Assembly: GCF_013283835.1 (NCBI RefSeq) | Contig: NZ_CP054052.1 | Location: forward strand, 992,001-1,056,000 | Direction of reading: 5' to 3' | Length of the DNA: 64,000 bases | DNA from: Poseidonibacter lekithochrous | Lineage (GTDB): Bacteria > Campylobacterota > Campylobacteria > Campylobacterales > Arcobacteraceae | In this document: in pieces, positions 1 to 64,000 of the stretch | Layout of the letters: each line of letters begins with the position of its first letter | How positions within the stretch are numbered: the stretch's first letter is position 1 | Program-made: the position numbers and the translations under genes | Notes under the pieces: model-generated | What the model saw: only the letters and a program-made list of their open reading frames with translations | Told to the model about the DNA's origin: nothing | Databases searched by the model: none

Positions 1-262
1 AGAAAAACCAGATCCAAAAAATACACCATCAAATCTAGCTATTATAGGAAGATATATTTTAACCCCTGATATTTTCGATATCTTAAAAGCTACAAAACCA
101 GGAAAAGGTGGAGAGATTCAAATTACAGATGCCTTACTTGAGCAATCAAAACAAGGAAAAGTAATGGCATACAAATTTAAAGGTGATAGATTTGACTGTG
201 GTAGTATAGATGGTTTTGTAAAAGCTACAAACTATTTTTATGAAAAAGAGAGTAATATATAG
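1..262 (+). CDS. galU: UTP--glucose-1-phosphate uridylyltransferase, C-terminal end (partial)
   Basis: This is the last 86 codons of a gene that begins before the window; the reading frame starts at base 2 and stops with TAG at 260-262. The translation contains IIGRYILTPDIFDIL and GGEIQITDALLEQ, followed by FKGDRFDCGSIDGFVKA, which is the usual end of bacterial GalU. GalU makes UDP-glucose from UTP and glucose-1-phosphate in the cytoplasm. Its place beside pgi and at the head of the glycan locus fits a role in supplying precursors. The family call is secure even from this fragment. Confidence 0.9.
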   Translation, partial: EKPDPKNTPSNLAIIGRYILTPDIFDILKATKPGKGGEIQITDALLEQSKQGKVMAYKFKGDRFDCGSIDGFVKATNYFYEKESNI

Positions 263-263
263 T

Positions 264-1472
264 ATGTATTACAATAAGAACTTCTATCAAATTAAATCAA
301 ATAATGAGATATTTGACAAAATAGTAGAAGAAAAAAGTAGTGTTGGATATTATAAATTACCTTATCAAGATACTGTTTATATAAAAGAATTCTCAAAAAC
401 TGTAAAGCAAAAAGATATAGTAGTAGTTGGTATTGGTGGTAGTAGTCTGGGCACATACGCAATTCATCAGTTTTTGCAACATAAAGAAAATGATAAAAAA
501 CTTCATTTCCTAGAATCAACAGATCCATTAGATTTACAAAGAAGAATTAGTAAGATAGATTTAGAAGACGTACTTTTTATAATTATAAGTAAGTCAGGAA
601 CTACAATAGAAACAATAAGTATCTTAAAATATTTACACTGTATTACTAGAATTGACTCAAACAATACAGTATGTGTAACAGAAAATAATAGTAAATTAAA
701 TGATTTTGCAAAATCAAAAAACATAAAAACTTTTGAAATACCTAAAAATGTAGGTGGTCGATTCTCAGTATTCTCAAATGTAGGATTATTACCACTAGCT
801 ATTATGGGACTAGATATTGATAAACTGCTATCTGGATGTGCTGAAGTATCAAATAGCTTTTTTAATAAAAATGAGTATTTTGATACTTTGATGGAAAAAG
901 CTAGATTTATTGTTGAAAATAAAAGTAGATTTAATATAAATGTACTTTTTTCATATTCCTCATCTTTAGAGGGATTTAATAAGTGGTATGTACAACTATG
1001 GGGTGAAAGTCTAGGCAAAATCAATATTAATGGTACAAAACAAGCTCTAACACCAATAGGATTGATAGGACCTGTCGATCAACACTCTTTTCTTCAGCTA
1101 ATAATTGAAGGGAAAAGAGATAAAACAGTAACATTTATAAAAGTTGATGATTTTAAAAATGATATGAAAATACCTGAAATATCACTTGCTTACTTAGATG
1201 AATTAGATTATATAAATAATCTAGAATTTAAAGATCTAATAAATAAACAAGCGGATGCAACTATTAAAGCAATAGAAGATTTAGAAGATATCCCATGTGA
1301 TACAATCATCTTAAAATCACAAGATGAACATAGTATTGGAAAACTTATGTTTTCATATGAATTATTAACTTCTATTGTTGGAAGTTTTGTGCAGATTAAT
1401 TCATACGACCAACCAGGTGTTGAATCTGGTAAAATTATTTTAAAAAAAGTATTAAAAAAGAAAATTAAATGA
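264..1472 (+). CDS. pgi: Glucose-6-phosphate isomerase
   Basis: The enzyme interconverts glucose-6-phosphate and fructose-6-phosphate. The sequence shows the SIS-domain phosphate site [11 protein letters not shown], the motif [26 protein letters not shown] and a C-terminal QPGVESGK. About 402 residues is short compared with the 550-residue enterobacterial enzyme but normal for the compact forms of Campylobacterota. An in-frame ATG at 240 lies inside galU and has no ribosome site. I chose the ATG at 264, which lies two bases after the galU stop and has AAAGAGAG about ten bases upstream. The end overlaps wecB by four bases, so the genes are probably co-transcribed. Confidence 0.9.
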
Positions 1473-2602
1473 AAAAAGTGCTAGTAGTGTTTGGAACAAG
1501 ACCAGAAGCAATTAAAATGGCACCATTGGTTAAAGAGTTTGAAAAAGCTAAAGATATTGAATTAAAAGTATGTGTAACAGCACAACATAGAGAGATGTTA
1601 GATCAAGTTCTTGAAATGTTTGATATCACACCTGATTATGATTTAAATATTATGAAACCAGGACAAGACCTTTTTGATGTGACAGCTAATGTTCTTTTAG
1701 GCCTAAAAGATGTATTAAGTGATTTTAATCCTGATATTGTATTAGTTCATGGAGATACTACAACTACAAGTGCTAGTAGTTTAGCAGCATTTTATAATAA
1801 AATAAAAGTAGGACACGTGGAAGCAGGTCTTAGAACAGGTGATTTACATAGCCCCTGGCCAGAAGAAGCAAATAGACAAATAACTGGAGTATTAGCTAAC
1901 TATCATTTTGTACCAACAACTACAAGTCAAAAAAATCTCCTAAAAGAAAATAAAGAACCTAAAAATATTATAGTAACAGGTAATACAGTAATTGATGCAT
2001 TATTTTTAGCTTTAAATAAGATTGAAAACAATAAAGAATTAAAAAGTACAATCTTAAAAAATATAAATAAACAATATAAAATAAATGAAGATAAAAAGCT
2101 TATCTTGGTAACAGGCCATAGGCGAGAAAACTTTGGGCAAGGATTTATTAATATTTGTGAATCTTTAAATACTCTTGCCTTAGATAATCCTGATATAGAT
2201 ATTGTATATCCAGTACATTTAAATCCAAATGTACAAAAGCCAGTAAAAGAATTATTGTCTAATACTACAAATATTTATCTAATAGAGCCATTACAATATG
2301 AAAGTTTTATTTATATGATGAATAAATCTTATTTTATTATAACTGATTCAGGTGGAGTTCAAGAAGAAGCTCCAAGTTTAGGTAAACCTGTACTTGTGAT
2401 GAGAAATACAACTGAAAGACCTGAAGCAGTTGAATCTGGGACTGTAAAGTTAGTTGGAACAAATTCAATATCTATTGTAAATGAAGCTCAAAAGCTTTTA
2501 GATAATGAAGTTGAATATGAAAGAATGAGTAAATCACATAACCCTTATGGTGATGGTAAAGCTTGTCAAAGAATTGTAGAATTTATTAAGGAAAGTAAAT
2601 AA
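1469..2602 (+). CDS. wecB: UDP-N-acetylglucosamine 2-epimerase, non-hydrolysing
   Basis: WecB interconverts UDP-GlcNAc and UDP-ManNAc in the cytoplasm. The protein has 377 residues, the family's usual length. It opens with [14 protein letters not shown] and carries [36 protein letters not shown] and a UDP-binding segment [16 protein letters not shown]. The ATG overlaps the pgi stop, and the stop shares one base with the wecC start. With wecC directly behind, the pair should make UDP-ManNAcA. The two NeuC paralogues downstream belong to the related hydrolysing family and are clearly different genes. Confidence 0.93.
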
Positions 2603-3798
2603 TGAATAAAAAAGTTTGTGTAATAGGTTTGGGTTACATTGGCCTGCCAACTGCAGCACTTCTAGCAAACAGAGGATATCAAATTCATGGAGTTGATGTC
2701 GTACAATCAACAGTTGATACTATAAATGCTGGAAACATACATATCGTGGAACCTGATCTTGATACTTTCGTAAGAGCTGCTGTAAATAGTGGGAATTTGA
2801 AAGCGTCACTTACTCCTACTATTGCTGACGTATTTATTATCGCAGTTCCTACTCCTTTTCATAAAAACTATGTACCAAATGTAGATTATATTGTATCTGC
2901 AACAAAAGCGATAGCTCCATATGTAAAAGCTGAAGATATAGTAATTTTAGAATCTACTTCTCCAGTAGGTACTACTGAATTAGTAGAAAAAACACTTGAA
3001 GAAGAAGCTGTAGATACTTCAAAACTATATATAGCTCACTGTCCAGAGAGAGTACTTCCAGGACATATCATGAGAGAATTAGTTGAGAATGATAGAATAG
3101 TAGGTGGAACGACAAAAGAATCTACAGAAAAAACTGTAGAATTCTATAAAACTTTTGTATCAGGTGAAGTACTTTCAACAGATGCAAAGACTGCCGAGAT
3201 GGCAAAACTTACTGAAAATTCATTTAGAGATACAAATATTGCTTTTGCAAATGAATTATCAATTTTATGTGATAAGTTTAATATTGATGTATGGGAATTG
3301 ATTAAATTAACAAATAGGCACCCTAGGGTAAATGTACTACAACCAGGTGCTGGTGTAGGTGGACATTGTATTGCTGTGGACCCATGGTTTATTGTTCATG
3401 CCGGCGGAGCGGATGCTAAAATCATAAAAGCGGCAAGAGAAATCAATACTTATAAAACAGAATGGTCAATAGAAAAAATCAAAAATGTAGCACTTAGATT
3501 TGAAAAAAAGAATGGAAGAAAAGCAAAAGTTGCTTGTTTAGGTCTTGCATTTAAACCTGATATAGATGACTTAAGAGAATCACCTGCTTTATATATAGCA
3601 CAAACTTTAAAAAATCATGATTTTAAGGTACTTACAGTAGAGCCAAATATAACTTCACATAAAGTTTTTGAGATAATTGATTTTGAAACTGCAATAAATG
3701 ATGCTGATATTATAGTTTATCTAGTTGGGCATAAAGAGTTTAAAGGTATTAGAATATTTGGTAAAGAAGTGATAGATTTTTGTGGAATTAATAAATAA
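2602..3798 (+). CDS. wecC: UDP-N-acetyl-D-mannosamine dehydrogenase
   Basis: WecC oxidises UDP-ManNAc twice with NAD to give UDP-ManNAcA. The protein has 398 residues with an N-terminal Rossmann motif GLGYIGLPTAALLA, the segment ESTSPVGTTE and the catalytic-cysteine segment GAGVGGHCIAVDPWF. The C-terminal UDP-binding domain includes LGLAFKPDIDDLRESPA. The signatures HCPERVLPG and VGGHCIAVDPWFIV separate it from the TviB-like paralogue at 4841. It directly follows wecB, so ManNAcA is a likely residue of the glycan built here. Confidence 0.92.
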   Translation: MNKKVCVIGLGYIGLPTAALLANRGYQIHGVDVVQSTVDTINAGNIHIVEPDLDTFVRAAVNSGNLKASLTPTIADVFIIAVPTPFHKNYVPNVDYIVSATKAIAPYVKAEDIVILESTSPVGTTELVEKTLEEEAVDTSKLYIAHCPERVLPGHIMRELVENDRIVGGTTKESTEKTVEFYKTFVSGEVLSTDAKTAEMAKLTENSFRDTNIAFANELSILCDKFNIDVWELIKLTNRHPRVNVLQPGAGVGGHCIAVDPWFIVHAGGADAKIIKAAREINTYKTEWSIEKIKNVALRFEKKNGRKAKVACLGLAFKPDIDDLRESPALYIAQTLKNHDFKVLTVEPNITSHKVFEIIDFETAINDADIIVYLVGHKEFKGIRIFGKEVIDFCGINK

Positions 3799-3806
3799 GG
3801 TAAAAG

Positions 3807-4841
3807 ATGAAATTTAATAAAATAAAAGAAGAATTAAAAAGTAATCCAAAAACATGGCTTGTGACAGGATGTGCAGGATTTATAGGATCAAACCTAATAG
3901 AGACTCTTCTAAAATTAAACCAAAAAGTAGTTGGGTTAGACAATTTTTCTACAGGTTATCAATACAATTTAGATCATGTAGAAAATAGTATTTTAAAAGA
4001 TCAATGGTCCAACTTTTCTTTTATTAAAGGCGATATCTCAGACTATGAAACTTGTTTAAACTCTACCAAAAATGTAGATATAGTTCTAAATCAAGCAGCA
4101 TTAGGATCAGTACCAAGATCAATAGATAATCCAGTAATTTCAAATAACTCAAATGTAACTGGTTTTTTAAATATGATTACAGCTGCAAAAGAGAATAGTG
4201 TAAAAAGATTTGTATACGCTTCCTCATCGTCTGTATATGGCGATTCACAAGAACTACCAAAGGTAGAGACACGAACTGGAAATTTACTTTCTCCATATGC
4301 TGTTACAAAATATGTAAATGAACTATATATGGATGTATTTTACAAATGTTATGGATTTGAGTCTATAGGTCTTAGATACTTTAATGTATTTGGAAAAAGA
4401 CAAGATCCAAATGGAGCATATGCAGCAGTAATGCCAAAATGGATATCTGCTATGTTAAATGGGGAGGATGTATATATAAATGGAGATGGTGAAACATCTA
4501 GAGATTTTACATATATAGATAATGTAGTACAAGCTAATATTATGGCAGGTGTTACTACAAATACAGAAGCCTTTGCAAAAGCATATAATACAGCAGCAGG
4601 TGGAAGAGAAACATTAAACAATCTATTTGCTGCAATAAAAAATAGTCTTGAAGAAAATCTTCCAGAGCTAAAAATAAAAGATGCAATATATAGAGATTTC
4701 AGAGCAGGAGATATTAGACACTCAAATGCAAATATCGACCAAGCTAAAACACTTTTAGGATATGAGCCAACACATAACTTAGAAGAAGGACTACAAGAAT
4801 CACTAGCGTGGTACATAAATGATATAAAGGGAAGTAAATAA
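3807..4841 (+). CDS. wbpP: UDP-N-acetylglucosamine 4-epimerase (WbpP/TviC type)
   Basis: This extended short-chain dehydrogenase has 344 residues and matches the WbpP/TviC family closely: a leader of about 16 residues, then [39 protein letters not shown], the catalytic SSSVYGD with YAVTKYVNE, and [19 protein letters not shown]. The family epimerises C4 of UDP-GlcNAc or UDP-GlcNAcA to the galacto form. It sits immediately before a TviB/WbpO-type dehydrogenase, the same pairing as in Vi-antigen and Pseudomonas O6 loci, so UDP-GalNAcA is the expected product. AAGGTAAAAG precedes the ATG as ribosome site. Confidence 0.88.
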
Positions 4842-6091
4842 TGAATAATAAAATTTGTGTAATAGGTCTTGGATACGTAGGTCTACCATTATCAGCAGCT
4901 TTTTCTTCAAAATATGATGTAGTTGGATTAGATATTTATAAAGAAAGAATTGATGAATTATCTCGTGCATATGATAGAACTTTAGAGTTAAATGAATCAC
5001 AACTTCAAGAAGCAATAGATAATAATATTAAATTTACTTGTAATATTGATGATATTAAAGATTGTAATATTTATATTGTAACTGTTCCAACTCCTATTGA
5101 TAAAAATAAAAGACCAGATTTAACTCCTTTAATAAAAGCTAGTGAAACTGTAGGAAAAGTACTCAAAAAAGATGATATTGTAATTTATGAATCAACTGTT
5201 TACCCAGGTGCAACAGAAGAAGAATGTGTACCAGTACTTGAAAAATTCTCTTCTTTAAAATTTAATACTAATTTCTTCTGCGGATATTCTCCTGAGAGAA
5301 TTAATCCAGGTGATAAAGAACATACAGTTACAAAGATTTTAAAAGTAACTGCAGGTTCAACTCCAGAGATTGGTAAAAAAGTAGATGAATTATATGCATC
5401 TATTATCACAGCAGGTACTCACTTAGCACCTACTATTAAAGTGGCAGAAGCTGCAAAAGTAATTGAAAATAGCCAGCGAGATATTAATATTGCATTTGTA
5501 AATGAATTGTCAATTATCTTTAATAAACTTGGTATTAATACAAATGATGTTCTTGAAGCAGCTGGAACAAAATGGAACTTCTTAAAGTTTAAGCCAGGAT
5601 TAGTTGGTGGACATTGTATTGGTGTTGATCCATACTACTTAACACATAAAGCACAACAAGTAGGATATAACCCAGAGATTATCTTAGCAGGTAGAAGACT
5701 AAATGATAATATGGGAATATATGTAGCTAATCAAGTAATAAAACTTATGATTAAAAAAGGTCATAAAATAGAAGGATCTAATGTATTAATGTTAGGTATT
5801 ACTTTTAAAGAGAATTGTCCAGATATTAGAAACTCAAGAGTCATAGATGTAGTAGAAGAATTACAAGAATTTGGATGTAATATAGATGTATATGACCCAT
5901 GGGCAGATAAAGAAGAAGTTTGTCGAGAATACAGTTTAAATTTAGTAGATAATATTGACATAACAAAGTATGATGGGATTGTGGTGGCTGTTGCTCATGA
6001 TGAGTTTAAATCTTTAGATTTATCAAATATAAATGATACAGTTGTATTTGATATTAAATCAGTAGTAGATTATCAAGATGGGAGTTTATAA
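4841..6091 (+). CDS. wbpO: UDP-GlcNAc/GalNAc 6-dehydrogenase (TviB/WbpO type)
   Basis: This is a UDP-sugar dehydrogenase of the UDP-Glc/Man family with 416 residues. It has the Rossmann motif [13 protein letters not shown], the conserved [22 protein letters not shown], the catalytic-cysteine loop [18 protein letters not shown] and [17 protein letters not shown]. These signatures match the Vi-antigen TviB and Pseudomonas WbpO branch rather than WecC. It overlaps the wbpP-like epimerase stop by one base, and its own stop shares one base with neuB. The inferred product is UDP-GlcNAcA or UDP-GalNAcA; which one is made first cannot be told from sequence alone. Confidence 0.88.
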
Positions 6092-7122
6092 TGCAGATAG
6101 AAAATAGGAAAATAGGATTAACTCATTCTCCTTTAGTTATTGTAGAAATTGGGATAAATCATGAAGGCTCATTAGAAGTTGCATTCGATATGGTAGATGC
6201 AGCTTGGAAGTCTGGTGCAGAAGTTATTAAACACCAAACACATGTAGTTGAAGATGAAATGAGTAAGGAAGCTAAAAATGTTATTCCTGGTAATGCAACT
6301 GAGTCTATATATTCAATTATGGAAAGATGTTCTTTAAGTGAATCCGATGAAATTAAATTAAAAAAATATGTTGAGTCTAAAGGGATGATTTTTATTAGTA
6401 CACCTTTTTCAAGAGCTGCAGCAAATAGACTTGAAAGAATGAATGTAAGTTCTTATAAGATTGGTTCAGGAGAATGTAATAATTACCCTCTTATTGAACA
6501 TGTAGCTTCTTTTGGTAAGCCCATGATTGTCAGTACAGGTATGAATGATATTGAATCTATTAGGAAAACTGTTAATATTTTAGAAGAATATAATATCAGT
6601 TATGCTTTGCTTCACACAACTAATCTTTATCCTACACCTATAAATTTAGTTAGATTAGGTGCAATGGTTGAACTTCAAAAAGAATTTCCTAATGCTATTA
6701 TTGGATTATCTGATCATACAACATCAAACAGAGCTTGCTTTGCTGCAACAGCATTAGGAGCAAATATTTTAGAAAGACATTTTACAGATAAAATGGAAAG
6801 AACAGGTCCTGATATAATTAACTCAATGGATCCTATAGCTTTGAAAGAACTTATAGTTGGAAGTGATGAAATATCACGAATGAGGGGTGGAAAAAAAGAA
6901 GCTGCGAAAGAAGAACAAATTACGATAGATTTTGCTTTTGCTACTGTTGTTACCATAGCTAAAATTAAAAAAGGGGAAGTTCTTACTTCTGAAAACCTTT
7001 GGGTAAAAAGACCTGGGACAGGTGAAATATTAGCTGAAAATTATAAAACTTTACTTGGTAAGAAAGTTAATAAAGATATTGAAGCTGATACTCATTTATT
7101 TTGGAATGATATTAATGACTAA
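6091..7122 (+). CDS. neuB: N-acetylneuraminate/legionaminate synthase, first copy
   Basis: NeuB-family synthases condense phosphoenolpyruvate with a ManNAc-type sugar to form a nine-carbon nonulosonic acid. The 343-residue protein has the TIM-barrel start [49 protein letters not shown] and LERHFTDK. The C-terminal antifreeze-like SAF domain spans about residues 285-340 ([19 protein letters not shown]). The exact substrate, ManNAc or the 2,4-diacetamido sugar of the legionaminate route, cannot be read from sequence. It heads nonulosonate set 1 and overlaps neuC by eight bases. Confidence 0.88.
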
Positions 7123-8260
7123 AAGAAAAATTGTTTTCTTAACAGGTACAAGAGCTGATTTTGGAAAACTAAAATCATTAATTAAAATTACGCAAAATGA
7201 TGCAAAATTAGATGTCCACATTTTTGCTACAGGAATGCATCTAAATTCTAAATATGGAAAAACTGTAGATGAAATTTATAAATCTGGATTTAAAAATATT
7301 TATCAATATATAAATCATGATACAGTTGAGCATATGGATAGAACATTAGCTAAAACTGTAGATGGATTTTCGCATTATATAGCAGAATTGAAACCTGACT
7401 TAATAATTGTTCATGGGGATAGAGTTGAAGCTTTAGCTGGTGCAATTGTTGGTAGTATGAATAATATATTAGTTGCTCATATTGAGGGTGGTGAAATATC
7501 TGGTACAATCGATGAACTAATTAGGCATTCTGTAAGTAAATTATCTCATATTCATTTAGTATCAAATGAAGAAGCAAAAAAAAGGCTAATTCAATTAGGT
7601 GAATTTGGAAATTCCATTTTTGTTTTGGGTTCGCCAGATCTTGATCTAATGGATTCTAGAAGTTTACCATCATTAACTGAAGTAAAAGAATATTATAATA
7701 TTAAATTTGATAAATTTTCGATTGCAATGTTTCATCCTGTTACTACAGAATATGATAAAATTCAAGAATATACATACAATTTTACTAAAGCATTAATTGC
7801 AAGTGGGCTAAATTATATAGTAATATATCCAAATAATGATTTAGGTAGTATTGAAATATTGAATGAATATAAAATATTTAATAACAATAAAAAAATAAAA
7901 TTATACCCATCTTTAAGATTTGAGTATTTTTTAACGCTTTTAAAAAATTCTGAGTTTATGATAGGTAATTCAAGTGCTGGTGTACGAGAAGCGCCTTATT
8001 ATAACGTATCTACAATTGATGTAGGTACAAGGCAAAATAATAGAGTTAAATTATCTTCTGTATTCAATTGTAATTATAGTTTCAATTCTATAATAAATTC
8101 GATTAATACAGTAAAAAATATAAAACATAAATTCTTAGAAGATAAAGATTATTTTGGAAAAGGAAAAAGTGATAAATTATTGCTGGAGTTAATTAATTCT
8201 AATAAAATATGGAAAATTAATCACCAAAAACAATTTCAGGAGATAAATATTAATGAATAA
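7115..8260 (+). CDS. neuC: UDP-GlcNAc 2-epimerase, hydrolysing (NeuC/LegG family), first copy
   Basis: NeuC releases ManNAc, or LegG the diacetamido analogue, from the UDP-sugar as acceptor for NeuB. The protein starts [18 protein letters not shown], then carries [37 protein letters not shown] and GTRQNNRV, all typical of the family. An open frame extends upstream to 7055 inside neuB, but I place the start at the ATG at 7115 (381 residues) because the Rossmann strand begins immediately and GGAA lies nine bases before it. A second, divergent neuC lies at 15429. Confidence 0.87.
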
Positions 8261-9011
8261 AATAAGAGTTATTTCACGAATTGATGTAAAAAATGAATTT
8301 GTTATTAAAGGAATACATCTTGAGGGTTTACGTAAAGTAGGTGATCCAAATATACTTGCTAAAAAATATTATGATGAGGGTATAGATGAAATAGTTTTTA
8401 TGGATGCTGTTGCTGCTTACTATGATAGAAATAGTTTAAGCCATATAATTGAAAAAGCTTGTAAAGATGTATTTGTTCCAATTACAGTTGGGGGAGGTAT
8501 TAGAACAATTAATGATATATCAAATGCATTGAAGGTTGGTGCAGATAAAATTGCAATTAATACAAAGGCTGTGCAAGATCCTGAGTTTATAAAAAAAGCT
8601 TCTGAAATATTTGGTAGTCAATGTATTGTATCTTCAATAGTATCAAAAAAAATCGATTCTAATAAATGGGAAGTTTATATTGATAACGGTCGGGAACCAA
8701 CTGGCATTGACGTATTAGAATGGGCAAAAAAAGTTGAAGAGTTAGGTTCAGGTGAAATAATGTTAACTTCAATAGACAAAGAGGGAACAAAAAGAGGTTT
8801 TGATATTGAATTAAATAAAGCTGTTTCTGAAATTGTATCTATTCCTGTTATTTCTAGTGGTGGAATGGGCAAATTAAATGATGCGGTTGATTTATTAAAG
8901 AAAACAAAAGTTGATGCAATTTCTATCGCTTCTGTTTTGCATTATAATATAGAATCTATTTCTGAAATTAAGAATAACTTAATAGATAATAACATAAAGG
9001 TTAGATTTTGA
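8253..9011 (+). CDS. hisF: HisF-like cyclase subunit for sugar amidination
   Basis: This 252-residue TIM barrel belongs to the HisF family: RVISRIDVKNEFVIKG at the start, PITVGGGIRTINDI, DKIAINTKAV and ISSGGMGKLND. In histidine synthesis HisF works with HisH. A HisF/HisH pair beside a PseA/WbpG amidotransferase, as here, is known from Pseudomonas O-antigen loci, where the pair supplies ammonia to turn an N-acetyl group into an acetamidino group. No other histidine genes are near, so I infer the glycan role. AGGAG lies about a dozen bases before the ATG, which overlaps neuC by eight bases. Confidence 0.85.
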   Translation: MNKIRVISRIDVKNEFVIKGIHLEGLRKVGDPNILAKKYYDEGIDEIVFMDAVAAYYDRNSLSHIIEKACKDVFVPITVGGGIRTINDISNALKVGADKIAINTKAVQDPEFIKKASEIFGSQCIVSSIVSKKIDSNKWEVYIDNGREPTGIDVLEWAKKVEELGSGEIMLTSIDKEGTKRGFDIELNKAVSEIVSIPVISSGGMGKLNDAVDLLKKTKVDAISIASVLHYNIESISEIKNNLIDNNIKVRF

Positions 9012-9655
9012 AAATAGTTGTTATAGATTATGATATAGGAAATGTAAAAAGTATAATTAATGCGTTGGAAAATATCGGTATTACTCCACAATTAACAAAT
9101 GAGAGAAATGAAATATTAAAAGCTGATGCAGTGATTTTGCCAGGTGTTGGGGCTTTTAAACATGGAATGGAAAATCTTAAGAAATACGAGCTTATTGAAA
9201 GTTTACTAGACTTTATTAAGTTAGATAAGCCTTTTCTTGGCATTTGTCTTGGAATGCAAATGCTACTTGAAGAAAGTGAAGAATTCGGAATAACAAAAGG
9301 ATTATCTGTAATAGAAGGTAAAATAAAAAAACTACCAGTTAAAAATTTGAATTTTGAAAAACTACCGCATGTTAGTTGGAATGAAATAAGAAATAAAAAT
9401 AATAATTGGAAAAATACAATTTTAAATGATATCGGTGAATATAGTGACATGTATTTTGTTCATAGTTTTGTAGCTATGCCAAAAAATGAAAATGATATAT
9501 TATCAACAACTCTATATTCTGATTATGAATTTGTATCATCATTAAAAAAAGGAAATGTTTACGGTTGTCAATTTCATCCTGAAAAAAGTGGTGAAATTGG
9601 TTTGAAAATATTAAAAAATTTTGTAAATATATGTAAAGGAAAATATAATGGCTGA
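9008..9655 (+). CDS. hisH: HisH-like glutamine amidotransferase subunit
   Basis: This class I glutaminase has 215 residues. It has VVIDYDIGNVKSI at the start, VILPGVGAFKHGMENL, the nucleophile loop FLGICLGMQMLL (the cysteine of GICLGMQ), and the C-terminal triad region GCQFHPEKSGEIG with His and Glu. It hydrolyses glutamine and should pass ammonia to HisF. The start is TTG at 9008, overlapping the hisF stop in the pattern TTGA. The position between hisF and pseA supports a dedicated amidination complex rather than histidine synthesis. Confidence 0.87.
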   Translation: MKIVVIDYDIGNVKSIINALENIGITPQLTNERNEILKADAVILPGVGAFKHGMENLKKYELIESLLDFIKLDKPFLGICLGMQMLLEESEEFGITKGLSVIEGKIKKLPVKNLNFEKLPHVSWNEIRNKNNNWKNTILNDIGEYSDMYFVHSFVAMPKNENDILSTTLYSDYEFVSSLKKGNVYGCQFHPEKSGEIGLKILKNFVNICKGKYNG

Positions 9656-10883
9656 GAAACTAGAAGCTTACTACGGCTTACCAAATGAGGTGAAATTTTG
9701 TAAGAAATGTGTAATTTCAAACCAAAGACCAAGCTCAACTGTTGAGTTTAAAAATGAAAAAGGTGAAAAGAAAAAAGTAATAAACTTTAATGACGAAGGT
9801 GTTTGTTCTGCTTGTGTATACCATGAAGAGAAAGAAGAAGGTATTAATTGGAATGAAAGGGAAGATAAATTAGAAGAACTACTATCTAAATTTAGAAGTA
9901 CAGATGGGTCATATGATGTAATTGTTCCTGGTAGTGGAGGTAAGGATAGTGCTTATACTGCACATGTTCTAAAATATAAATATGGAATGAACCCTTTGAC
10001 AGTTACTTGGGCACCACATCTATATACAGATATTGGTTGGAAAAATATGCAAGAATGGATGCACACAGGAGGGTTAGATAATATTTTATATACTCCTAAT
10101 GGAAAACTACATAAAGAAATGACAAGGAATGCTTTTCATAATTTATTACATCCTTTTCAGCCTTTTATTGTTGGTCAAAGAATTATTGGTCCTGCTATGG
10201 CTAAAAAATTTGGTGTTCAACTTGTAATGTATGGTGAAAATCAAGCTGAATATGGTAATGCTATTGAAGAAAATACTAATCCTATTATGAATATGGACTT
10301 TTTCTCTTCTGAAGATGCCTTGGAAATGAAGTTTGGGGGTATCTCTATGCAAGAATATATAGATACAGGTAGATATTCAAAAGATGATTTTGCACCTTAT
10401 ATTGCTCCAGATAAAAAAGATTTAGTTGAATCTGGCGTTGAAGTACATTATTTAGGTTATTATCTTAAATGGGATCCTCAAGAATGTTACTATTATGCGG
10501 TAGATAATACAGGTTTCCAAGCAAATCCTGTTAGAACAGAAGGAAGTTACTCAAAGTATAGTAGTATTGATGATAAAATTGATCCCTTTCATTATCTTAC
10601 AACTTTGATTAAGTTTGGAATTGGAAGATGTACATATGATGCTGCTCAAGAAGTTAGAAATGGTAAAATAACTAGAGAAGAAGCTGCATATTTAGTTAAA
10701 AAATATGATACAGAATTTCCTGATAAATATTTTGAGGAATTTTTGGAATATATTGATTCTACTGAGGAAGAATTTTGGGAGACAATGAATAGTCATAGAT
10801 CTCCTCATATTTGGAAAAAAGTAGGTGAAGATTGGAAATTAAGACATACAGTTAATAATGATGGTATAGATGACAAAAAGTAG
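9648..10883 (+). CDS. pseA: N-acetyl sugar amidotransferase (PseA/WbpG family)
   Basis: The protein has 411 residues. An N-terminal zinc-type pair, FCKKCVIS and GVCSACVYH, precedes a PP-loop ATP pyrophosphatase motif VPGSGGKDSAYTAHVL near residue 90. Later segments MYGENQAEYG and GYYLKWDPQECYYYA are typical of the family. PseA and WbpG convert N-acetyl to N-acetimidoyl groups on sugars, using ammonia from HisH/HisF. Its place between neuC and neuA suggests the target is the set 1 nonulosonic acid, although the ManNAcA-type sugars made upstream cannot be excluded. It overlaps hisH by eight bases. Confidence 0.85.
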   Translation: MAEKLEAYYGLPNEVKFCKKCVISNQRPSSTVEFKNEKGEKKKVINFNDEGVCSACVYHEEKEEGINWNEREDKLEELLSKFRSTDGSYDVIVPGSGGKDSAYTAHVLKYKYGMNPLTVTWAPHLYTDIGWKNMQEWMHTGGLDNILYTPNGKLHKEMTRNAFHNLLHPFQPFIVGQRIIGPAMAKKFGVQLVMYGENQAEYGNAIEENTNPIMNMDFFSSEDALEMKFGGISMQEYIDTGRYSKDDFAPYIAPDKKDLVESGVEVHYLGYYLKWDPQECYYYAVDNTGFQANPVRTEGSYSKYSSIDDKIDPFHYLTTLIKFGIGRCTYDAAQEVRNGKITREEAAYLVKKYDTEFPDKYFEEFLEYIDSTEEEFWETMNSHRSPHIWKKVGEDWKLRHTVNNDGIDDKK

Positions 10884-11553
10884 AATTTTAGCTGTGATTC
10901 CAGCCCGAGGCGGTTCTAAGGGATTGCCTGGTAAAAATATTATTGATTTTGCTGGTAAGCCTTTAATCACTTGGACTATTGAATCTAGTATTAATTCTAA
11001 ATATATATCTAAAACTATAGTTAGTAGTGATGATTATGAAATTCTAACTGTATCAAGGGAAAATAATGCTAACACACTTAAGAGACCTGATTATTTGGCC
11101 CTTGATACAACGGCAACAGAACCAGTAGTTTTGCATGTGCTTGATTCATTGAAAATTAGCAATGAAATCTTTGATTATATTATTCTTCTTCAACCTACTT
11201 CTCCCTTGCGAAGTAGTAAAAATATAGATGAGGCTTTTGATTTATTACTTAATAGTGATGCTACCTCTCTTATTAGTGTTTGTGAAATAGATAATAAAAT
11301 ATTAAAAGCTTTCAAAAAGAATGATAAAGGATTTATAGAAGGTATATCTAATAATAAATACCCTTTTATGAGAAGGCAAGATTTACCAAATACTTATATG
11401 AGTAATGGTGCAATATATATAATTAAAACTAGTGAATTTCTTAAAAATAATAGTTTTCTTACAACAAAAACAGTATCTTATTTAATGAATAGCCGTGATA
11501 GTATTGATATCGATAATGAAACTGATTTAGTAAAAGCAAGAGCATATATATAA
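10870..11553 (+). CDS. neuA: CMP-nonulosonate cytidylyltransferase (NeuA family), first copy
   Basis: NeuA activates nonulosonic acids with CTP to CMP-sugars used by glycosyltransferases. This 227-residue protein starts RILAVIPARGGSKGLPGKNI, the CTP-binding signature, and has ISKTIVSSDDYEI, LLQPTSPLRSS and a C-terminal DSIDIDNETDLVKA, which contributes metal-binding aspartates. The start at 10870 lies inside the last codons of pseA, giving a 14-base overlap. It completes nonulosonate set 1. The second NeuA at 16588 is clearly different in sequence, so the two probably act on different sugars. Confidence 0.88.
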   Translation: MTKSRILAVIPARGGSKGLPGKNIIDFAGKPLITWTIESSINSKYISKTIVSSDDYEILTVSRENNANTLKRPDYLALDTTATEPVVLHVLDSLKISNEIFDYIILLQPTSPLRSSKNIDEAFDLLLNSDATSLISVCEIDNKILKAFKKNDKGFIEGISNNKYPFMRRQDLPNTYMSNGAIYIIKTSEFLKNNSFLTTKTVSYLMNSRDSIDIDNETDLVKARAYI

Positions 11554-11578
11554 TATCAACTAATTAGAAAGATATACA

Positions 11579-12967
11579 ATGAAAAGAATTTTAATCGTAT
11601 CCAACCAACCTCAACGATTTTTGGATCAATTTCATTTTGCTAATGAAATTGTTAATAAATCAAAAAATACCATTGATATAAAATTTTATATTGACAGTAA
11701 AGTTTACTTAAAATATGAAGATATTATTAATTCATTTGAATTTGAAATAATAAATAATTTTTTAAGTAAAAAACAAAAAGTTAGTTTACCAAGGAAACAA
11801 ACATTTTTTAAATTAATTAAAAAATATATTCCAAAAAAAGAAAAAATTATTCTGTCTCTTAAAAACTCAAAACTATATACTAATAAACTAGTAACAGAAG
11901 AAAAAAAAATTTATAATAGATTTACTTCTTTAAAAAAAGAATTATTTAATCCTATTAAAGAAGCTAACTTTGATGTGATGTTTATTAATGGTGATAGACA
12001 CTTAAATAGTGAACCTGTTTTTTTAAATATTGCTAAAACCCTTAATATTCCGGTAGTAATACCCTATATGGTTTATTTTGCAGAAGAAGAAGATTTACTA
12101 AAGAAAAGTAATATTACTTTAAAAAAAAGTTTTTTATTATCAAAATACATAAGTATTTCACAAAAAAAATTTAATATTCATAATAGAGAAAACAAATATT
12201 ACTACTCTCATACATTTGCCAATGCTTTAGAGAAATTTGGTGTATTATCAATTAATCCTTGGTTTATGGGATCAGGTTGCAGTGATATTTTATGTTTACC
12301 AAATAAGTACATGAAGATGCACTATGTTACAAATGGTGTGAATGAAGAAAAAATTAATATTCTTGGTGATACTTCGTATGATCAACTTTTTAATAAATTT
12401 AATAATAAAGATGATATAAAAAAAGAAATAATTTCTAAATATGAGTTAGATAATAAAAAAAGAATTATTATTATTGCACTACCTCAATTAGGTGAACATG
12501 ATATTTTACCTTGGGATGAACATTGGAAAGAAATAGATTTTTTAATGAGTAAAATAGATTTGTTAGATGGAAATATATTAATTTCACTCCATCCTAAAAT
12601 GAAAAGGGACGAATACCAATTTTTAGAAAGAAAATTTAATTGTAAATTATTAGATGAAAGGTTAAGTGAAGTTTTAGTTATTTCTGATTTATTTATTGCT
12701 ACATTCTCAAGTACGATATTATGGTCAACACTTTGTGGTATTAAAACTGTTGTTGTTGATTTTTATGGACAAAACTTTAAGATGTTTGATTATATAACTA
12801 GTATTATAAAAGTAAATGATAAAGAGAAATTGGAATTAATATTAAGAAATACTTTAAAAGATAAAGTTGAATTTTCTGATGATTGGGTAAAACTATCAAA
12901 AGAAAATGTATTTGATGGTAATACAATTCAAAGATATCTGGATCTTATTTATAGGATCGCTAAATAA
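11579..12967 (+). CDS. Unknown protein of the glycan locus, GT-B-like
   Basis: I do not recognise this 462-residue protein. It begins with a Rossmann-like strand (KRILIVSNQPQRF) and has no signal peptide or clear membrane segment. The C-terminal half has features seen in GT-B-type transferases and capsule synthesis proteins: KRIIIIALPQLGEHD, ISLHPKMKRDEY, and a late SDLFIATFSSTILWSTLCG segment like the nucleotide-sugar pocket of such enzymes. It lies between neuA and the flippase, so a role in transferring or modifying the set 1 nonulosonate is plausible but unproven. It is separated from neuA by 25 bases with AGAAAG before the ATG. Confidence 0.5.
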   Translation: MKRILIVSNQPQRFLDQFHFANEIVNKSKNTIDIKFYIDSKVYLKYEDIINSFEFEIINNFLSKKQKVSLPRKQTFFKLIKKYIPKKEKIILSLKNSKLYTNKLVTEEKKIYNRFTSLKKELFNPIKEANFDVMFINGDRHLNSEPVFLNIAKTLNIPVVIPYMVYFAEEEDLLKKSNITLKKSFLLSKYISISQKKFNIHNRENKYYYSHTFANALEKFGVLSINPWFMGSGCSDILCLPNKYMKMHYVTNGVNEEKINILGDTSYDQLFNKFNNKDDIKKEIISKYELDNKKRIIIIALPQLGEHDILPWDEHWKEIDFLMSKIDLLDGNILISLHPKMKRDEYQFLERKFNCKLLDERLSEVLVISDLFIATFSSTILWSTLCGIKTVVVDFYGQNFKMFDYITSIIKVNDKEKLELILRNTLKDKVEFSDDWVKLSKENVFDGNTIQRYLDLIYRIAK

Positions 12968-14406
12968 TGAGTAGTCAAATTTTTAAAAATTCATTTTATT
13001 ATATGCTTGCATCTTTTCTTCCAACAGCAGTTGGATTTATTATGCTTCCCATATATAGTAGATATTTATCTCCTGATGATTATGGTATTGTTGCATTAGT
13101 TTTATCTTTTCAGATGTTTTTGCCATTAATATTATCATTAAAATTGGATTCTTCATTATCTAGATTTTATTTTGAATATAAAGATAAAGATTTAAAAATA
13201 TTTATTTCAACTATTTTGCTTGTAATATTTATTTTCTCAATTATTTTTTCTATTATTATCTATGTTAATTTAGACTCTATTATTAGTTTTGTTTTTCCTA
13301 AAACACCAGATAAGTATTTTTTACTATTCGAAATGGGATTAATAATTTCATTTTTATCTATTTTTAATAATTTTCTAAAAAATTTAATAAGAGTAAGAGA
13401 AAAAGCAAAATTATTTATGAAAATACAATTATGTTTATTTTTCTTTAATTTCACTGTTAATATTATAGAAGTTATTGTATTAGAAAGGGGAGCTTATGGT
13501 ATTATTGAGGCAAGCTTAATATATGTAATATTATCGTTAATAATTTATATATATGTAAATAAAGATTATTTTATTCTATACAATAAATTAATATACATAG
13601 TAGATCCTATTAAGTTTTCATTACCTTTAATTCCTCACTCATTATCAGGTTTGATTTTTATGTATTCTGATAGAATAATTTTAGAAAAACATGTGACATT
13701 AAGTGCAATTGGTTTATATATGTTTTCAGACAAAATAGCAATGGTATTTAAAATGATTGTCAATGAATTCAATGCAGCTTTTTCCCCATATTTTGTAAGA
13801 AAATCTAAAGAATCTAGAGAGAAAGCAATAGAAGAAACACATAATATTTCTTTAATATTTATTTATATTCTTTCAATGTTGATTGTTTTTTTAGCATTGT
13901 TCTCGGTGGAAGTAGTATATATTCTTTTAGATGATAGGTATTTTGATACTTGGATGATGATTCCTCTGCTCTCTTCTGCTTATATTTTTCGTTCTCTTTA
14001 TTGTTTTAGTAGTAGTGGATTATTTTTTGAAAAGAAAACAGGTAAAGTTGCTATTATTACCATATTTGCAGGTGTAGCTAACATTGGATTAAATATTGTA
14101 TTAATTCCACACTATGGCATTATGGTTGCTATCTATACAACTATATTTTCTTTTTTTATTACATTTTTAATGTCAGAATTAATATCATATAAAATTTATT
14201 ATTTAAAATTAATGAGTAAAAAGAATATCATTATTGTTAGTTATATGTTTATTTCTATATTCTTTTCATTATATTTAAATAAAAGTTTTTTAGATTTTGG
14301 CTTAATTGAATATTTGTATAAATTTATAGTATTAGCAATTGGTTTTGGGATAGGTTATAAATTAAAGTTATTTAACATTGATAAATTATTAAAAATTAAA
14401 GGTTGA
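12967..14406 (+). CDS. wzx: Polysaccharide flippase, Wzx-like
   Basis: This 479-residue protein is almost wholly hydrophobic, with about twelve to fourteen predicted membrane segments. It starts SSQIFKNSFYYMLASFLPTAVGF followed by MLPIYSRYLSPDDYG, the usual opening of Wzx-type O-unit flippases in the MOP superfamily. It should move undecaprenyl-linked repeat units across the inner membrane. The presence of a Wzy-like protein at 22120 and a WecA/WbpL-type initiator at 35669 points to a Wzx/Wzy-dependent pathway. The ATG overlaps the preceding gene's stop by one base. Confidence 0.85.
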   Translation: MSSQIFKNSFYYMLASFLPTAVGFIMLPIYSRYLSPDDYGIVALVLSFQMFLPLILSLKLDSSLSRFYFEYKDKDLKIFISTILLVIFIFSIIFSIIIYVNLDSIISFVFPKTPDKYFLLFEMGLIISFLSIFNNFLKNLIRVREKAKLFMKIQLCLFFFNFTVNIIEVIVLERGAYGIIEASLIYVILSLIIYIYVNKDYFILYNKLIYIVDPIKFSLPLIPHSLSGLIFMYSDRIILEKHVTLSAIGLYMFSDKIAMVFKMIVNEFNAAFSPYFVRKSKESREKAIEETHNISLIFIYILSMLIVFLALFSVEVVYILLDDRYFDTWMMIPLLSSAYIFRSLYCFSSSGLFFEKKTGKVAIITIFAGVANIGLNIVLIPHYGIMVAIYTTIFSFFITFLMSELISYKIYYLKLMSKKNIIIVSYMFISIFFSLYLNKSFLDFGLIEYLYKFIVLAIGFGIGYKLKLFNIDKLLKIKG

Positions 14407-14409
14407 AAA

Positions 14410-15429
14410 TTGAATAATATTGAGAAAAAAACGTACATAATAGCAGAAATAGGTAATACTCATGAAGGTAGTTTAGGCCTTGCTAAACAGTTTATTAAGT
14501 CTGCATCTGCTTGTGGAGTAGATGCTGTTAAAATGCAAACACATATATTTGAAGCTGAAAGTTTACTATCTGCACCAAATCCTCCTTATTTTAAAGACGA
14601 AACACGAAAAGAATATTTTGAGAGGACTTCTTTTTCTGTTGATCAGTGGAAAGAACTTAAAAGATATAGCGAAGAAGATTTAAAAATTGATTTTTTTAGT
14701 TCACCCTTTTCTCTTGAAGCAGTAGATTTATTAGAAGAAGTAGGAATGGATACTTATAAAATTGCTTCAGGTGAAGTAAATAATATTCCACTCCTTGAAA
14801 AAGTTGCAAAAACTGAAAAAAAAGTACTACTTTCAAGTGGTATGAGTAGCTGGAATGAAATAGATGAAGCAGTTGAAACACTTCAGACAAATGGATGTAA
14901 AAATTTAGTTGTTCTTCAATGTACATCTGAGTACCCATGTCCTCCAGAGCAAAGTGGTTTAAATGTGTTAGATGAAATGAAAAATAGATATGAAAATGTA
15001 GAGATAGGATATAGCGACCATACAATGGGTGTTGCTGTGCCAATTGCTGCTGTAATCAAAGGTGCAACAGTAATTGAAAAGCATTTTACACTTTCTCAAA
15101 AAATGTATGGTAGTGATGCTATGAATTCTACAGAACCAGATGAATTTAAACGACTTGTAGATGAGATAAGACAAATTGAAACATCTTTGACTAATAATAT
15201 AGATAAAGATGAAAAAGTTAAAAACTTAACTAACATGAAAATAACTTTTGAAAAATCAATTGTATCAGCAGATTCAATAAATGAATTGGATAAAATAGAA
15301 TTTAAACATTTAGCTTTTAAAAAACCTGGGGATGGAATTCCTGCAAAAGAGTATAAAAAACTTTTAGGTAAGAGAATAAATAAAAAAGTTAATAAAGATT
15401 ATAAATTTAAATGGGAAGATTTTAAGTAA
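14410..15429 (+). CDS. neuB: Nonulosonic acid synthase, second copy (NeuB family)
   Basis: A second NeuB-family synthase of 339 residues, with IIAEIGNTHEGSLGLAKQF, VKMQTHIFEAE, FSSPFSLEAVDLLE, KIASGEVNN, IGYSDHTMGV and IEKHFTLS. The SAF domain near residues 275-335 carries KPGDGIPAKEYKKLLGK. The start is TTG at 14410, with AAAGG eight bases upstream, three bases after the flippase stop. It differs strongly from the copy at 6091, so this is not a recent duplication. It heads nonulosonate set 2. Confidence 0.88.
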   Translation: MNNIEKKTYIIAEIGNTHEGSLGLAKQFIKSASACGVDAVKMQTHIFEAESLLSAPNPPYFKDETRKEYFERTSFSVDQWKELKRYSEEDLKIDFFSSPFSLEAVDLLEEVGMDTYKIASGEVNNIPLLEKVAKTEKKVLLSSGMSSWNEIDEAVETLQTNGCKNLVVLQCTSEYPCPPEQSGLNVLDEMKNRYENVEIGYSDHTMGVAVPIAAVIKGATVIEKHFTLSQKMYGSDAMNSTEPDEFKRLVDEIRQIETSLTNNIDKDEKVKNLTNMKITFEKSIVSADSINELDKIEFKHLAFKKPGDGIPAKEYKKLLGKRINKKVNKDYKFKWEDFK

Positions 15430-16586
15430 TGAAAAAAATATGTGTTTTTGTTGGAAGTAGAGCAAATTATAGTAGTATCAAATCAGTTATGAGAGCAGTA
15501 AAAGCTCATCCTAAGTTAGAACTTCAAGTAGTTCTAGGTGCGTCTGCAATTTTAGATAGATTTGGGAAAGTTGAAGATTTAATTAGAAAAGATGGATTTG
15601 AACCAAACTTTACTTTTCATAACTTAGTAGAAGGCGAAAATCCTGCTACTATGGCAAAATCAACAGGTTTAGGATTAATGGATGCTTCTATGATTTTTAA
15701 TAACTTAAAGCCTGATTTTTTAGTAGTTGTTGGTGATAGATTTGAAATGATGTCAGTTACTTTAGCTGCTGCATATATGAACATAAGAATTGTACATACT
15801 ATGGGTGGAGAAGTAACAGGAACAATTGATGAGAGTATTAGACATGCAATTACAAAATTCGCACATGTCCATTTCCCAGCAAATGAAGATTCTAGTAAAA
15901 GAATCATAAAAATGGGTGAAGATGAAGAATTTGTTTTTAATGTTGGGTGCCCTCGAACAGACTTAGTTGCAGAAGAACTTAAAAATGATAGTTATGATAT
16001 TTTAAAAGATTTATTTAAAATATATGGTGGAGTTGGTAAAGAATTTGATCTAACTAAACCTTATTTATTAGTTTCTCAACATTCAGTAACTACTGAATTT
16101 GGAAATAACAGAAAACAAATAGAAGAAACTTTAAAAGCTCTTGAAGAATTAGAAATGCCAACTATTATGTTATGGCCTAATGCTGATGCAGGTGGAGATG
16201 ATATATCTAAAGGTATAAGAACATATAGAGAAAAACATAATCCTCAATGGTTGCATCTTTTTAAAAACTTACCTACTCATATATATATACATCTTATGAA
16301 TACAACATCTTGTTTAGTAGGAAATAGTAGTTCTGGCGTAAGAGAAGGGGCTTTTATTGGAACACCTGTAATTAATATAGGAACGAGACAAAATAAAAGA
16401 CTTAGAACAAACAATGTAATCCAAGTAGATTATAATGCTAAAGAAATAATAGAAGGTATTAAACAACAATTAACTAATGGAAAATATGAAAGTAGTGATA
16501 TGTATGGTGATGGTACTGCAGGAGATAAAATAGCAGAAATACTTACTTATGTAGAACCTTCAATTCAGAAGACTATTACTTATTAA
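15429..16586 (+). CDS. neuC: UDP-GlcNAc 2-epimerase, hydrolysing, second copy (NeuC/LegG family)
   Basis: This 385-residue protein has KKICVFVGSRANYSSIKSVM, VVGDRFEMMSVTLAAAYM, HTMGGEVTGTIDESIRHA, VGNSSSGVREGAFIGTP and GTRQNKRLRTNNV. These match the hydrolysing epimerase family. The opening VGSRANYSS differs from the TGTRADFGK of the first copy. It follows neuB by a one-base overlap and precedes neuA by one base, giving the compact order neuB-neuC-neuA. The genes legB, legC and legH needed for legionaminate are not in this window, so Neu5Ac-type synthesis or supply from elsewhere is possible. Confidence 0.87.
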   Translation: MKKICVFVGSRANYSSIKSVMRAVKAHPKLELQVVLGASAILDRFGKVEDLIRKDGFEPNFTFHNLVEGENPATMAKSTGLGLMDASMIFNNLKPDFLVVVGDRFEMMSVTLAAAYMNIRIVHTMGGEVTGTIDESIRHAITKFAHVHFPANEDSSKRIIKMGEDEEFVFNVGCPRTDLVAEELKNDSYDILKDLFKIYGGVGKEFDLTKPYLLVSQHSVTTEFGNNRKQIEETLKALEELEMPTIMLWPNADAGGDDISKGIRTYREKHNPQWLHLFKNLPTHIYIHLMNTTSCLVGNSSSGVREGAFIGTPVINIGTRQNKRLRTNNVIQVDYNAKEIIEGIKQQLTNGKYESSDMYGDGTAGDKIAEILTYVEPSIQKTITY

Positions 16587-16587
16587 T

Positions 16588-17244
16588 ATGAAATTTCTTG
16601 GGATAATACCTGCAAGAGGTGGAAGTAAGGGAATACCTAAAAAAAATATAAAACTTTTAAAAGGTAAACCCCTTATTGCTTATACTATAGAAACTGCACT
16701 TAATTCTAAACTTGATAAAGTGATAGTTTCTACTGATTGTGAAGAGATAGCAGAAGTATCTAAAAATTATGGTGTGGAAGTGATGATGAGGACTGATATA
16801 TTGGCTCAAGATAAAACTCCTACACTGCCAGTTTTACAAGATGTTGTAAGTAAACTTGATGAAGAATATGATGCTATTATGACTCTACAACCTACTTCTC
16901 CCTTAAGAACAGAAAATCACATAAATGAGTCAATAAAACTTTTTGAAATTAATACTAGTGCAGATAGTTTAGTAAGTGTTGTTGAAATGCCACACAATTT
17001 TAGTTCTGAAAAATTAATGAAACTTGAGGGAATGTATTTAACTGGTAATAGTAATGTAAAAAGAAGGCAAGAAGTAGAAATTATGTATGCAAGAAATGGT
17101 GCAGCTATTTATATAACAAAATGTGAAAAACTTAATGAATATATATTTGGTGGTAAGATTTTACCATACTTTATGAGTAAAATAAATAGTTTTGATATTG
17201 ATGATATGGAAGATTGGGAAATAGTGGAGAAATTAATTGGATAA
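16588..17244 (+). CDS. neuA: CMP-nonulosonate cytidylyltransferase, second copy (NeuA family)
   Basis: A 218-residue cytidylyltransferase beginning KFLGIIPARGGSKGIPKKNI. It has KVIVSTDCEEIAEV, MTLQPTSPLRTENHI and a final SFDIDDMEDWEIVEKL with the metal-binding aspartates. It activates the product of the second NeuB as a CMP-sugar. The stop overlaps the start of the next gene by eight bases. With the copy at 10870, the locus encodes two separate CMP-activated nonulosonates. Confidence 0.88.
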   Translation: MKFLGIIPARGGSKGIPKKNIKLLKGKPLIAYTIETALNSKLDKVIVSTDCEEIAEVSKNYGVEVMMRTDILAQDKTPTLPVLQDVVSKLDEEYDAIMTLQPTSPLRTENHINESIKLFEINTSADSLVSVVEMPHNFSSEKLMKLEGMYLTGNSNVKRRQEVEIMYARNGAAIYITKCEKLNEYIFGGKILPYFMSKINSFDIDDMEDWEIVEKLIG

Positions 17245-18514
17245 AAGTGGTATAAGCATAATAGCAGAAAATGGTATCGCAATCTACACTGTAAAACCTA
17301 TAATAAAAGAACTTGTTAATAAGGATATTTCTATATATATTTATACTACAGTGAACAAAGATATTGTATCTAAAGAACTTAATATAAAAAAAGAAAAAAT
17401 TATAAATATTAATACCTTAACTAATAGATACAAATCTGTATTTGATTTTTTATTAAAACAACTTCTTGTAAATAGTAAATTTTCAACTCAATATTCTAGG
17501 ATTAATAAAACAAATTCTAAAGTACTTAATGTTTTAGGAAACTTTTTTTTAAAATTACCTAAGCCAAATAGTAAAAAAGTTAATAATATATATTCGTTTA
17601 TATGGAAAAATATAAACAGAAAACCATCTTTTAAAACAAAAAAATTATTTGTTATTACTAGAACAGGCAATAGTTATTTAATAAATAATAAACACCATAC
17701 AGCTTTTACATTAGTAGAAAGTTGGGATCATCCTGTAAAGTCGCCATTTTTTTTTAATAGTAAACTTACTTTTGTTTGGAACAATAGTTTAAAACAGGAT
17801 GTTGTAAAATTTCAGAATTATGATTCAAATCTAATCGAAACAATTTATCCAATGAAGTTTAGATATATTGAAGAGTTAAAAGATAAAAATATAAATATCG
17901 CTAATGTATTTATAAAAAAAGAATTAGATTTTATTGAAAGTAACAAATATGTTTTATATATTTGTACTTATTCTAATTTCTCAGGAAATAATCTCTTTGA
18001 AGGTGAAAAGTTATTGATAAAAGAAATACTATCTATTTGTAAAAAAAACAATAAAATTCTTTACATAAAACCGCATCCTCATTCTAATGGAAAAGAATTT
18101 GAATTTCTAGATAAAAGTGAAGATTTTAGAATAGGAATATCAGCAACAAATAATGGATATAACTATATTTTCACTGATGAAGATCAATATTATAAAATTC
18201 AACTTTTAAAAAAAGCAAATACAATTATTAATGTAGGAACAACGTTAGTTCTTGAATCAAGTTTATTAAATACAAATATAGTACAGATAAAACTTAATAA
18301 TAATTATAAAAACTTTAAAGTAGTAAGTGAAAATTATCATAATAAAAAGTATTTAAATAGCGGTAATTTTATATTAGATTTAAACACTGAACCATTGTAT
18401 AAATTGGAAAAATATATAGAAAAAGAAAATAAATTTGCTCACGAATTAAAATACTGGGTTACAGATAAAACTTATAAACAAAGTATAGAGGAAATAGTTG
18501 ATGAAATTTCTTAA
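17237..18514 (+). CDS. Unknown protein following neuA, possible sialyltransferase-like enzyme
   Basis: I do not recognise the family of this 425-residue protein. It starts at TTG 17237, eight bases inside neuA, and has no other plausible start. No signal peptide or membrane segment is visible. Around residues 270-280 it has ILYIKPHPHSNGKEFEF, a lysine-proline-histidine motif like that in capsule-type and CMP-sugar transferases with a GT-B fold. A later NTIINVGTTLVLESSLLNT could line the nucleotide site. The position directly behind neuA makes a CMP-nonulosonate transferase a fair guess. The gene contains T8 and T9 runs (about 17543 and 17747) that could slip. Confidence 0.45.
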   Translation: MDKSGISIIAENGIAIYTVKPIIKELVNKDISIYIYTTVNKDIVSKELNIKKEKIININTLTNRYKSVFDFLLKQLLVNSKFSTQYSRINKTNSKVLNVLGNFFLKLPKPNSKKVNNIYSFIWKNINRKPSFKTKKLFVITRTGNSYLINNKHHTAFTLVESWDHPVKSPFFFNSKLTFVWNNSLKQDVVKFQNYDSNLIETIYPMKFRYIEELKDKNINIANVFIKKELDFIESNKYVLYICTYSNFSGNNLFEGEKLLIKEILSICKKNNKILYIKPHPHSNGKEFEFLDKSEDFRIGISATNNGYNYIFTDEDQYYKIQLLKKANTIINVGTTLVLESSLLNTNIVQIKLNNNYKNFKVVSENYHNKKYLNSGNFILDLNTEPLYKLEKYIEKENKFAHELKYWVTDKTYKQSIEEIVDEIS

Positions 18515-19073
18515 AAAATTAATAAAACCTGTTTATATTGAATTGAATTCTTTTTTTAATGGCTTTATAATTTATTGTTTTAATTTAATAGTAAATAAAA
18601 TACCTTTTCATTTGGTTAGACTATTTTTGTATAGATTTTTAATCACTATAGGAAGTAAAAGTTCAATATTAATGAATGTAACAATAAGAGGTAAAAATAT
18701 AAAAATTGGTACAAATTGTGTTATTAACAGTGGTTGTTTATTAGATGGACGAGGGAGTAGTAAGATTATTATTGGAAACAATGTTGATATTGCACCTTTT
18801 GTTAAAATATGGTCAGTTGATCATAACCCAAATTCTTCTATACATGAAGCAAGATCAAAAGATGTTATTATTGAAGATAATTGTTGGGTGGCAAGCTCCG
18901 TTATAATACTACCTGGAATTACTCTTGCTGAAGGTACTGTTGTAGCTGCTGGTTCGGTTGTAGTTAAAAGTACCGAACCTTATTCAATTGTAGGTGGCAT
19001 CCCTGCAAAATTTATTTCAAATAGAAATAGGGATATTGAGTATAAACATTTTTGGAGACCTTGGTTTGAATAA
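18501..19073 (+). CDS. Hexapeptide-repeat acyltransferase
   Basis: This 190-residue protein has a left-handed beta-helix C-terminus: repeats around KIGTNCVINSGCLLDG, KIIIGNNVDIAPFVKI and VIIEDNCWVASSVIILPGI, ending VVAAGSVVVKS and SIVGGIPAKFI. That is the O-acetyltransferase pattern (WbbJ/LacA type). The N-terminal 35 residues are hydrophobic and basic, perhaps a membrane contact. I place the start at ATG 18501, eight bases after AGAGGA, rather than at the TTG just before it. It probably acetylates a sugar of the repeat unit; the substrate is not known. Confidence 0.78.
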   Translation: MKFLKKLIKPVYIELNSFFNGFIIYCFNLIVNKIPFHLVRLFLYRFLITIGSKSSILMNVTIRGKNIKIGTNCVINSGCLLDGRGSSKIIIGNNVDIAPFVKIWSVDHNPNSSIHEARSKDVIIEDNCWVASSVIILPGITLAEGTVVAAGSVVVKSTEPYSIVGGIPAKFISNRNRDIEYKHFWRPWFE

Positions 19074-20130
19074 TAATGATTTAATTTTTAAAGATTTAAT
19101 TTACAGAGTTTTTTATGAACCATATTATTTAAAAGAAATATTAAGTTTTAATAAATATGGTAAAATTATAGAAAAAGAATTTGAAAATCTTCTAAATAAA
19201 ACTATTTCTTCAAATGAACAATTATCAGAATACATTATCAATTATTATTTTCAAGATAAGAAGAAAATAGATAAGAATTTAAAAAAGACTTCACTTAATC
19301 TGAAAACTAGTATAACTAAATCAATATATTCAAGTTATATTAATGATATTAATAAATTTATTATAGGTAATAACTTGGAACAATTTGCTGATTTTATATT
19401 ATTTGGAAGTCTTGCTACTGACGATTTTGTAAAAGAATTTAGTGATATTGACATGGTTTGTTTTATAAAAGACAGTGTTTTTGAATCGCCTTATTCATTT
19501 AATTTTTTTCAAGAAAAAATGTATCAGTTAAATGGACTTCTTTTACGTATAGATCCATTACAAAACCATGGAGTATTTATTGTTTTGCCATATGAAAAAT
19601 TAAATTATAAAGAGTCTTTGAATATTCCATTAGAAGTGTTGACAAAAGGGATTTTATTAGGTAGTAAGAAAAAAACAATAGAGTTATTAGTAAATAATGA
19701 TTCTTCTTTTCAAGATTCAAAAAAATATTTATCTGATTATATTAAATTGGTTCAAAAAGAAATGTTAAATGCTAACAATAGTTACAGGTTTTATAGAGAT
19801 TTTTTGCATAGAGTGTATCTTTTACCGGCATTATATCTACAGGATAAAGGAAGATATTGTTATAAAAAAGATTCATTTTCTTTAATTAATAATTATAACG
19901 GTTTTGATGTCATCTCTAAACTCTGTAATTTTTATGATGATAAATTTTATAAAAGTAGAATATATCGAAAGATAATTCCAAGTTTTTTATTTAAAAGGTA
20001 TCCTATTGTAATGAGATATCTTTTAAGTAAAATTTACGGAAGTAAAGAACAAAAAATTCTTTCAAATAGCGAACTAAAGAGCTATTTTGAAAAATTGAAT
20101 AAATTAATTAAAAAGATTGAAAATGAATGA
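19066..20130 (+). CDS. Pol-beta-superfamily nucleotidyltransferase, first of pair
   Basis: This 354-residue protein has a nucleotidyltransferase signature at residues 110-135: FILFGSLATDDFVKEF followed by SDIDMVCF, giving the GS loop and the two metal aspartates. A possible third acidic residue is in LLRIDPLQNHG near residue 160. The rest is helical with no recognised domain. The frame is open upstream to 18994, but TTG at 19066 has GGAG eight bases upstream and overlaps the acyltransferase stop by eight bases, so I use it. The substrate is unknown. It lies next to a second such enzyme and a PfkB kinase. Confidence 0.65.
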   Translation: MNNNDLIFKDLIYRVFYEPYYLKEILSFNKYGKIIEKEFENLLNKTISSNEQLSEYIINYYFQDKKKIDKNLKKTSLNLKTSITKSIYSSYINDINKFIIGNNLEQFADFILFGSLATDDFVKEFSDIDMVCFIKDSVFESPYSFNFFQEKMYQLNGLLLRIDPLQNHGVFIVLPYEKLNYKESLNIPLEVLTKGILLGSKKKTIELLVNNDSSFQDSKKYLSDYIKLVQKEMLNANNSYRFYRDFLHRVYLLPALYLQDKGRYCYKKDSFSLINNYNGFDVISKLCNFYDDKFYKSRIYRKIIPSFLFKRYPIVMRYLLSKIYGSKEQKILSNSELKSYFEKLNKLIKKIENE

Positions 20131-21241
20131 ACTAAAGACAAATATAGAAAAATATTTTACTAATGATCTTAGTACTTATGCTTTTTCTAACTATCCTAGA
20201 GATATTAAAAAAGATTATTATTTTGAATTGAGAGATAAAATATCACGAGACTTAATTCATATAGATGGTATTTTATCAGTATACTCAATGGGTAATGTAG
20301 GTGCTCCTGGAATTTCTGATTTAGATTTCTTGATTGTAGTGGAAAATGATTTTTCTAATAAAAAATTATTAGAAGATTATTTTAGTAATTTGACTGATTT
20401 AGACAAATATATTGCCTTTGTTCATTATCCTTTTATTGCGTTTGAAGATAATATTAACAATGTTTTAAAAATACTGCCTTTAAGTAATTTAAATTATGAA
20501 CAAGGTAAAAAATATGATTTTAGTTCAGAAATATCAGAGAATGAAAATATAACTATATTATCAGAATTAAGTTTTCTTTTTTATCCCAATTTATTTATCA
20601 ATATTTTGCTTATGAAAAATATTGATTTTCGACAATCTATACAATTATTAAACGCATTTAGATTTCCACTAGAATTTATTTTAAAATATAATGAAATAAA
20701 ATGCTTTAAACAATATATTGAAAAATTGGACAAAATAAAGGCTAGTTGGAAAACTTTAGATAAAGAAGAACTCAAGAAAGAAATAATTATTCTTTTAAAA
20801 GAAGCTTTATTTGTATGCTACATATTAATTGATGAGATTAATAAAAAGATTGAATGTATTGAATCTAAAAATATTGATTTACCATCATTTAATGTTATTA
20901 TATTAAATAATTATAATCATATTAAATCATTAACTTATACTGTTAACATATATTATAAATATAATCGACTTGTTAAATTTTTACCTTTAAACTTTATAAA
21001 ACCATATACTATGTTAAGCGAAAATAATAGTAATATTATATTTGAATATAATACTATAAATATGAAAATTAATAGAAATAGTGAATTTATGAATAGAAAT
21101 AAGTTGTATTCTGATTATTCAAATAATTTAACAAAAAATAACTTAGAAGATTTTGTACCATACCCATTTTTTTTCAAAAATAAAAAAACATCAATCTTAA
21201 AAAAAGTATTCTATAAAATAATTAAAAGGCTGTATAAATGA
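20123..21241 (+). CDS. Pol-beta-superfamily nucleotidyltransferase-like protein, second of pair
   Basis: A 372-residue protein with VYSMGNVGAPGISDLDFLIVV at residues about 53-73. The SDLD aspartates of the nucleotidyltransferase site are clear, but the usual GS is GN, which is unusual and may change activity. The remainder is helical and unrecognised. I prefer the ATG at 20123 to the TTG at 20117; it overlaps the first nucleotidyltransferase by eight bases. The end overlaps the PfkB kinase by four bases. The tight coupling suggests that the three proteins work on one molecule, possibly a nucleotide-activated decoration for the glycan. That is inference. Confidence 0.55.
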   Translation: MNELKTNIEKYFTNDLSTYAFSNYPRDIKKDYYFELRDKISRDLIHIDGILSVYSMGNVGAPGISDLDFLIVVENDFSNKKLLEDYFSNLTDLDKYIAFVHYPFIAFEDNINNVLKILPLSNLNYEQGKKYDFSSEISENENITILSELSFLFYPNLFINILLMKNIDFRQSIQLLNAFRFPLEFILKYNEIKCFKQYIEKLDKIKASWKTLDKEELKKEIIILLKEALFVCYILIDEINKKIECIESKNIDLPSFNVIILNNYNHIKSLTYTVNIYYKYNRLVKFLPLNFIKPYTMLSENNSNIIFEYNTINMKINRNSEFMNRNKLYSDYSNNLTKNNLEDFVPYPFFFKNKKTSILKKVFYKIIKRLYK

Positions 21242-22116
21242 AAAAAATAATACTTTGTGGATCTTTAGCATATGATAATATTATAGTATCAAATGATACG
21301 TTTATTGAACAATATGAAAAATACAATAGTTTAAATATGTCTTTATCTACGGGATCCGTACGAGTTGAATATGGAGGTTGTGCTGGTAATATAGCATATG
21401 GTTTAAATCAATTAGGAATAAAATCAAAAATCATTTCATCTTTAGGAAAAAAAGATAGCAAAAATTACTTGAAACATCTTAAATCAAATAATATTAAGAC
21501 AAATGATATCCGTATTTTCAAAGGTTTTTCTGCGCAGGCACATATCTTAAATGATAAAGAGAACAATCAGATAACATCATTTTATTTAGGCTCTTTATCA
21601 AATAGGCTAAATGATGTAACTTTTAGTAAAAATAATATTGTAATGATTTCTCCCGATAATATTGAAAATATGAAGTTCTATGCAAATTATTGTATCAAAA
21701 ATAATATAGAATTTATTTTTGATCCAGGTCAAGTTATATCAATGTTTAATAAAAAAGATTTGAAATTGTTTATATCTAAATCTAAGATATTGATTATCAA
21801 TCAACATGAATTTAATTTTTTAGCTAGTAAATTTAATGAAAAAAAACTATTTAATTTAACTAAAAAAATTATAATTACAAAAGATTCCTCTGGTTCAGAA
21901 CTTTATATTAATGGGGAGATGAAGCATTATGAAAAAGCAAACACAGTTATTAAAAAAGAGATAATTGATCCTACGGGCTGTGGAGATGCTTATAGAGCTG
22001 GGGTTTTGTATTCATTGATCATTGATGATATAAAAAAAGGTATGAAAATAGGTTCTAATTTAGCCTCTGAGAATATTAAATCTCATGGTACACAAAATTA
22101 TAAAATTAAGGGATAA
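21238..22116 (+). CDS. PfkB-family carbohydrate kinase
   Basis: This 292-residue kinase has the N-terminal ILCGSLAYDNIIV, an early glycine-rich YGGCAGNIAYGLNQLG and the C-terminal PfkB signature IIDPTGCGDAYRAGVLYS, where the aspartate of GCGD is the catalytic base. The family phosphorylates ribose, adenosine, fructose, heptose or related molecules; the GGxxGN and DPTGCGDA form is nearest to the ribokinase/adenosine-kinase branch. The substrate is not known. It overlaps the second nucleotidyltransferase by four bases. A kinase that makes a sugar phosphate and two nucleotidyltransferases could form an activation cassette. Confidence 0.75.
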   Translation: MKKIILCGSLAYDNIIVSNDTFIEQYEKYNSLNMSLSTGSVRVEYGGCAGNIAYGLNQLGIKSKIISSLGKKDSKNYLKHLKSNNIKTNDIRIFKGFSAQAHILNDKENNQITSFYLGSLSNRLNDVTFSKNNIVMISPDNIENMKFYANYCIKNNIEFIFDPGQVISMFNKKDLKLFISKSKILIINQHEFNFLASKFNEKKLFNLTKKIIITKDSSGSELYINGEMKHYEKANTVIKKEIIDPTGCGDAYRAGVLYSLIIDDIKKGMKIGSNLASENIKSHGTQNYKIKG

Positions 22117-22119
22117 AGT

Positions 22120-23556
22120 ATTCTTACTATTAATCGAAATTTATATATAAATTACCTATTAACTTTATTATGTTCTTTCCCAATTTTACTAATATTTTAC
22201 AAATTTGGAGGAGCTAGTTTTTTAATTAAAAACCTAATGATATCTTTATGTTTTGTATTTTTTATTCTTTTGTCAATAAATAAAATTAAAGTATTAATTC
22301 ATTCCTTACCATTATTTGTCTTTGTGTCAATATATCTTCCCGGTAGTATAAGAACTGATTATTTAATAATTATTGGTTTATTTCTTTCCCTATTGATATA
22401 TAAAATATATAATAATCAACCGTTTAAGTTAAATAATCTCCTTGTATATTTACTAATATTTACAATTTATCCTATTTTTAGTACTTTTGTATATTCATAC
22501 TTAAATAATAGTTTTGAAACATTAACTTTTGCAAGTATTACAATGAATCAATTTTGGATAAGGATATGTATAATTTCATTTATAGCTTACAATATTATAT
22601 ATAGTGAAGAGTTATTTATTAAATTCTTTAAAATATTGTACTTTACAAGTATTATTATATTACTTCATGGATTAGGTGAAACACTGGGTATTGTTCCTTC
22701 TTTTTTTGATAAAATAACTTATCTCTTCATTAAGCCGTCAAATTATTTTATGTATGAACAGTTAGTAAATTTGCCTATTCATAGAGCAACTAGTATTTTA
22801 TCACATCCAACTACTTTTGCTTATTTTGCTTTTTTTATTTTTATTATTACTTTTATGTATAAGAAAAATATAATTAAATATATCAGCAGAAAGGTTGTTT
22901 TGAGTATTGCAATAATTGCAGGTATTGCATCTATATCTAAGGTTTTTTTTGCAGGGATGTTATTTTTTATATTGTATGAAGTTGTTTATAAACAAAAAAG
23001 ATACAAATTATTTTTAGCTTTTATCTTTTCAGTTAGCTTTTTTATTCTATACGTATATTTTTTTGGAGCAGGTCATAAAATAACTCTTTTTAATACTTTA
23101 TACTATAATGTCAATTTACTTTATGAGTCTGGGATATTTGAATATGCTTTTAGAACAAGATATGATAGTGATACTGGCTTATTAGTATCAACTATACCTT
23201 ATATAGTAAATAACTTTTTATTTGGTATTGGTGCAAATATATTGCCTAACATTTTTTATGGTGATTCATTTTATTTTTCGTCAATGTTAAAATATGGAAT
23301 AATAGGAACTTCATTTTTTATATTTATAATATTTAGAATTAGAAAAGAGTTAAAACAAATTATTTGTTTGGTGGATGATCCGTTGATAATAGCAATTATT
23401 CAAACAGTTATTTTCTTATTATTATTTAACTTTATAATTGCAGTAGGCTCGGAACCTTTTACTTTATCTAGAATAACTGAAATTGTTTATTTTATAATAT
23501 TTTTATTTTTAGGGGGATATAAAATGAAAAGGAAATGTTGTGATAATAAGATCTAA
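22120..23556 (+). CDS. wzy: O-antigen polymerase/ligase-like membrane protein (Wzy-like), probable ATT start
   Basis: This protein is hydrophobic along its length with about eleven to twelve membrane segments. A central loop contains INRATS-like [19 protein letters not shown], and a late loop is [19 protein letters not shown], as in Wzy/O-antigen ligase proteins. The first ATG is at 22237 but has no ribosome site and would cut the first membrane helix. The frame is open back to 22117, and ATT at 22120 has AAGGG seven bases upstream, right after the kinase stop; this gives 478 residues with a normal family N-terminus ([20 protein letters not shown]). I infer ATT initiation. It overlaps hddA by 17 bases. 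Confidence 0.72.
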
Positions 23557-24556
23557 AGCACCTTTAAGACTAGGCCTTGCTGGTGGAGGAACAGATTTAA
23601 ATACTTATTGTGATAAATTTGATGGATATGTACTTAATGCGACTATATCTTTATATGTACATTGTACTATTGAAGAAAGATTTGATAGTAAAATACTATT
23701 CGAATCAACAGATATAAATCAAGTTTTAGAAACAGACTCTAATTTAAAATTAGAATTAGATGGACAAATGGATTTATACAAGGGCATCTATAATCGTATG
23801 GTAAAAGATTATATTGAAAAACCATTAAGTTTTAGTTTAACAACATACTCTGATGTACCTAGTGGTAGTGGCCTTGGTGGTAGTTCTACATTAGTAGTTG
23901 CAATCATAAAAGCTTTTGTAGAATGGTTAAATCTTCCTCTTGGTGAATACGATATAGCTAGACTTGCTTTTGATATAGAAAGGGAAGATATTGGTATTAT
24001 TGGTGGTGCTCAGGATCAATATGCTGCCACATTTGGTGGATTCAATTTCATGGAATTTTATGATAAAAAAAGAGTAATTGTAAACCCTCTTAGAATTAAA
24101 AATTGGATTATCGATGAACTTGAAGCCTCTATGGTTTTATACTTCACAAATATTACTCGACAAGCAAGTCAAATAGAGAAAGAGAAAAAAAGTCTTTTAA
24201 GTGATGCTAAATCATTAGACGCAATGCATGAGGTAAAAAAAGATGCTGTTTTAATTAAAGAGGCTCTTTTAAAAGGAGAAATAAATAATTTCGCAAGAAT
24301 ACTTGGAAAGTCTTGGAGTGCAAAAAAAAGAGTTTCAAGTAGTATATCAAATAATGAGATTGATAAAATATACGATTTAGCCATTAAAAATGGTGCTTAC
24401 AGTGGGAAAGTCAGTGGTGCAGGAGGAGGTGGATTTATGTTCTTTATGGTGAATCCATTGAAAAAGTTAAAATTAGTACGAGAACTGAATAAACAGCAAG
24501 GTGAAGTTATAAATTTTATGTTTGTTAAAGATGGGACAAAAGGTTGGAAAATATGA
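23540..24556 (+). CDS. hddA: D-glycero-alpha-D-manno-heptose-7-phosphate kinase
   Basis: A GHMP-family kinase of 338 residues. It starts at GTG 23540 with [20 protein letters not shown], has the ATP-binding loop [15 protein letters not shown] near residue 110 and the C-terminal [14 protein letters not shown]. These features match HddA, which phosphorylates heptose-7-phosphate at C1. AAGGAAA precedes the GTG. The next three genes complete the GDP-heptose route, which makes the substrate assignment solid. It shares the ATGA overlap with gmhA. Confidence 0.9.
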
Positions 24557-25143
24557 TAAATGAATATATAAGTAGTCAAATAAAAAAATCAATTATGGTA
24601 AAGGAACAATTATTAAATAATAGTGAACTAATGGATTTAATTTTAAAAGTGTCATTAGAAGCAGTAGCTGTATATAATAATGGAAATAAGACACTTATTG
24701 CAGGTAATGGTGGCAGTGCAGCAGATGCTCAGCATATTGCTGGTGAATTTGTTAGTAAATTTTATTTTGATAGACCAGGGATACCTTCTCTTGCACTTAC
24801 TACTGATACAAGTATTATTACTGCAATAGGAAATGACTATGGTTATAAGAAACTTTTTGCACGACAAATTCAAGCGAATGGAGTTAGTGGCGATATGTTT
24901 ATAGGAATATCGACAAGTGGTAATAGCGAAAACTTAATTGAAGCACTAATAGAATGTAAAGAAAAAGGCATTATATCTGTTGGGCTTACTGGCGAAAGTG
25001 GTGGTAAAATGGCTGAACTTTGTGACTATTGCATTAAAGTTCCATCTGTAGAAACTCCAAGAGTTCAGGAAACTCATATTTTAATAGGACATATTATATG
25101 TGCTATTGTAGAAGAATCAATATTTGGTAAAGGGTTTAATTAA
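24553..25143 (+). CDS. gmhA: Sedoheptulose-7-phosphate isomerase
   Basis: This 196-residue SIS-domain protein contains [19 protein letters not shown], the GmhA hallmark with active-site residues. It also has [33 protein letters not shown] and [16 protein letters not shown]. It converts sedoheptulose-7-phosphate to D-glycero-D-manno-heptose-7-phosphate, the first step of GDP-heptose synthesis. I use the ATG at 24553, which overlaps the hddA stop as ATGA and has AAAGG about ten bases upstream; a TTG at 24544 is less likely. Confidence 0.92.
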
Positions 25144-25823
25144 TGGAAGCTATAGTACTCGCAGGTGGATTGGGTACAAGACTCAAAAGTGTTGTTTCTG
25201 AACTTCCAAAACCCATGGCACCAATATGTGATAGGCCATTTCTAGAATATATTTTAAATTATTTACATAAAAATGGTATTAAAAGAGTTATATTATCTGT
25301 AGGCTATAAATGGGAAACTATAAAAGAATATTTTGGATATAGTTATGAAAATATGGAACTTATATATAGTATAGAAAATGAACCTCTTGGAACTGGTGGA
25401 GCAATTAAAAAAGCAATGGATAAAATTAAGAATAAAATTTTTTTTATCATAAATGGCGATACTTTTTTTAATATAGATTTGAAAAATTTAACTTTAAAAG
25501 AAGATAGTAAACTTATGTTGTCTCTTAAAAAAATGAATAATTTTGATAGGTATGGATGTGTTGAACATAAAAATGGCTATATAACTGAATTTAGAGAAAA
25601 AGAATATTATGAAAGAGGAGATATAAATTGTGGAATATATTTAGCTTCTACGGATATATTTGATAAGTACAATATAGAATACAAATTTTCTTTTGAGGAG
25701 TTTATTCAAAATAATTTTAAAGAATTAAGAACTACCTCAGAAGTTTTTGATAATTACTTTATTGATATAGGAATACCAGAGGATTATGCACTAGCACAAA
25801 AAGAAATAGAGAATTATGTATGA
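25143..25823 (+). CDS. hddC: D-glycero-alpha-D-manno-heptose-1-phosphate guanylyltransferase
   Basis: A nucleotidyltransferase of 226 residues with the opening [20 protein letters not shown] and KPMAPI, followed by [25 protein letters not shown] and the metal aspartate in [13 protein letters not shown]. The size and sequence match the single-domain HddC type. It joins GTP and heptose-1-phosphate to make GDP-D-glycero-alpha-D-manno-heptose. It starts at ATG 25143, overlapping gmhA by one base, and overlaps gmhB by four bases. Confidence 0.88.
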
Positions 25824-26341
25824 AAAAAGCCTTGTTCTTAGATAGGGATGGTGTTATAAATATAGAAAAGAACTATCTTTATAAAATATCAGATTTTGAA
25901 TTTTTAGATGGTGTATTTGAAACTTGTCGATATTTCCAACGCTTAGGATATTTGATTATAATCATTACAAATCAAGCAGGAATAGCTAGAGGTAAATATA
26001 CCGAAAAAGATTTTAAATTATTAACCAACTGGATGACTCATAAATTCGAAATAGAAAAAGTTGATATTTCTAAAGTTTATTATTGTTCTCATCATCCAGA
26101 TTTTACTGGTGAATGTGAATGTCGTAAACCAAAACCGAAGATGTTATTTGATGCTGAAAAAGATTTTGATTTAGATTTAAGAAAATCAATTTTAATAGGA
26201 GATAAGAATAGTGATATCGAAGCTGGGATAAATGCCGGAATAATACATAATTATTTAATTTCTACTGGTCATCCTATTATTGAAAATAATTATAGTGTTC
26301 AAATATTAAGTAATTTACGTGAGTTAAAGGATTTATTTTGA
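25820..26341 (+). CDS. gmhB: D-glycero-D-manno-heptose 1,7-bisphosphate phosphatase
   Basis: A HAD-superfamily phosphatase of 173 residues. Motif I is [11 protein letters not shown] with the nucleophile Asp8 and the acid Asp10. Motif II is [13 protein letters not shown] zinc-binding loop reads [19 protein letters not shown], and motif III is [14 protein letters not shown]. These features are typical of GmhB, which removes the 7-phosphate from heptose bisphosphate. It is the last gene of the four-gene GDP-heptose set and overlaps the following transferase by four bases. Confidence 0.92.
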
Positions 26342-27471
26342 AAAAAATTTTATTTATTTATCTTGATAATTTGTTTCCAACAAATAATGGAAGTAGAAAA
26401 AATTCATTATCTGTGATTGAATATTTGCAAAAAAATGGTTACTCAATAGATATATTTTGTATATATAATAACAAAAAAAATGATAGTATTATAAATGAAT
26501 ACTGTGATAATTTATATGAATATAAAAGTCCCTTATCAAACTTATTTCTTAAATTTATAAATAAAATTTTGAATATTTTTATATTAAACCCTTTGCTAAA
26601 ACATAGTATTTTTAAGTATATTTTGAGTAATAAAATGAAAAAAATATTAAAATCCACAGATTATGATAAAATTATCTTAAACTATGTTCAATGGCATTCT
26701 TTAATACCAAAAGAATACTTGCCTAAAACAATTATATTTACTCATGATATATATTATTATAGATATCATAGTTTTGCGAAAAGCTACTGGAAAAATATCA
26801 TATATAACAATATAAAAAAGTATGAAATCGGACTTTTGAAAGAATATTATAAAATATTAGTAGTTGCTGATTATGAAAAAAAAGAATTAAGTAAATCTAT
26901 TGACAGTTCAAAAATAGAATACATAGGTGCACCGCAAGAAGTTAAAAATATTGATATTAATAAAAGTAAATATACTTTTGGATTTATTGGCGCTAACGCC
27001 TGGCAAAATGAGGAAGCTTTAATTTATTATATTAATAATTTTATTAACTTTTTAGATGATGATTTAGTGATTGCTGGAAGTATATCAAATAACAAAAATA
27101 TAATAGATTTATCTTCAAAATATAAAAATATAAAATTATTAGGATTTGTTGATAGTTTGGATGTCTTTTATGAAGAATGTAAGTTTATAATTGCTCCTAT
27201 ATTATCGGGAAGTGGTATAAAAATTAAAGTACTTGAAGCACTTTCCTATGGTAAAGTTGTTTTAGCAACAGAAAAATCACTAGAAGGAATAAATGTTGTT
27301 AACAAAAAAGAGATAATTAATATTGATTTTATGGATAAACTTGACTTAAAAAATTATATTAAAAATATAACAGAAAATGAATATGAAGACATATCAAATA
27401 ATGCTAAAAAGTTTATAAATGAAAACTTTTCTAGAGATAAACTTTTTTCAAATATTTTAAAGGAAAATTAA
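26338..27471 (+). CDS. Glycosyltransferase, GT-B fold (family 4-like)
   Basis: This 377-residue protein has a GT4-type layout. The N-terminus is [20 protein letters not shown]. The second domain starts at [20 protein letters not shown] near residue 210, and [19 protein letters not shown] near residue 285 corresponds to the donor-binding ExxxxxxE region with S-G-S-G-I-K-x-K. It starts at TTG 26338 inside the gmhB stop. It follows the GDP-heptose genes, so transfer of heptose is possible but not shown by the sequence. Confidence 0.75.
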
Positions 27472-28569
27472 TTGAAGATATTACAAGTTATACCAAATCT
27501 AAATACGGGAGGAGCCGAGAAGTTCTGTATTGATTTATCAAATGAATTATCAAAAGATAATGAAGTGATCCTTTGTTCTTTATTTGATATTAATGAAAGT
27601 ATGTTTTTAGCAAATAAAATCAATGATAATGTAAAAGTTGTAACTCTTGGAAAAAAACTTGGTGCTGATTGGAAAATTTTTTTTAAAATTTACAGTTTAA
27701 TTAAAAAAGAAAAGCCTGATATTATCCATACCCATTTAAAAGCTTTATTTTATTCTATTCTTTCAATTTTTTTGTTTAAGAACTTAAAGTTTTTTCATAC
27801 AATACATAATATTGCGACAAAAGAAAATTCAAAGATTTTTATGAATATATATAATATATTATTTAACAAATTTGGTGTTAAGCCAGTAGCTATTTCGGAA
27901 AAAGTATTAAAAACTGTTCATGATGTTTATGGTACAAATCATAAAATAAAAATTGATAATGGCGTATTAAGACCTATGACAACAGATTTATTAGATAATG
28001 TAAAAAAAGAAATTGAAGATTTAAAAATAAACCAAGACACAAAAGTATTTTTAAATATAGCAAGAATTTCTCCTCAAAAAAATCAAATGATGTTAGTTGA
28101 AGTTTTTAATAAATTGATTGAAGAGGGTAATAATATTATTTTATTAATTATTGGTGAAGATTCAACAGTTGAGAAAGAATATTATAATAGTGTAAAGTTA
28201 ATCTCAAAACAAGGGATTACTTTCTTAGGATTAAGAAATAATATAGCAGATTATTTGTATTATTCCGATGTTTTTTGTTTATCATCAGATTATGAAGGCT
28301 TACCAATTACTCTACTAGAATCAATGTCTATGGGATGTTTACCGATATGTACTCCTGTTGGAGGTATTCCTGATGTTATTAAAACAGAAGTAAATGGATT
28401 GTTAGCAATTGATAAAAATAAAAAAGAATTTTATAATATTGTTAGTTTATATCTGAGACTTGAAGAATCAGAAAAAAGAATTATAAAGAAAAATACTCAA
28501 TCTAAATTTGAAGAAGGTTATGATATAGAAATGTGTTCATCAAAATATTATAATGAGTATTCTAAATGA
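27472..28569 (+). CDS. Glycosyltransferase family 4
   Basis: A retaining GT4 transferase of 365 residues. It has KILQVIPNLNTGGAEKFCID at the start, HTHLKALFYSILSIF, and VFLNIARISPQKNQMMLVE beginning the donor domain. The donor site is DVFCLSSDYEGLPITLLESM followed by PVGGIPDVI. The TTG start at 27472 directly abuts the previous stop. It probably adds one sugar to the lipid-linked repeat unit in the cytoplasm; donor and acceptor are unknown. Overlap of four bases with the next gene suggests co-translation. Confidence 0.85.
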   Translation: MKILQVIPNLNTGGAEKFCIDLSNELSKDNEVILCSLFDINESMFLANKINDNVKVVTLGKKLGADWKIFFKIYSLIKKEKPDIIHTHLKALFYSILSIFLFKNLKFFHTIHNIATKENSKIFMNIYNILFNKFGVKPVAISEKVLKTVHDVYGTNHKIKIDNGVLRPMTTDLLDNVKKEIEDLKINQDTKVFLNIARISPQKNQMMLVEVFNKLIEEGNNIILLIIGEDSTVEKEYYNSVKLISKQGITFLGLRNNIADYLYYSDVFCLSSDYEGLPITLLESMSMGCLPICTPVGGIPDVIKTEVNGLLAIDKNKKEFYNIVSLYLRLEESEKRIIKKNTQSKFEEGYDIEMCSSKYYNEYSK

Positions 28570-29462
28570 ATGTAAAAAAAATAGTTATATTTGGTAAATT
28601 ACCACCACCTATTGGAGGAGTAACAAGAAGCATTGAAAATTTATTTAGATCTTTGGAATTAAAAAAAATATTTGTTGAAATTATCTCTAAAAAAAATTTT
28701 TTTAAAAGATTTGATGTTGCACATGTACACTATTCAAAAAGTTGGAAAAGATTAATTGGTTTAATTCTAGGAAAAATTATTGCTAAAAAAGTAATATTTA
28801 CATTACATGGAAATAAATATAATAATGATATTTATAATAAAATAAATTCAAAAATTGCTGATGGTGTGATATTTTTAAATAAGAATACTTATAATAAAAA
28901 TCATCAGAAATTTACTAATTCAGTAATATTAACTTCATTATTTAAAGAAGGTTTATTTATCCATAAAGAGGGTAAAAAACTTTTAATAAAAGACTCTTCA
29001 AAAGTCTACGTGTTAGTATATGCATATACTAAAGTGATTCAGGATAATAAAGATATTTATGGTATGGATTTTATTTTAAATAATGTTGATAAATTTGATG
29101 ATAATTACGTTATTGTTTTTATTGATCCAAACTCTGGATATAAAAATGATATTCCATCTAATTTAAATGGTAAATTGATTTATTTAAACTATGAAGTAAA
29201 TTTTTTATCATTATTACAAGAAGTAGATATGTATATAAGACCTACAAGTACAGATGGTAATTCAGTAGCTGTGCAAGAAGCTCTTATGTTAGGTAAAAAA
29301 GTGCTTGCAAGTGATGTAGTAGATAGAGGTGATAGTGTTATAACATATAAATATAATAATTCTGAAGATTTTTTTAATAAACTAAAAAAGAATTGTGATA
29401 GTAAGATTGATTATAATCCTAATAGCATTGATAAATATTTAGAATTTTTAGGAAAATTATAA
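28566..29462 (+). CDS. Glycosyltransferase-like protein, short GT-B
   Basis: A 298-residue protein that resembles GT4 enzymes but is shorter than usual. It starts KIVIFGKLPPPIGGVTRSIENL, the acceptor-domain glycine loop, has FTLHGNKYN, and ends with a donor-domain segment DMYIRPTSTDGNSVAVQEALML in place of the usual E-G-x-P-x-x-x-x-E motif. About 60-80 residues of a normal GT-B protein are missing, mainly in the middle. I infer that it is a transferase of the repeat unit. The substrate is unknown. Confidence 0.7.
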   Translation: MNVKKIVIFGKLPPPIGGVTRSIENLFRSLELKKIFVEIISKKNFFKRFDVAHVHYSKSWKRLIGLILGKIIAKKVIFTLHGNKYNNDIYNKINSKIADGVIFLNKNTYNKNHQKFTNSVILTSLFKEGLFIHKEGKKLLIKDSSKVYVLVYAYTKVIQDNKDIYGMDFILNNVDKFDDNYVIVFIDPNSGYKNDIPSNLNGKLIYLNYEVNFLSLLQEVDMYIRPTSTDGNSVAVQEALMLGKKVLASDVVDRGDSVITYKYNNSEDFFNKLKKNCDSKIDYNPNSIDKYLEFLGKL

Positions 29463-30775
29463 TGTTGTCTACATTAAAAAAAGTTTATGATAACTTACCA
29501 AAAAAATATATTAAATTTTTAAAATATATACCAGACACAGTTTTATTTGGTAGATCTTATTTGTCATGGAAAGAAAAAGTCTATTTTGATAAAAGCAATA
29601 TAGATAAAAATCTATTAGAAATATTAGTATATACTAGAGAAAATACACAATTTGGAAAAGATAATATACAAAAAGATATAAATATATCAAATGTAAAAAA
29701 AGTATTAGAAACATTACCTTTAATATCATCTAATGATTTATCTACAAATTTGGATTATTATGTATCAAAAGAATTCAAAGATAAAAAATCTTATCTCACG
29801 ACTACAGGTGGTACAGGTAGGAACCCTACTTCAATTTTACTTTCAAATGAATCTTATGGTATTGAGTGGGCTCATATGCATCATATTTGGTCTTTGTTAG
29901 GATATAAAAAATCTAGAGATTTGAAATTAACACTTAGAGGAAAAAGTTTAAAAGATAACAATTTAGTAGAATATAATCCTATTTATAATGAGCTAGTGGT
30001 GGATACATTTAAAGTAAAAGATACTAACTTTAAAGATTTTTTAAAAGTTATAAATAAGTATGATATTAAATATATACATGGTTATCCTTCCTTAGTCAAA
30101 GAATTTATAGTTTATTTTGATAAATATAATTATAAACTTTCTTTAAATGGCATATTTTTGGCTAGTGAAGGGGCAACGGTAGAAGATAAAAAAAAGATTT
30201 CAGATTTTTTTAAATGCAAAGTTATTCATTGGTATGGTCAAAGTGAAAAAGTTACATTAGCTGTTGATACCAAATCAAATGATATGTTTAAGGTTTATAC
30301 ATCTTATGGTTATCCACGAATTGTTAATGGTGAACTTATTGCTACTTCATTTGTGAACAAGGCTTTACCCTTAATAAATTACAGAATGGGAGATGGCGCA
30401 GATATAGTTGAATCTGATAATCATATTTATATTAAAAATCTGAAAGGTAGATGGGGGAAAGATTTTATTTATCTTGATAAAAATAAAAAAATACCAACAT
30501 CATCAATTAATTTACATTCTTCAATACAAGATCAAATATTATTTTATCAAATATATCAAAAAGAATATAAGTCCATTGAAATAAGAGTAGTGCCTAAAAC
30601 GGATAGTACCTTAAATACAAAAAAATTAATTGAAACTTTTGGACTAGAAATGAGAAGTAATTTAAAAGATTTTAGTATAAATGTGAAAATTGTAAATGAA
30701 AATGAAATAATAAAAAGTCATAGAGGAAAAATGATCCTTTTAGTGCAAGAATTAAAAAACAAAATGGAGAACTAA
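29462..30775 (+). CDS. Adenylate-forming enzyme of the PaaK/CapK family
   Basis: This 437-residue protein has the AMP-binding loop YLTTTGGTGR at residues 111-120, the adenine-site segment VIHWYGQSEKVTLAV near 258-270 and NYRMGDGAD. These match the phenylacetate-CoA ligase branch, including CapK proteins found in capsule loci. In such loci the role is unproven; activation of an organic acid for attachment to a sugar is one idea. It is coupled to the transferase before it by a one-base overlap and lies four bases ahead of the two-domain oxidoreductase. Confidence 0.75.
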   Translation: MLSTLKKVYDNLPKKYIKFLKYIPDTVLFGRSYLSWKEKVYFDKSNIDKNLLEILVYTRENTQFGKDNIQKDINISNVKKVLETLPLISSNDLSTNLDYYVSKEFKDKKSYLTTTGGTGRNPTSILLSNESYGIEWAHMHHIWSLLGYKKSRDLKLTLRGKSLKDNNLVEYNPIYNELVVDTFKVKDTNFKDFLKVINKYDIKYIHGYPSLVKEFIVYFDKYNYKLSLNGIFLASEGATVEDKKKISDFFKCKVIHWYGQSEKVTLAVDTKSNDMFKVYTSYGYPRIVNGELIATSFVNKALPLINYRMGDGADIVESDNHIYIKNLKGRWGKDFIYLDKNKKIPTSSINLHSSIQDQILFYQIYQKEYKSIEIRVVPKTDSTLNTKKLIETFGLEMRSNLKDFSINVKIVNENEIIKSHRGKMILLVQELKNKMEN

Positions 30776-30779
30776 TTAA

Positions 30780-32921
30780 ATGAAACAATTAATACAATCT
30801 TTTAAAACAGGTGAACTAGGGTTATTTGATGTTCCTTCACCTATATGCCAAGAAAATGGTGCCTTAGTGCAGACTACTGTAAGTTTAGTTAGTGCAGGTA
30901 CAGAAAAAATGCTAGTTGATTTTGCAAAAAAATCTATGCTAGCAAAAGCAAAAGATAGACCTGATTTAGTAAAACAAGTAATTGATAAGATGAAAAAAGA
31001 AGGTGTAAAAAATACTTTGGAAAAAGTATTTACAAAGCTTGATACTCCTATCCCTTTAGGTTATAGTTGTGCTGGAAAAGTTCTAGAGATAGGTTCTAAA
31101 CTTGATGGTATAAATATAGGTGATAGAGTAGCTTGTGGAGGTGCAGGATATGCAAATCATAGTGAGATAAATTATGTACCTAAAAATCTTATGGTAAAAA
31201 TACCTGAAGGTGTAGATGATATTGATGCTTCTTTTGTAACTGTAGGTGCTATTGCTTTACAAGGTGTGAGACAAACAGAACCAAAATTGGGTGAAAAAGT
31301 AGCGGTTATTGGACTTGGTCTTTTAGGTCAACTTACCGTTCAACTTTTAAAAGCAAATGGTTGTAAGGTTATAGGTAGTGATGTTGACCTTGATAAAATG
31401 AAACTAGCTTTAGAACTTGGTGCGGATGAAACTTGTCATGCAAGTGAACTTATCAAAAAAGCAAATGAATTTTCAAATGGTTATGGTGTAGATGCAGTTA
31501 TCATTGCAGCTTCTACTATGTCAAATCAACCAGTAATAGATGCAGCTGAAATCTCAAGAATGAGAGGCCGAGTTATATTTTTAGGTATGGTAGGTATGGA
31601 TATACCAAGAAATGAATACTATAAAAAAGAACTTGATTTAAGACTTTCTATGGCTTATGGTCCTGGAAGATATGATCCCGAGTACGAAGAAAAAGGAAAT
31701 GACTACCCTTATGATTTAGTAAGATTTACTGAGCAAAGAAATTTTGAGACATTTTTAGGACTTATCCAAGAAGGTAAAGTTACTCCTAAAAAGATATTAA
31801 CACATGAGTTCGATTTTGATGATGCTATGGATGCTTATGATTTACTTGAAGGTAAAGTAAAAGAGAAGTATTTAGGTATAACTCTTAATTATAAAAAAGA
31901 GTTGAATTTAGATGAACATAAAAATGTGAAGATAAGTGATAAAGCTATTAGTTCAAAAAATGTAAATGTAGGACTAATAGGTGCAGGGAACTTCACAAAA
32001 TCTGTAATTTTACCAAACCTTAAAAAAGTAGATGGTTATGAATTAGTAGGATTATGCACTGCAACTGGTGTAAGTGCACAAGGAAATGGTGAAAAAAATG
32101 GATTTAAATATATTACAACTGATTCAAATGAAATTTTTTCGAATGATGAAATAAATACAGTTTTTGTAACTACAAGACACAATGACCATGCAAATAAAGT
32201 AATTCACTCAATCGAATCACAGAAGCACTGTTTTGTTGAAAAACCACTTTGTATATATGAAGAAGAACTTGAAGAGATAAAATCAAAATATGATGGTAAG
32301 ACTATCGTTCAAGTTGGATTTAATAGAAGATTTGCACCACTTATAGAAAATATGAAGAAGATTTTAGGAAATAATCCTATGTCTATTAATTATAGAGTCA
32401 ATGCAGGTTTTATACCAAAAGACGTATGGATTCAAGATAAAGAGATAGGTGGAGGTAGAATCATAGGTGAAGTTTGCCACTTTATAGATACTTGCAGTTA
32501 TCTTACGGGAAGTAATGTGGAAAGTGTATTTGCTACATCTATCAAAAAATCTGATAAATCAATACCTGATGAAGATAATGTAAGTATTGTATTGAATTAT
32601 AAAAATGGAAGTACTGCAACTATTACATACTTTGCATATGGGGACAACTCTATGCCAAAAGAAAGTATCGAAGCCTTTGCAAATGGAACATCTCTTAGTT
32701 TAAATGATTTTAGAGAACTTATCACATACAATGGAAAAACTTCAAAAGAAAGAAGTTCTAATCAAGATAAAGGTTTTGTAAATGAATTTAAAGCATTTGA
32801 AAAAGCTGTTAAATCAGGAACATCTGCAATAAGTTTTGATAGTATTTACAATACAACTAAGACAACATTTAAAGTTTTAGAATCATTAAGAACAAAAAAT
32901 CTAGTAAGTATAGATGCATAA
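30780..32921 (+). CDS. Two-domain oxidoreductase: zinc-type alcohol dehydrogenase fused to Gfo/Idh/MocA domain
   Basis: The 713-residue protein has two NAD(P)-binding modules. Residues about 1-365 are a medium-chain dehydrogenase (PLGYSCAGKVLEIG, GDRVACGGAGYANH, Rossmann motif VIGLGLLGQLTVQLL). Residues about 393-713 are a Gfo/Idh/MocA-type oxidoreductase (VGLIGAGNFTKSVILPNL, TTRHNDHANKVI, VEKPLCIYEEEL, EVCHFIDTCSYL). Proteins with this fusion are common in polysaccharide loci beside heparinase-family genes and CapK-like genes, as here. The substrate is unknown. It overlaps the next gene by eight bases. Confidence 0.85.
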   Translation: MKQLIQSFKTGELGLFDVPSPICQENGALVQTTVSLVSAGTEKMLVDFAKKSMLAKAKDRPDLVKQVIDKMKKEGVKNTLEKVFTKLDTPIPLGYSCAGKVLEIGSKLDGINIGDRVACGGAGYANHSEINYVPKNLMVKIPEGVDDIDASFVTVGAIALQGVRQTEPKLGEKVAVIGLGLLGQLTVQLLKANGCKVIGSDVDLDKMKLALELGADETCHASELIKKANEFSNGYGVDAVIIAASTMSNQPVIDAAEISRMRGRVIFLGMVGMDIPRNEYYKKELDLRLSMAYGPGRYDPEYEEKGNDYPYDLVRFTEQRNFETFLGLIQEGKVTPKKILTHEFDFDDAMDAYDLLEGKVKEKYLGITLNYKKELNLDEHKNVKISDKAISSKNVNVGLIGAGNFTKSVILPNLKKVDGYELVGLCTATGVSAQGNGEKNGFKYITTDSNEIFSNDEINTVFVTTRHNDHANKVIHSIESQKHCFVEKPLCIYEEELEEIKSKYDGKTIVQVGFNRRFAPLIENMKKILGNNPMSINYRVNAGFIPKDVWIQDKEIGGGRIIGEVCHFIDTCSYLTGSNVESVFATSIKKSDKSIPDEDNVSIVLNYKNGSTATITYFAYGDNSMPKESIEAFANGTSLSLNDFRELITYNGKTSKERSSNQDKGFVNEFKAFEKAVKSGTSAISFDSIYNTTKTTFKVLESLRTKNLVSIDA

Positions 32922-34449
32922 ATATATAAGACTATTCAATACTATTAAATATTTAAAGATAAAACAAGTTTATTATAGATTGTTTTATCTTTCTAGGAAT
33001 AGATATAGAATAAAGACAGGATTTACGTATCCTTCTTTTTCAAATATAAAAGTAAATAAATTAAATTTAATGCATTCAATATATTCTTATAAATCATATT
33101 TAGGAAATAATAGTTTTTCATTTTTAAATTTAGAAAAATCTTTTGAATCTATTGATTGGAATTATCATAGTCTTGGCAAGTTATGGACTTATAATATTAC
33201 ATATTTTGATTTTTTACATCAAGATAATATTCCAATAGAAGAATCATCAGAATTAATATATGACTTTATAAATACAGAAGATTTAAAAGATGCAAAAGAA
33301 CCATTTCCTATAAGCCTTAGAGGTTTAAATTGGATTAAGTTTTTTACTTATAATAATATCCAAAATCAGAAGTTTCATGACTATTTATTTAATGATTATA
33401 AAATATTAATGGACAATCTAGAATATCACTTATTAGGTAATCACTTATTAGAAAATGGATACAGTCTTTTATTTGCTGCATACTATTTTGAAAATGATGA
33501 GTTTTACGATAAATCAAAAGAGATATTAATTGAAGAATTAAATAATCAGATATTAGAAGATGGTGCTCACTTTGAACTTACTCCTATGTATCATCAAATT
33601 ATGTTGTTTAGACTACTTGACTGTATAAATTTAGTATCGAATAACACATATAAAAATAAAGAGTTATTAAAGTTTTTAAAAGAAAAAGTAAGTGTAATGT
33701 TATCATGGTTGGATAATATTACGTATAAAAATGGTGATATTCCCTTGTTAAATGATAGTGCAGTTGGTATTGCTCCATCTTCCCAAAATTTACTAGAATA
33801 TGCAAAAAAACTAAACTTAGAGTATAAAACTATTTCATTAAAAGATTCAGGGTATAAAAAAATTATAAAAGATGATTATGAGTGTATTGTAGATGTGGGA
33901 AATATTGGACCTGATTATATTCCTGGACATGCTCATAGTGATACTTTTAATTTTGAAGTAAGAATAAAAGATAAACCTTTTATTGTAGATACAGGAATAT
34001 CTACATATGAATCAAATAAACAAAGAACAATTGAGCGATCAACATCCTCTCATAATACAGTTAAAATAAATGATATTGAACAAAGCGAAGTATGGGGTGG
34101 TTTTAGAGTTGCCAAAAGAGCTAAAATATCTAAATTAATAGAAAAAAAAGATTATATTGAATCTTCTCATGATGGATATAAAAAATATGGAATTACTCAT
34201 ACCCGGAAATGGTTCTTTTCAAATGATAGTATTAAAATTGTAGATAGTATAAATAAAAGTACATCTGCTATTGCTTCGATACATTTTTATCCTAGTATTA
34301 CAGATGAAATAATTAAAAAGTATTTAAAAATATCTGAAAATTACAATATTAAAGAATATAATTATTGTTTAGGATTTAATAAGTTTGAAAAAGCACTGAA
34401 AATTGAGATACATTTTGAGAAAAGTTTAGAAATGGAAATAATGATATGA
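32914..34449 (+). CDS. Heparinase II/III-family protein
   Basis: This 511-residue protein has an N-terminal alpha-helical region and a C-terminal beta-sandwich with the heparinase II/III signature GHAHSDTFNFEVRI, DTGISTYE and RSTSSHNTVKIN. Family members cleave uronic-acid-containing polysaccharides by elimination. No signal peptide is seen; the N-terminus is basic (YRLFYLSRNRYRIK), so it may act in the cytoplasm or at the membrane face rather than outside. It lies in a set with the two-domain oxidoreductase and a WbuB-like transferase, an arrangement seen in other exopolysaccharide loci. Its exact role is unknown. Confidence 0.8.
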   Translation: MHKYIRLFNTIKYLKIKQVYYRLFYLSRNRYRIKTGFTYPSFSNIKVNKLNLMHSIYSYKSYLGNNSFSFLNLEKSFESIDWNYHSLGKLWTYNITYFDFLHQDNIPIEESSELIYDFINTEDLKDAKEPFPISLRGLNWIKFFTYNNIQNQKFHDYLFNDYKILMDNLEYHLLGNHLLENGYSLLFAAYYFENDEFYDKSKEILIEELNNQILEDGAHFELTPMYHQIMLFRLLDCINLVSNNTYKNKELLKFLKEKVSVMLSWLDNITYKNGDIPLLNDSAVGIAPSSQNLLEYAKKLNLEYKTISLKDSGYKKIIKDDYECIVDVGNIGPDYIPGHAHSDTFNFEVRIKDKPFIVDTGISTYESNKQRTIERSTSSHNTVKINDIEQSEVWGGFRVAKRAKISKLIEKKDYIESSHDGYKKYGITHTRKWFFSNDSIKIVDSINKSTSAIASIHFYPSITDEIIKKYLKISENYNIKEYNYCLGFNKFEKALKIEIHFEKSLEMEIMI

Positions 34450-35663
34450 AAATTTTATTTATAACAGATAATTTTACACCAGAAGTTAATGCACCTGCAA
34501 CAAGAACATATGAACATCTAAAAGAATGGATAAAAGATGATTTAATAGATATAACTGTACTTACATGTGTTCCTAACTTTCCTCATGGAAAAGTATATGA
34601 AGGGTATAAAAATAAACTTTATCAAAAAGAAAACATCGATGGTATTGAAGTTATAAGGATTTGGAGTTATATGACTTCAAATAGTGGGTTTGTAAAAAGA
34701 GTTTTAGATTATACTAGTTTTGCCGCTATGGCTTTTTTTGTTGGATTATTTAAAAAATATGATTTGATTATTGCTACTTCACCCCAGTTTTTTACAACTT
34801 GGACTGCATGGGGATTAAGTAAAATTAGAAGAAAGCCCTGGCTTTTTGAGTTGAGAGACTTATGGCCAGAATCTATTAAAACTGTAGGTGCCATGAAACA
34901 AGGTAAAGTAATAGAATTTTTAGAAAAAATTGAGCTATCACTTTATAAGGACTGTGATAAAGTTATTGCTGTTACAGATGCATTTAAATCAAATCTTATA
35001 TCAAGAGGGATTGATAAAGATAAAATTGATGTGGTTACAAATGGCTCAAATGTTGATTTATTTTATCCAAGAATAAAAGATAAAGAATTTTTAGCAAAGT
35101 TAAATTTAGAAAATAAGTTTATTATTGGTTATATAGGAACTCATGGTATGGCGCATAGTTTAGATTTTATTGTAAAATCAATATCTAAAATAAAAGATGA
35201 TTCTATACACTTCCTATTTATAGGTGATGGTGCTATGAAAAATACAATTGTAGACTTATCCCAAGAATTAAAATTAGGTAATATTACTTTTTTAAATCCA
35301 ATTAGGAAAGAAGATGTGCCAAAGTATTTATCTATATGTGATGTTTCACTTGCTCCACTAAAAAATGAAGATAATTTTAAAACAGTAATACCTTCAAAAA
35401 TATTTGAAGCATCTGCTATGCAAAAACCTACACTTTTAGGTGTTGAAGGACAAGCTCAAGAGATAATAGAAACATATAATGCTGGTCTTTGTTTTGAACC
35501 AGAAAATGAGATTGATTTTCTTAAAAAAATTGAACAAATGCGTGATGAAAAATTGTATCTTGAACTACAAAATGGTTGTCAAATTCTTGCTAATGATTTT
35601 GATCGAAAAAAATTAGCAAATGAAATGCTAAATATAATTAAAAATTTAGATACAAACCGATAA
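34446..35663 (+). CDS. Glycosyltransferase family 4, WbuB-like
   Basis: A 405-residue GT4 enzyme: KILFITDNFTPEVNAPATRT, VTVLTCVPNFPHGKVYEGYK-like spacing (TVLTCVPNFPHGKV), ELRDLWPESIKTVGAMKQG, VTNGSNVDLFYP and, in the donor domain, SLAPLKNEDNFKTVIPSK followed by IFEASAMQKP. The LRDLWPES motif is characteristic of the WbuB branch, which transfers N-acetylated amino sugars in O-antigen synthesis. It sits just before the initiating transferase and so may add the second sugar. The ATG overlaps the heparinase-family gene by four bases. Confidence 0.85.
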   Translation: MKILFITDNFTPEVNAPATRTYEHLKEWIKDDLIDITVLTCVPNFPHGKVYEGYKNKLYQKENIDGIEVIRIWSYMTSNSGFVKRVLDYTSFAAMAFFVGLFKKYDLIIATSPQFFTTWTAWGLSKIRRKPWLFELRDLWPESIKTVGAMKQGKVIEFLEKIELSLYKDCDKVIAVTDAFKSNLISRGIDKDKIDVVTNGSNVDLFYPRIKDKEFLAKLNLENKFIIGYIGTHGMAHSLDFIVKSISKIKDDSIHFLFIGDGAMKNTIVDLSQELKLGNITFLNPIRKEDVPKYLSICDVSLAPLKNEDNFKTVIPSKIFEASAMQKPTLLGVEGQAQEIIETYNAGLCFEPENEIDFLKKIEQMRDEKLYLELQNGCQILANDFDRKKLANEMLNIIKNLDTNR

Positions 35664-35668
35664 TATAA

Positions 35669-36733
35669 ATGATGATTATTTACTATTTACTATTTATATT
35701 CTTATTATCGGTAATTTTCATTAAATTAATAATGAAAAATGCAACAGATTTAGGTCTTAGTGATATACCTAATGATAGAAGTTCTCATACTACTATTACT
35801 CCTAGAGGTGCTGGCATTGGATTTGGTGGAGCTTTTTTTCTTTCAAATTTTATATTTAATTTTTCTTTTTTTATTGAAAATGGATTAGTTTTTTTATCTA
35901 TTTTTTTGGTTTTTCTTATAGGAATACTAGATGATCATAAAGATGCTAGTCCAAAAGCTAAGTTTTATGTAATAATGGTTGCTACATTGTTAGTATTTTT
36001 TGATGACATTGCTATCTATTCACTTGGTAGTTTTTTTGGATATGAAATTTCGCTTTGGTATTTGTCGCTACCTTTTACTATATTTGCCTTAGCTGGATTT
36101 ACAAATGCATTAAATCTTATTGATGGTTTGAATGGGTTAGCGACTAGTGTATCTATTATCATTTTAAGTTCCTTTTTATATATTGGTTATGTAAATCAAG
36201 ATGAACTTATTATTACTATCACTTCTAGTATTATTGTTGGATTAGTAGCCTTTTTGTTTTTTAATTGGAATCCTGCATCTATATTTATGGGAGACAGTGG
36301 AAGTTTATTTATAGGCTTTATTATATCTCTGGTTGCTGTTATTTCTACCCAGTATATACATCCTATCACAGTATTATATTTAGGGGCAATACCCATTTTG
36401 GATACTGTTGTAGTTATGGTTAGACGTATAAAAAAAGGTTTATCTCCTTTTTCTCCTGATAAAACACATATTCATCATATTTTATTGAGATTTTTCAGTA
36501 AGAAAGTAAAAAAAACTGTTTTATTTATTATCTTAATTCAAATACTCTTTTCATTAGTTGGGGTGATGCTAGCTTTAAATTCAGATAAATTATCATCTGG
36601 TATTTCATCATTTATAGCTCTTATTGCTTTTATTGGAATAACAATATTTTTTTATATGATATTTACAGGTATGCAAAAGAGACAGAAATTAATTGAAAAG
36701 CTATCCAATAGAAAAAAGAAGAACAAAAAGTGA
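35669..36733 (+). CDS. Undecaprenyl-phosphate sugar-1-phosphate transferase (WecA/WbpL family)
   Basis: This 354-residue membrane protein has about ten or eleven membrane segments. It carries the MraY/WecA catalytic motifs: [30 protein letters not shown] with the metal-binding aspartate pair, [27 protein letters not shown] and the cytoplasmic HIHHILLRF. The family transfers HexNAc-1-phosphate to undecaprenyl phosphate and starts repeat-unit synthesis. WbpL-type enzymes may prefer FucNAc or QuiNAc; the donor cannot be read here. The stop overlaps the start of the broken galE. Confidence 0.87.
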
Positions 36734-37745
36734 AAGTACTAGTAATAGGTGATGCAGGATATATAGGCTCTCATACACTTATTGAGTTAGATAAATCAGG
36801 ATTTAATTTTGTAGTTTTTGATAATCTTTGTAATTCTTCATTGAAAAGTTTAAAAAGAGTAGAAAAAACTATAGGAAAAACTATAGGTTTTTAGAAGGTG
36901 ATATTAGAGATTTAAAAACTTTATCCTCAGTATTTGAAAAATATGATATAGATAGTGTTATTCACTTCGCTGGTCTTAAAGCAGTAGGTGAATCTGTAGA
37001 GAAACCTCATATGTATTATGATAATAATATTAATGGTACTTTGGTATTATGTAAAGTTATGAAAAAGTATGGATGTAAAAAAATAGTATTTTCTTCTTCA
37101 GCTACAGTATATGGTGATCCACATACTACTCCAATCCAAGAAAACTTTCCTATAGGAACTACTACAAACCCTTATGGTAGAACAAAGTACTTTATAGAAG
37201 AGATGCTTAGAGATATATATGTATCTGATAATACAAATAAAATAGTACTACTTAGATATTTTAATCCTGTTGGTGCTCATGAAAGTGGTACTATAGGAGA
37301 AGATCCAAATGGTATACCAAATAACTTAATGCCATTTATTTCTCAAACTGCAGTGGGGGAAAGAGAATATTTATCTGTTTTTGGCGGTGATTATGATACT
37401 AATGATGGAACAGGAGTTAGAGATTATATTCATGTGGTTGATTTAGCTTTAGGTCATGTAAAAGCCTTAAAAAATATGGATAGCATAGATGATGTACTTG
37501 CCGTAAATCTTGGTACTGGTAATGGTTACAGTGTTTTAGATATGATAAAAGCATTTGAAAAAGCAAGTGGTAAAAAAGTACTATATAAAATAGTTGAAAG
37601 AAGAGCTGGAGATATTGCCAAATGTTTTGCAGACCCATCTTATGCTAAAGAAGTATTAGATTGGGAAGCTTCACGTGGAATAAACAAAATGTGTGAAGAT
37701 ACTTGGGCTTGGCAGTCAAATAATCCAAATGGGTATAAAGCTTAA
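36730..37745 (+). pseudogene. galE: galE copy, frameshifted (UDP-glucose 4-epimerase)
   Basis: GTG at 36730 opens a galE frame ([19 protein letters not shown]) that stops at TAG 36892-36894, after 54 codons. The rest is in another frame through TAA at 37745. Compared with the intact copy at 42093, one G is missing from a T-rich tract (TTTTT at 36888-36892), and the glycine loop reads GDAGYIG instead of GGAGYIG. The first 162 bases differ from the intact copy at about 31 sites, but the next 841 bases differ at only one. An ATG at 37011 could restart translation but would lack the NAD-binding loop. Confidence 0.88.
36892..37732 (+). repeat. Direct repeat, copy 1 of an 841-base galE segment
   Basis: These 841 bases match 42256-43096 at an offset of 5364 with one visible difference (G at 37359 against A at 42723). 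I compared the two segments by eye line by line. Similarity falls sharply on both sides: about 81 percent in the upstream galE codons and little downstream of the stop. Confidence 0.92.
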
Positions 37746-37781
37746 TAGTTTTAATTTAGTTAGTATTTAACAAACTTTGGT

Positions 37782-37787
37782 TAAAAT
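37782..37787 (+). promoter_or_regulatory. Candidate -10 box upstream of the uronate epimerase gene
   Basis: TAAAAT lies in the 55-base spacer after the broken galE, with AT-rich sequence ahead. It is about 35 bases before the TTG start at 37822. It may restart transcription after the pseudogene. Only the -10 hexamer supports it. Confidence 0.3.
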
Positions 37788-37821
37788 TATTAATTTATAA
37801 TTGGCAAAGGAAATACTTAGA

Positions 37822-38883
37822 TTGAAGATATTAGTAACAGGAACAGCCGGGTTTATTGGATTTCATCTTGCCCAAAAACTTCTAAATAGAGGTGATGAAA
37901 TAGTAGGTCTTGATAATATCAATGACTATTATGATACTAATCTAAAATATGCAAGATTAGAGAAACTAGGTATAATAAAAGATGAAATTACAAGTAATAA
38001 ACTTGTATATTCTAAAACATACACAAAACATAAATTCATTAAAATGGACATGTCCAATACTAATGAGATAAATGCACTTTTTGAAAAAGAGAAGTTTGAT
38101 GGAGTTTGCAATCTGGCCGCACAAGCAGGTGTTAGATATTCACTAGAAAATCCACATGCCTATATAGACTCAAATATAAAAGGCTTTATGAATATTCTAG
38201 AAGCATGTAGGCATAACAATGTAAAAAATCTTTCTTATGCTTCATCTTCTTCTGTATATGGATTGAATAAATCACAACCATTTAAAACATCTGATCATAC
38301 AGATCATCCAGTGTCACTATATGCTGCAACAAAAAAATCAAATGAAATGATGGCACATACATACTCTCACCTTTATGATATTTCTACTACAGGACTTAGG
38401 TTTTTTACAGTATATGGACCTTGGGGTAGACCAGATATGGCACCAATGCTTTTTGCAAATGCAATACTAAATGACAGAGCAATAAAGGTATTTAACCATG
38501 GTAATATGAGTAGGGATTTTACATACGTAGATGATATTGTCGATGGTATTATTAAAATTATAGATAATCCAGCAAAAGCAAATGATAATTTTGATTCAGA
38601 AAATCCACGTCCAGACATATCTTCTGCACCATATAAAATATACAATATTGGTAATAATTCACCAGTTAGTCTAATGGATTTTATTCAAACACTTGAAAAA
38701 TCAATAGGAAAAGAAGCTAAGAAAAACTTCACGGATATGCAAGATGGAGATGTAGTATCTACTTATGCAGATACAAGTGATTTAATTAAAGATTTTGATT
38801 ATAAGCCAGATACAAATCTACATAATGGAATAGAAGAGTTTGTTTCTTGGTATAGAAAATTTTATGGAGAGTTAGATGACTAA
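37822..38883 (+). CDS. UDP-glucuronate 4-epimerase-like NAD-dependent epimerase
   Basis: An extended short-chain dehydrogenase of 353 residues: KILVTGTAGFIGFHLAQKLL, GLDNINDYYDTNLKYARL, NLAAQAGVRYSLENPHAY, the catalytic SSSVYG with SLYAATKKSNEMMAH, and RFFTVYGPWGRPDMA. The NDYYD and GPWGRPDMA motifs place it with the Cap1J/LspL uronate epimerases, which interconvert UDP-GlcA and UDP-GalA. A longer frame begins at TTG 37801, but I prefer TTG 37822, which directly starts the Rossmann strand and has AAGGA about ten bases upstream. It lies between the galE repeats. Confidence 0.83.
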   Translation: MKILVTGTAGFIGFHLAQKLLNRGDEIVGLDNINDYYDTNLKYARLEKLGIIKDEITSNKLVYSKTYTKHKFIKMDMSNTNEINALFEKEKFDGVCNLAAQAGVRYSLENPHAYIDSNIKGFMNILEACRHNNVKNLSYASSSSVYGLNKSQPFKTSDHTDHPVSLYAATKKSNEMMAHTYSHLYDISTTGLRFFTVYGPWGRPDMAPMLFANAILNDRAIKVFNHGNMSRDFTYVDDIVDGIIKIIDNPAKANDNFDSENPRPDISSAPYKIYNIGNNSPVSLMDFIQTLEKSIGKEAKKNFTDMQDGDVVSTYADTSDLIKDFDYKPDTNLHNGIEEFVSWYRKFYGELDD

Positions 38884-40157
38884 TATAATCTTATGTGGAG
38901 GAAGAGGTACAAGACTATGGACAATAAGTAGAGTCTTATGCCAAAACAATTTGTAAAACTATTTGATAATAAATCACTATTCCAATTAACAGTTAATCGA
39001 AATAGTAAATTATGTAATAGTCAATTTATAGTTTCAAACTCAGAACAATATTTTTTAGCTTTAGATCAACTTGAAGAATTAAACAAAAGTAATAAATACT
39101 TATTAGAGCCTATAGGAAGAAATACAGCACCGGCAATAGCACTTTCATGTATGGAATTACCATATGATGAAATAGTATTAGTAACACCTTCTGATGATCT
39201 TATTAAAGATGAAAATGAATATGAAAAAGTCTTAACACAAGCAAAAAAATTAGCAAAAGAAGATAATCTAGTTACATTTGGAATTACTCCTACATTCACT
39301 GAAACGGGATTTTGTTATATAGAATCAAGTGAACTTGATGTAATAGCTTTCTATGAAAAACCAAATTTAGAAACAGCTACAGAATATTTAAATACAGGAA
39401 ATTATTATTGGAATTCTGGAATGTTCTGCTTTAAAGCAGGGATATTTTTAGATGAACTAAAAAAATACCCTCCTGAAATATTTGAGACTTCACAGAAGGC
39501 ATTAGAAAATTCATATAAAGATTCTATCACTAGAATAAAACATGATGATATGAATAATATTCCAGAAGATAGTATAGATTATGCTGTAATGAAAAAGAGT
39601 TTGATTGTAAAAGTAATTCCTTCCGATATAAACTGGTCTGATGTAGGAAGTTTTGATGCTTTATATGAAGAACTTCCAAAAGATGAGAATGGAAATACAA
39701 AAAATGTAAACTATATTTCAATTGATTCAAAAAATAACCTTATTTATGGTAATTCAAGAAAGATAGCTACTATTGATATAGAAGATATAATAGTGGTAGA
39801 TACTGGTGATGCACTTCTTATTTCAAAAAAAGGTTCTTCTCAAAAAGTAAAAAAAGTTGTATCTCAAATCAAAAAAGATACTAAACTTCATAATATTCAC
39901 TTAACAGGATATAGACTTTTGGGAACATATACAGTATTAGAAGAAACACCCGGATATAAAATAAAAAGAATTGAAGTAAAGCCAGCTAAACGACTAAATA
40001 TGTAAGACCTAATGAATCTACTTATATCAAGATGGGTGAAATTCATAGATTAGAAAATGAAGGTAGGATTCCTGTAATACTTATTGAGGCACAAGTTGGT
40101 GAATATACTAGGGAAGATGATATTGTAAGAATTGACGATGATTTTAAAAGGGACTAA
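38876..40157 (+). pseudogene. manC: manC-like mannose-1-phosphate guanylyltransferase/mannose-6-phosphate isomerase, broken
   Basis: ATG at 38876 opens TNIILCGGRGTRLWTISRV, the start of ManC, with a normal glycine loop changed from GGSGTRLWPISR. A missing base near 38930-38937 then shifts the frame, and the next frame continues MPKQFVKLFDNKSLFQLTVN through the guanylyltransferase domain to TAA at 40005. After that, 40007-40157 still reads VRPNESTYIKMGEIHRLENE and ends IDDDFKRD, but the segment that should lie between (the H-rich part of the cupin isomerase domain, about 25 residues) has been deleted. The gene has at least two lesions, so it should be non-functional as a full enzyme. Confidence 0.87.
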
Positions 40158-40163
40158 TTAATA

Positions 40164-41525
40164 ATGGCAAAATCTATATTTAGAGAATATGACATAAGAG
40201 GAATATTCCAAAAAGAATTAAGTGAAGATACCGTAAAAAAAATAGGATATTTTTTTTCAAAAGAAGTGTTGTCAAAATTTCCAGAAGCAAAATATATCTC
40301 ATTGGGGTATGATGGAAGAACACACTCTCCTATTTTAAAAGAGTGGATGACTTCTGGTATAAAAAAAACAGGTTTAAAAGTTCTTGATATGGGACTAGTT
40401 GCTACACCTGTAAACTATTTCTCAAATTATATTGATAATGATGGCAAGAAAGTTGATGCTTCTATTATGATTACAGGAAGCCATAATCCAGCTGAATATA
40501 ATGGCTTTAAAATCACTATAGATAAAGGCCCTTTTTTTGGCGAAGATATATATGCTTTAGGTGATAAGGTACTAGTCTCTAATCTTAAAATAGAAGATAA
40601 TATTGAAACTATAAAAATTAATACAAAAGAAGAATATATAAACTATATGATAAGAGAGTTTTCTCATTTGAAATTAGAAAATAAATCATTTGTATTTGAT
40701 TGTGGTAATGGAGCAGCAGGAACAGTTCTTCGAGATATTTTAGAAGGTCTTAATATTAACTCACATATTATGTATGAAAAGCCAGATGGTACTTTTCCTA
40801 ATCATCATCCAGATCCTTCTGAAATAGAAACATTAGAAGATATAAAAGAAGAATTATCTACCGGAATTTATGACTTAGGGTTTGCATATGATGGTGATGC
40901 AGATAGAATAGCAGTACTTTCTCCTAAATACAACTTTAAAGGTGATGTCTTAGCACTATTTTTCTCAAGATTTATAGATAATCCAACTGTAATAGGTGAA
41001 GTGAAATGTTCACAAATTATGTATGATACTATCAATACTTATGGTAAAGCCATTATGTATAAAACAGGGCACTCTAATCTAAAAGTAAAAATTAAAGAAA
41101 CTAATGCTTCTTTTGCCGCTGAAGTATCAGGACATATATTTTTTAATGATAAGTATTTTGGATATGATGATGCAGTATATTCAACACTAAGAGCTTTAGA
41201 ATTAGTTCATAATAACTTTAATTATGATAAAGAGTATGAAAAATTACCGCAATTATTTTCAACTGATGAAATTAATATTAATACAACAGAAGAAAAAAAG
41301 TTCAAAATAATTGATGATTTAAAAGTTACTTTATCAAATTCTCCAAAAGAATTCCCTGTTATCAAAGATATCATTACTGTAGATGGAGTAAGGGTTGTGT
41401 TTGAAAATGGATGGGGTTTAGTAAGAGCTAGTAACACTACTCCAAAGTTGGTAACTAGGTTTGAGGCTGATACAGAAAACAACGCTTTATATTATCAAAA
41501 AAAATTATTAGAATTATTGAATTAG
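40164..41525 (+). CDS. manB: Phosphomannomutase/phosphoglucomutase
   Basis: A 453-residue alpha-D-phosphohexomutase. It has FREYDIRGIFQKEL at the start, the phosphoserine loop MITGSHNPAEYNGFK with the active serine, the metal loop AYDGDADRIAVLSP, and a sugar-binding AEVSGHIFF. The C-terminal phosphate loop is VRASNTTPKLVTRFEA. It would make mannose-1-phosphate or glucose-1-phosphate. Unlike manC beside it, the gene is intact. Glucose-1-phosphate supply for GalU could explain its survival, but other mutases may exist elsewhere in the genome. Confidence 0.9.
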   Translation: MAKSIFREYDIRGIFQKELSEDTVKKIGYFFSKEVLSKFPEAKYISLGYDGRTHSPILKEWMTSGIKKTGLKVLDMGLVATPVNYFSNYIDNDGKKVDASIMITGSHNPAEYNGFKITIDKGPFFGEDIYALGDKVLVSNLKIEDNIETIKINTKEEYINYMIREFSHLKLENKSFVFDCGNGAAGTVLRDILEGLNINSHIMYEKPDGTFPNHHPDPSEIETLEDIKEELSTGIYDLGFAYDGDADRIAVLSPKYNFKGDVLALFFSRFIDNPTVIGEVKCSQIMYDTINTYGKAIMYKTGHSNLKVKIKETNASFAAEVSGHIFFNDKYFGYDDAVYSTLRALELVHNNFNYDKEYEKLPQLFSTDEININTTEEKKFKIIDDLKVTLSNSPKEFPVIKDIITVDGVRVVFENGWGLVRASNTTPKLVTRFEADTENNALYYQKKLLELLN

Positions 41526-42092
41526 ATACACTATAATTAAATTTTATTTTTCTAGATATAATAAAGTATGTTAATAGTAGTTTTATCTATATTCATCATG
41601 ATGAAAAAAGACAGTTCTCAAAAAGGAAATTTGATTTTGCATTTTCTTTTTGTGCCTTATTTACACTGTTTCTCGTATTTATTAATGTGTTTTGATTAAG
41701 ATAATATCTCCAAGTTCAATGTTTTTAAGTAAAATAGAATAGTCAAAAATGGTATATTTTCATAATTTATAAGTTGAAGAGTAAGGTTCTAGATGCAGAA
41801 GCTAGAATGAAAAGATGTTATATGAAATCCATCGATTAAAGTAGAATATAAAAAAGACTTTAACTTAAAAAGTAATTCAAAAATTATCGCTGATATTGGG
41901 TATATTGATGATCAATTAATATTTTATATTTAGCAACTACAACAATAGAGATAGAAACTGTTGTTTATAGTTAAGATAAGCTAAATTGCATTTTTGATTT
42001 GTAGAATTGCGCATTTTAACATATTAAATATTGTTGTAGATTTAGTTGATATTTGTTTATATTAATTTATTTAAAAATAGAAAGGAAGTTGT
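41526..42092. other. 567-base stretch without an intact gene
   Basis: This AT-rich stretch separates manB from the intact galE. It contains short coding-like remnants in different frames: 41552-41695, listed separately, and a segment around 41825-41934 reading VEYKKDFNLKSNSKIIAD before a stop. I see no tRNA, terminator with a T-run, or complete gene. It looks like decayed sequence left between the galE repeats. Confidence 0.5.
41552..41695 (+). pseudogene. Possible gene remnant, C-terminal membrane-protein-like fragment
   Basis: A frame of 47 codons without a start ends at TGA 41693-41695. It reads HHDEKRQFSKRKFDFAF followed by a hydrophobic SFCALFTLFLVFINVF tail, which looks like the end of a small membrane protein. 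No parent gene is recognised. Chance is possible at this composition. Confidence 0.25.
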
Positions 42093-43109
42093 TTGAAAGT
42101 TCTAGTAACGGGAGGAGCAGGATATATAGGCTCACACACACTTATTGAATTAAATAAAGCAGGGTTTGATTTCGTAGTTTTTGATAACCTTTGTAACTCT
42201 TCTAAAGAGTCATTAAAAAGAGTGGAAAAAATCATAGGAAAATCTATAGATTTTGTAGAAGGTGATATTAGAGATTTAAAAACTTTATCCTCAGTATTTG
42301 AAAAATATGATATAGATAGTGTTATTCACTTCGCTGGTCTTAAAGCAGTAGGTGAATCTGTAGAGAAACCTCATATGTATTATGATAATAATATTAATGG
42401 TACTTTGGTATTATGTAAAGTTATGAAAAAGTATGGATGTAAAAAAATAGTATTTTCTTCTTCAGCTACAGTATATGGTGATCCACATACTACTCCAATC
42501 CAAGAAAACTTTCCTATAGGAACTACTACAAACCCTTATGGTAGAACAAAGTACTTTATAGAAGAGATGCTTAGAGATATATATGTATCTGATAATACAA
42601 ATAAAATAGTACTACTTAGATATTTTAATCCTGTTGGTGCTCATGAAAGTGGTACTATAGGAGAAGATCCAAATGGTATACCAAATAACTTAATGCCATT
42701 TATTTCTCAAACTGCAGTGGGGAAAAGAGAATATTTATCTGTTTTTGGCGGTGATTATGATACTAATGATGGAACAGGAGTTAGAGATTATATTCATGTG
42801 GTTGATTTAGCTTTAGGTCATGTAAAAGCCTTAAAAAATATGGATAGCATAGATGATGTACTTGCCGTAAATCTTGGTACTGGTAATGGTTACAGTGTTT
42901 TAGATATGATAAAAGCATTTGAAAAAGCAAGTGGTAAAAAAGTACTATATAAAATAGTTGAAAGAAGAGCTGGAGATATTGCCAAATGTTTTGCAGACCC
43001 ATCTTATGCTAAAGAAGTATTAGATTGGGAAGCTTCACGTGGAATAAACAAAATGTGTGAAGATACTTGGGCTTGGCAGTCAAATAATCCAAATGGATAT
43101 AAAAACTAA
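42093..43109 (+). CDS. galE: UDP-glucose 4-epimerase, intact copy
   Basis: This 338-residue epimerase has [58 protein letters not shown], the catalytic [12 protein letters not shown], and [12 protein letters not shown]. It interconverts UDP-glucose and UDP-galactose (and perhaps the N-acetyl forms). The TTG start at 42093 has AAAGGAAG about eight bases upstream. Its last 841 bases are nearly identical to the broken copy at 36730. It is the last gene of the glycan locus; the following genes are housekeeping. Confidence 0.92.
42256..43096 (+). repeat. Direct repeat, copy 2 of an 841-base galE segment
   Basis: This is the partner of 36892-37732 in the same orientation, with one mismatch in 841 bases. 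Recombination between the copies would remove about 5.36 kb, carrying the epimerase, broken manC and manB, and would leave a single galE. Confidence 0.92.
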
Positions 43110-43134
43110 TATTAAAATATAATAAACTTTTAGA

Positions 43135-43140
43135 TAAAAT
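43135..43140 (+). promoter_or_regulatory. Candidate -10 box for apt
   Basis: The sequence TTTAGATAAAATA is centred here, 38 bases before the apt start, in the 68-base spacer after galE. The same TTTAGATAAAATA occurs before hsdM at 54536-54548, supporting it as a local promoter form. No clear -35 box is seen, as is usual for Campylobacterota. Confidence 0.5.
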
Positions 43141-43177
43141 ATCTACCTTATCACAAAAGTGAACAAAAGGATAGATA

Positions 43178-43732
43178 TTGAGTTTAAAAGAATTAAGTCA
43201 AGACGATAAAAGACTATTATTAGATTCTATAAGAAGTGTTGAAAACTTCCCAAAAGAGGGAGTTGTTTTCAAAGACATTACTACTTTATTAAATAACAAA
43301 GAAGCTTTCAATCTTCTAATGAACCACTTAGAAGAAAAATACAAAGATTACAACTTAGATTATATTGCAGGTATTGACTCTAGAGGGTTTATATTTGGAG
43401 CTGCTCTTGCAGATAGATTAAATATTGGATTTGTTCCTGTACGAAAAAAAGGGAAGCTTCCAAGTACTACTGTATGTGAAAAATATGAATTAGAATATGG
43501 TTTTGATGAAGTTGAAATTCATCTAGATGCATTTAGAAATGAGCATCATGCAAGAGTATTATTAATTGATGATATTATCGTTAGTGGTGGAACAGCTTAT
43601 GCAGCTGCAAATTTAATTAAAAAATTAAATGTTGATTTAGTAGAAATGTGTTTTTTAATGAACATCCAGATTTTAAACGGTGCAGAGAGATTAGAAAAAG
43701 TTGCCCCTGTTTATTCAGTATTAGAGATTTAG
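43178..43732 (+). CDS. apt: Adenine phosphoribosyltransferase
   Basis: A 184-residue type I phosphoribosyltransferase. It has [20 protein letters not shown], typical of Apt, then [27 protein letters not shown] and the PRPP loop [17 protein letters not shown], where the usual LATGGT is IVSGGT. It salvages adenine to AMP using PRPP. TTG at 43178 follows AAAGGATAG as ribosome site. It marks the return to housekeeping genes after the glycan locus. Confidence 0.93.
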
Positions 43733-43744
43733 AAAAGAGAAAAA

Positions 43745-44953
43745 ATGAGTAATTATATCCCAAAAGCTAGTATATTCGATCCAGATGACAAAGGTCAGTT
43801 TGGTATCTTTGGAGGGCAGTATGTTCCTGAAACATTAATGCCAGTATTAAATGAACTAGAAATAGAATACAAAAAATATAGATTTGATCCAGAATTTTGG
43901 GGTGAAGTAAATGCTTTGTTAAAAGATTATGTTGGCAGAGAAAATCCATTATATTTTGCAAAAAATATTTCAGAAGAAATCGGTGCTAATATTTATTTAA
44001 AAAGAGAAGACCTTAATCATACAGGTGCTCATAAAGTAAATAATGTAATTGCTCAAGGTTTACTTGCTAAAAAATTAGGAAAAACTAAAGTAATTGCAGA
44101 AACAGGTGCAGGACAACATGGTGTTGCAACTGCAACTATTGCTGCTTTACTTGGACTTGAGTGTACTGTATTTATGGGTGCAAAAGATGTAGCTAGACAA
44201 GAGCTAAATGTATTTAGAATGAAACTTCTAGGGGCTAAAGTAATTGCAGTTGAAAGTGGAAGTAAAACACTAAAAGATGCAATGAATGATGCTATTAGAT
44301 TCTGGGTTACAAATGCTAGAGATACTTTCTATATTATTGGAACTGTTGCAGGTCCTCATCCTTACCCTGTTATGGTTAGAGACTTTCAAGCTGTTATTGG
44401 TTATGAAGCTAGAAAACAAATCTTAGAGAAAGAAGGAAAACTTCCTGATTACGTTGTTGCGTGTATTGGTGGAGGATCAAATGCTATTGGTATGTTCTCA
44501 CACTTCTTAGAAGATAAAGAAGTTACATGTGTTGGTATTGAAGCAGGTGGTCATGGATTAGAAACTGATAAACATGGATGTTCACTTGAAAAAGGAACAC
44601 CAGGAGTTTTACATGGTCAATGTTCATACCTTTTACAAGATGAAGATGGACAAGTTCTAGAAGCTCACTCAATTTCTGCTGGATTAGATTACCCAGGAAT
44701 TGGCCCTGAACATTCATTTCATAAAGACAATGAATCTGTTGAGTATGACTCAATTACAGATCAAGAAGCTTTAGATGCATTTGTATGGTTAAGTAGAAGA
44801 GAAGGAATTATTCCTGCTTTTGAATCTTCACATGCAATTGCTTATCTAAAAAAAGCAAAAGAAAAATTACAAGGTAAAACTGTAATTGTAAACCTTTCAG
44901 GTAGAGGTGATAAAGATATGGTTCAAGCAAAAAGCTTACTAAATTTTGATTAA
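43745..44953 (+). CDS. trpB: Tryptophan synthase beta subunit
   Basis: The 402-residue protein has the TrpB sequence [31 protein letters not shown], the PLP lysine in [31 protein letters not shown], and the phosphate-binding [12 protein letters not shown]. It joins indole and serine to make tryptophan. No trpA, trpC or trpF is near, so it is separated from the rest of the pathway here. The gene starts twelve bases after apt with AGAAAAGAG ahead of the ATG. Confidence 0.95.
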
Positions 44954-44965
44954 TTAGGGATAGGA

Positions 44966-45658
44966 ATGGAACAGTTTTTTAAGAAGCTACAACCACACTC
45001 AGGGAAAATATTAGCAGTTATTGTTGTTACTTTTTTCTCATTTTTGGCTTTCAATTTATATCAAGCGCCAGTTAGTGGATTTGAAAATAAATTTGTTTAT
45101 TTATTAAAAGAGTATGGATATATTATTCTTTTTGCATGGGGTATGTTAGAGGGTGAAGCAGGTCTTATTATGGCTGGTCTTTTATCTCATACTGGGGATA
45201 TGAATTTATATATTGCTATTTTTGTTGCAGGACTTGGTGGTTTTGCAGGGGATCAAGTATATTTCTATATTGGTAGATTTAATAAATCACATGTTCATAA
45301 AAAGTTTAAAGGTCAAAGAAGAAAGTTTGCTTTAGCTCATTTATTATTACAAAAATATGGATGGCCAATTATTTTCATGCAAAGATATATGTATGGAATG
45401 AGAACAATTATTCCAATTTCAATAGGTCTAACAAGATATAGTGCAAAAATGTTTGCATTTATTAATCTTATTTCAGCTTGGTGTTGGGCGGCTATTACTA
45501 TTGTTCCAGTTTGGTATTTTGGAGAAGAAATTCTAAAAGTATTACATTGGGCAAAAGAACACTGGTACTTTGCACTTCCTATTGCTGTTACTTTTGGAGG
45601 AAGTATAATTTATTACTTCAATAAAGCAACTCAAAAAGTTGAAAAGAAAAATTTATAA
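44966..45658 (+). CDS. DedA-family membrane protein
   Basis: A 230-residue protein with an N-terminal membrane segment (ILAVIVVTFFSFLAFNLY) and four or five more. It has FAWGMLEGEAGLIMAG, GFAGDQVYFYIGRFNKSH and MQRYMYGMRTIIPISIGLTR, the conserved DedA/VTT-domain features including the arginine-rich loop. DedA proteins are thought to be lipid or proton-coupled transporters needed for envelope integrity. It lies 12 bases after trpB and 11 before pepA, so the three are probably co-transcribed. Confidence 0.88.
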   Translation: MEQFFKKLQPHSGKILAVIVVTFFSFLAFNLYQAPVSGFENKFVYLLKEYGYIILFAWGMLEGEAGLIMAGLLSHTGDMNLYIAIFVAGLGGFAGDQVYFYIGRFNKSHVHKKFKGQRRKFALAHLLLQKYGWPIIFMQRYMYGMRTIIPISIGLTRYSAKMFAFINLISAWCWAAITIVPVWYFGEEILKVLHWAKEHWYFALPIAVTFGGSIIYYFNKATQKVEKKNL

Positions 45659-45669
45659 AAGGACAAAAA

Positions 45670-47091
45670 TTGAAAATTACTTTAAGTTCAAAAAATTTTA
45701 AAAAAATAAAAGCTGATATTGAAATTATTCTTCTTTCAGATATTGAAGAGTCAAAAGATGAAAAACTATTAGAAACTTTAGGTTTTAAAGCTGTTGATGA
45801 AGCTTGTGTTTTTTTAGCTGAATCACAAAAAATATATGTAGGATTTGAAGATGAAACATATGATAGTATTGCAATTGCTATTGCAACTGCTATTAAAAAA
45901 CTTCAAACTACAAAATTCAAAAATGCAAAATTAGATTTATCTAAACTTCCAAGCGAGAGTTTAAAGGCGATTGTGGAAGGAACACTATTAGGTTCTTACT
46001 CCTTCAAAAAATATAAGTCTGAAAAAGAAGAAAAGAAAAAACAAGAATTAGTTATTGCTATTGCTGATAAAGAAAAATTAGCAGAAGAAATATTAAATGA
46101 TTCTACTATTATTTCAAAAGCTGTAAATAAAACCAGAGATATGGTTAACTCTGCACCTGCTGATTTTTATCCTCAAGTAATGGCTGATTTAGCAAAAGAC
46201 CTTGCAAAAGATGCTTCAATTGATTGTAAAGTACATGGTGAGAAATTCTTAGATAGAAACCATATGCATTCAATGTTAAGTGTAGGTAGAGCATCTATTC
46301 ATGAATCACAATTAATTCATATGTCATATAAACCAAAAGATGCAAAAAAGAAAATTGTATTAGTTGGAAAAGGTCTTACTTATGATTCAGGTGGATTATC
46401 TTTAAAACCTGCTGATTATATGGTAACAATGAAATCTGATAAATCAGGAGGATGTGCTGTATTAGCAACTTTATGGGCTATTGCTAAACTTGGTCTTCCT
46501 TACGAAGTTCATGGTATTGTTGGAGCTGTTGAGAATATGATTGGTGGGGATGCTTATAAACCAGATGATATTTTGTACGCTAAAAATGGTAAAACTATTG
46601 AAGTAAGAAATACAGATGCAGAAGGAAGACTAGTTCTTGCTGATTGTTTATGTTATGCACAAGATGAAATTGATGATATTGATTATATTTTTGATTATGC
46701 AACATTAACAGGCGCTTGTGTTGTTGGAGTAGGGCATTATACTACTGGTATCATGGGTAATAATGATATTCTTAAAAGAAATGCAGTATTAGCCGCACTT
46801 AAATCAGGTGAGTATGCTACAACTTTAGACTTTAATAGATATCTAAAAAAATCTATTAAATCTGAAATCGCAGATATTTCTAATATCGCTAACACTAGAT
46901 ATGGTGGAGCGATAACTGCTGGTATGTTTTTAGATAATTTCGTTTATGAAGAAAACAAAGATAAATGGATTCATTTTGATATAGCAGGTCCTGCTTATGT
47001 TGAAAGTGCATGGGGATATAACCCATTTGGTGGTTCAGGTGCAGGTGTACGTATGACAATCCAATTCCTAAAAAATATCGATAACAAATAA
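45670..47091 (+). CDS. pepA: Leucyl aminopeptidase, M17 family
   Basis: A 473-residue cytosolic aminopeptidase. The C-terminal catalytic domain contains LVGKGLTYDSGGLSLKPADY, MKSDKSGGCAVLATLWA, and the signature NTDAEGRLVLADCLCYA with two-metal ligands, followed by DYATLTGACVVGVGHYT. It removes N-terminal residues from peptides. The start is TTG at 45670 with AAAAGGAC upstream. A hairpin follows the stop. Confidence 0.93.
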   Translation: MKITLSSKNFKKIKADIEIILLSDIEESKDEKLLETLGFKAVDEACVFLAESQKIYVGFEDETYDSIAIAIATAIKKLQTTKFKNAKLDLSKLPSESLKAIVEGTLLGSYSFKKYKSEKEEKKKQELVIAIADKEKLAEEILNDSTIISKAVNKTRDMVNSAPADFYPQVMADLAKDLAKDASIDCKVHGEKFLDRNHMHSMLSVGRASIHESQLIHMSYKPKDAKKKIVLVGKGLTYDSGGLSLKPADYMVTMKSDKSGGCAVLATLWAIAKLGLPYEVHGIVGAVENMIGGDAYKPDDILYAKNGKTIEVRNTDAEGRLVLADCLCYAQDEIDDIDYIFDYATLTGACVVGVGHYTTGIMGNNDILKRNAVLAALKSGEYATTLDFNRYLKKSIKSEIADISNIANTRYGGAITAGMFLDNFVYEENKDKWIHFDIAGPAYVESAWGYNPFGGSGAGVRMTIQFLKNIDNK

Positions 47092-47101
47092 TTACCTTTA
47101 T

Positions 47102-47124
47102 AATAGTTGGGTTTTCCAACTATT
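47102..47124 (+). terminator. Hairpin after pepA
   Basis: AATAGTTGG and CCAACTATT form a perfect nine-base stem around the loop GTTTT, ten bases after the pepA stop. It is not followed by a strong T-run, so termination efficiency is uncertain. Confidence 0.55.
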
Positions 47125-47350
47125 GTAAATACTCTCCTAATCCTTTTTTCCTTTCTTTTACTAATATTAAATCCATGTTTTTAAATTATATTTAAGTTTA
47201 AAATACAAAAAGATGAATTCTTGTTCATTTCCTTGTACTTTTAATAGAGTTAGAAATCAAAATAAAATATAAATTTACGAATTCTCCTTTATACTTTTTT
47301 TATACTTTATATAAATATTTAATAAATAAGTAAATATAAAAGTTTCTAAG

Positions 47351-47395
47351 AACACGTAATATTATTCTTCCTAAAATGCCTATTTTCTACGTGTT
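47351..47395. promoter_or_regulatory. Inverted repeat AACACGTA/TACGTGTT upstream of napA
   Basis: AACACGTA at 47351-47358 and TACGTGTT at 47388-47395 are perfect inverted copies with a 29-base spacer, about 120 bases upstream of the Crp/Fnr-type site. It could be a looping operator or a cruciform. No known regulator is recognised. Confidence 0.35.
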
Positions 47396-47456
47396 TAAAA
47401 TGATTATTTTTATATATCTTATATTAAATATTTTAATAATTTCTCTTACAAAAAAG

Positions 47457-47562
47457 CTTTATATTTTTTTTGCACAAATTTGCTATATATCTAACTTTCC
47501 TAATAAATATGTATTGACACAGGTCAAGAATGAATCATAAAAATAATTTTAAAATTTCTCTA
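47457..47562 (+). promoter_or_regulatory. napA promoter with Crp/Fnr-family site at -41.5
   Basis: TTGAC-N4-GTCAA, a perfect palindrome, lies at 47514-47527. A -10 box TAAAAT at 47550-47555 puts the start near 47562 and the palindrome centre at -41.5, the class II position for Fnr/Crp activators. Upstream at 47457-47478 is a block of CTTTATA, eight T and GCACAAA. The same block, palindrome position and -10 spacing recur at 52158-52263. The site differs from the Fnr consensus TTGAT-N4-ATCAA at the fifth and tenth positions, so the regulator could be another Crp/Fnr-family protein. Confidence 0.7.
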
Positions 47563-47653
47563 AACGATTTGTATAAGAAAAAATGAAATTGTAAATCACG
47601 GTTTAATTTGATGTTTTCTGATTGTTTAAAAATTTCAATTCAAGGAGAATTAA

Positions 47654-50455
47654 ATGTCACTTTCAAGAAGAGACTTCCTAAAGAGTTCGGCAGCGGCATC
47701 AGCAGCAGCAGCTATTGGTATGAATGTACCAAGTGAGTTAGAGGCAAAAGCTAATGTGGCCGAAGGTGGTTGGAGATGGGACAAGGCAGCTTGTAGATTC
47801 TGTGGTACTGGATGTGGTATCATGATGGCAACAAAAAATGGTAAGATTGTTGCAGTAAAAGGGGATCCAGCAGCACCTGTAAATAGAGGACTTAACTGTA
47901 TCAAGGGATACTTTAATGCAAAAATCATGTATGGTGCAGATAGATTAAAGCAACCATTACTAAGAGTTAATGCAAAAGGTGAATTTGATAAAAAAGGTAA
48001 TTTCGCACCAATTTCATGGGAAAAAGCTTTTGATGAAATGGAAAAACACGCAAGACATGCATTAAAAGAATCAGGGCCTGAAGGGGTAGGTGTATTTGGT
48101 TCTGGACAATATACTGTTATGGAAGGTTATGCCGCTCAAAAGATGATGAAAGGTGGATTTAGATCTAATGCCATTGATCCAAATGCTAGACACTGTATGG
48201 CATCTGCTGTTGTTGGTTTCTATCAAACATTTGGAATAGATGAACCATCAGGTTGTTACGATGATATTGAGTTAACTGATACTATCTTAACTTGGGGATC
48301 AAATATGGCAGAAATGCATCCTATTTTATGGTCAAGAGTTACTGATAGAAAATTATCAGATCCAGATAGAGTAAAAGTAATCAATCTATCTACATATAGA
48401 CATAGAACTTCAGATTTAGCTGATATTGAAATCATTTTTAAACCTAATTCAGATTTAGCATTATGGAATTATATTGCAAGAGAAATTGTATACAATAATC
48501 CAAATGCAATTGATTGGAAATTTATCAAAGAACATATCGTATTTGCTGCAAGTCCAGTTAATATGGGTTATGGAATGAGACGTACTGGTGAAAAATCACT
48601 AAAAGACGGAAAATATTCAGATAAAGAGATGGAAACAATCTCAAAAGAGATGAAAAAAGTAGTTTCAAAAGATGAAGCACCTGCATTAGAGCCTTATGGA
48701 TATAAAGAAGGTGATGTGATGGTTAATAAACCAGCAGGTCTTAAGCACTGGGAAATTTCTTTTGAAGAGTATAAAAAATTCTTAGAACCATATACTGCTG
48801 AGTATACTACGCAAGTTTCAAAAGGTGATCCTGATGAATCTGATGCAGACTTTATGAAAAAAATTAAAACTATGGCTGATTTATATATTGAACAAGGAAG
48901 AAAAGTAGTTTCTTTCTGGACAATGGGTATGAACCAACATACAAGAGGTACATGGGTTAATACTTTAGCTTATAATGTTCATTTCTTATTAAATAAACAA
49001 GCTAAGCCAGGTTCTGGAGCATTCTCATTAACAGGTCAACCATCTGCTTGTGGTACTGCTAGAGAAGTTGGAACATTTACACATAGATTACCAGCTGATA
49101 TGATGGTTAAGAATCCAAAACATAGAGCTATTACTGAAAAAGGTTGGAATATTCCTGCTGGAACATTAAACCCAGTTGGTAACCAACATATTATGAAAAT
49201 CTTTAGAGATATTGAAGATGGTTTTGTTAAGTTTGCTTGGATTCAAGTAACTAATATTTTCCATACAACAGCATCTGCATCTCATTGGATTAAAGCTGCA
49301 AGAGAAATGGATAACTTTATTGTTTGTTCAGATCCATATCCAGGAATTTCAGCGAAGGTATCTGACCTTATTTTACCAACAGCAATGATCTATGAAAAAT
49401 GGGGGGCTTACGGGAATGCTGAGAGACGTACTCAACATTGGAGACAACAAGTTCTACCAGCTGGAGATGCAATGTCTGATACTTGGCAAATGATGGAATT
49501 CATGAAAAGATTTACTGTAAAAGATTTATGGGGTGAAAGTACACTAAGAAATGGTAAAAAATTACCAAATGTAATTTCAGCTGCTAAGAAAATGGGATAT
49601 AAAGAAGATACAAATATGTATGAAGTTCTTTTTGCAAATGAAAGAGCAAAATCTTATAAATTAAATCCTGATGATCCAATCCAAGCTGGTTACGATAACT
49701 CTGAAGCTTATGGTGATAGTAGAAACGTTGTTGGCTCTGACGGTAAAGTATTTAAAGGATATGGATTCTTTATTCAAAAATACTTATTCGAAGAATATGC
49801 AGACTTCGGAAGAGGCCATGCACATGATTTAGCTGACTTTGATACTTACCACAAAGTAAGAGGACTTAAATGGCCTGTAGTTGATGGTAAAGAGACTCAA
49901 TGGAGATTTAATACTAAATACGATCCTTATGCTAAAAAAGCAAATCCAAATGGTGATTTTGCATTCTATGGTAAATTAGCTAAGAAATTAGCTCAAGGGG
50001 ATTTACTTGGAGTTAAAGATAAAAACAAAAAATCTTTAAAAAACAAAGCAAAAATCTTTGCTAGACCTTACATGGATGCACCTGAAATGCCAGATACTGA
50101 ATATCCATTATGGATGAGTACTGGTAGAGTATTAGAGCACTGGCACTCTGGAACTATGACTATGAGAGTTCCTGAATTATATAGAGCTGTTCCTGAAGCT
50201 TTAGTGTACGTACACCCAGAAGATGCCAAAAAATTTGGTGTTAAACAAGGTCAACTTGCATGGGTTGAATCAAGAAGAGGAAAAGTAAAAGCAAGAGTTG
50301 AAACTAGAGGTAGAAATAGACCTTCTAGAAATCTTGTATATGTTCCATTCTTTGATGAGAAAGTATATATTAATAAAGTTTGTTTAGACGCTACTTGTCC
50401 ACAATCAAAACAAACAGACTTTAAAAAATGTGCTGTAAAAGTATATAAAGCATAA
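47654..50455 (+). CDS. napA: Periplasmic nitrate reductase catalytic subunit
   Basis: NapA reduces nitrate to nitrite in the periplasm. The 933-residue protein starts with a twin-arginine signal ([19 protein letters not shown]). A [4Fe-4S] cluster is bound by Cys47, Cys50, Cys54 and Cys82 (CRFCGTGCG and GLNCIKG). The molybdenum-ligand cysteine is Cys181 in ARHCMASAV, and [11 protein letters not shown] follows. The C-terminus has [21 protein letters not shown], typical of NapA. AAGGAG lies before the ATG. Only two napB genes follow. The usual Campylobacterota partners napG, napH, napF, napL and napD are not present here. Confidence 0.93.
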
Positions 50456-50460
50456 ATTAT

Positions 50461-50493
50461 AAAAGGATATATTATTCGAAAATATATCCTTTT
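50461..50493 (+). terminator. Hairpin between napA and napB
   Basis: AAAAGGATATAT and ATATATCCTTTT form a perfect 12-base stem around a nine-base loop, starting six bases after the napA stop. The four terminal T of the right arm could act in termination, or the structure could stabilise the napA message. It would make the downstream napB less abundant. Confidence 0.6.
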
Positions 50494-50522
50494 AACAAAA
50501 AAATAAAAAAAGGAAAGTCAAA

Positions 50523-51131
50523 ATGAAATTCAGTAAACTAACTATAGCACTTAGTTCTGCTGCGGTACTATTTACTGTTGGTTGTGCCACAGCTAATAAT
50601 GTAAGTACTGTAAGCGAAGAGTCTTTAGGTTTAAGAAAAACAACTATATACTCTGAAGCTAATACAATTGGTGATAAAACAATGTATAGTACAGAAGTAG
50701 CTGGTGCATCTAAAAAGATAAATAGAGCATTTCAAGATGCTCCACCAATGATTCCTCATAGTGTTGATGGATTATTACCTATTACTATTAATAATAACCA
50801 ATGTACTTCTTGTCATGAACCAGCTATTGCTACTTCAATGGGTGCAACTCCAATTCCAAAGTCTCACTTTATGGACTTTAGACCAAAACATAATTATGAT
50901 GGTAAAACATTTACAAAAGCTGTTGATAATATGAAAAATGAAGTTTCTGTTAAACCTATTTCTCAAGTATCTGGGGCTAGATTTAACTGTACACAATGTC
51001 ATACTCCTCAATCAACTGGTAAATTAATTGTTGATAATACTTTTGAGCCAGCTTATACAAGAAAAGATGGCGCATTTAAATCAACTTGGGATGAAGTAAT
51101 CCTAGATAATTTAGACACATTAAAAAAATAG
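50523..51131 (+). CDS. napB: NapB-like dihaem cytochrome c, first copy
   Basis: This 202-residue protein has two c-type haem sites: CTSCH at 94-98 and CTQCH at 156-160, with His79 (PPMIPHS) and His115 (KSHF) as likely distal ligands, as in NapB. NapB passes electrons to NapA in the periplasm. The signal segment ends FTVGC with Cys21; this could be a lipoprotein box although position -3 is threonine, so membrane anchoring is uncertain. AAAAAAGGAAAG precedes the ATG. A second napB follows at 51366. Confidence 0.88.
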   Translation: MKFSKLTIALSSAAVLFTVGCATANNVSTVSEESLGLRKTTIYSEANTIGDKTMYSTEVAGASKKINRAFQDAPPMIPHSVDGLLPITINNNQCTSCHEPAIATSMGATPIPKSHFMDFRPKHNYDGKTFTKAVDNMKNEVSVKPISQVSGARFNCTQCHTPQSTGKLIVDNTFEPAYTRKDGAFKSTWDEVILDNLDTLKK

Positions 51132-51139
51132 ACCTTAAT

Positions 51140-51167
51140 AAAAAGAGAGAGGAAACTCTCTCTTTTT
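51140..51167 (+). terminator. Rho-independent terminator after first napB
   Basis: A perfect stem of twelve pairs (AAAAAGAGAGAG with CTCTCTCTTTTT) closes on the tetraloop GAAA, with five T at the right end, nine bases after the stop. This is a strong bidirectional-looking terminator, so the second napB probably has its own promoter. Confidence 0.85.
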
Positions 51168-51235
51168 ACTCTAACCCATTTCTTTCTATAAAAAACTAAT
51201 ATATTTTTACTATAAAAACTTATAAATAAATGAGA

Positions 51236-51241
51236 TATAAT
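51236..51241 (+). promoter_or_regulatory. Candidate -10 box for the second napB
   Basis: TATAAT stands in GAGATATAATTG, 125 bases before the second napB start, with a T-rich and A-rich approach upstream. It follows a strong terminator, which makes a separate promoter here likely. No Crp/Fnr palindrome is obvious beside it. Confidence 0.45.
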
Positions 51242-51365
51242 TGAAGTACAAATTAAAAAACTTGGACTTAAACAAGATTACTCAAGATTAATATAAAGCT
51301 AAGAAAAACTGGGAATTAAATAAAAATTAAATCTTGTTATGCTCCATTTTTAAAGGAAGGACACA

Positions 51366-51986
51366 ATGAAATTTAGTAAGTTAACTATATTAATTGGCTC
51401 AGTAGTATTAGTTACTCTTGTTTATTCTGCATCAAAAAGTTCTTTTTCTATTAGTGAAGAATCTATGGGATTTAGAAAAACAACTATCTATTCAGAAACA
51501 GATACAATAGCTGATAAAACTATGTACAGTACATCTCCTGCTGGAACATCAAAAAAATTCGATAGAGCATACCAAAATGCGCCACCAATGATTCCTCATA
51601 ATGTTGAAGGTTTACTTCCTATTACTATTAATAATAATCAATGTATGACATGTCATGAACCACAAATGGCGTCTATGATGGGTATGGGAGCAACAGCAAT
51701 TCCTAAATCACACTATACAGATTTAAGACCAAAACATACTTATGATGGTGAAAATTTCATTCATGCAACTGATCATATGAAAAGCGAACTTGCAATTAAA
51801 CCTGTAGAAAAATTAGTTGGTGCAAGATTTAATTGTACTTTATGTCATGCTCCACAATCAACTGGAAAACTAATAATTGAAAATACTTTTGAAGTTAATT
51901 ATTCAAGAGAAGATGGTGCTCTTAAGTCTAATTTTGATGATTTTATTTTAGATAATCTAGATACTTCTAAAAAACAAGAAAAATAG
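51366..51986 (+). CDS. napB: NapB-like dihaem cytochrome c, second copy
   Basis: A 206-residue paralogue of the preceding NapB. It has the same layout, KTTIYSE, PPMIPHNVEGLLPITINNN, haem sites CMTCH and CTLCH, and SKSHYT-like His (PKSHYTDLRPKH). The signal segment is TILIGSVVLVTLVYSASKS with no cysteine, so it is secreted and soluble. The two proteins are alike along their length but clearly diverged, which suggests an old tandem duplication. The strong terminator and separate -10 between them allow different expression of the two. RBS AAAGGAAGG lies before the ATG. Confidence 0.87.
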   Translation: MKFSKLTILIGSVVLVTLVYSASKSSFSISEESMGFRKTTIYSETDTIADKTMYSTSPAGTSKKFDRAYQNAPPMIPHNVEGLLPITINNNQCMTCHEPQMASMMGMGATAIPKSHYTDLRPKHTYDGENFIHATDHMKSELAIKPVEKLVGARFNCTLCHAPQSTGKLIIENTFEVNYSREDGALKSNFDDFILDNLDTSKKQEK

Positions 51987-52024
51987 TATTTTTTTATTAA
52001 AATATTTTATTGATATTTTAGAAA

Positions 52025-52054
52025 ATAAGAAGAAATTTTGAAATTTCTTCTTAT
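52025..52054 (+). terminator. Terminator after second napB
   Basis: ATAAGAAGAAATT and AATTTCTTCTTAT form a perfect stem of 13 pairs with a four-base loop, 38 bases after the stop, followed by a T-rich tail (ATTTATTTT). Confidence 0.75.
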
Positions 52055-52157
52055 ATTTATTTTATATTATTTTAAAAAGTGAAGATATATGAGTTTATAG
52101 GGATTCTTTATAGTTTAGCCATTCTTTTTAATATTAATTATTTTTATTTGAATTTGT

Positions 52158-52263
52158 CTTTATATTTTTTTTGCACAAAAATACCATCTAGTGGAGTTTA
52201 GAGGAGAAATGAAATTGATTAACATCAATAAATCTTTATTAAAATAATTTTATACTTTTAATG
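52158..52263 (+). promoter_or_regulatory. Second copy of the napA-type promoter with a perfect Fnr box
   Basis: This region repeats the napA promoter layout at a constant offset of 4701 bases. The 22-base block CTTTATA, eight T, GCACAAA (52158-52179) is identical. TTGAT-N4-ATCAA, a perfect Fnr consensus, lies at 52215-52228, and a -10 box TATACT at 52251-52256 puts the start near 52263, so the box centre is at -41.5. A 14-base segment overlapping the -10 differs at one position. No gene follows on this strand before a terminator at 52279. A 12-codon ORF with GAGGAG lies at 52209, upstream of the -10. Confidence 0.65.
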
Positions 52264-52278
52264 TTTTAACAAACTAAT

Positions 52279-52302
52279 GATAAGAATTTCTTCTTATCTT
52301 TT
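52279..52302 (+). terminator. Terminator between the orphan promoter and the response regulator
   Basis: GATAAGAA and TTCTTATC form a perfect eight-base stem around TTTC, followed by four T. It lies 16 bases after the predicted start of the orphan promoter and 34 bases beyond the end of the minus-strand regulator gene, so it could serve both directions. Confidence 0.65.
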
Positions 52303-52336
52303 AACCTTGAATCATCAAATGTCATCTCTTTCTCCT

Positions 52337-53029
52337 TTAAGTAGATGGTGTTTGCTGGTTATTTAGATTTATTTTATAACCAATTTTTGATAAGTTTTCA
52401 ATACTATTTTCAGGTAGTTTTTTTCTTAGGTTTCGAACTAATGATCTAATTGCTGCACTACTCATATTATTATCCCAAATCTCTTTTTCAATCTCAGAAT
52501 ATGTCACTGTTCTATCATTGTGTTTTAGTAATAATTCTAAAAAACCTCTTTCATGATAATCTAATTTTATAGTTTTATTATCAACCATAAGAAGTTTGTC
52601 TGACAGATTATAAAAGTCATATTTATTAAAGTACTTGATAGATTCTTGCCATTTGTTTTCAATATTATTTACGCAAATTGTTAAGGCATTTTTTAAATGA
52701 TTTAAGGATATTGGTTTTAATAAATATTTCACTAAATTAAGCTCAACTGCTTTCAAAAAATGTTCAGTACTTGTAATATCACTTGTGATAATAATTTGAA
52801 TATTATTATCATTTTGACGAATTTTTTCTACTAAATTGCATTTATTTAATATGGGAACATGTATATCAGATACCAAAATATCGGGTCTATTCTTTAGGTA
52901 TAAAGAATATGCTTCATCTCCGCAATTTGTTGAGGTTACATTCATTGACATAAACTCTAAAGCATCACTTATATACTCTCTTGTGTATTCATCTTTTTCT
53001 ATGTATAGAACATTTAGGCTTTTTAACAT
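52337..53029 (-). CDS. OmpR-family response regulator
   Basis: A 230-residue regulator. The N-terminal receiver domain starts LNVLYIEKDEYTRE, has the phosphorylation aspartate in DILVSDIHVP, IIITSDIT and the conserved lysine in KYLLKPI. The C-terminal winged helix includes IKLDYHERGFLELLLKHNDRTVT, IWDNNMSSAAIRSLVRNLRKKL and IGYKIN. No histidine kinase is adjacent. I prefer the ATG at 53029, with GGAG a few bases upstream, to the GTG at 53035. The convergent direction with the nap unit does not prove that it controls those genes. Confidence 0.85.
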   Translation of the reverse strand: MLKSLNVLYIEKDEYTREYISDALEFMSMNVTSTNCGDEAYSLYLKNRPDILVSDIHVPILNKCNLVEKIRQNDNNIQIIITSDITSTEHFLKAVELNLVKYLLKPISLNHLKNALTICVNNIENKWQESIKYFNKYDFYNLSDKLLMVDNKTIKLDYHERGFLELLLKHNDRTVTYSEIEKEIWDNNMSSAAIRSLVRNLRKKLPENSIENLSKIGYKINLNNQQTPST

Positions 53030-53041
53030 TTTCACTCCACT

Positions 53042-53059
53042 CTAATATAAAAATATTAG
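53042..53059. promoter_or_regulatory. Palindrome in the response-regulator leader
   Basis: CTAATAT and ATATTAG are perfect inverted arms with a four-base A-rich spacer, ending a few bases ahead of the regulator's ribosome site on the minus strand. The position fits an autoregulatory operator or an RNA hairpin near the start. No protein is known for it. Confidence 0.4.
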
Positions 53060-53678
53060 CTCTTTTCTAGCTTATTAAATATAGTTTATAAATTTTTGGT
53101 GGCTGTTTAGTGGTATGTGTAAAAAATAGCTAAGTATTTTATCTATTTCTTTGGCTTTTTCGTTTATAATACACTTAAAATAATTACTTTAAAAATAGCG
53201 AAATATAAAGCTTGTAAGAAGATATTGTAAAATAATAACAAAAGGAAATAAATGGGATTAGGTGTCCCCTTATATTTCTTTTTTATCCTTCTATAAGCCT
53301 TATACATTGGTACTTCCTTCTATTCTAATGACAATATTTTTTTTAATAGTCCTTAAAAAGTCCTTCTAGTTACTCTTGCATTTTAATATTGGATTATATA
53401 TAATTTTTTTAATTAATTTATATTTTTAAGTTAAAAAAAATACATCTATAATTTTATTAATACATTATTCTTCATTTTTTATAAATAATATACATTATTT
53501 TACATTATCTATCAAATTGTTATTTATGTACAAAACTTGTAAATACATATATACTAGTTCTACAAATATTTAGATATGTAACTTGCCAGTTTTACAATCT
53601 AATTTTAAATACAAATCAAAAAATATTTTAATTTAAATATAAACTATTGAATCCGCTTAATTGTTGGAGAATATTCTT

Positions 53679-53765
53679 ATGTTTAAAATAGGAGGTATTC
53701 TAGCAATCCTTAACAATGTTAGTTTGGCGACTACAAGAATTGCTAAAAATATGCTTATATACTAA
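53679..53765 (+). CDS. Possible 28-residue peptide
   Basis: ATG at 53679 opens a 28-codon frame, with GGAG nine bases upstream and a TATAAA -10-like box around 53638. The peptide starts MFKIGGILAILNNV and ends AKNMLIY, amphipathic with a hydrophobic first half. A match to a known protein is not recognised. It could be a small toxin-like peptide, a leader, or the remnant of a longer gene; chance is also possible. Confidence 0.3.
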   Translation: MFKIGGILAILNNVSLATTRIAKNMLIY

Positions 53766-53854
53766 CAAACATTTAAACAAAAATCAATTAATTATTAGTC
53801 ATCAAAAAATCAACTTAAATGTTGAGAATAAAGTAATGTCTTTAAATAACTATA

Positions 53855-54265
53855 TGAAGCGGTAGAGTATAAGGACTGCATAGTAAGCGAAAACTTACGA
53901 TAAAACAAATACTTATACAAGGTAAGAAGCAACTTACCGTAGATAGTGTAAAAGCTGTCAGGAAAGCTAGCCAAATAAGAGACCAAATCAGCAAGGTGTG
54001 AGGAAGTGTATGTGGTACGATTCACCTTGGAGATGCCCGTTTTACTATTATTCATAGTAGCAAGAATACCCCTATAACTTTACCAGTTAATATATAAAAC
54101 AGAGGTTTTTAAATAAATAAGATATGTTTGTACTGGATTAATCCGAGATGTAGGTTATTAGATAAAGGGAACCGTCTAATGTAATGTGTCGTAGGTTGGA
54201 GCTGAACAAAAACCTACTATAAGTCGTAATGAAAGTCCTGCAAAAGCCGTGTCATTCGAATATTA
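53855..54265 (+). ncRNA. Candidate structured RNA, possibly a group II intron remnant
   Basis: This region has no protein-like frame but is dense in perfect short stems: GTAAG/CTTAC at 53883-53898, GGTAAG/CTTACC at 53921-53938, CAAGGTG/CACCTTG at 53992-54029, TACTAT/ATAGTA at 54043-54059, ATTAGA/TCTAAT at 54157-54180 and GTAGGTT/AACCTAC at 54191-54217. Unpaired stretches between them are rich in A and GAAA-like sequences. The general layout recalls domains I-III of a bacterial group II intron, but I see no reverse transcriptase and no convincing domain V, so the identity is a guess. The plus strand is assumed. Confidence 0.4.
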
Positions 54266-54317
54266 AAACTTAACTTGTCTTAGTCAATTTGTTAAATTCA
54301 AATTGGCATAAGGGCAA

Positions 54318-54400
54318 GTTGTCTTCATTCCTGAGCCATTCCCTACCATATCATTTGATATAGAAAAAAGTATATGTAATTTAAAAAGAAAGAAGACAAC
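54318..54400. repeat. Nine-base inverted repeat with a 65-base loop
   Basis: GTTGTCTTC at 54318-54326 and GAAGACAAC at 54392-54400 are perfect inverted arms, just downstream of the structured region. It could close the structured RNA or mark an end of a lost element. Confidence 0.4.
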
Positions 54401-54540
54401 TGAGATAAAAAAGGTGGAAAAGATACTAATATAAACTAAATACTTATTAAATTTTTTGAATAATTTTGAATAACTATTTTTATAGTTTCTTGTTTTTATA
54501 AACATTATTATAGTTATTTAATAATTAATAACAATTTAGA

Positions 54541-54546
54541 TAAAAT
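54541..54546 (+). promoter_or_regulatory. Candidate -10 box for the defence operon
   Basis: TTTAGATAAAATA, the same form as before apt, places TAAAAT here, 33 bases before the hsdM start. The upstream sequence is T- and A-rich without a clear -35 box. Confidence 0.45.
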
Positions 54547-54578
54547 AACAAAAATAATATTATGGGATTATAGATTTA

Positions 54579-56096
54579 ATGGCTAAAGCAAAACAAGAAG
54601 AATCAATCGAAAAACAACTATGGAAAGCAGCAGATAAACTACGAAAGAATATTGATGCAGCAGAATACAAGCATGTGGTAATGGGACTTGTATTTTTAAA
54701 GTATATCTCTGATAGCTTTGAAGAGCTTTACAACACACTAAAAAATGGTGAAGGAGAGTATGTAGGAGCTGATCCAGAAGATAGAGACGAATACAAAGCT
54801 GAGAACGTGTTCTTTGTCCCTCAAGAAGCCAGATGGTCATTTCTTCTATCAAATGCTAAATTACCAAGTATAGGGAAGATTGTAGATGATGCTATGGATG
54901 CCATTGAAAAAGAGAATAACTCTTTAAAAGGTGTGCTTCCAAAAGTCTATGCCAAGGAAAATCTTGATTCTAAATCCCTTGGTGGATTATTTGATGAAAT
55001 CGGTAAAATTGCCTTAGGTGATACAAAAGCTAGAAGTGCTGATGTGCTTGGTCATGTGTTTGAGTACTTTTTAGGTGAGTTTGCACTTGCAGAGGGTAAA
55101 CAAGGTGGGCAGTTTTATACTCCAAAGAGTGTAGTTGAACTACTTGTAAAAATGTTAGAGCCATACAAAGGTAGAGTATTTGATCCTTGTTGTGGAAGTG
55201 GTGGTATGTTTGTACAGTCTGAGAAGTTTGTGACAGAACACCAAGGAAAGATAAATGATATATCTATCTATGGTCAAGAATCAAATCAAACTACATGGCG
55301 ACTAGCAAAGATGAACCTTGCTATTAGAGGAATAGATAGTTCACAAGTAAAGTGGAACAATGAAGGTTCATTTCTAAATAATGCCCACAAAGATTTAAAA
55401 GCTGACTTTATCATTGCAAACCCACCTTTTAATGTTTCAGACTGGAGTGGTGACCTACTAAGAAATGATGGAAGATGGAAATATGGAACTCCACCAGAGG
55501 GAAATGCAAACTACGGATGGATACAACACTTCCTTTATCATTTAGCACCAACAGGAACAGCAGGATTTGTACTAGCAAAAGGAAGTCTTACTTCTAATAC
55601 TTCAAATGAAGGAGAGATAAGAAAGGCTCTTATAGAAGCTAACTTAGTTGATTGTATAGTAAACTTACCTGCAAAACTGTTTTTAAATACACAGATACCA
55701 GCAACTATATGGTTTATGAAAAGAGGAAGAACTACTAAAGATATTTTGTTCATAGACTCTCGAAATATGGGAGCTTTAATTAATAGACGAACAAAAGAGT
55801 TTAGCCATGAAGATACAGACTATATAGCTAAAGTTTACCATGATTGGAAAACTAAAAGTGATGAATATGAAGATATAAAAGGGTTTTGTAAATCAGCAAG
55901 TCAAGATGAAGTAAAAGAGTTAAACTATGTACTTACTCCTGGTCGATATGTAGGTCTTGAAGAAATAGATGATGAGTTTGATTTTAAAGAGAGATTTACT
56001 AGCTTACAAGCTGAATTAGAAGAACAGATGGAAGAAGAACAAGCACTTAATCAAAGGATTAATGATAACTTGGCAAAGGTTATTATTGATGGGTGA
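54579..56096 (+). CDS. hsdM: Type I restriction-modification methyltransferase subunit
   Basis: A 505-residue N6-adenine methyltransferase. The N-terminal HsdM domain (EKQLWKAADKLRKNIDAAEYKH) is followed by GQFYTPKSVVELLVKM, the SAM-binding motif FDPCCGSGGMFVQS near 207-220, and the catalytic motif IANPPFNVSDW near 287. It modifies the target site chosen by HsdS and forms part of the restriction complex with HsdR. It heads a seven-gene run. The stop overlaps hsdS by eight bases. Confidence 0.94.
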   Translation: MAKAKQEESIEKQLWKAADKLRKNIDAAEYKHVVMGLVFLKYISDSFEELYNTLKNGEGEYVGADPEDRDEYKAENVFFVPQEARWSFLLSNAKLPSIGKIVDDAMDAIEKENNSLKGVLPKVYAKENLDSKSLGGLFDEIGKIALGDTKARSADVLGHVFEYFLGEFALAEGKQGGQFYTPKSVVELLVKMLEPYKGRVFDPCCGSGGMFVQSEKFVTEHQGKINDISIYGQESNQTTWRLAKMNLAIRGIDSSQVKWNNEGSFLNNAHKDLKADFIIANPPFNVSDWSGDLLRNDGRWKYGTPPEGNANYGWIQHFLYHLAPTGTAGFVLAKGSLTSNTSNEGEIRKALIEANLVDCIVNLPAKLFLNTQIPATIWFMKRGRTTKDILFIDSRNMGALINRRTKEFSHEDTDYIAKVYHDWKTKSDEYEDIKGFCKSASQDEVKELNYVLTPGRYVGLEEIDDEFDFKERFTSLQAELEEQMEEEQALNQRINDNLAKVIIDG

Positions 56097-57240
56097 TAAG
56101 CAACTTACTCCATTATCTGATACAACTAAATTTATAGTTGATAATAGAGGTAAAACAGTACCAACAGTTGAAAATGGAATACCTTTAATAGCTACGAATT
56201 GTATTAAAAATAATAGTCTTTATCCTGTATATGAAAGAATTAGATATATTTCGCAAGATACATTTGATAATTGGTTTCGTGCACATTTAGAACCTAATGA
56301 CATTATATTGACACTCAAAGGTAGTCAAAATGGTGCAGTTTGTCTAGTACCAGATACATTAGGTTTTGCAATAGCACAAGATATGGTAGGACTTAGAATT
56401 AATGAAAAAGTAATTAACCCTATGTATTTATTTGCAGTATTACGTTCAAAAGATATTCAAACACAAATTAAGAACCTTGATGTAAGTGGTGTAATACCAC
56501 ATTTAAAAAAATCAGATTTTAATAAACTTTTTATACCAAGATTAGAAAAAGAAAAAGAAAATTTTATAGGTAAAACATATCATGATTTTTGTAAAAAAAT
56601 TGACTTACTTCACTGCCAAAACAAAACACTGGAAGAGTTAGCACAAACACTTTTTAGAAAATGGTTTATAAAAGAAGCTAAAGATGATTGGGAAGCTGGT
56701 ACATTAGGAGAAGTTATTAGTATTTTCGATAGCAAAAGAGTTCCACTTTCTAAAATGAAAAGAGATAAGCTAAAAACTGGAATACTTTATCCATATTATG
56801 GAGCTGCAAAAATTATGGATTATATAAATGATTATATTTTTGATGGTGAATATATTTTAATGGGTGAAGATGGAACTGTTAGAACTGAGGATGGCTATCC
56901 TATTTTACAATATGCAACTGGTAAGTTTTGGGTAAACAATCACACTCATGTATTACAAGCAAAAGAGCCTTATAGTAACTATTTCATTTGGAGCTATTTA
57001 TTAGAAAAAAATATAGATGAGATTGTTACTGGTGCAGTACAGCCTAAAATCAATCAAACAAATTTAAAGTCACTTAATTTTCCAAAATACCCACTAAACA
57101 AGGTACTTCAGTTTAATGAACAAGCTAATACACTATTAGAAAAAATAAATCAAAATAAAGTACAAATTAAAACTCTTGAAAATATGAGAGATACCCTTTT
57201 ACCTAAATTTATAAGTGGTGAAGTGAGCGTAAAATTATAA
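56089..57240 (+). CDS. hsdS: Type I restriction-modification specificity subunit
   Basis: A 383-residue HsdS with two target-recognition domains separated by conserved helices. The first is about residues 5-150, the central spacer contains NKTLEELAQTLFRKWFIKEA, the second runs about 205-350, and the C-terminal helices read LENMRDTLLPKFISGEVSV. The two variable domains read the two halves of a bipartite DNA site. An open frame starts at 56062, but I choose ATG 56089, with AAAGG about nine bases upstream. The first recognition domain starts soon after the methionine, so a long N-terminal helix is absent. Confidence 0.9.
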   Translation: MGDKQLTPLSDTTKFIVDNRGKTVPTVENGIPLIATNCIKNNSLYPVYERIRYISQDTFDNWFRAHLEPNDIILTLKGSQNGAVCLVPDTLGFAIAQDMVGLRINEKVINPMYLFAVLRSKDIQTQIKNLDVSGVIPHLKKSDFNKLFIPRLEKEKENFIGKTYHDFCKKIDLLHCQNKTLEELAQTLFRKWFIKEAKDDWEAGTLGEVISIFDSKRVPLSKMKRDKLKTGILYPYYGAAKIMDYINDYIFDGEYILMGEDGTVRTEDGYPILQYATGKFWVNNHTHVLQAKEPYSNYFIWSYLLEKNIDEIVTGAVQPKINQTNLKSLNFPKYPLNKVLQFNEQANTLLEKINQNKVQIKTLENMRDTLLPKFISGEVSVKL

Positions 57241-57845
57241 TGTCATATATATTTAGATTCTTTTTAGTAATTAATTCTTTATCTTTATCTTTTCTAGTAT
57301 TCACGATAAATAAAGAAATAACGTTAGAATGGATAAAACCAGTTTTTTACAATATCACTACATTGGCAATTAAAAATAACATACTGATAGAATTTATAGG
57401 AGATAATTTCTTTAAGTTATTAAACTTATCTTCATATATTTTCTATTTAATTTGTATAGTTATATTATCAATTATAAGCATTTATCTTATACGATTTTTA
57501 TCTAGTGATAGTATAGAAGAAGATACTCTTACTAATATTGAACCTGCAAATGATGCTTTTTTACCAAGCTATTTAGGATACTTCTTTGTTGCTTTAAGTG
57601 TTACTGATATTGAAATGTTCTCTGTTGTGTTTTTAATAATAGCAGTGTTTATCTACTTCTCAAGAATATCATACTTTAATCCTATGTTGTTTATTTTTGG
57701 ATTTAAATTCTTCTATGTCATTAATAGTAATAATGTAAAAGTTCTATTAATTACAAAAAAAGAGTTAAAGACTACAGAGAGTGCAAGGTTTGACCACCTA
57801 AAAAGAATCACAAACTATACATTTATTGATACAGAAGGGGCATAA
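57240..57845 (+). CDS. Membrane protein resembling Kiwa KwaA
   Basis: This 201-residue protein has four or five membrane segments: residues about 4-23, 65-88, 107-125, 128-143 and perhaps 147-162. The C-terminal end reads NPMLFIFGFKFFYVINS followed by KVLLITKKELK, a pattern that I associate with KwaA, the membrane partner of the Kiwa anti-phage system. It begins at the hsdS stop (one-base overlap) and overlaps the next gene by one base. The identification rests on remembered family features and on its partner gene, so it should be confirmed by profile search. Confidence 0.55.
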   Translation: MSYIFRFFLVINSLSLSFLVFTINKEITLEWIKPVFYNITTLAIKNNILIEFIGDNFFKLLNLSSYIFYLICIVILSIISIYLIRFLSSDSIEEDTLTNIEPANDAFLPSYLGYFFVALSVTDIEMFSVVFLIIAVFIYFSRISYFNPMLFIFGFKFFYVINSNNVKVLLITKKELKTTESARFDHLKRITNYTFIDTEGA

Positions 57846-58663
57846 TGAATTATCTATTAGCAAAATTAAAGGGAAGAACACAGCAGTTCTTAAAAGTGGT
57901 AGCTTCAACAAAAAATATAATCGAAACACCTGATTTATCAAATACAAAAAGCTATTCTCCAAAATATAAACTCGAAGATGACGAATGGTTTAAATTAGAT
58001 AATTTTATAGCTAGAAATTATAAAAATGGTTTAATTGAAAATGCTTTTAATGGAACTACCTTTAACCAAATCACAACCGATAAATATGAAGATATTAAAT
58101 ACTTGTGTGCTAAACAAAGTAACTTATATTTATTCCAAAAAACAACTGTAAATAAATTATTATCTAAAAAATGGTTACGTATCACTGATTCTCCCTCTTT
58201 ACAAACTGATAAACCTATTATAGTTATAAATGAGTGGGTTGATGCAGTTTATGATACAAGTAATGACACTTTGTATTTTAAAGATATCGTTAAAATCAAG
58301 GATATGTTTAAAGGTATTGAATCATTATACAGGACTGCAACTCAAGTAGAAGTGAATACTTTTTTTGCGAATAGCTTTATATCTTTAGGAACAGGGTTTA
58401 CATCTATGAATGTTAAGTCTGCAAATAGAAGAAGAATAGCTATGGCACTAGATACCTTAAGTAGTTTTACTACAGCTGAAATATCTCAAGTTGTAAGTTA
58501 TACAAAAACTTATTGTCATACAGTTCCCGTGAGTGGAAATTCGTTTAAAATTGAAACAGAAGAACATTTAAAACTAGTATTATTTGGTATTGAACAACGT
58601 TACTATACAACAGGTATTAAACCAGAGAAAAGACTAGCAAATTCAATATTGACAGATTATTAA
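57845..58663 (+). CDS. Soluble protein resembling Kiwa KwaB (DUF4868-like)
   Basis: A 272-residue protein without membrane segments. The middle has YLFQKTTVNKLLSKKWLRI, then IIVINEWVDAVYDTSNDTLYF, where an inner strand-turn pattern (D-x-V-Y-D... Y-F-K-D) matches the DUF4868 layout known from KwaB. A helical C-terminus follows. KwaB senses or binds DNA in Kiwa together with the membrane protein KwaA. The partner gene here overlaps by one base. At 272 residues it is somewhat short for KwaB. Family membership is an inference. Confidence 0.5.
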   Translation: MNYLLAKLKGRTQQFLKVVASTKNIIETPDLSNTKSYSPKYKLEDDEWFKLDNFIARNYKNGLIENAFNGTTFNQITTDKYEDIKYLCAKQSNLYLFQKTTVNKLLSKKWLRITDSPSLQTDKPIIVINEWVDAVYDTSNDTLYFKDIVKIKDMFKGIESLYRTATQVEVNTFFANSFISLGTGFTSMNVKSANRRRIAMALDTLSSFTTAEISQVVSYTKTYCHTVPVSGNSFKIETEEHLKLVLFGIEQRYYTTGIKPEKRLANSILTDY

Positions 58664-58672
58664 GGTATATGG

Positions 58673-60586
58673 ATGGAATTAATTTATTTATGGGTTGAAA
58701 AGTATAAAAATATTGAAAATGAAGGGTTTAATCTTAGTCCTAGATTTAAATGTGAGTTTAAAAATGGTGAGCTTACTATAGAGAAGAAAGAGTACACAAA
58801 TATTTTTCCTAAAAATATTAATGTTAGTGCTGTTATTGGTAAAAATGGAAGTGGAAAAAGTACTATAATAAAATTAATTCTTTTTTTAATTTTCTGTAAA
58901 AATTTCAAAAATGATTCTGAATATCCAATTGGTACACTAGTTTATATACTTAAACAGTTTTCGGATAAAGAATTGTTTTTATTAATCTATACTGACGGAT
59001 GCTTCAAAAAAATAGCTTTTAGTTCTTTTATTAGACATTTAAAAGATTCAGAGTTTTTTGATAATGCAACTACAAAAATGATGACGGGAAGTTATCCTAT
59101 ACAAAATGAGATTTTACCTGCTTATGATGAGTTACCTCAAAATGAATTAACTTTTTTCACCTTCTATCTAAACTATATGACAGATACGTTAAATGATGGA
59201 TATCATGACAATTGGATTAATCAAATATATCATAAAAAAGATGAATATAAGACTCCATTGTTAATTCAACCAAATAAACATAATACAAGCAGCTATAGTG
59301 ATAATATTAATTTGTACATGATTGATTCTGTTAATCAACAAAGATTAATTTTACTTTATAGGTACATTACTGTAAATCAAAAAATAACAAGTTTTTTTGA
59401 CCCGAACTATATAAAAATCAAAAATAATTTTATTGATCACTTTCGTGTAAATATGAGCAATTCAGATTTTGTCGAGTTATCTATAATTAAAAAAGTTGCT
59501 AACAAACTTAATATACTATTACATAAAAAAGAAGTAAATTGCGACTTAGATAATAAAAAAATACCCGTTCTATTCAAAGAAATAGAAGATAATCGTAACT
59601 TTAAATATATGAATTTACTCTATCTTGTATTCAAATTATTAGTTACTTCTAAGGAATATTTTAATCAAGAAAAATATGATACATTAGAAAAAAATATACT
59701 AGATAAAATAATGAACAATGAATTACCTTCAGAAAATGAACTTATTAGTTATAATTTCAAAGAATATATTTTAGATGATTACTTAGATGACTATAGGGTA
59801 AAAAAGATATTGCAATCTATAGAATTTGAGAAAAATAAAACATATAATAATAGTTTTTTTAAATTATTAATGAATGATAAAAAAGTTTTAATTAAAGATA
59901 TTAAAGACATTTTAGAAAAATTACCACCCTGGATTGATATTGTTTTTTATAAAAATAATATTTCTTTTGAATCATTGAGTAGTGGTGAGAAAGCAATTTT
60001 TAGAACATTAATAGATATAGTTTATCAAATTCAAAAAGTCAAAGTGCATTATAATACTATTAATATTATTCTTGACGAAACAGAACTAGGGTTACATCCT
60101 CAGTGGCAAAAAGAATACTTAAAAGATATCTTAGAAACTGTTGCTTTACATATTAATGAAAACTTATTGATAAATTTAGTTTTTACAACCCATTCCCCAT
60201 TTATTCTTTCAGATTTACCAAAAGAAAATGTAATATTTTTAAAAGATGGCAGGCAGATTTATCCAGAAATAGAAACATTTGGATCAAACATACATACTTT
60301 ACTTTCTCATGGATTTTTTATGGAAAATGGTCATATGGGTGACTTTGCAAAAGAAAAAATCAATCAAGCTTATAATTTTATTACAAAAAGAGATACTAGC
60401 TATCTTAAATCATTGAAGGAAGTCCAAGATATTATAAATATAATTGGTGAACCATTAATTAAAAAACAATTACAAAATTTATTTGATGAGACATTTGAAA
60501 ATAAACATTCAAATCTAGAAGATGAAATAAAAATATTAGAAAAAAAACTAAAAGTTTTAAAAGAGTTACAAGATGAATCAGATTAA
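58673..60586 (+). CDS. AAA-family ATPase resembling Septu PtuA
   Basis: This 637-residue ABC-type ATPase has Walker A GKNGSGKS at residues 56-63, the signature FESLSSGEKAIFRTLI near 432, Walker B INIILDETELGLHPQWQ near 463 and the H-loop FTTHSPFILSDLPKENVIFL near 505. A coiled-coil-like tail (EDEIKILEKKLKVLKELQ) ends the protein. The protein overlaps the following HNH gene by 14 bases. An ATPase of this class coupled to an HNH nuclease is the core of the Septu defence system. It could also be a related AAA-HNH pair of another type. Confidence 0.68.
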   Translation: MELIYLWVEKYKNIENEGFNLSPRFKCEFKNGELTIEKKEYTNIFPKNINVSAVIGKNGSGKSTIIKLILFLIFCKNFKNDSEYPIGTLVYILKQFSDKELFLLIYTDGCFKKIAFSSFIRHLKDSEFFDNATTKMMTGSYPIQNEILPAYDELPQNELTFFTFYLNYMTDTLNDGYHDNWINQIYHKKDEYKTPLLIQPNKHNTSSYSDNINLYMIDSVNQQRLILLYRYITVNQKITSFFDPNYIKIKNNFIDHFRVNMSNSDFVELSIIKKVANKLNILLHKKEVNCDLDNKKIPVLFKEIEDNRNFKYMNLLYLVFKLLVTSKEYFNQEKYDTLEKNILDKIMNNELPSENELISYNFKEYILDDYLDDYRVKKILQSIEFEKNKTYNNSFFKLLMNDKKVLIKDIKDILEKLPPWIDIVFYKNNISFESLSSGEKAIFRTLIDIVYQIQKVKVHYNTINIILDETELGLHPQWQKEYLKDILETVALHINENLLINLVFTTHSPFILSDLPKENVIFLKDGRQIYPEIETFGSNIHTLLSHGFFMENGHMGDFAKEKINQAYNFITKRDTSYLKSLKEVQDIINIIGEPLIKKQLQNLFDETFENKHSNLEDEIKILEKKLKVLKELQDESD

Positions 60587-61505
60587 GAAACAAAGTTTAA
60601 ATAAACTTTGTATCAATTTTTATGAACAAACAAAAGATTATTTTATACTTGATGCATGCAATCAAAAAGAAAGAAAATATATTCAGAATAACTTGAAACG
60701 GATTATAACTGCAAAACCAAAAGACTTTTCTAGAATAATTGAAGATGTGAAATCAAAAGGTTTAAGACATGATGTTTTAAGAAAAGTCTTTGTAGGAGAT
60801 GTAAAAGGATACCCTGGAGGTGGGTATAAGAAATTTAGTGCTAAAGGTACAAAGTCATTTAATGCATATGATCTTGCTGAAAAACTTGATGTAAACGTTT
60901 GTCCATATTGTAATATAAGTTATACTTACACAGTTAAGTCATCCAATAATAAGTCTACTCGTCCTCAGTTTGATCATTTTATTTGTAAGAAAAAAAAACC
61001 TATTTTTGGAATGTCATTTTATAATTTAATACCTTCTTGTAGTATTTGCAATGCATCTATTAAAGGTCAAGATATTTTTGAGATTAAAACACATATCCAT
61101 CCCTATATTGATAATTTTGACGAAATCAAAAATTTTAATATTGATAAAACTTTATTATCATTAGTTAATAAAAAGAATGATTTTAATATTATCTTTGAAG
61201 ATAGAGAAAATATAACAGTTGAACAACGAGAGAAAGCAAATAATCACATTAAAAGTTTTGCATTAGAAGCTTTATACAATGGACATAAAGATGAAGTTTT
61301 GGAACTAGTTGAAGTTTCTAGAGCATACAATGAAGATTCTTTTGATAACTTAGTTAATACATTTAAAGGTTCTACTCAAATTTTTAAAGATACAAATGAT
61401 GTTAAAAGGTTATTATTAGGACATCATGTGGAGAGTAAGGATATAAATAAAAGGCCATTAAATAAACTTGTTAAAGATATTAGTAAAGAATTAGGATTAA
61501 TATAA
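60573..61505 (+). CDS. HNH endonuclease resembling Septu PtuB
   Basis: A 310-residue protein with a clear HNH nuclease core: a zinc pair VCPYCN (Cys110, Cys113), the catalytic segment PQFDHFIC (Asp134, His135), the asparagine of YNLIPSC and the second zinc pair CSICN (Cys156, Cys159). The remainder is mostly helical and probably binds the ATPase. PtuB proteins are the nuclease partner of PtuA in Septu. It starts inside the ATPase gene and ends 12 bases before hsdR. Confidence 0.7.
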   Translation: MNQIKKQSLNKLCINFYEQTKDYFILDACNQKERKYIQNNLKRIITAKPKDFSRIIEDVKSKGLRHDVLRKVFVGDVKGYPGGGYKKFSAKGTKSFNAYDLAEKLDVNVCPYCNISYTYTVKSSNNKSTRPQFDHFICKKKKPIFGMSFYNLIPSCSICNASIKGQDIFEIKTHIHPYIDNFDEIKNFNIDKTLLSLVNKKNDFNIIFEDRENITVEQREKANNHIKSFALEALYNGHKDEVLELVEVSRAYNEDSFDNLVNTFKGSTQIFKDTNDVKRLLLGHHVESKDINKRPLNKLVKDISKELGLI

Positions 61506-61517
61506 TTAGGATTATAG

Positions 61518-64000
61518 ATGAATAAAATAACAGAAAATGAAATAGAACTTTTTGCCATAGAGCTATTAGAAAAACAAGGTTTTAAATATATCTATGCTCC
61601 AGATATAGCACCTGATAGTGAATCTCCTATGAGAGAATCTTTTGAAGATGTAATACTGAAAGAAAAACTCACAAACTCTTTAACTGCTATCAATCCTACT
61701 TTAGACTATGACCAAATAGAGTATACAGTAAAACAATGCCAAAGATTAAGCTCTACAGAACTTCTAACAGACAATGAATCTTTCCATAAAATGATTACAG
61801 AAGGAATCACTGTTGAAGTACAAAAAGATGGTGTGACAAGGGGTGAGATAGTAAAACTTATTGATTTTGAGGATGTATCAAACAATGACTTTGTAGTATC
61901 AAATCAATTTACTATAGTTGAAAACGGTATTAATAAACGACCTGACTTAATTCTTTTTATAAATGGTTTACCCTTAGTAGTTATTGAGCTTAAAAACCCT
62001 GTAGATGAAAATGCTACTGTTAAGTCAGCATATAAGCAAATACAAACATATAAAAACACAATTCCTAGTCTATTCACTTATAATGCCTTTTGCATTATAA
62101 GTGATGGTCTTGAATCAAAAGCTGGAACTATAAGTGCAGGACTTACTAGATATATGTCTTGGAAAAGTAGTGATGGTAAAAATGAAGCTTCAAATCTAAT
62201 TTCTCAAGTTGAGACTATGATAACTGGCATGTTAAATCCTATTACTCTTTTAGATTTAATCAGAAACTTTATAGTGTATGAAAAAAGTAAAAAAGAAGAT
62301 AAAGATGGTATTGTTACTATAGAAACTGTTAAGAAGTTAGCTGCATATCATCAGTACTATGCGGTAAATAAAGCAGTTAATAGAACTATTAAAGCTAGTA
62401 GTATTGATGGAGATAAAAAAGGTGGTGTAGTTTGGCATACACAAGGAAGTGGGAAATCTCTTTCTATGGTATTTTATACTGGTAAAATAGTTCTATCACT
62501 TGATAATCCCACAATATTAGTCATAACAGATAGAAATGACCTTGATGACCAACTATTTGATACTTTTGCTTCTTCACAAGGATTACTAAGACAGGAGCCT
62601 ATACAAGCAGATGATAGAGACCATTTAAAAAAGCTTTTAAAAGTTGCAAGTGGTGGAGTTATCTTTGCTACTATTCAAAAGTTTCAACCTGAAGATGGAA
62701 ACATCTATGACGAACTATCAGACAGAAGAAATATAGTAGTAATTGCTGATGAAGCACATAGAACACAATACGGATTCAAACCAAAAACTGTTGATGATAA
62801 AGATAAAGATGGAAATGTAATAGGTAAAAGAATCGTTTATGGTTTTGCAAAGTATTTAAGAGATGCCTTACCAAATGCAACTTATCTTGGATTTACTGGA
62901 ACACCAATAGAAAGTAGTGATGTAAACACTCCTGCTGTATTTGGTGACTATGTAGATATCTATGATATCGCACAAGCTGTTGAAGATGGTGCAACTGTTA
63001 AAATCTACTATGAAAGCAGACTTGCAAAGATACAACTTAGTGATGAAGGTAAAGAACTAGTAAAAGAGCTTGATAGTGAAATAAAACAAGATGATTTATC
63101 AGAGACTCAAAAAGCAAAAGCTAAATGGACTCAACTTGAAGCACTAATTGGAAGTAAGAACCGTATAAAAGAGGTTGCAAAGGACATTGTAAGCCATTTT
63201 GAGACACGGCAAGGTGTTTTTGATGGTAAAGGTATGATTGTATCTATGAGTAGAAGAATTGCAGTTGAATTTTATAAAGAGATCATAGCACTTAAACCAG
63301 AATGGCATGATGATGATTTAGACAAAGGTGTAATCAAAGTTATCATGACAGCTAGTAGTTCAGATGGTCCAGCTATGGAAAAACATCATACTTCTAAACA
63401 ACAGCGTCGTGATTTAGCAAACCGTATGAAAGATACTAATGATAAACTAAAACTTGTAATAGTAAGAGATATGTGGCTTACAGGATTTGATGCTCCATCT
63501 ATGCATACTCTGTACATAGATAAACCAATGAAAGGTCATAACCTTATGCAAGCCATTGCAAGGGTAAATAGAGTCTATAAAGATAAACCAGGTGGTCTTG
63601 TAGTTGATTATCTTGGAATTGCAAGTGATTTAAAGAAAGCTCTTTCATTTTATAGTGATAGTGGAGGGAAAGGTGACCCAGCACTTGTACAAGAACAAGC
63701 CGTAGCACTGATGTTAGAAAAACTTGAAGTAGTATCTCAAATGTATCATGGCTTTGCTTATGAAGACTACTTTGCAGCAGACACAAGAACAAAACTATCT
63801 TTGATATTAGAAGCAGAAGATCATATACTTGGACTTGAAGATGGTAAAAAAAGATATGTCGATGAAGTAACAGCTTTATCACAAGCTTTTGCTATTGCAG
63901 TACCACATGAACAAGCCATGGATGTAAAAGATGAAATCTCATTCTTTCAAGCAGTAAAAGCAAGACTAGTTAAATTTGATAGTACAAATAGTGGTAAATC
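61518..64000 (+). CDS. hsdR: Type I restriction enzyme endonuclease subunit, partial
   Basis: ATG at 61518 opens a frame that runs off the window (about 827 codons). The N-terminal nuclease domain has RPDLILFINGLPLVVIELKNP with the Asp and ExK residues. The helicase has Walker A in HTQGSGKSLSMVFY, LVITDRNDLDDQ, the DEAD-type box VVIADEAHRTQYG and TATYLGFTGTPIE-like FTGTPIESSD, with RDMWLTGFDAPS in the second lobe. It translocates DNA and cuts unmodified sites with HsdM and HsdS. It is separated from hsdS by the four-gene insertion but runs in the same direction. Confidence 0.94.
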   Translation, partial: MNKITENEIELFAIELLEKQGFKYIYAPDIAPDSESPMRESFEDVILKEKLTNSLTAINPTLDYDQIEYTVKQCQRLSSTELLTDNESFHKMITEGITVEVQKDGVTRGEIVKLIDFEDVSNNDFVVSNQFTIVENGINKRPDLILFINGLPLVVIELKNPVDENATVKSAYKQIQTYKNTIPSLFTYNAFCIISDGLESKAGTISAGLTRYMSWKSSDGKNEASNLISQVETMITGMLNPITLLDLIRNFIVYEKSKKEDKDGIVTIETVKKLAAYHQYYAVNKAVNRTIKASSIDGDKKGGVVWHTQGSGKSLSMVFYTGKIVLSLDNPTILVITDRNDLDDQLFDTFASSQGLLRQEPIQADDRDHLKKLLKVASGGVIFATIQKFQPEDGNIYDELSDRRNIVVIADEAHRTQYGFKPKTVDDKDKDGNVIGKRIVYGFAKYLRDALPNATYLGFTGTPIESSDVNTPAVFGDYVDIYDIAQAVEDGATVKIYYESRLAKIQLSDEGKELVKELDSEIKQDDLSETQKAKAKWTQLEALIGSKNRIKEVAKDIVSHFETRQGVFDGKGMIVSMSRRIAVEFYKEIIALKPEWHDDDLDKGVIKVIMTASSSDGPAMEKHHTSKQQRRDLANRMKDTNDKLKLVIVRDMWLTGFDAPSMHTLYIDKPMKGHNLMQAIARVNRVYKDKPGGLVVDYLGIASDLKKALSFYSDSGGKGDPALVQEQAVALMLEKLEVVSQMYHGFAYEDYFAADTRTKLSLILEAEDHILGLEDGKKRYVDEVTALSQAFAIAVPHEQAMDVKDEISFFQAVKARLVKFDSTNSGK

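Follow-up and report, generated by a model that had tools for sequence, protein, structure and literature searches.

Paired nucleotidyltransferase-like proteins, one intact and one degenerate, recur in glycan loci of distant phyla and may form a two-component glycan-modifying enzyme

Two adjacent genes in a glycan locus of Poseidonibacter lekithochrous, here termed NT1 and NT2, encode nucleotidyltransferase (NTase)-like proteins that belong together, as the original prediction for this region had proposed. In nine relatives found by a motif scan and six found with a profile, an NT2 relative lies next to NT1 or one gene away, so that the genes are paired in 15/15 relatives, and the pairing is well supported. 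These relatives, mostly metagenome-assembled genomes (MAGs), span at least seven phyla including one archaeon. The two proteins may well constitute a two-component NTase-fold enzyme of glycan assembly that transfers a nucleotidyl or phospho group, with NT1 as the catalytic and NT2 as a degenerate component; we regard this as an evenly balanced proposition. More tentatively, and with less confidence than in the enzyme itself, the pair might represent an undescribed, widely scattered class of two-subunit glycan-modifying enzymes, in which an active and a degenerate ANT-like NTase place nucleotidyl groups or novel phosphodiesters on surface glycans of bacteria and archaea.

The window, i.e. the whole stretch of 64,000 nucleotides that was analyzed, harbors the pair within a long glycan operon. 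NT1 (19066..20130, + strand; 354 aa) starts with a TTG at 19066 that is preceded by GGAG at 19054-19057. NT2 (20123..21241, +; 372 aa) starts with an ATG at 20123 (alternatively a TTG at 20117) and overlaps NT1 by 8 bases, and it is in turn overlapped by 4 bases by a gene for a PfkB-fold kinase (21238..22116, +; start ATG at 21238). Overlapping genes are common in this operon. The nonulosonic acid genes neuB, neuC and neuA (14410..17244, +; TIGR03569, TIGR03568, TIGR03584) lie upstream, followed by a gene for a 425-aa protein, a probable glycosyltransferase that matches no Pfam family (17237..18514, +), and a hexapeptide acyltransferase gene (18498-19073; PF00132) upstream of NT1. Downstream of the kinase gene is one encoding a membrane protein of 439 aa that likewise matches no Pfam family and is plausibly Wzy, and heptose genes led by hddA also adjoin the region. 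The reading frames, their order, both overlaps and the placement between an acyltransferase and a Wzy-like gene thus agree with the original prediction.

NT1 exceeds the cut-off of the Pfam family NTP_transf_2 (PF01909, E 2e-5) and possesses the GS loop, the DxD motif and the third acid that characterize the Pol-beta-type NTase superfamily, in line with the predicted NTase-like protein with metal aspartates. The GS-x11-DxD motif (G114, S115, D127, D129; 19405..19452, +) is invariant in 16/16 members. D163, which we infer to be the catalytic third acid, opens the signature DPLQNHG (19552..19572, +), within which D163, Q166, H168 and G169 are invariant in all 16; most relatives read DPLQHHG, a motif private to the NT1 family. 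P188 is likewise invariant (16/16), and in the C-terminal half a K267-x-x-S-F motif (19864..19878, +) retains K267 in 16/16 and F271 in 15/16 members. Among solved structures, the NT1 profile best matches the kanamycin nucleotidyltransferase ANT(4') (E 2e-5) and the AMPylase DrrA (E 1.7e-4); these share the GS-DxD core, but only about 55-100 residues are alignable, and their contexts and partners are different. Of 21 near-invariant positions, the NT1 of the window breaks the consensus at 6, the highest number among the members, and its branch is long; this copy may therefore be specialized or drifting.

NT2 misses the cut-off of PF01909 (E 0.33). Jackknifed family profiles recover NT1 at E 2.9e-40 and NT2 at E 1.5e-24, which places both family assignments far above chance; the families of Pfam and NCBIfam assign neither protein to anything more specific than the generic NTase superfamily. 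The metal aspartates predicted for NT2 are present as D66 and D68, which together with S65 are invariant in 16/16 members (G57-N58 ... P62-G-I-S-D66-L-D68; 20291..20326, +), and GN replaces the GS of the Pol-beta-type loop, as had been noted. G57 is kept across the 16 members, and position 58 is Ser in 10/16 and otherwise N, M, G, G, H or T. His101 (20423..20425, +), a His in 13/16 members, stands at or near the third-acid position in a column derived from a profile-profile alignment. This alignment of the NT1 and NT2 profiles (hhalign E 4e-4, at a probability of only 36) pairs the HHG region of NT1 with the His of NT2, and the two proteins are probably paralogous.

The fold of NT2 was approached with an AlphaFold2 model calculated from a 10-row alignment; a single-sequence model (pLDDT 38) was useless. 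The pLDDT was 64 overall, mostly 77-96 at residues 1-110 and 60-91 up to about residue 240, and the comparison covers residues to about 240-242 of 372, where the usable model ends. The best Foldseek match was AAD(9) (E 2.6e-4), with AadA and ANT-3,9 also on top, and the top matches were all NTases and spanned both domains. Superposition on AadA, AAD(9) and ANT-3,9 gave Z 9.0-9.1 over 185-194 residues at an rmsd of 3.5-3.7. As matches of unrelated helical-bundle models reach Z values of 7-8 or similar, it is mainly the NTase core and the coverage of both domains that speak for this assignment. With this reservation, the predicted fold of residues 28-240, apparently an NTase core with a helical bundle, is closest to the ANT(9)/ANT(3'') adenylyltransferases, and the fold search proposed along with the original prediction placed the NT2 model among the NTases rather than outside them. 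NT1 carries the GS and DxD motifs of these enzymes as well. In contrast to them, to which identity is 8-14%, NT1-NT2 is a two-gene pair of glycan loci with a DPLQHHG motif and one degenerate partner.

Relatives of NT1 were sought in 84,980 species using the motifs K[EK][FY]SDIDM and DPLQHHG[VF] as probes, the latter suggested in part by the sequence of NT1 itself. X-filled alignment rows and one changed residue (N167H) served only to steer the search pattern, and the relatives were rechecked with unmodified sequences. The scan returned nine relatives, with record titles naming Elusimicrobia, Oceanospirillaceae, a gammaproteobacterium, Planctomycetota, Kiritimatiellae, Methanomassiliicoccales (the archaeon), Flavobacteriaceae, Nitrospirales and Splendidivirga; because most are MAGs, single labels may be wrong. 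An NT2 relative adjoins NT1 in 9/9 of these loci, in the order NT1-NT2 in six, NT2-NT1 in two (L019, L021) and convergently in one (L024). In a less biased sample of 138 other Bacteroidia, the NT1 profile found six full-length relatives, all with NT2 beside NT1, in one case (L079) with a single sulfotransferase-like gene between them. Pairing counts come from NT1-led searches throughout. When the tested locus was left out of the profiles, exactly one NT1 (E <=5.5e-39) and exactly one NT2 (E <=1.4e-13) were detected in each of ten loci, with one NT2 copy per genome in ten genomes. The distances within the two families are correlated (Mantel r 0.64, p 1e-4), a co-variation that may reflect shared descent only.

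The NT1 profile found no relatives among 93 other Gammaproteobacteria or 55 other Nitrospirota genomes. In 397 Campylobacterota genomes (396 besides that of the window) its matches (E 3e-8 to 1e-4) comprised the NTase core only and were rejected as full-length relatives. Borderline matches to NT1 or NT2 in this phylum were short, the best one (L002) lying inside a groEL gene, and the other Campylobacterota sampled contained no relative of NT1, NT2 or the window-type PfkB. Single-sequence queries with NT1 and NT2 retrieved no relatives from the genomes, viral contigs, plasmids and phages searched, and the proteins of their relatives gave no matches in plasmids or phages. In the literature searched, neither the pair nor nucleotidylated glycans were described.

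The neighboring kinase (PF00294, E 2.3e-28) falls into the nucleoside-kinase branch of the PfkB fold, with the broad nucleoside kinases 3b1n (BthNK, E 3e-41) and 2c49 (MjNK, E 1e-29) as its nearest solved relatives. It has the GG..GN and D-x-T-G-x-G-D motifs, shares 32% identity as well as GGCAGN and DPTGCGD with BthNK, and its catalytic motif D244-PTGCG-D250 (21967..21987, +) is conserved with this nucleoside kinase of B. thailandensis. Unlike BthNK and MjNK, to which it is likened by sequence, it sits in a glycan operon. No PfkB match was found near any of the 15 NT1-NT2 relatives (for the six Bacteroidia loci by comparison with the window proteins). A conserved three-gene unit, as originally predicted, was therefore rejected: the genome survey keeps NT1 and NT2 together and loses the kinase, which we take as a neighbor and not a part of the pair, unless the divergent pair of the window is a special case. 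The suggested parallel to phosphoramidate-type modifications gained no support from the kinase, which resembles nucleoside kinases and not a known phosphoramidate pathway gene; no methyl phosphoramidate (MeOPN) pathway members (glutamine kinase, cytidylyltransferase or partner genes) were recognized among the neighbors examined. On plasmids, the proteins matched by PfkB proved to be kinases from actinobacteria that belong to this broad type as well; one lay in a methionine-cycle cassette.

The predicted glycan-locus setting was borne out by the neu, acyltransferase and Wzy-like genes of the window and extends to glycan assembly functions at nearly all relatives' loci. Neighbors of the pair include glycosyltransferases and flippases. 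Genes for Wzx/MurJ-like flippases or ABC exporters accompany most pairs, being located within or close to L019, L021, L023, L025, L026, L027 and L077-L081. Nonulosonic acid genes adjoin NT1-NT2 in five loci, namely the window, L020, L021, L025 and, probably, L019, where the left end is similar to the C-terminal portion of the L020 NeuB fusion. The window and L025, a Flavobacteriaceae contig, have the order neuB-neuC-neuA-glycosyltransferase-NT1-NT2 in common, and the 425-aa protein and its L025 counterpart share 28% identity over 423 columns (E 1e-36). L025 has one extra gene between neuA and this counterpart, and in the window the acyltransferase gene lies between the 425-aa protein gene and NT1. 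No donor gene (for CDP-choline, a CDP-polyol or similar) was recognized beside the pair.

ANT enzymes transfer AMP onto sugar hydroxyls, and the genomic setting favors a glycan over an aminoglycoside as the substrate of NT1-NT2. NTase enzymes of the LicD type use CDP conjugates as donors of phospho-groups to glycans (PMC11666461). By analogy with both, the pair would be a transferase that modifies glycans. Within a putative heteromer, NT1, with its full metal-binding and catalytic set, would perform the chemistry. Its partner NT2, a likely paralogue with a predicted adenylyltransferase-like two-domain fold, has an eroded GS loop, lacks a conserved third acid, and may serve in structure, substrate binding or regulation. 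The pair would use an NTP to donate a nucleotidyl group, or else a CDP- or other NDP-linked donor of a phospho-substituent. The acceptor would be a sugar hydroxyl, which at several loci might belong to a nonulosonic acid or its neighbor, and transfer would presumably occur in the cytoplasm ahead of flipping of the lipid-linked unit. The kinase would be a separate, nucleoside-kinase-type neighbor whose tie to the pair is conjectural. A glycan decoration that contains phosphorus is still a reasonable inference. The resemblance to LicD/fukutin proteins (PF04991; phosphocholine or polyol-phosphate transferases), which share the NTase superfamily and work on glycans with CDP conjugates (PMC11666461), is likely one of function; membership was rejected, with no PF04991 match up to E 0.1 for 20 members of the NT1 and NT2 families.

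Nucleotide-linked precursors can also be made by NTase-fold enzymes, and NT1 and NT2 might instead join a nucleotide to a small molecule or a sugar phosphate, possibly the product of the kinase, for transfer by another enzyme. The 4-base overlap of NT2 with the kinase gene and the CDP-DAG synthase Tam41 among the weak fold matches of the NT2 model are consistent with this, but we consider it unlikely: no kinase accompanies the pair in the 15 relatives, dedicated cytidylyltransferases already cover nonulosonic acid activation in the window locus, and the nearest folds are those of enzymes that transfer groups to sugar hydroxyls. The absence of PfkB beside all relatives also bears on the pathway envisaged in the original prediction, in which a nucleoside or sugar kinase and two transferases together yield a nucleoside- or phospho-decorated glycan. 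Although the three genes overlap tightly, the kinase motifs are intact and the private changes of the window NT1 could mark a new substrate, this pathway appears distinctly unlikely, gene overlap being so common in the operon.

A regulatory role, in which the pair controls glycan synthesis by protein adenylylation in the manner of GlnE or DrrA and leaves the glycan itself unmodified, would accord with the match of the NT1 profile to DrrA and with NT2 as a sensor or pseudoenzyme. As the neighboring enzymes differ greatly among the loci, no common protein target is evident, and we judge such a role very unlikely. CBASS cyclase and MntA models gave weak matches, which raise the idea of a defence or toxin-antitoxin module that lies in glycan loci by chance. 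These matches are far under the cut-offs (NF041117, 14 bits vs 200; PADLOC cyclase, E 0.002) and confined to the NTase core, and membership in either the CBASS CD-NTases or MNT-HEPN was rejected. MNT-HEPN systems (HI0073/HI0074, MntA-HepT) also have an NTase in a two-gene arrangement, but there an NTase of ~100 aa is joined by a HEPN partner, whereas here both proteins are NTase-like and ~350 aa long. With no effector or HEPN partner recognized and glycan assembly surrounding nearly all loci, a defence function is extremely improbable.

That distant phyla share, in their glycan loci, a conserved pair of unnamed NTase-like proteins points to a glycan decoration or a control step missed by current annotation, and the pair may serve as a handle for finding phosphorus-containing groups on surface glycans. 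If NT1-NT2 indeed represents a two-subunit glycan-modifying class, the aminoglycoside-type adenylyltransferases would gain a glycan-modifying sister group, and the pair may bear on the origin of antibiotic-adenylylating enzymes. L020 also encodes an MptE-like (Maf-type) protein, which suggests flagellin glycosylation at this locus.

Upstream of the ATG at 22237, the reading frame of the Wzy-like membrane protein gene remains open back to the stop codon of the preceding PfkB (nucleoside-kinase-type) gene, and this stretch (22117-22237) encodes a hydrophobic segment. No ATG, GTG or TTG occurs in this frame between the PfkB stop and ATG 22237; the gene may use ATT near 22120, preceded by AAGGGA, as a non-standard start.

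The same glycan locus carries two nonulosonic-acid gene sets (6091-11553 and 14410-17244), the first of which additionally contains HisF/HisH-like genes and a WbuX amidotransferase, and an AMP-binding (PaaK-like) protein at 29462-30775, whose Pfam match is below cut-off. The 3' portion of galE (42093-43109) is present a second time, almost unchanged, as ORF 37011-37745, a partial duplication. Between both copies lie a ManC-like and a phosphomannomutase-like gene. The ManC-like ORF (38938-40005) lacks the usual N-terminal nucleotide-binding start, suggesting either a truncated gene or a true start further upstream.

Among loci of other genomes with relatives of the nucleotidyltransferase-like pair NT1-NT2, a sulfotransferase-domain gene directly adjoins NT1/NT2 or lies between them in two from Bacteroidia (L078, 10571-11395; L079, 442-1197). 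In L020, a NeuB fusion with a xylose-isomerase-like (AP_endonuc_2) domain (1851-4097) adjoins the pair and an MptE-like gene.
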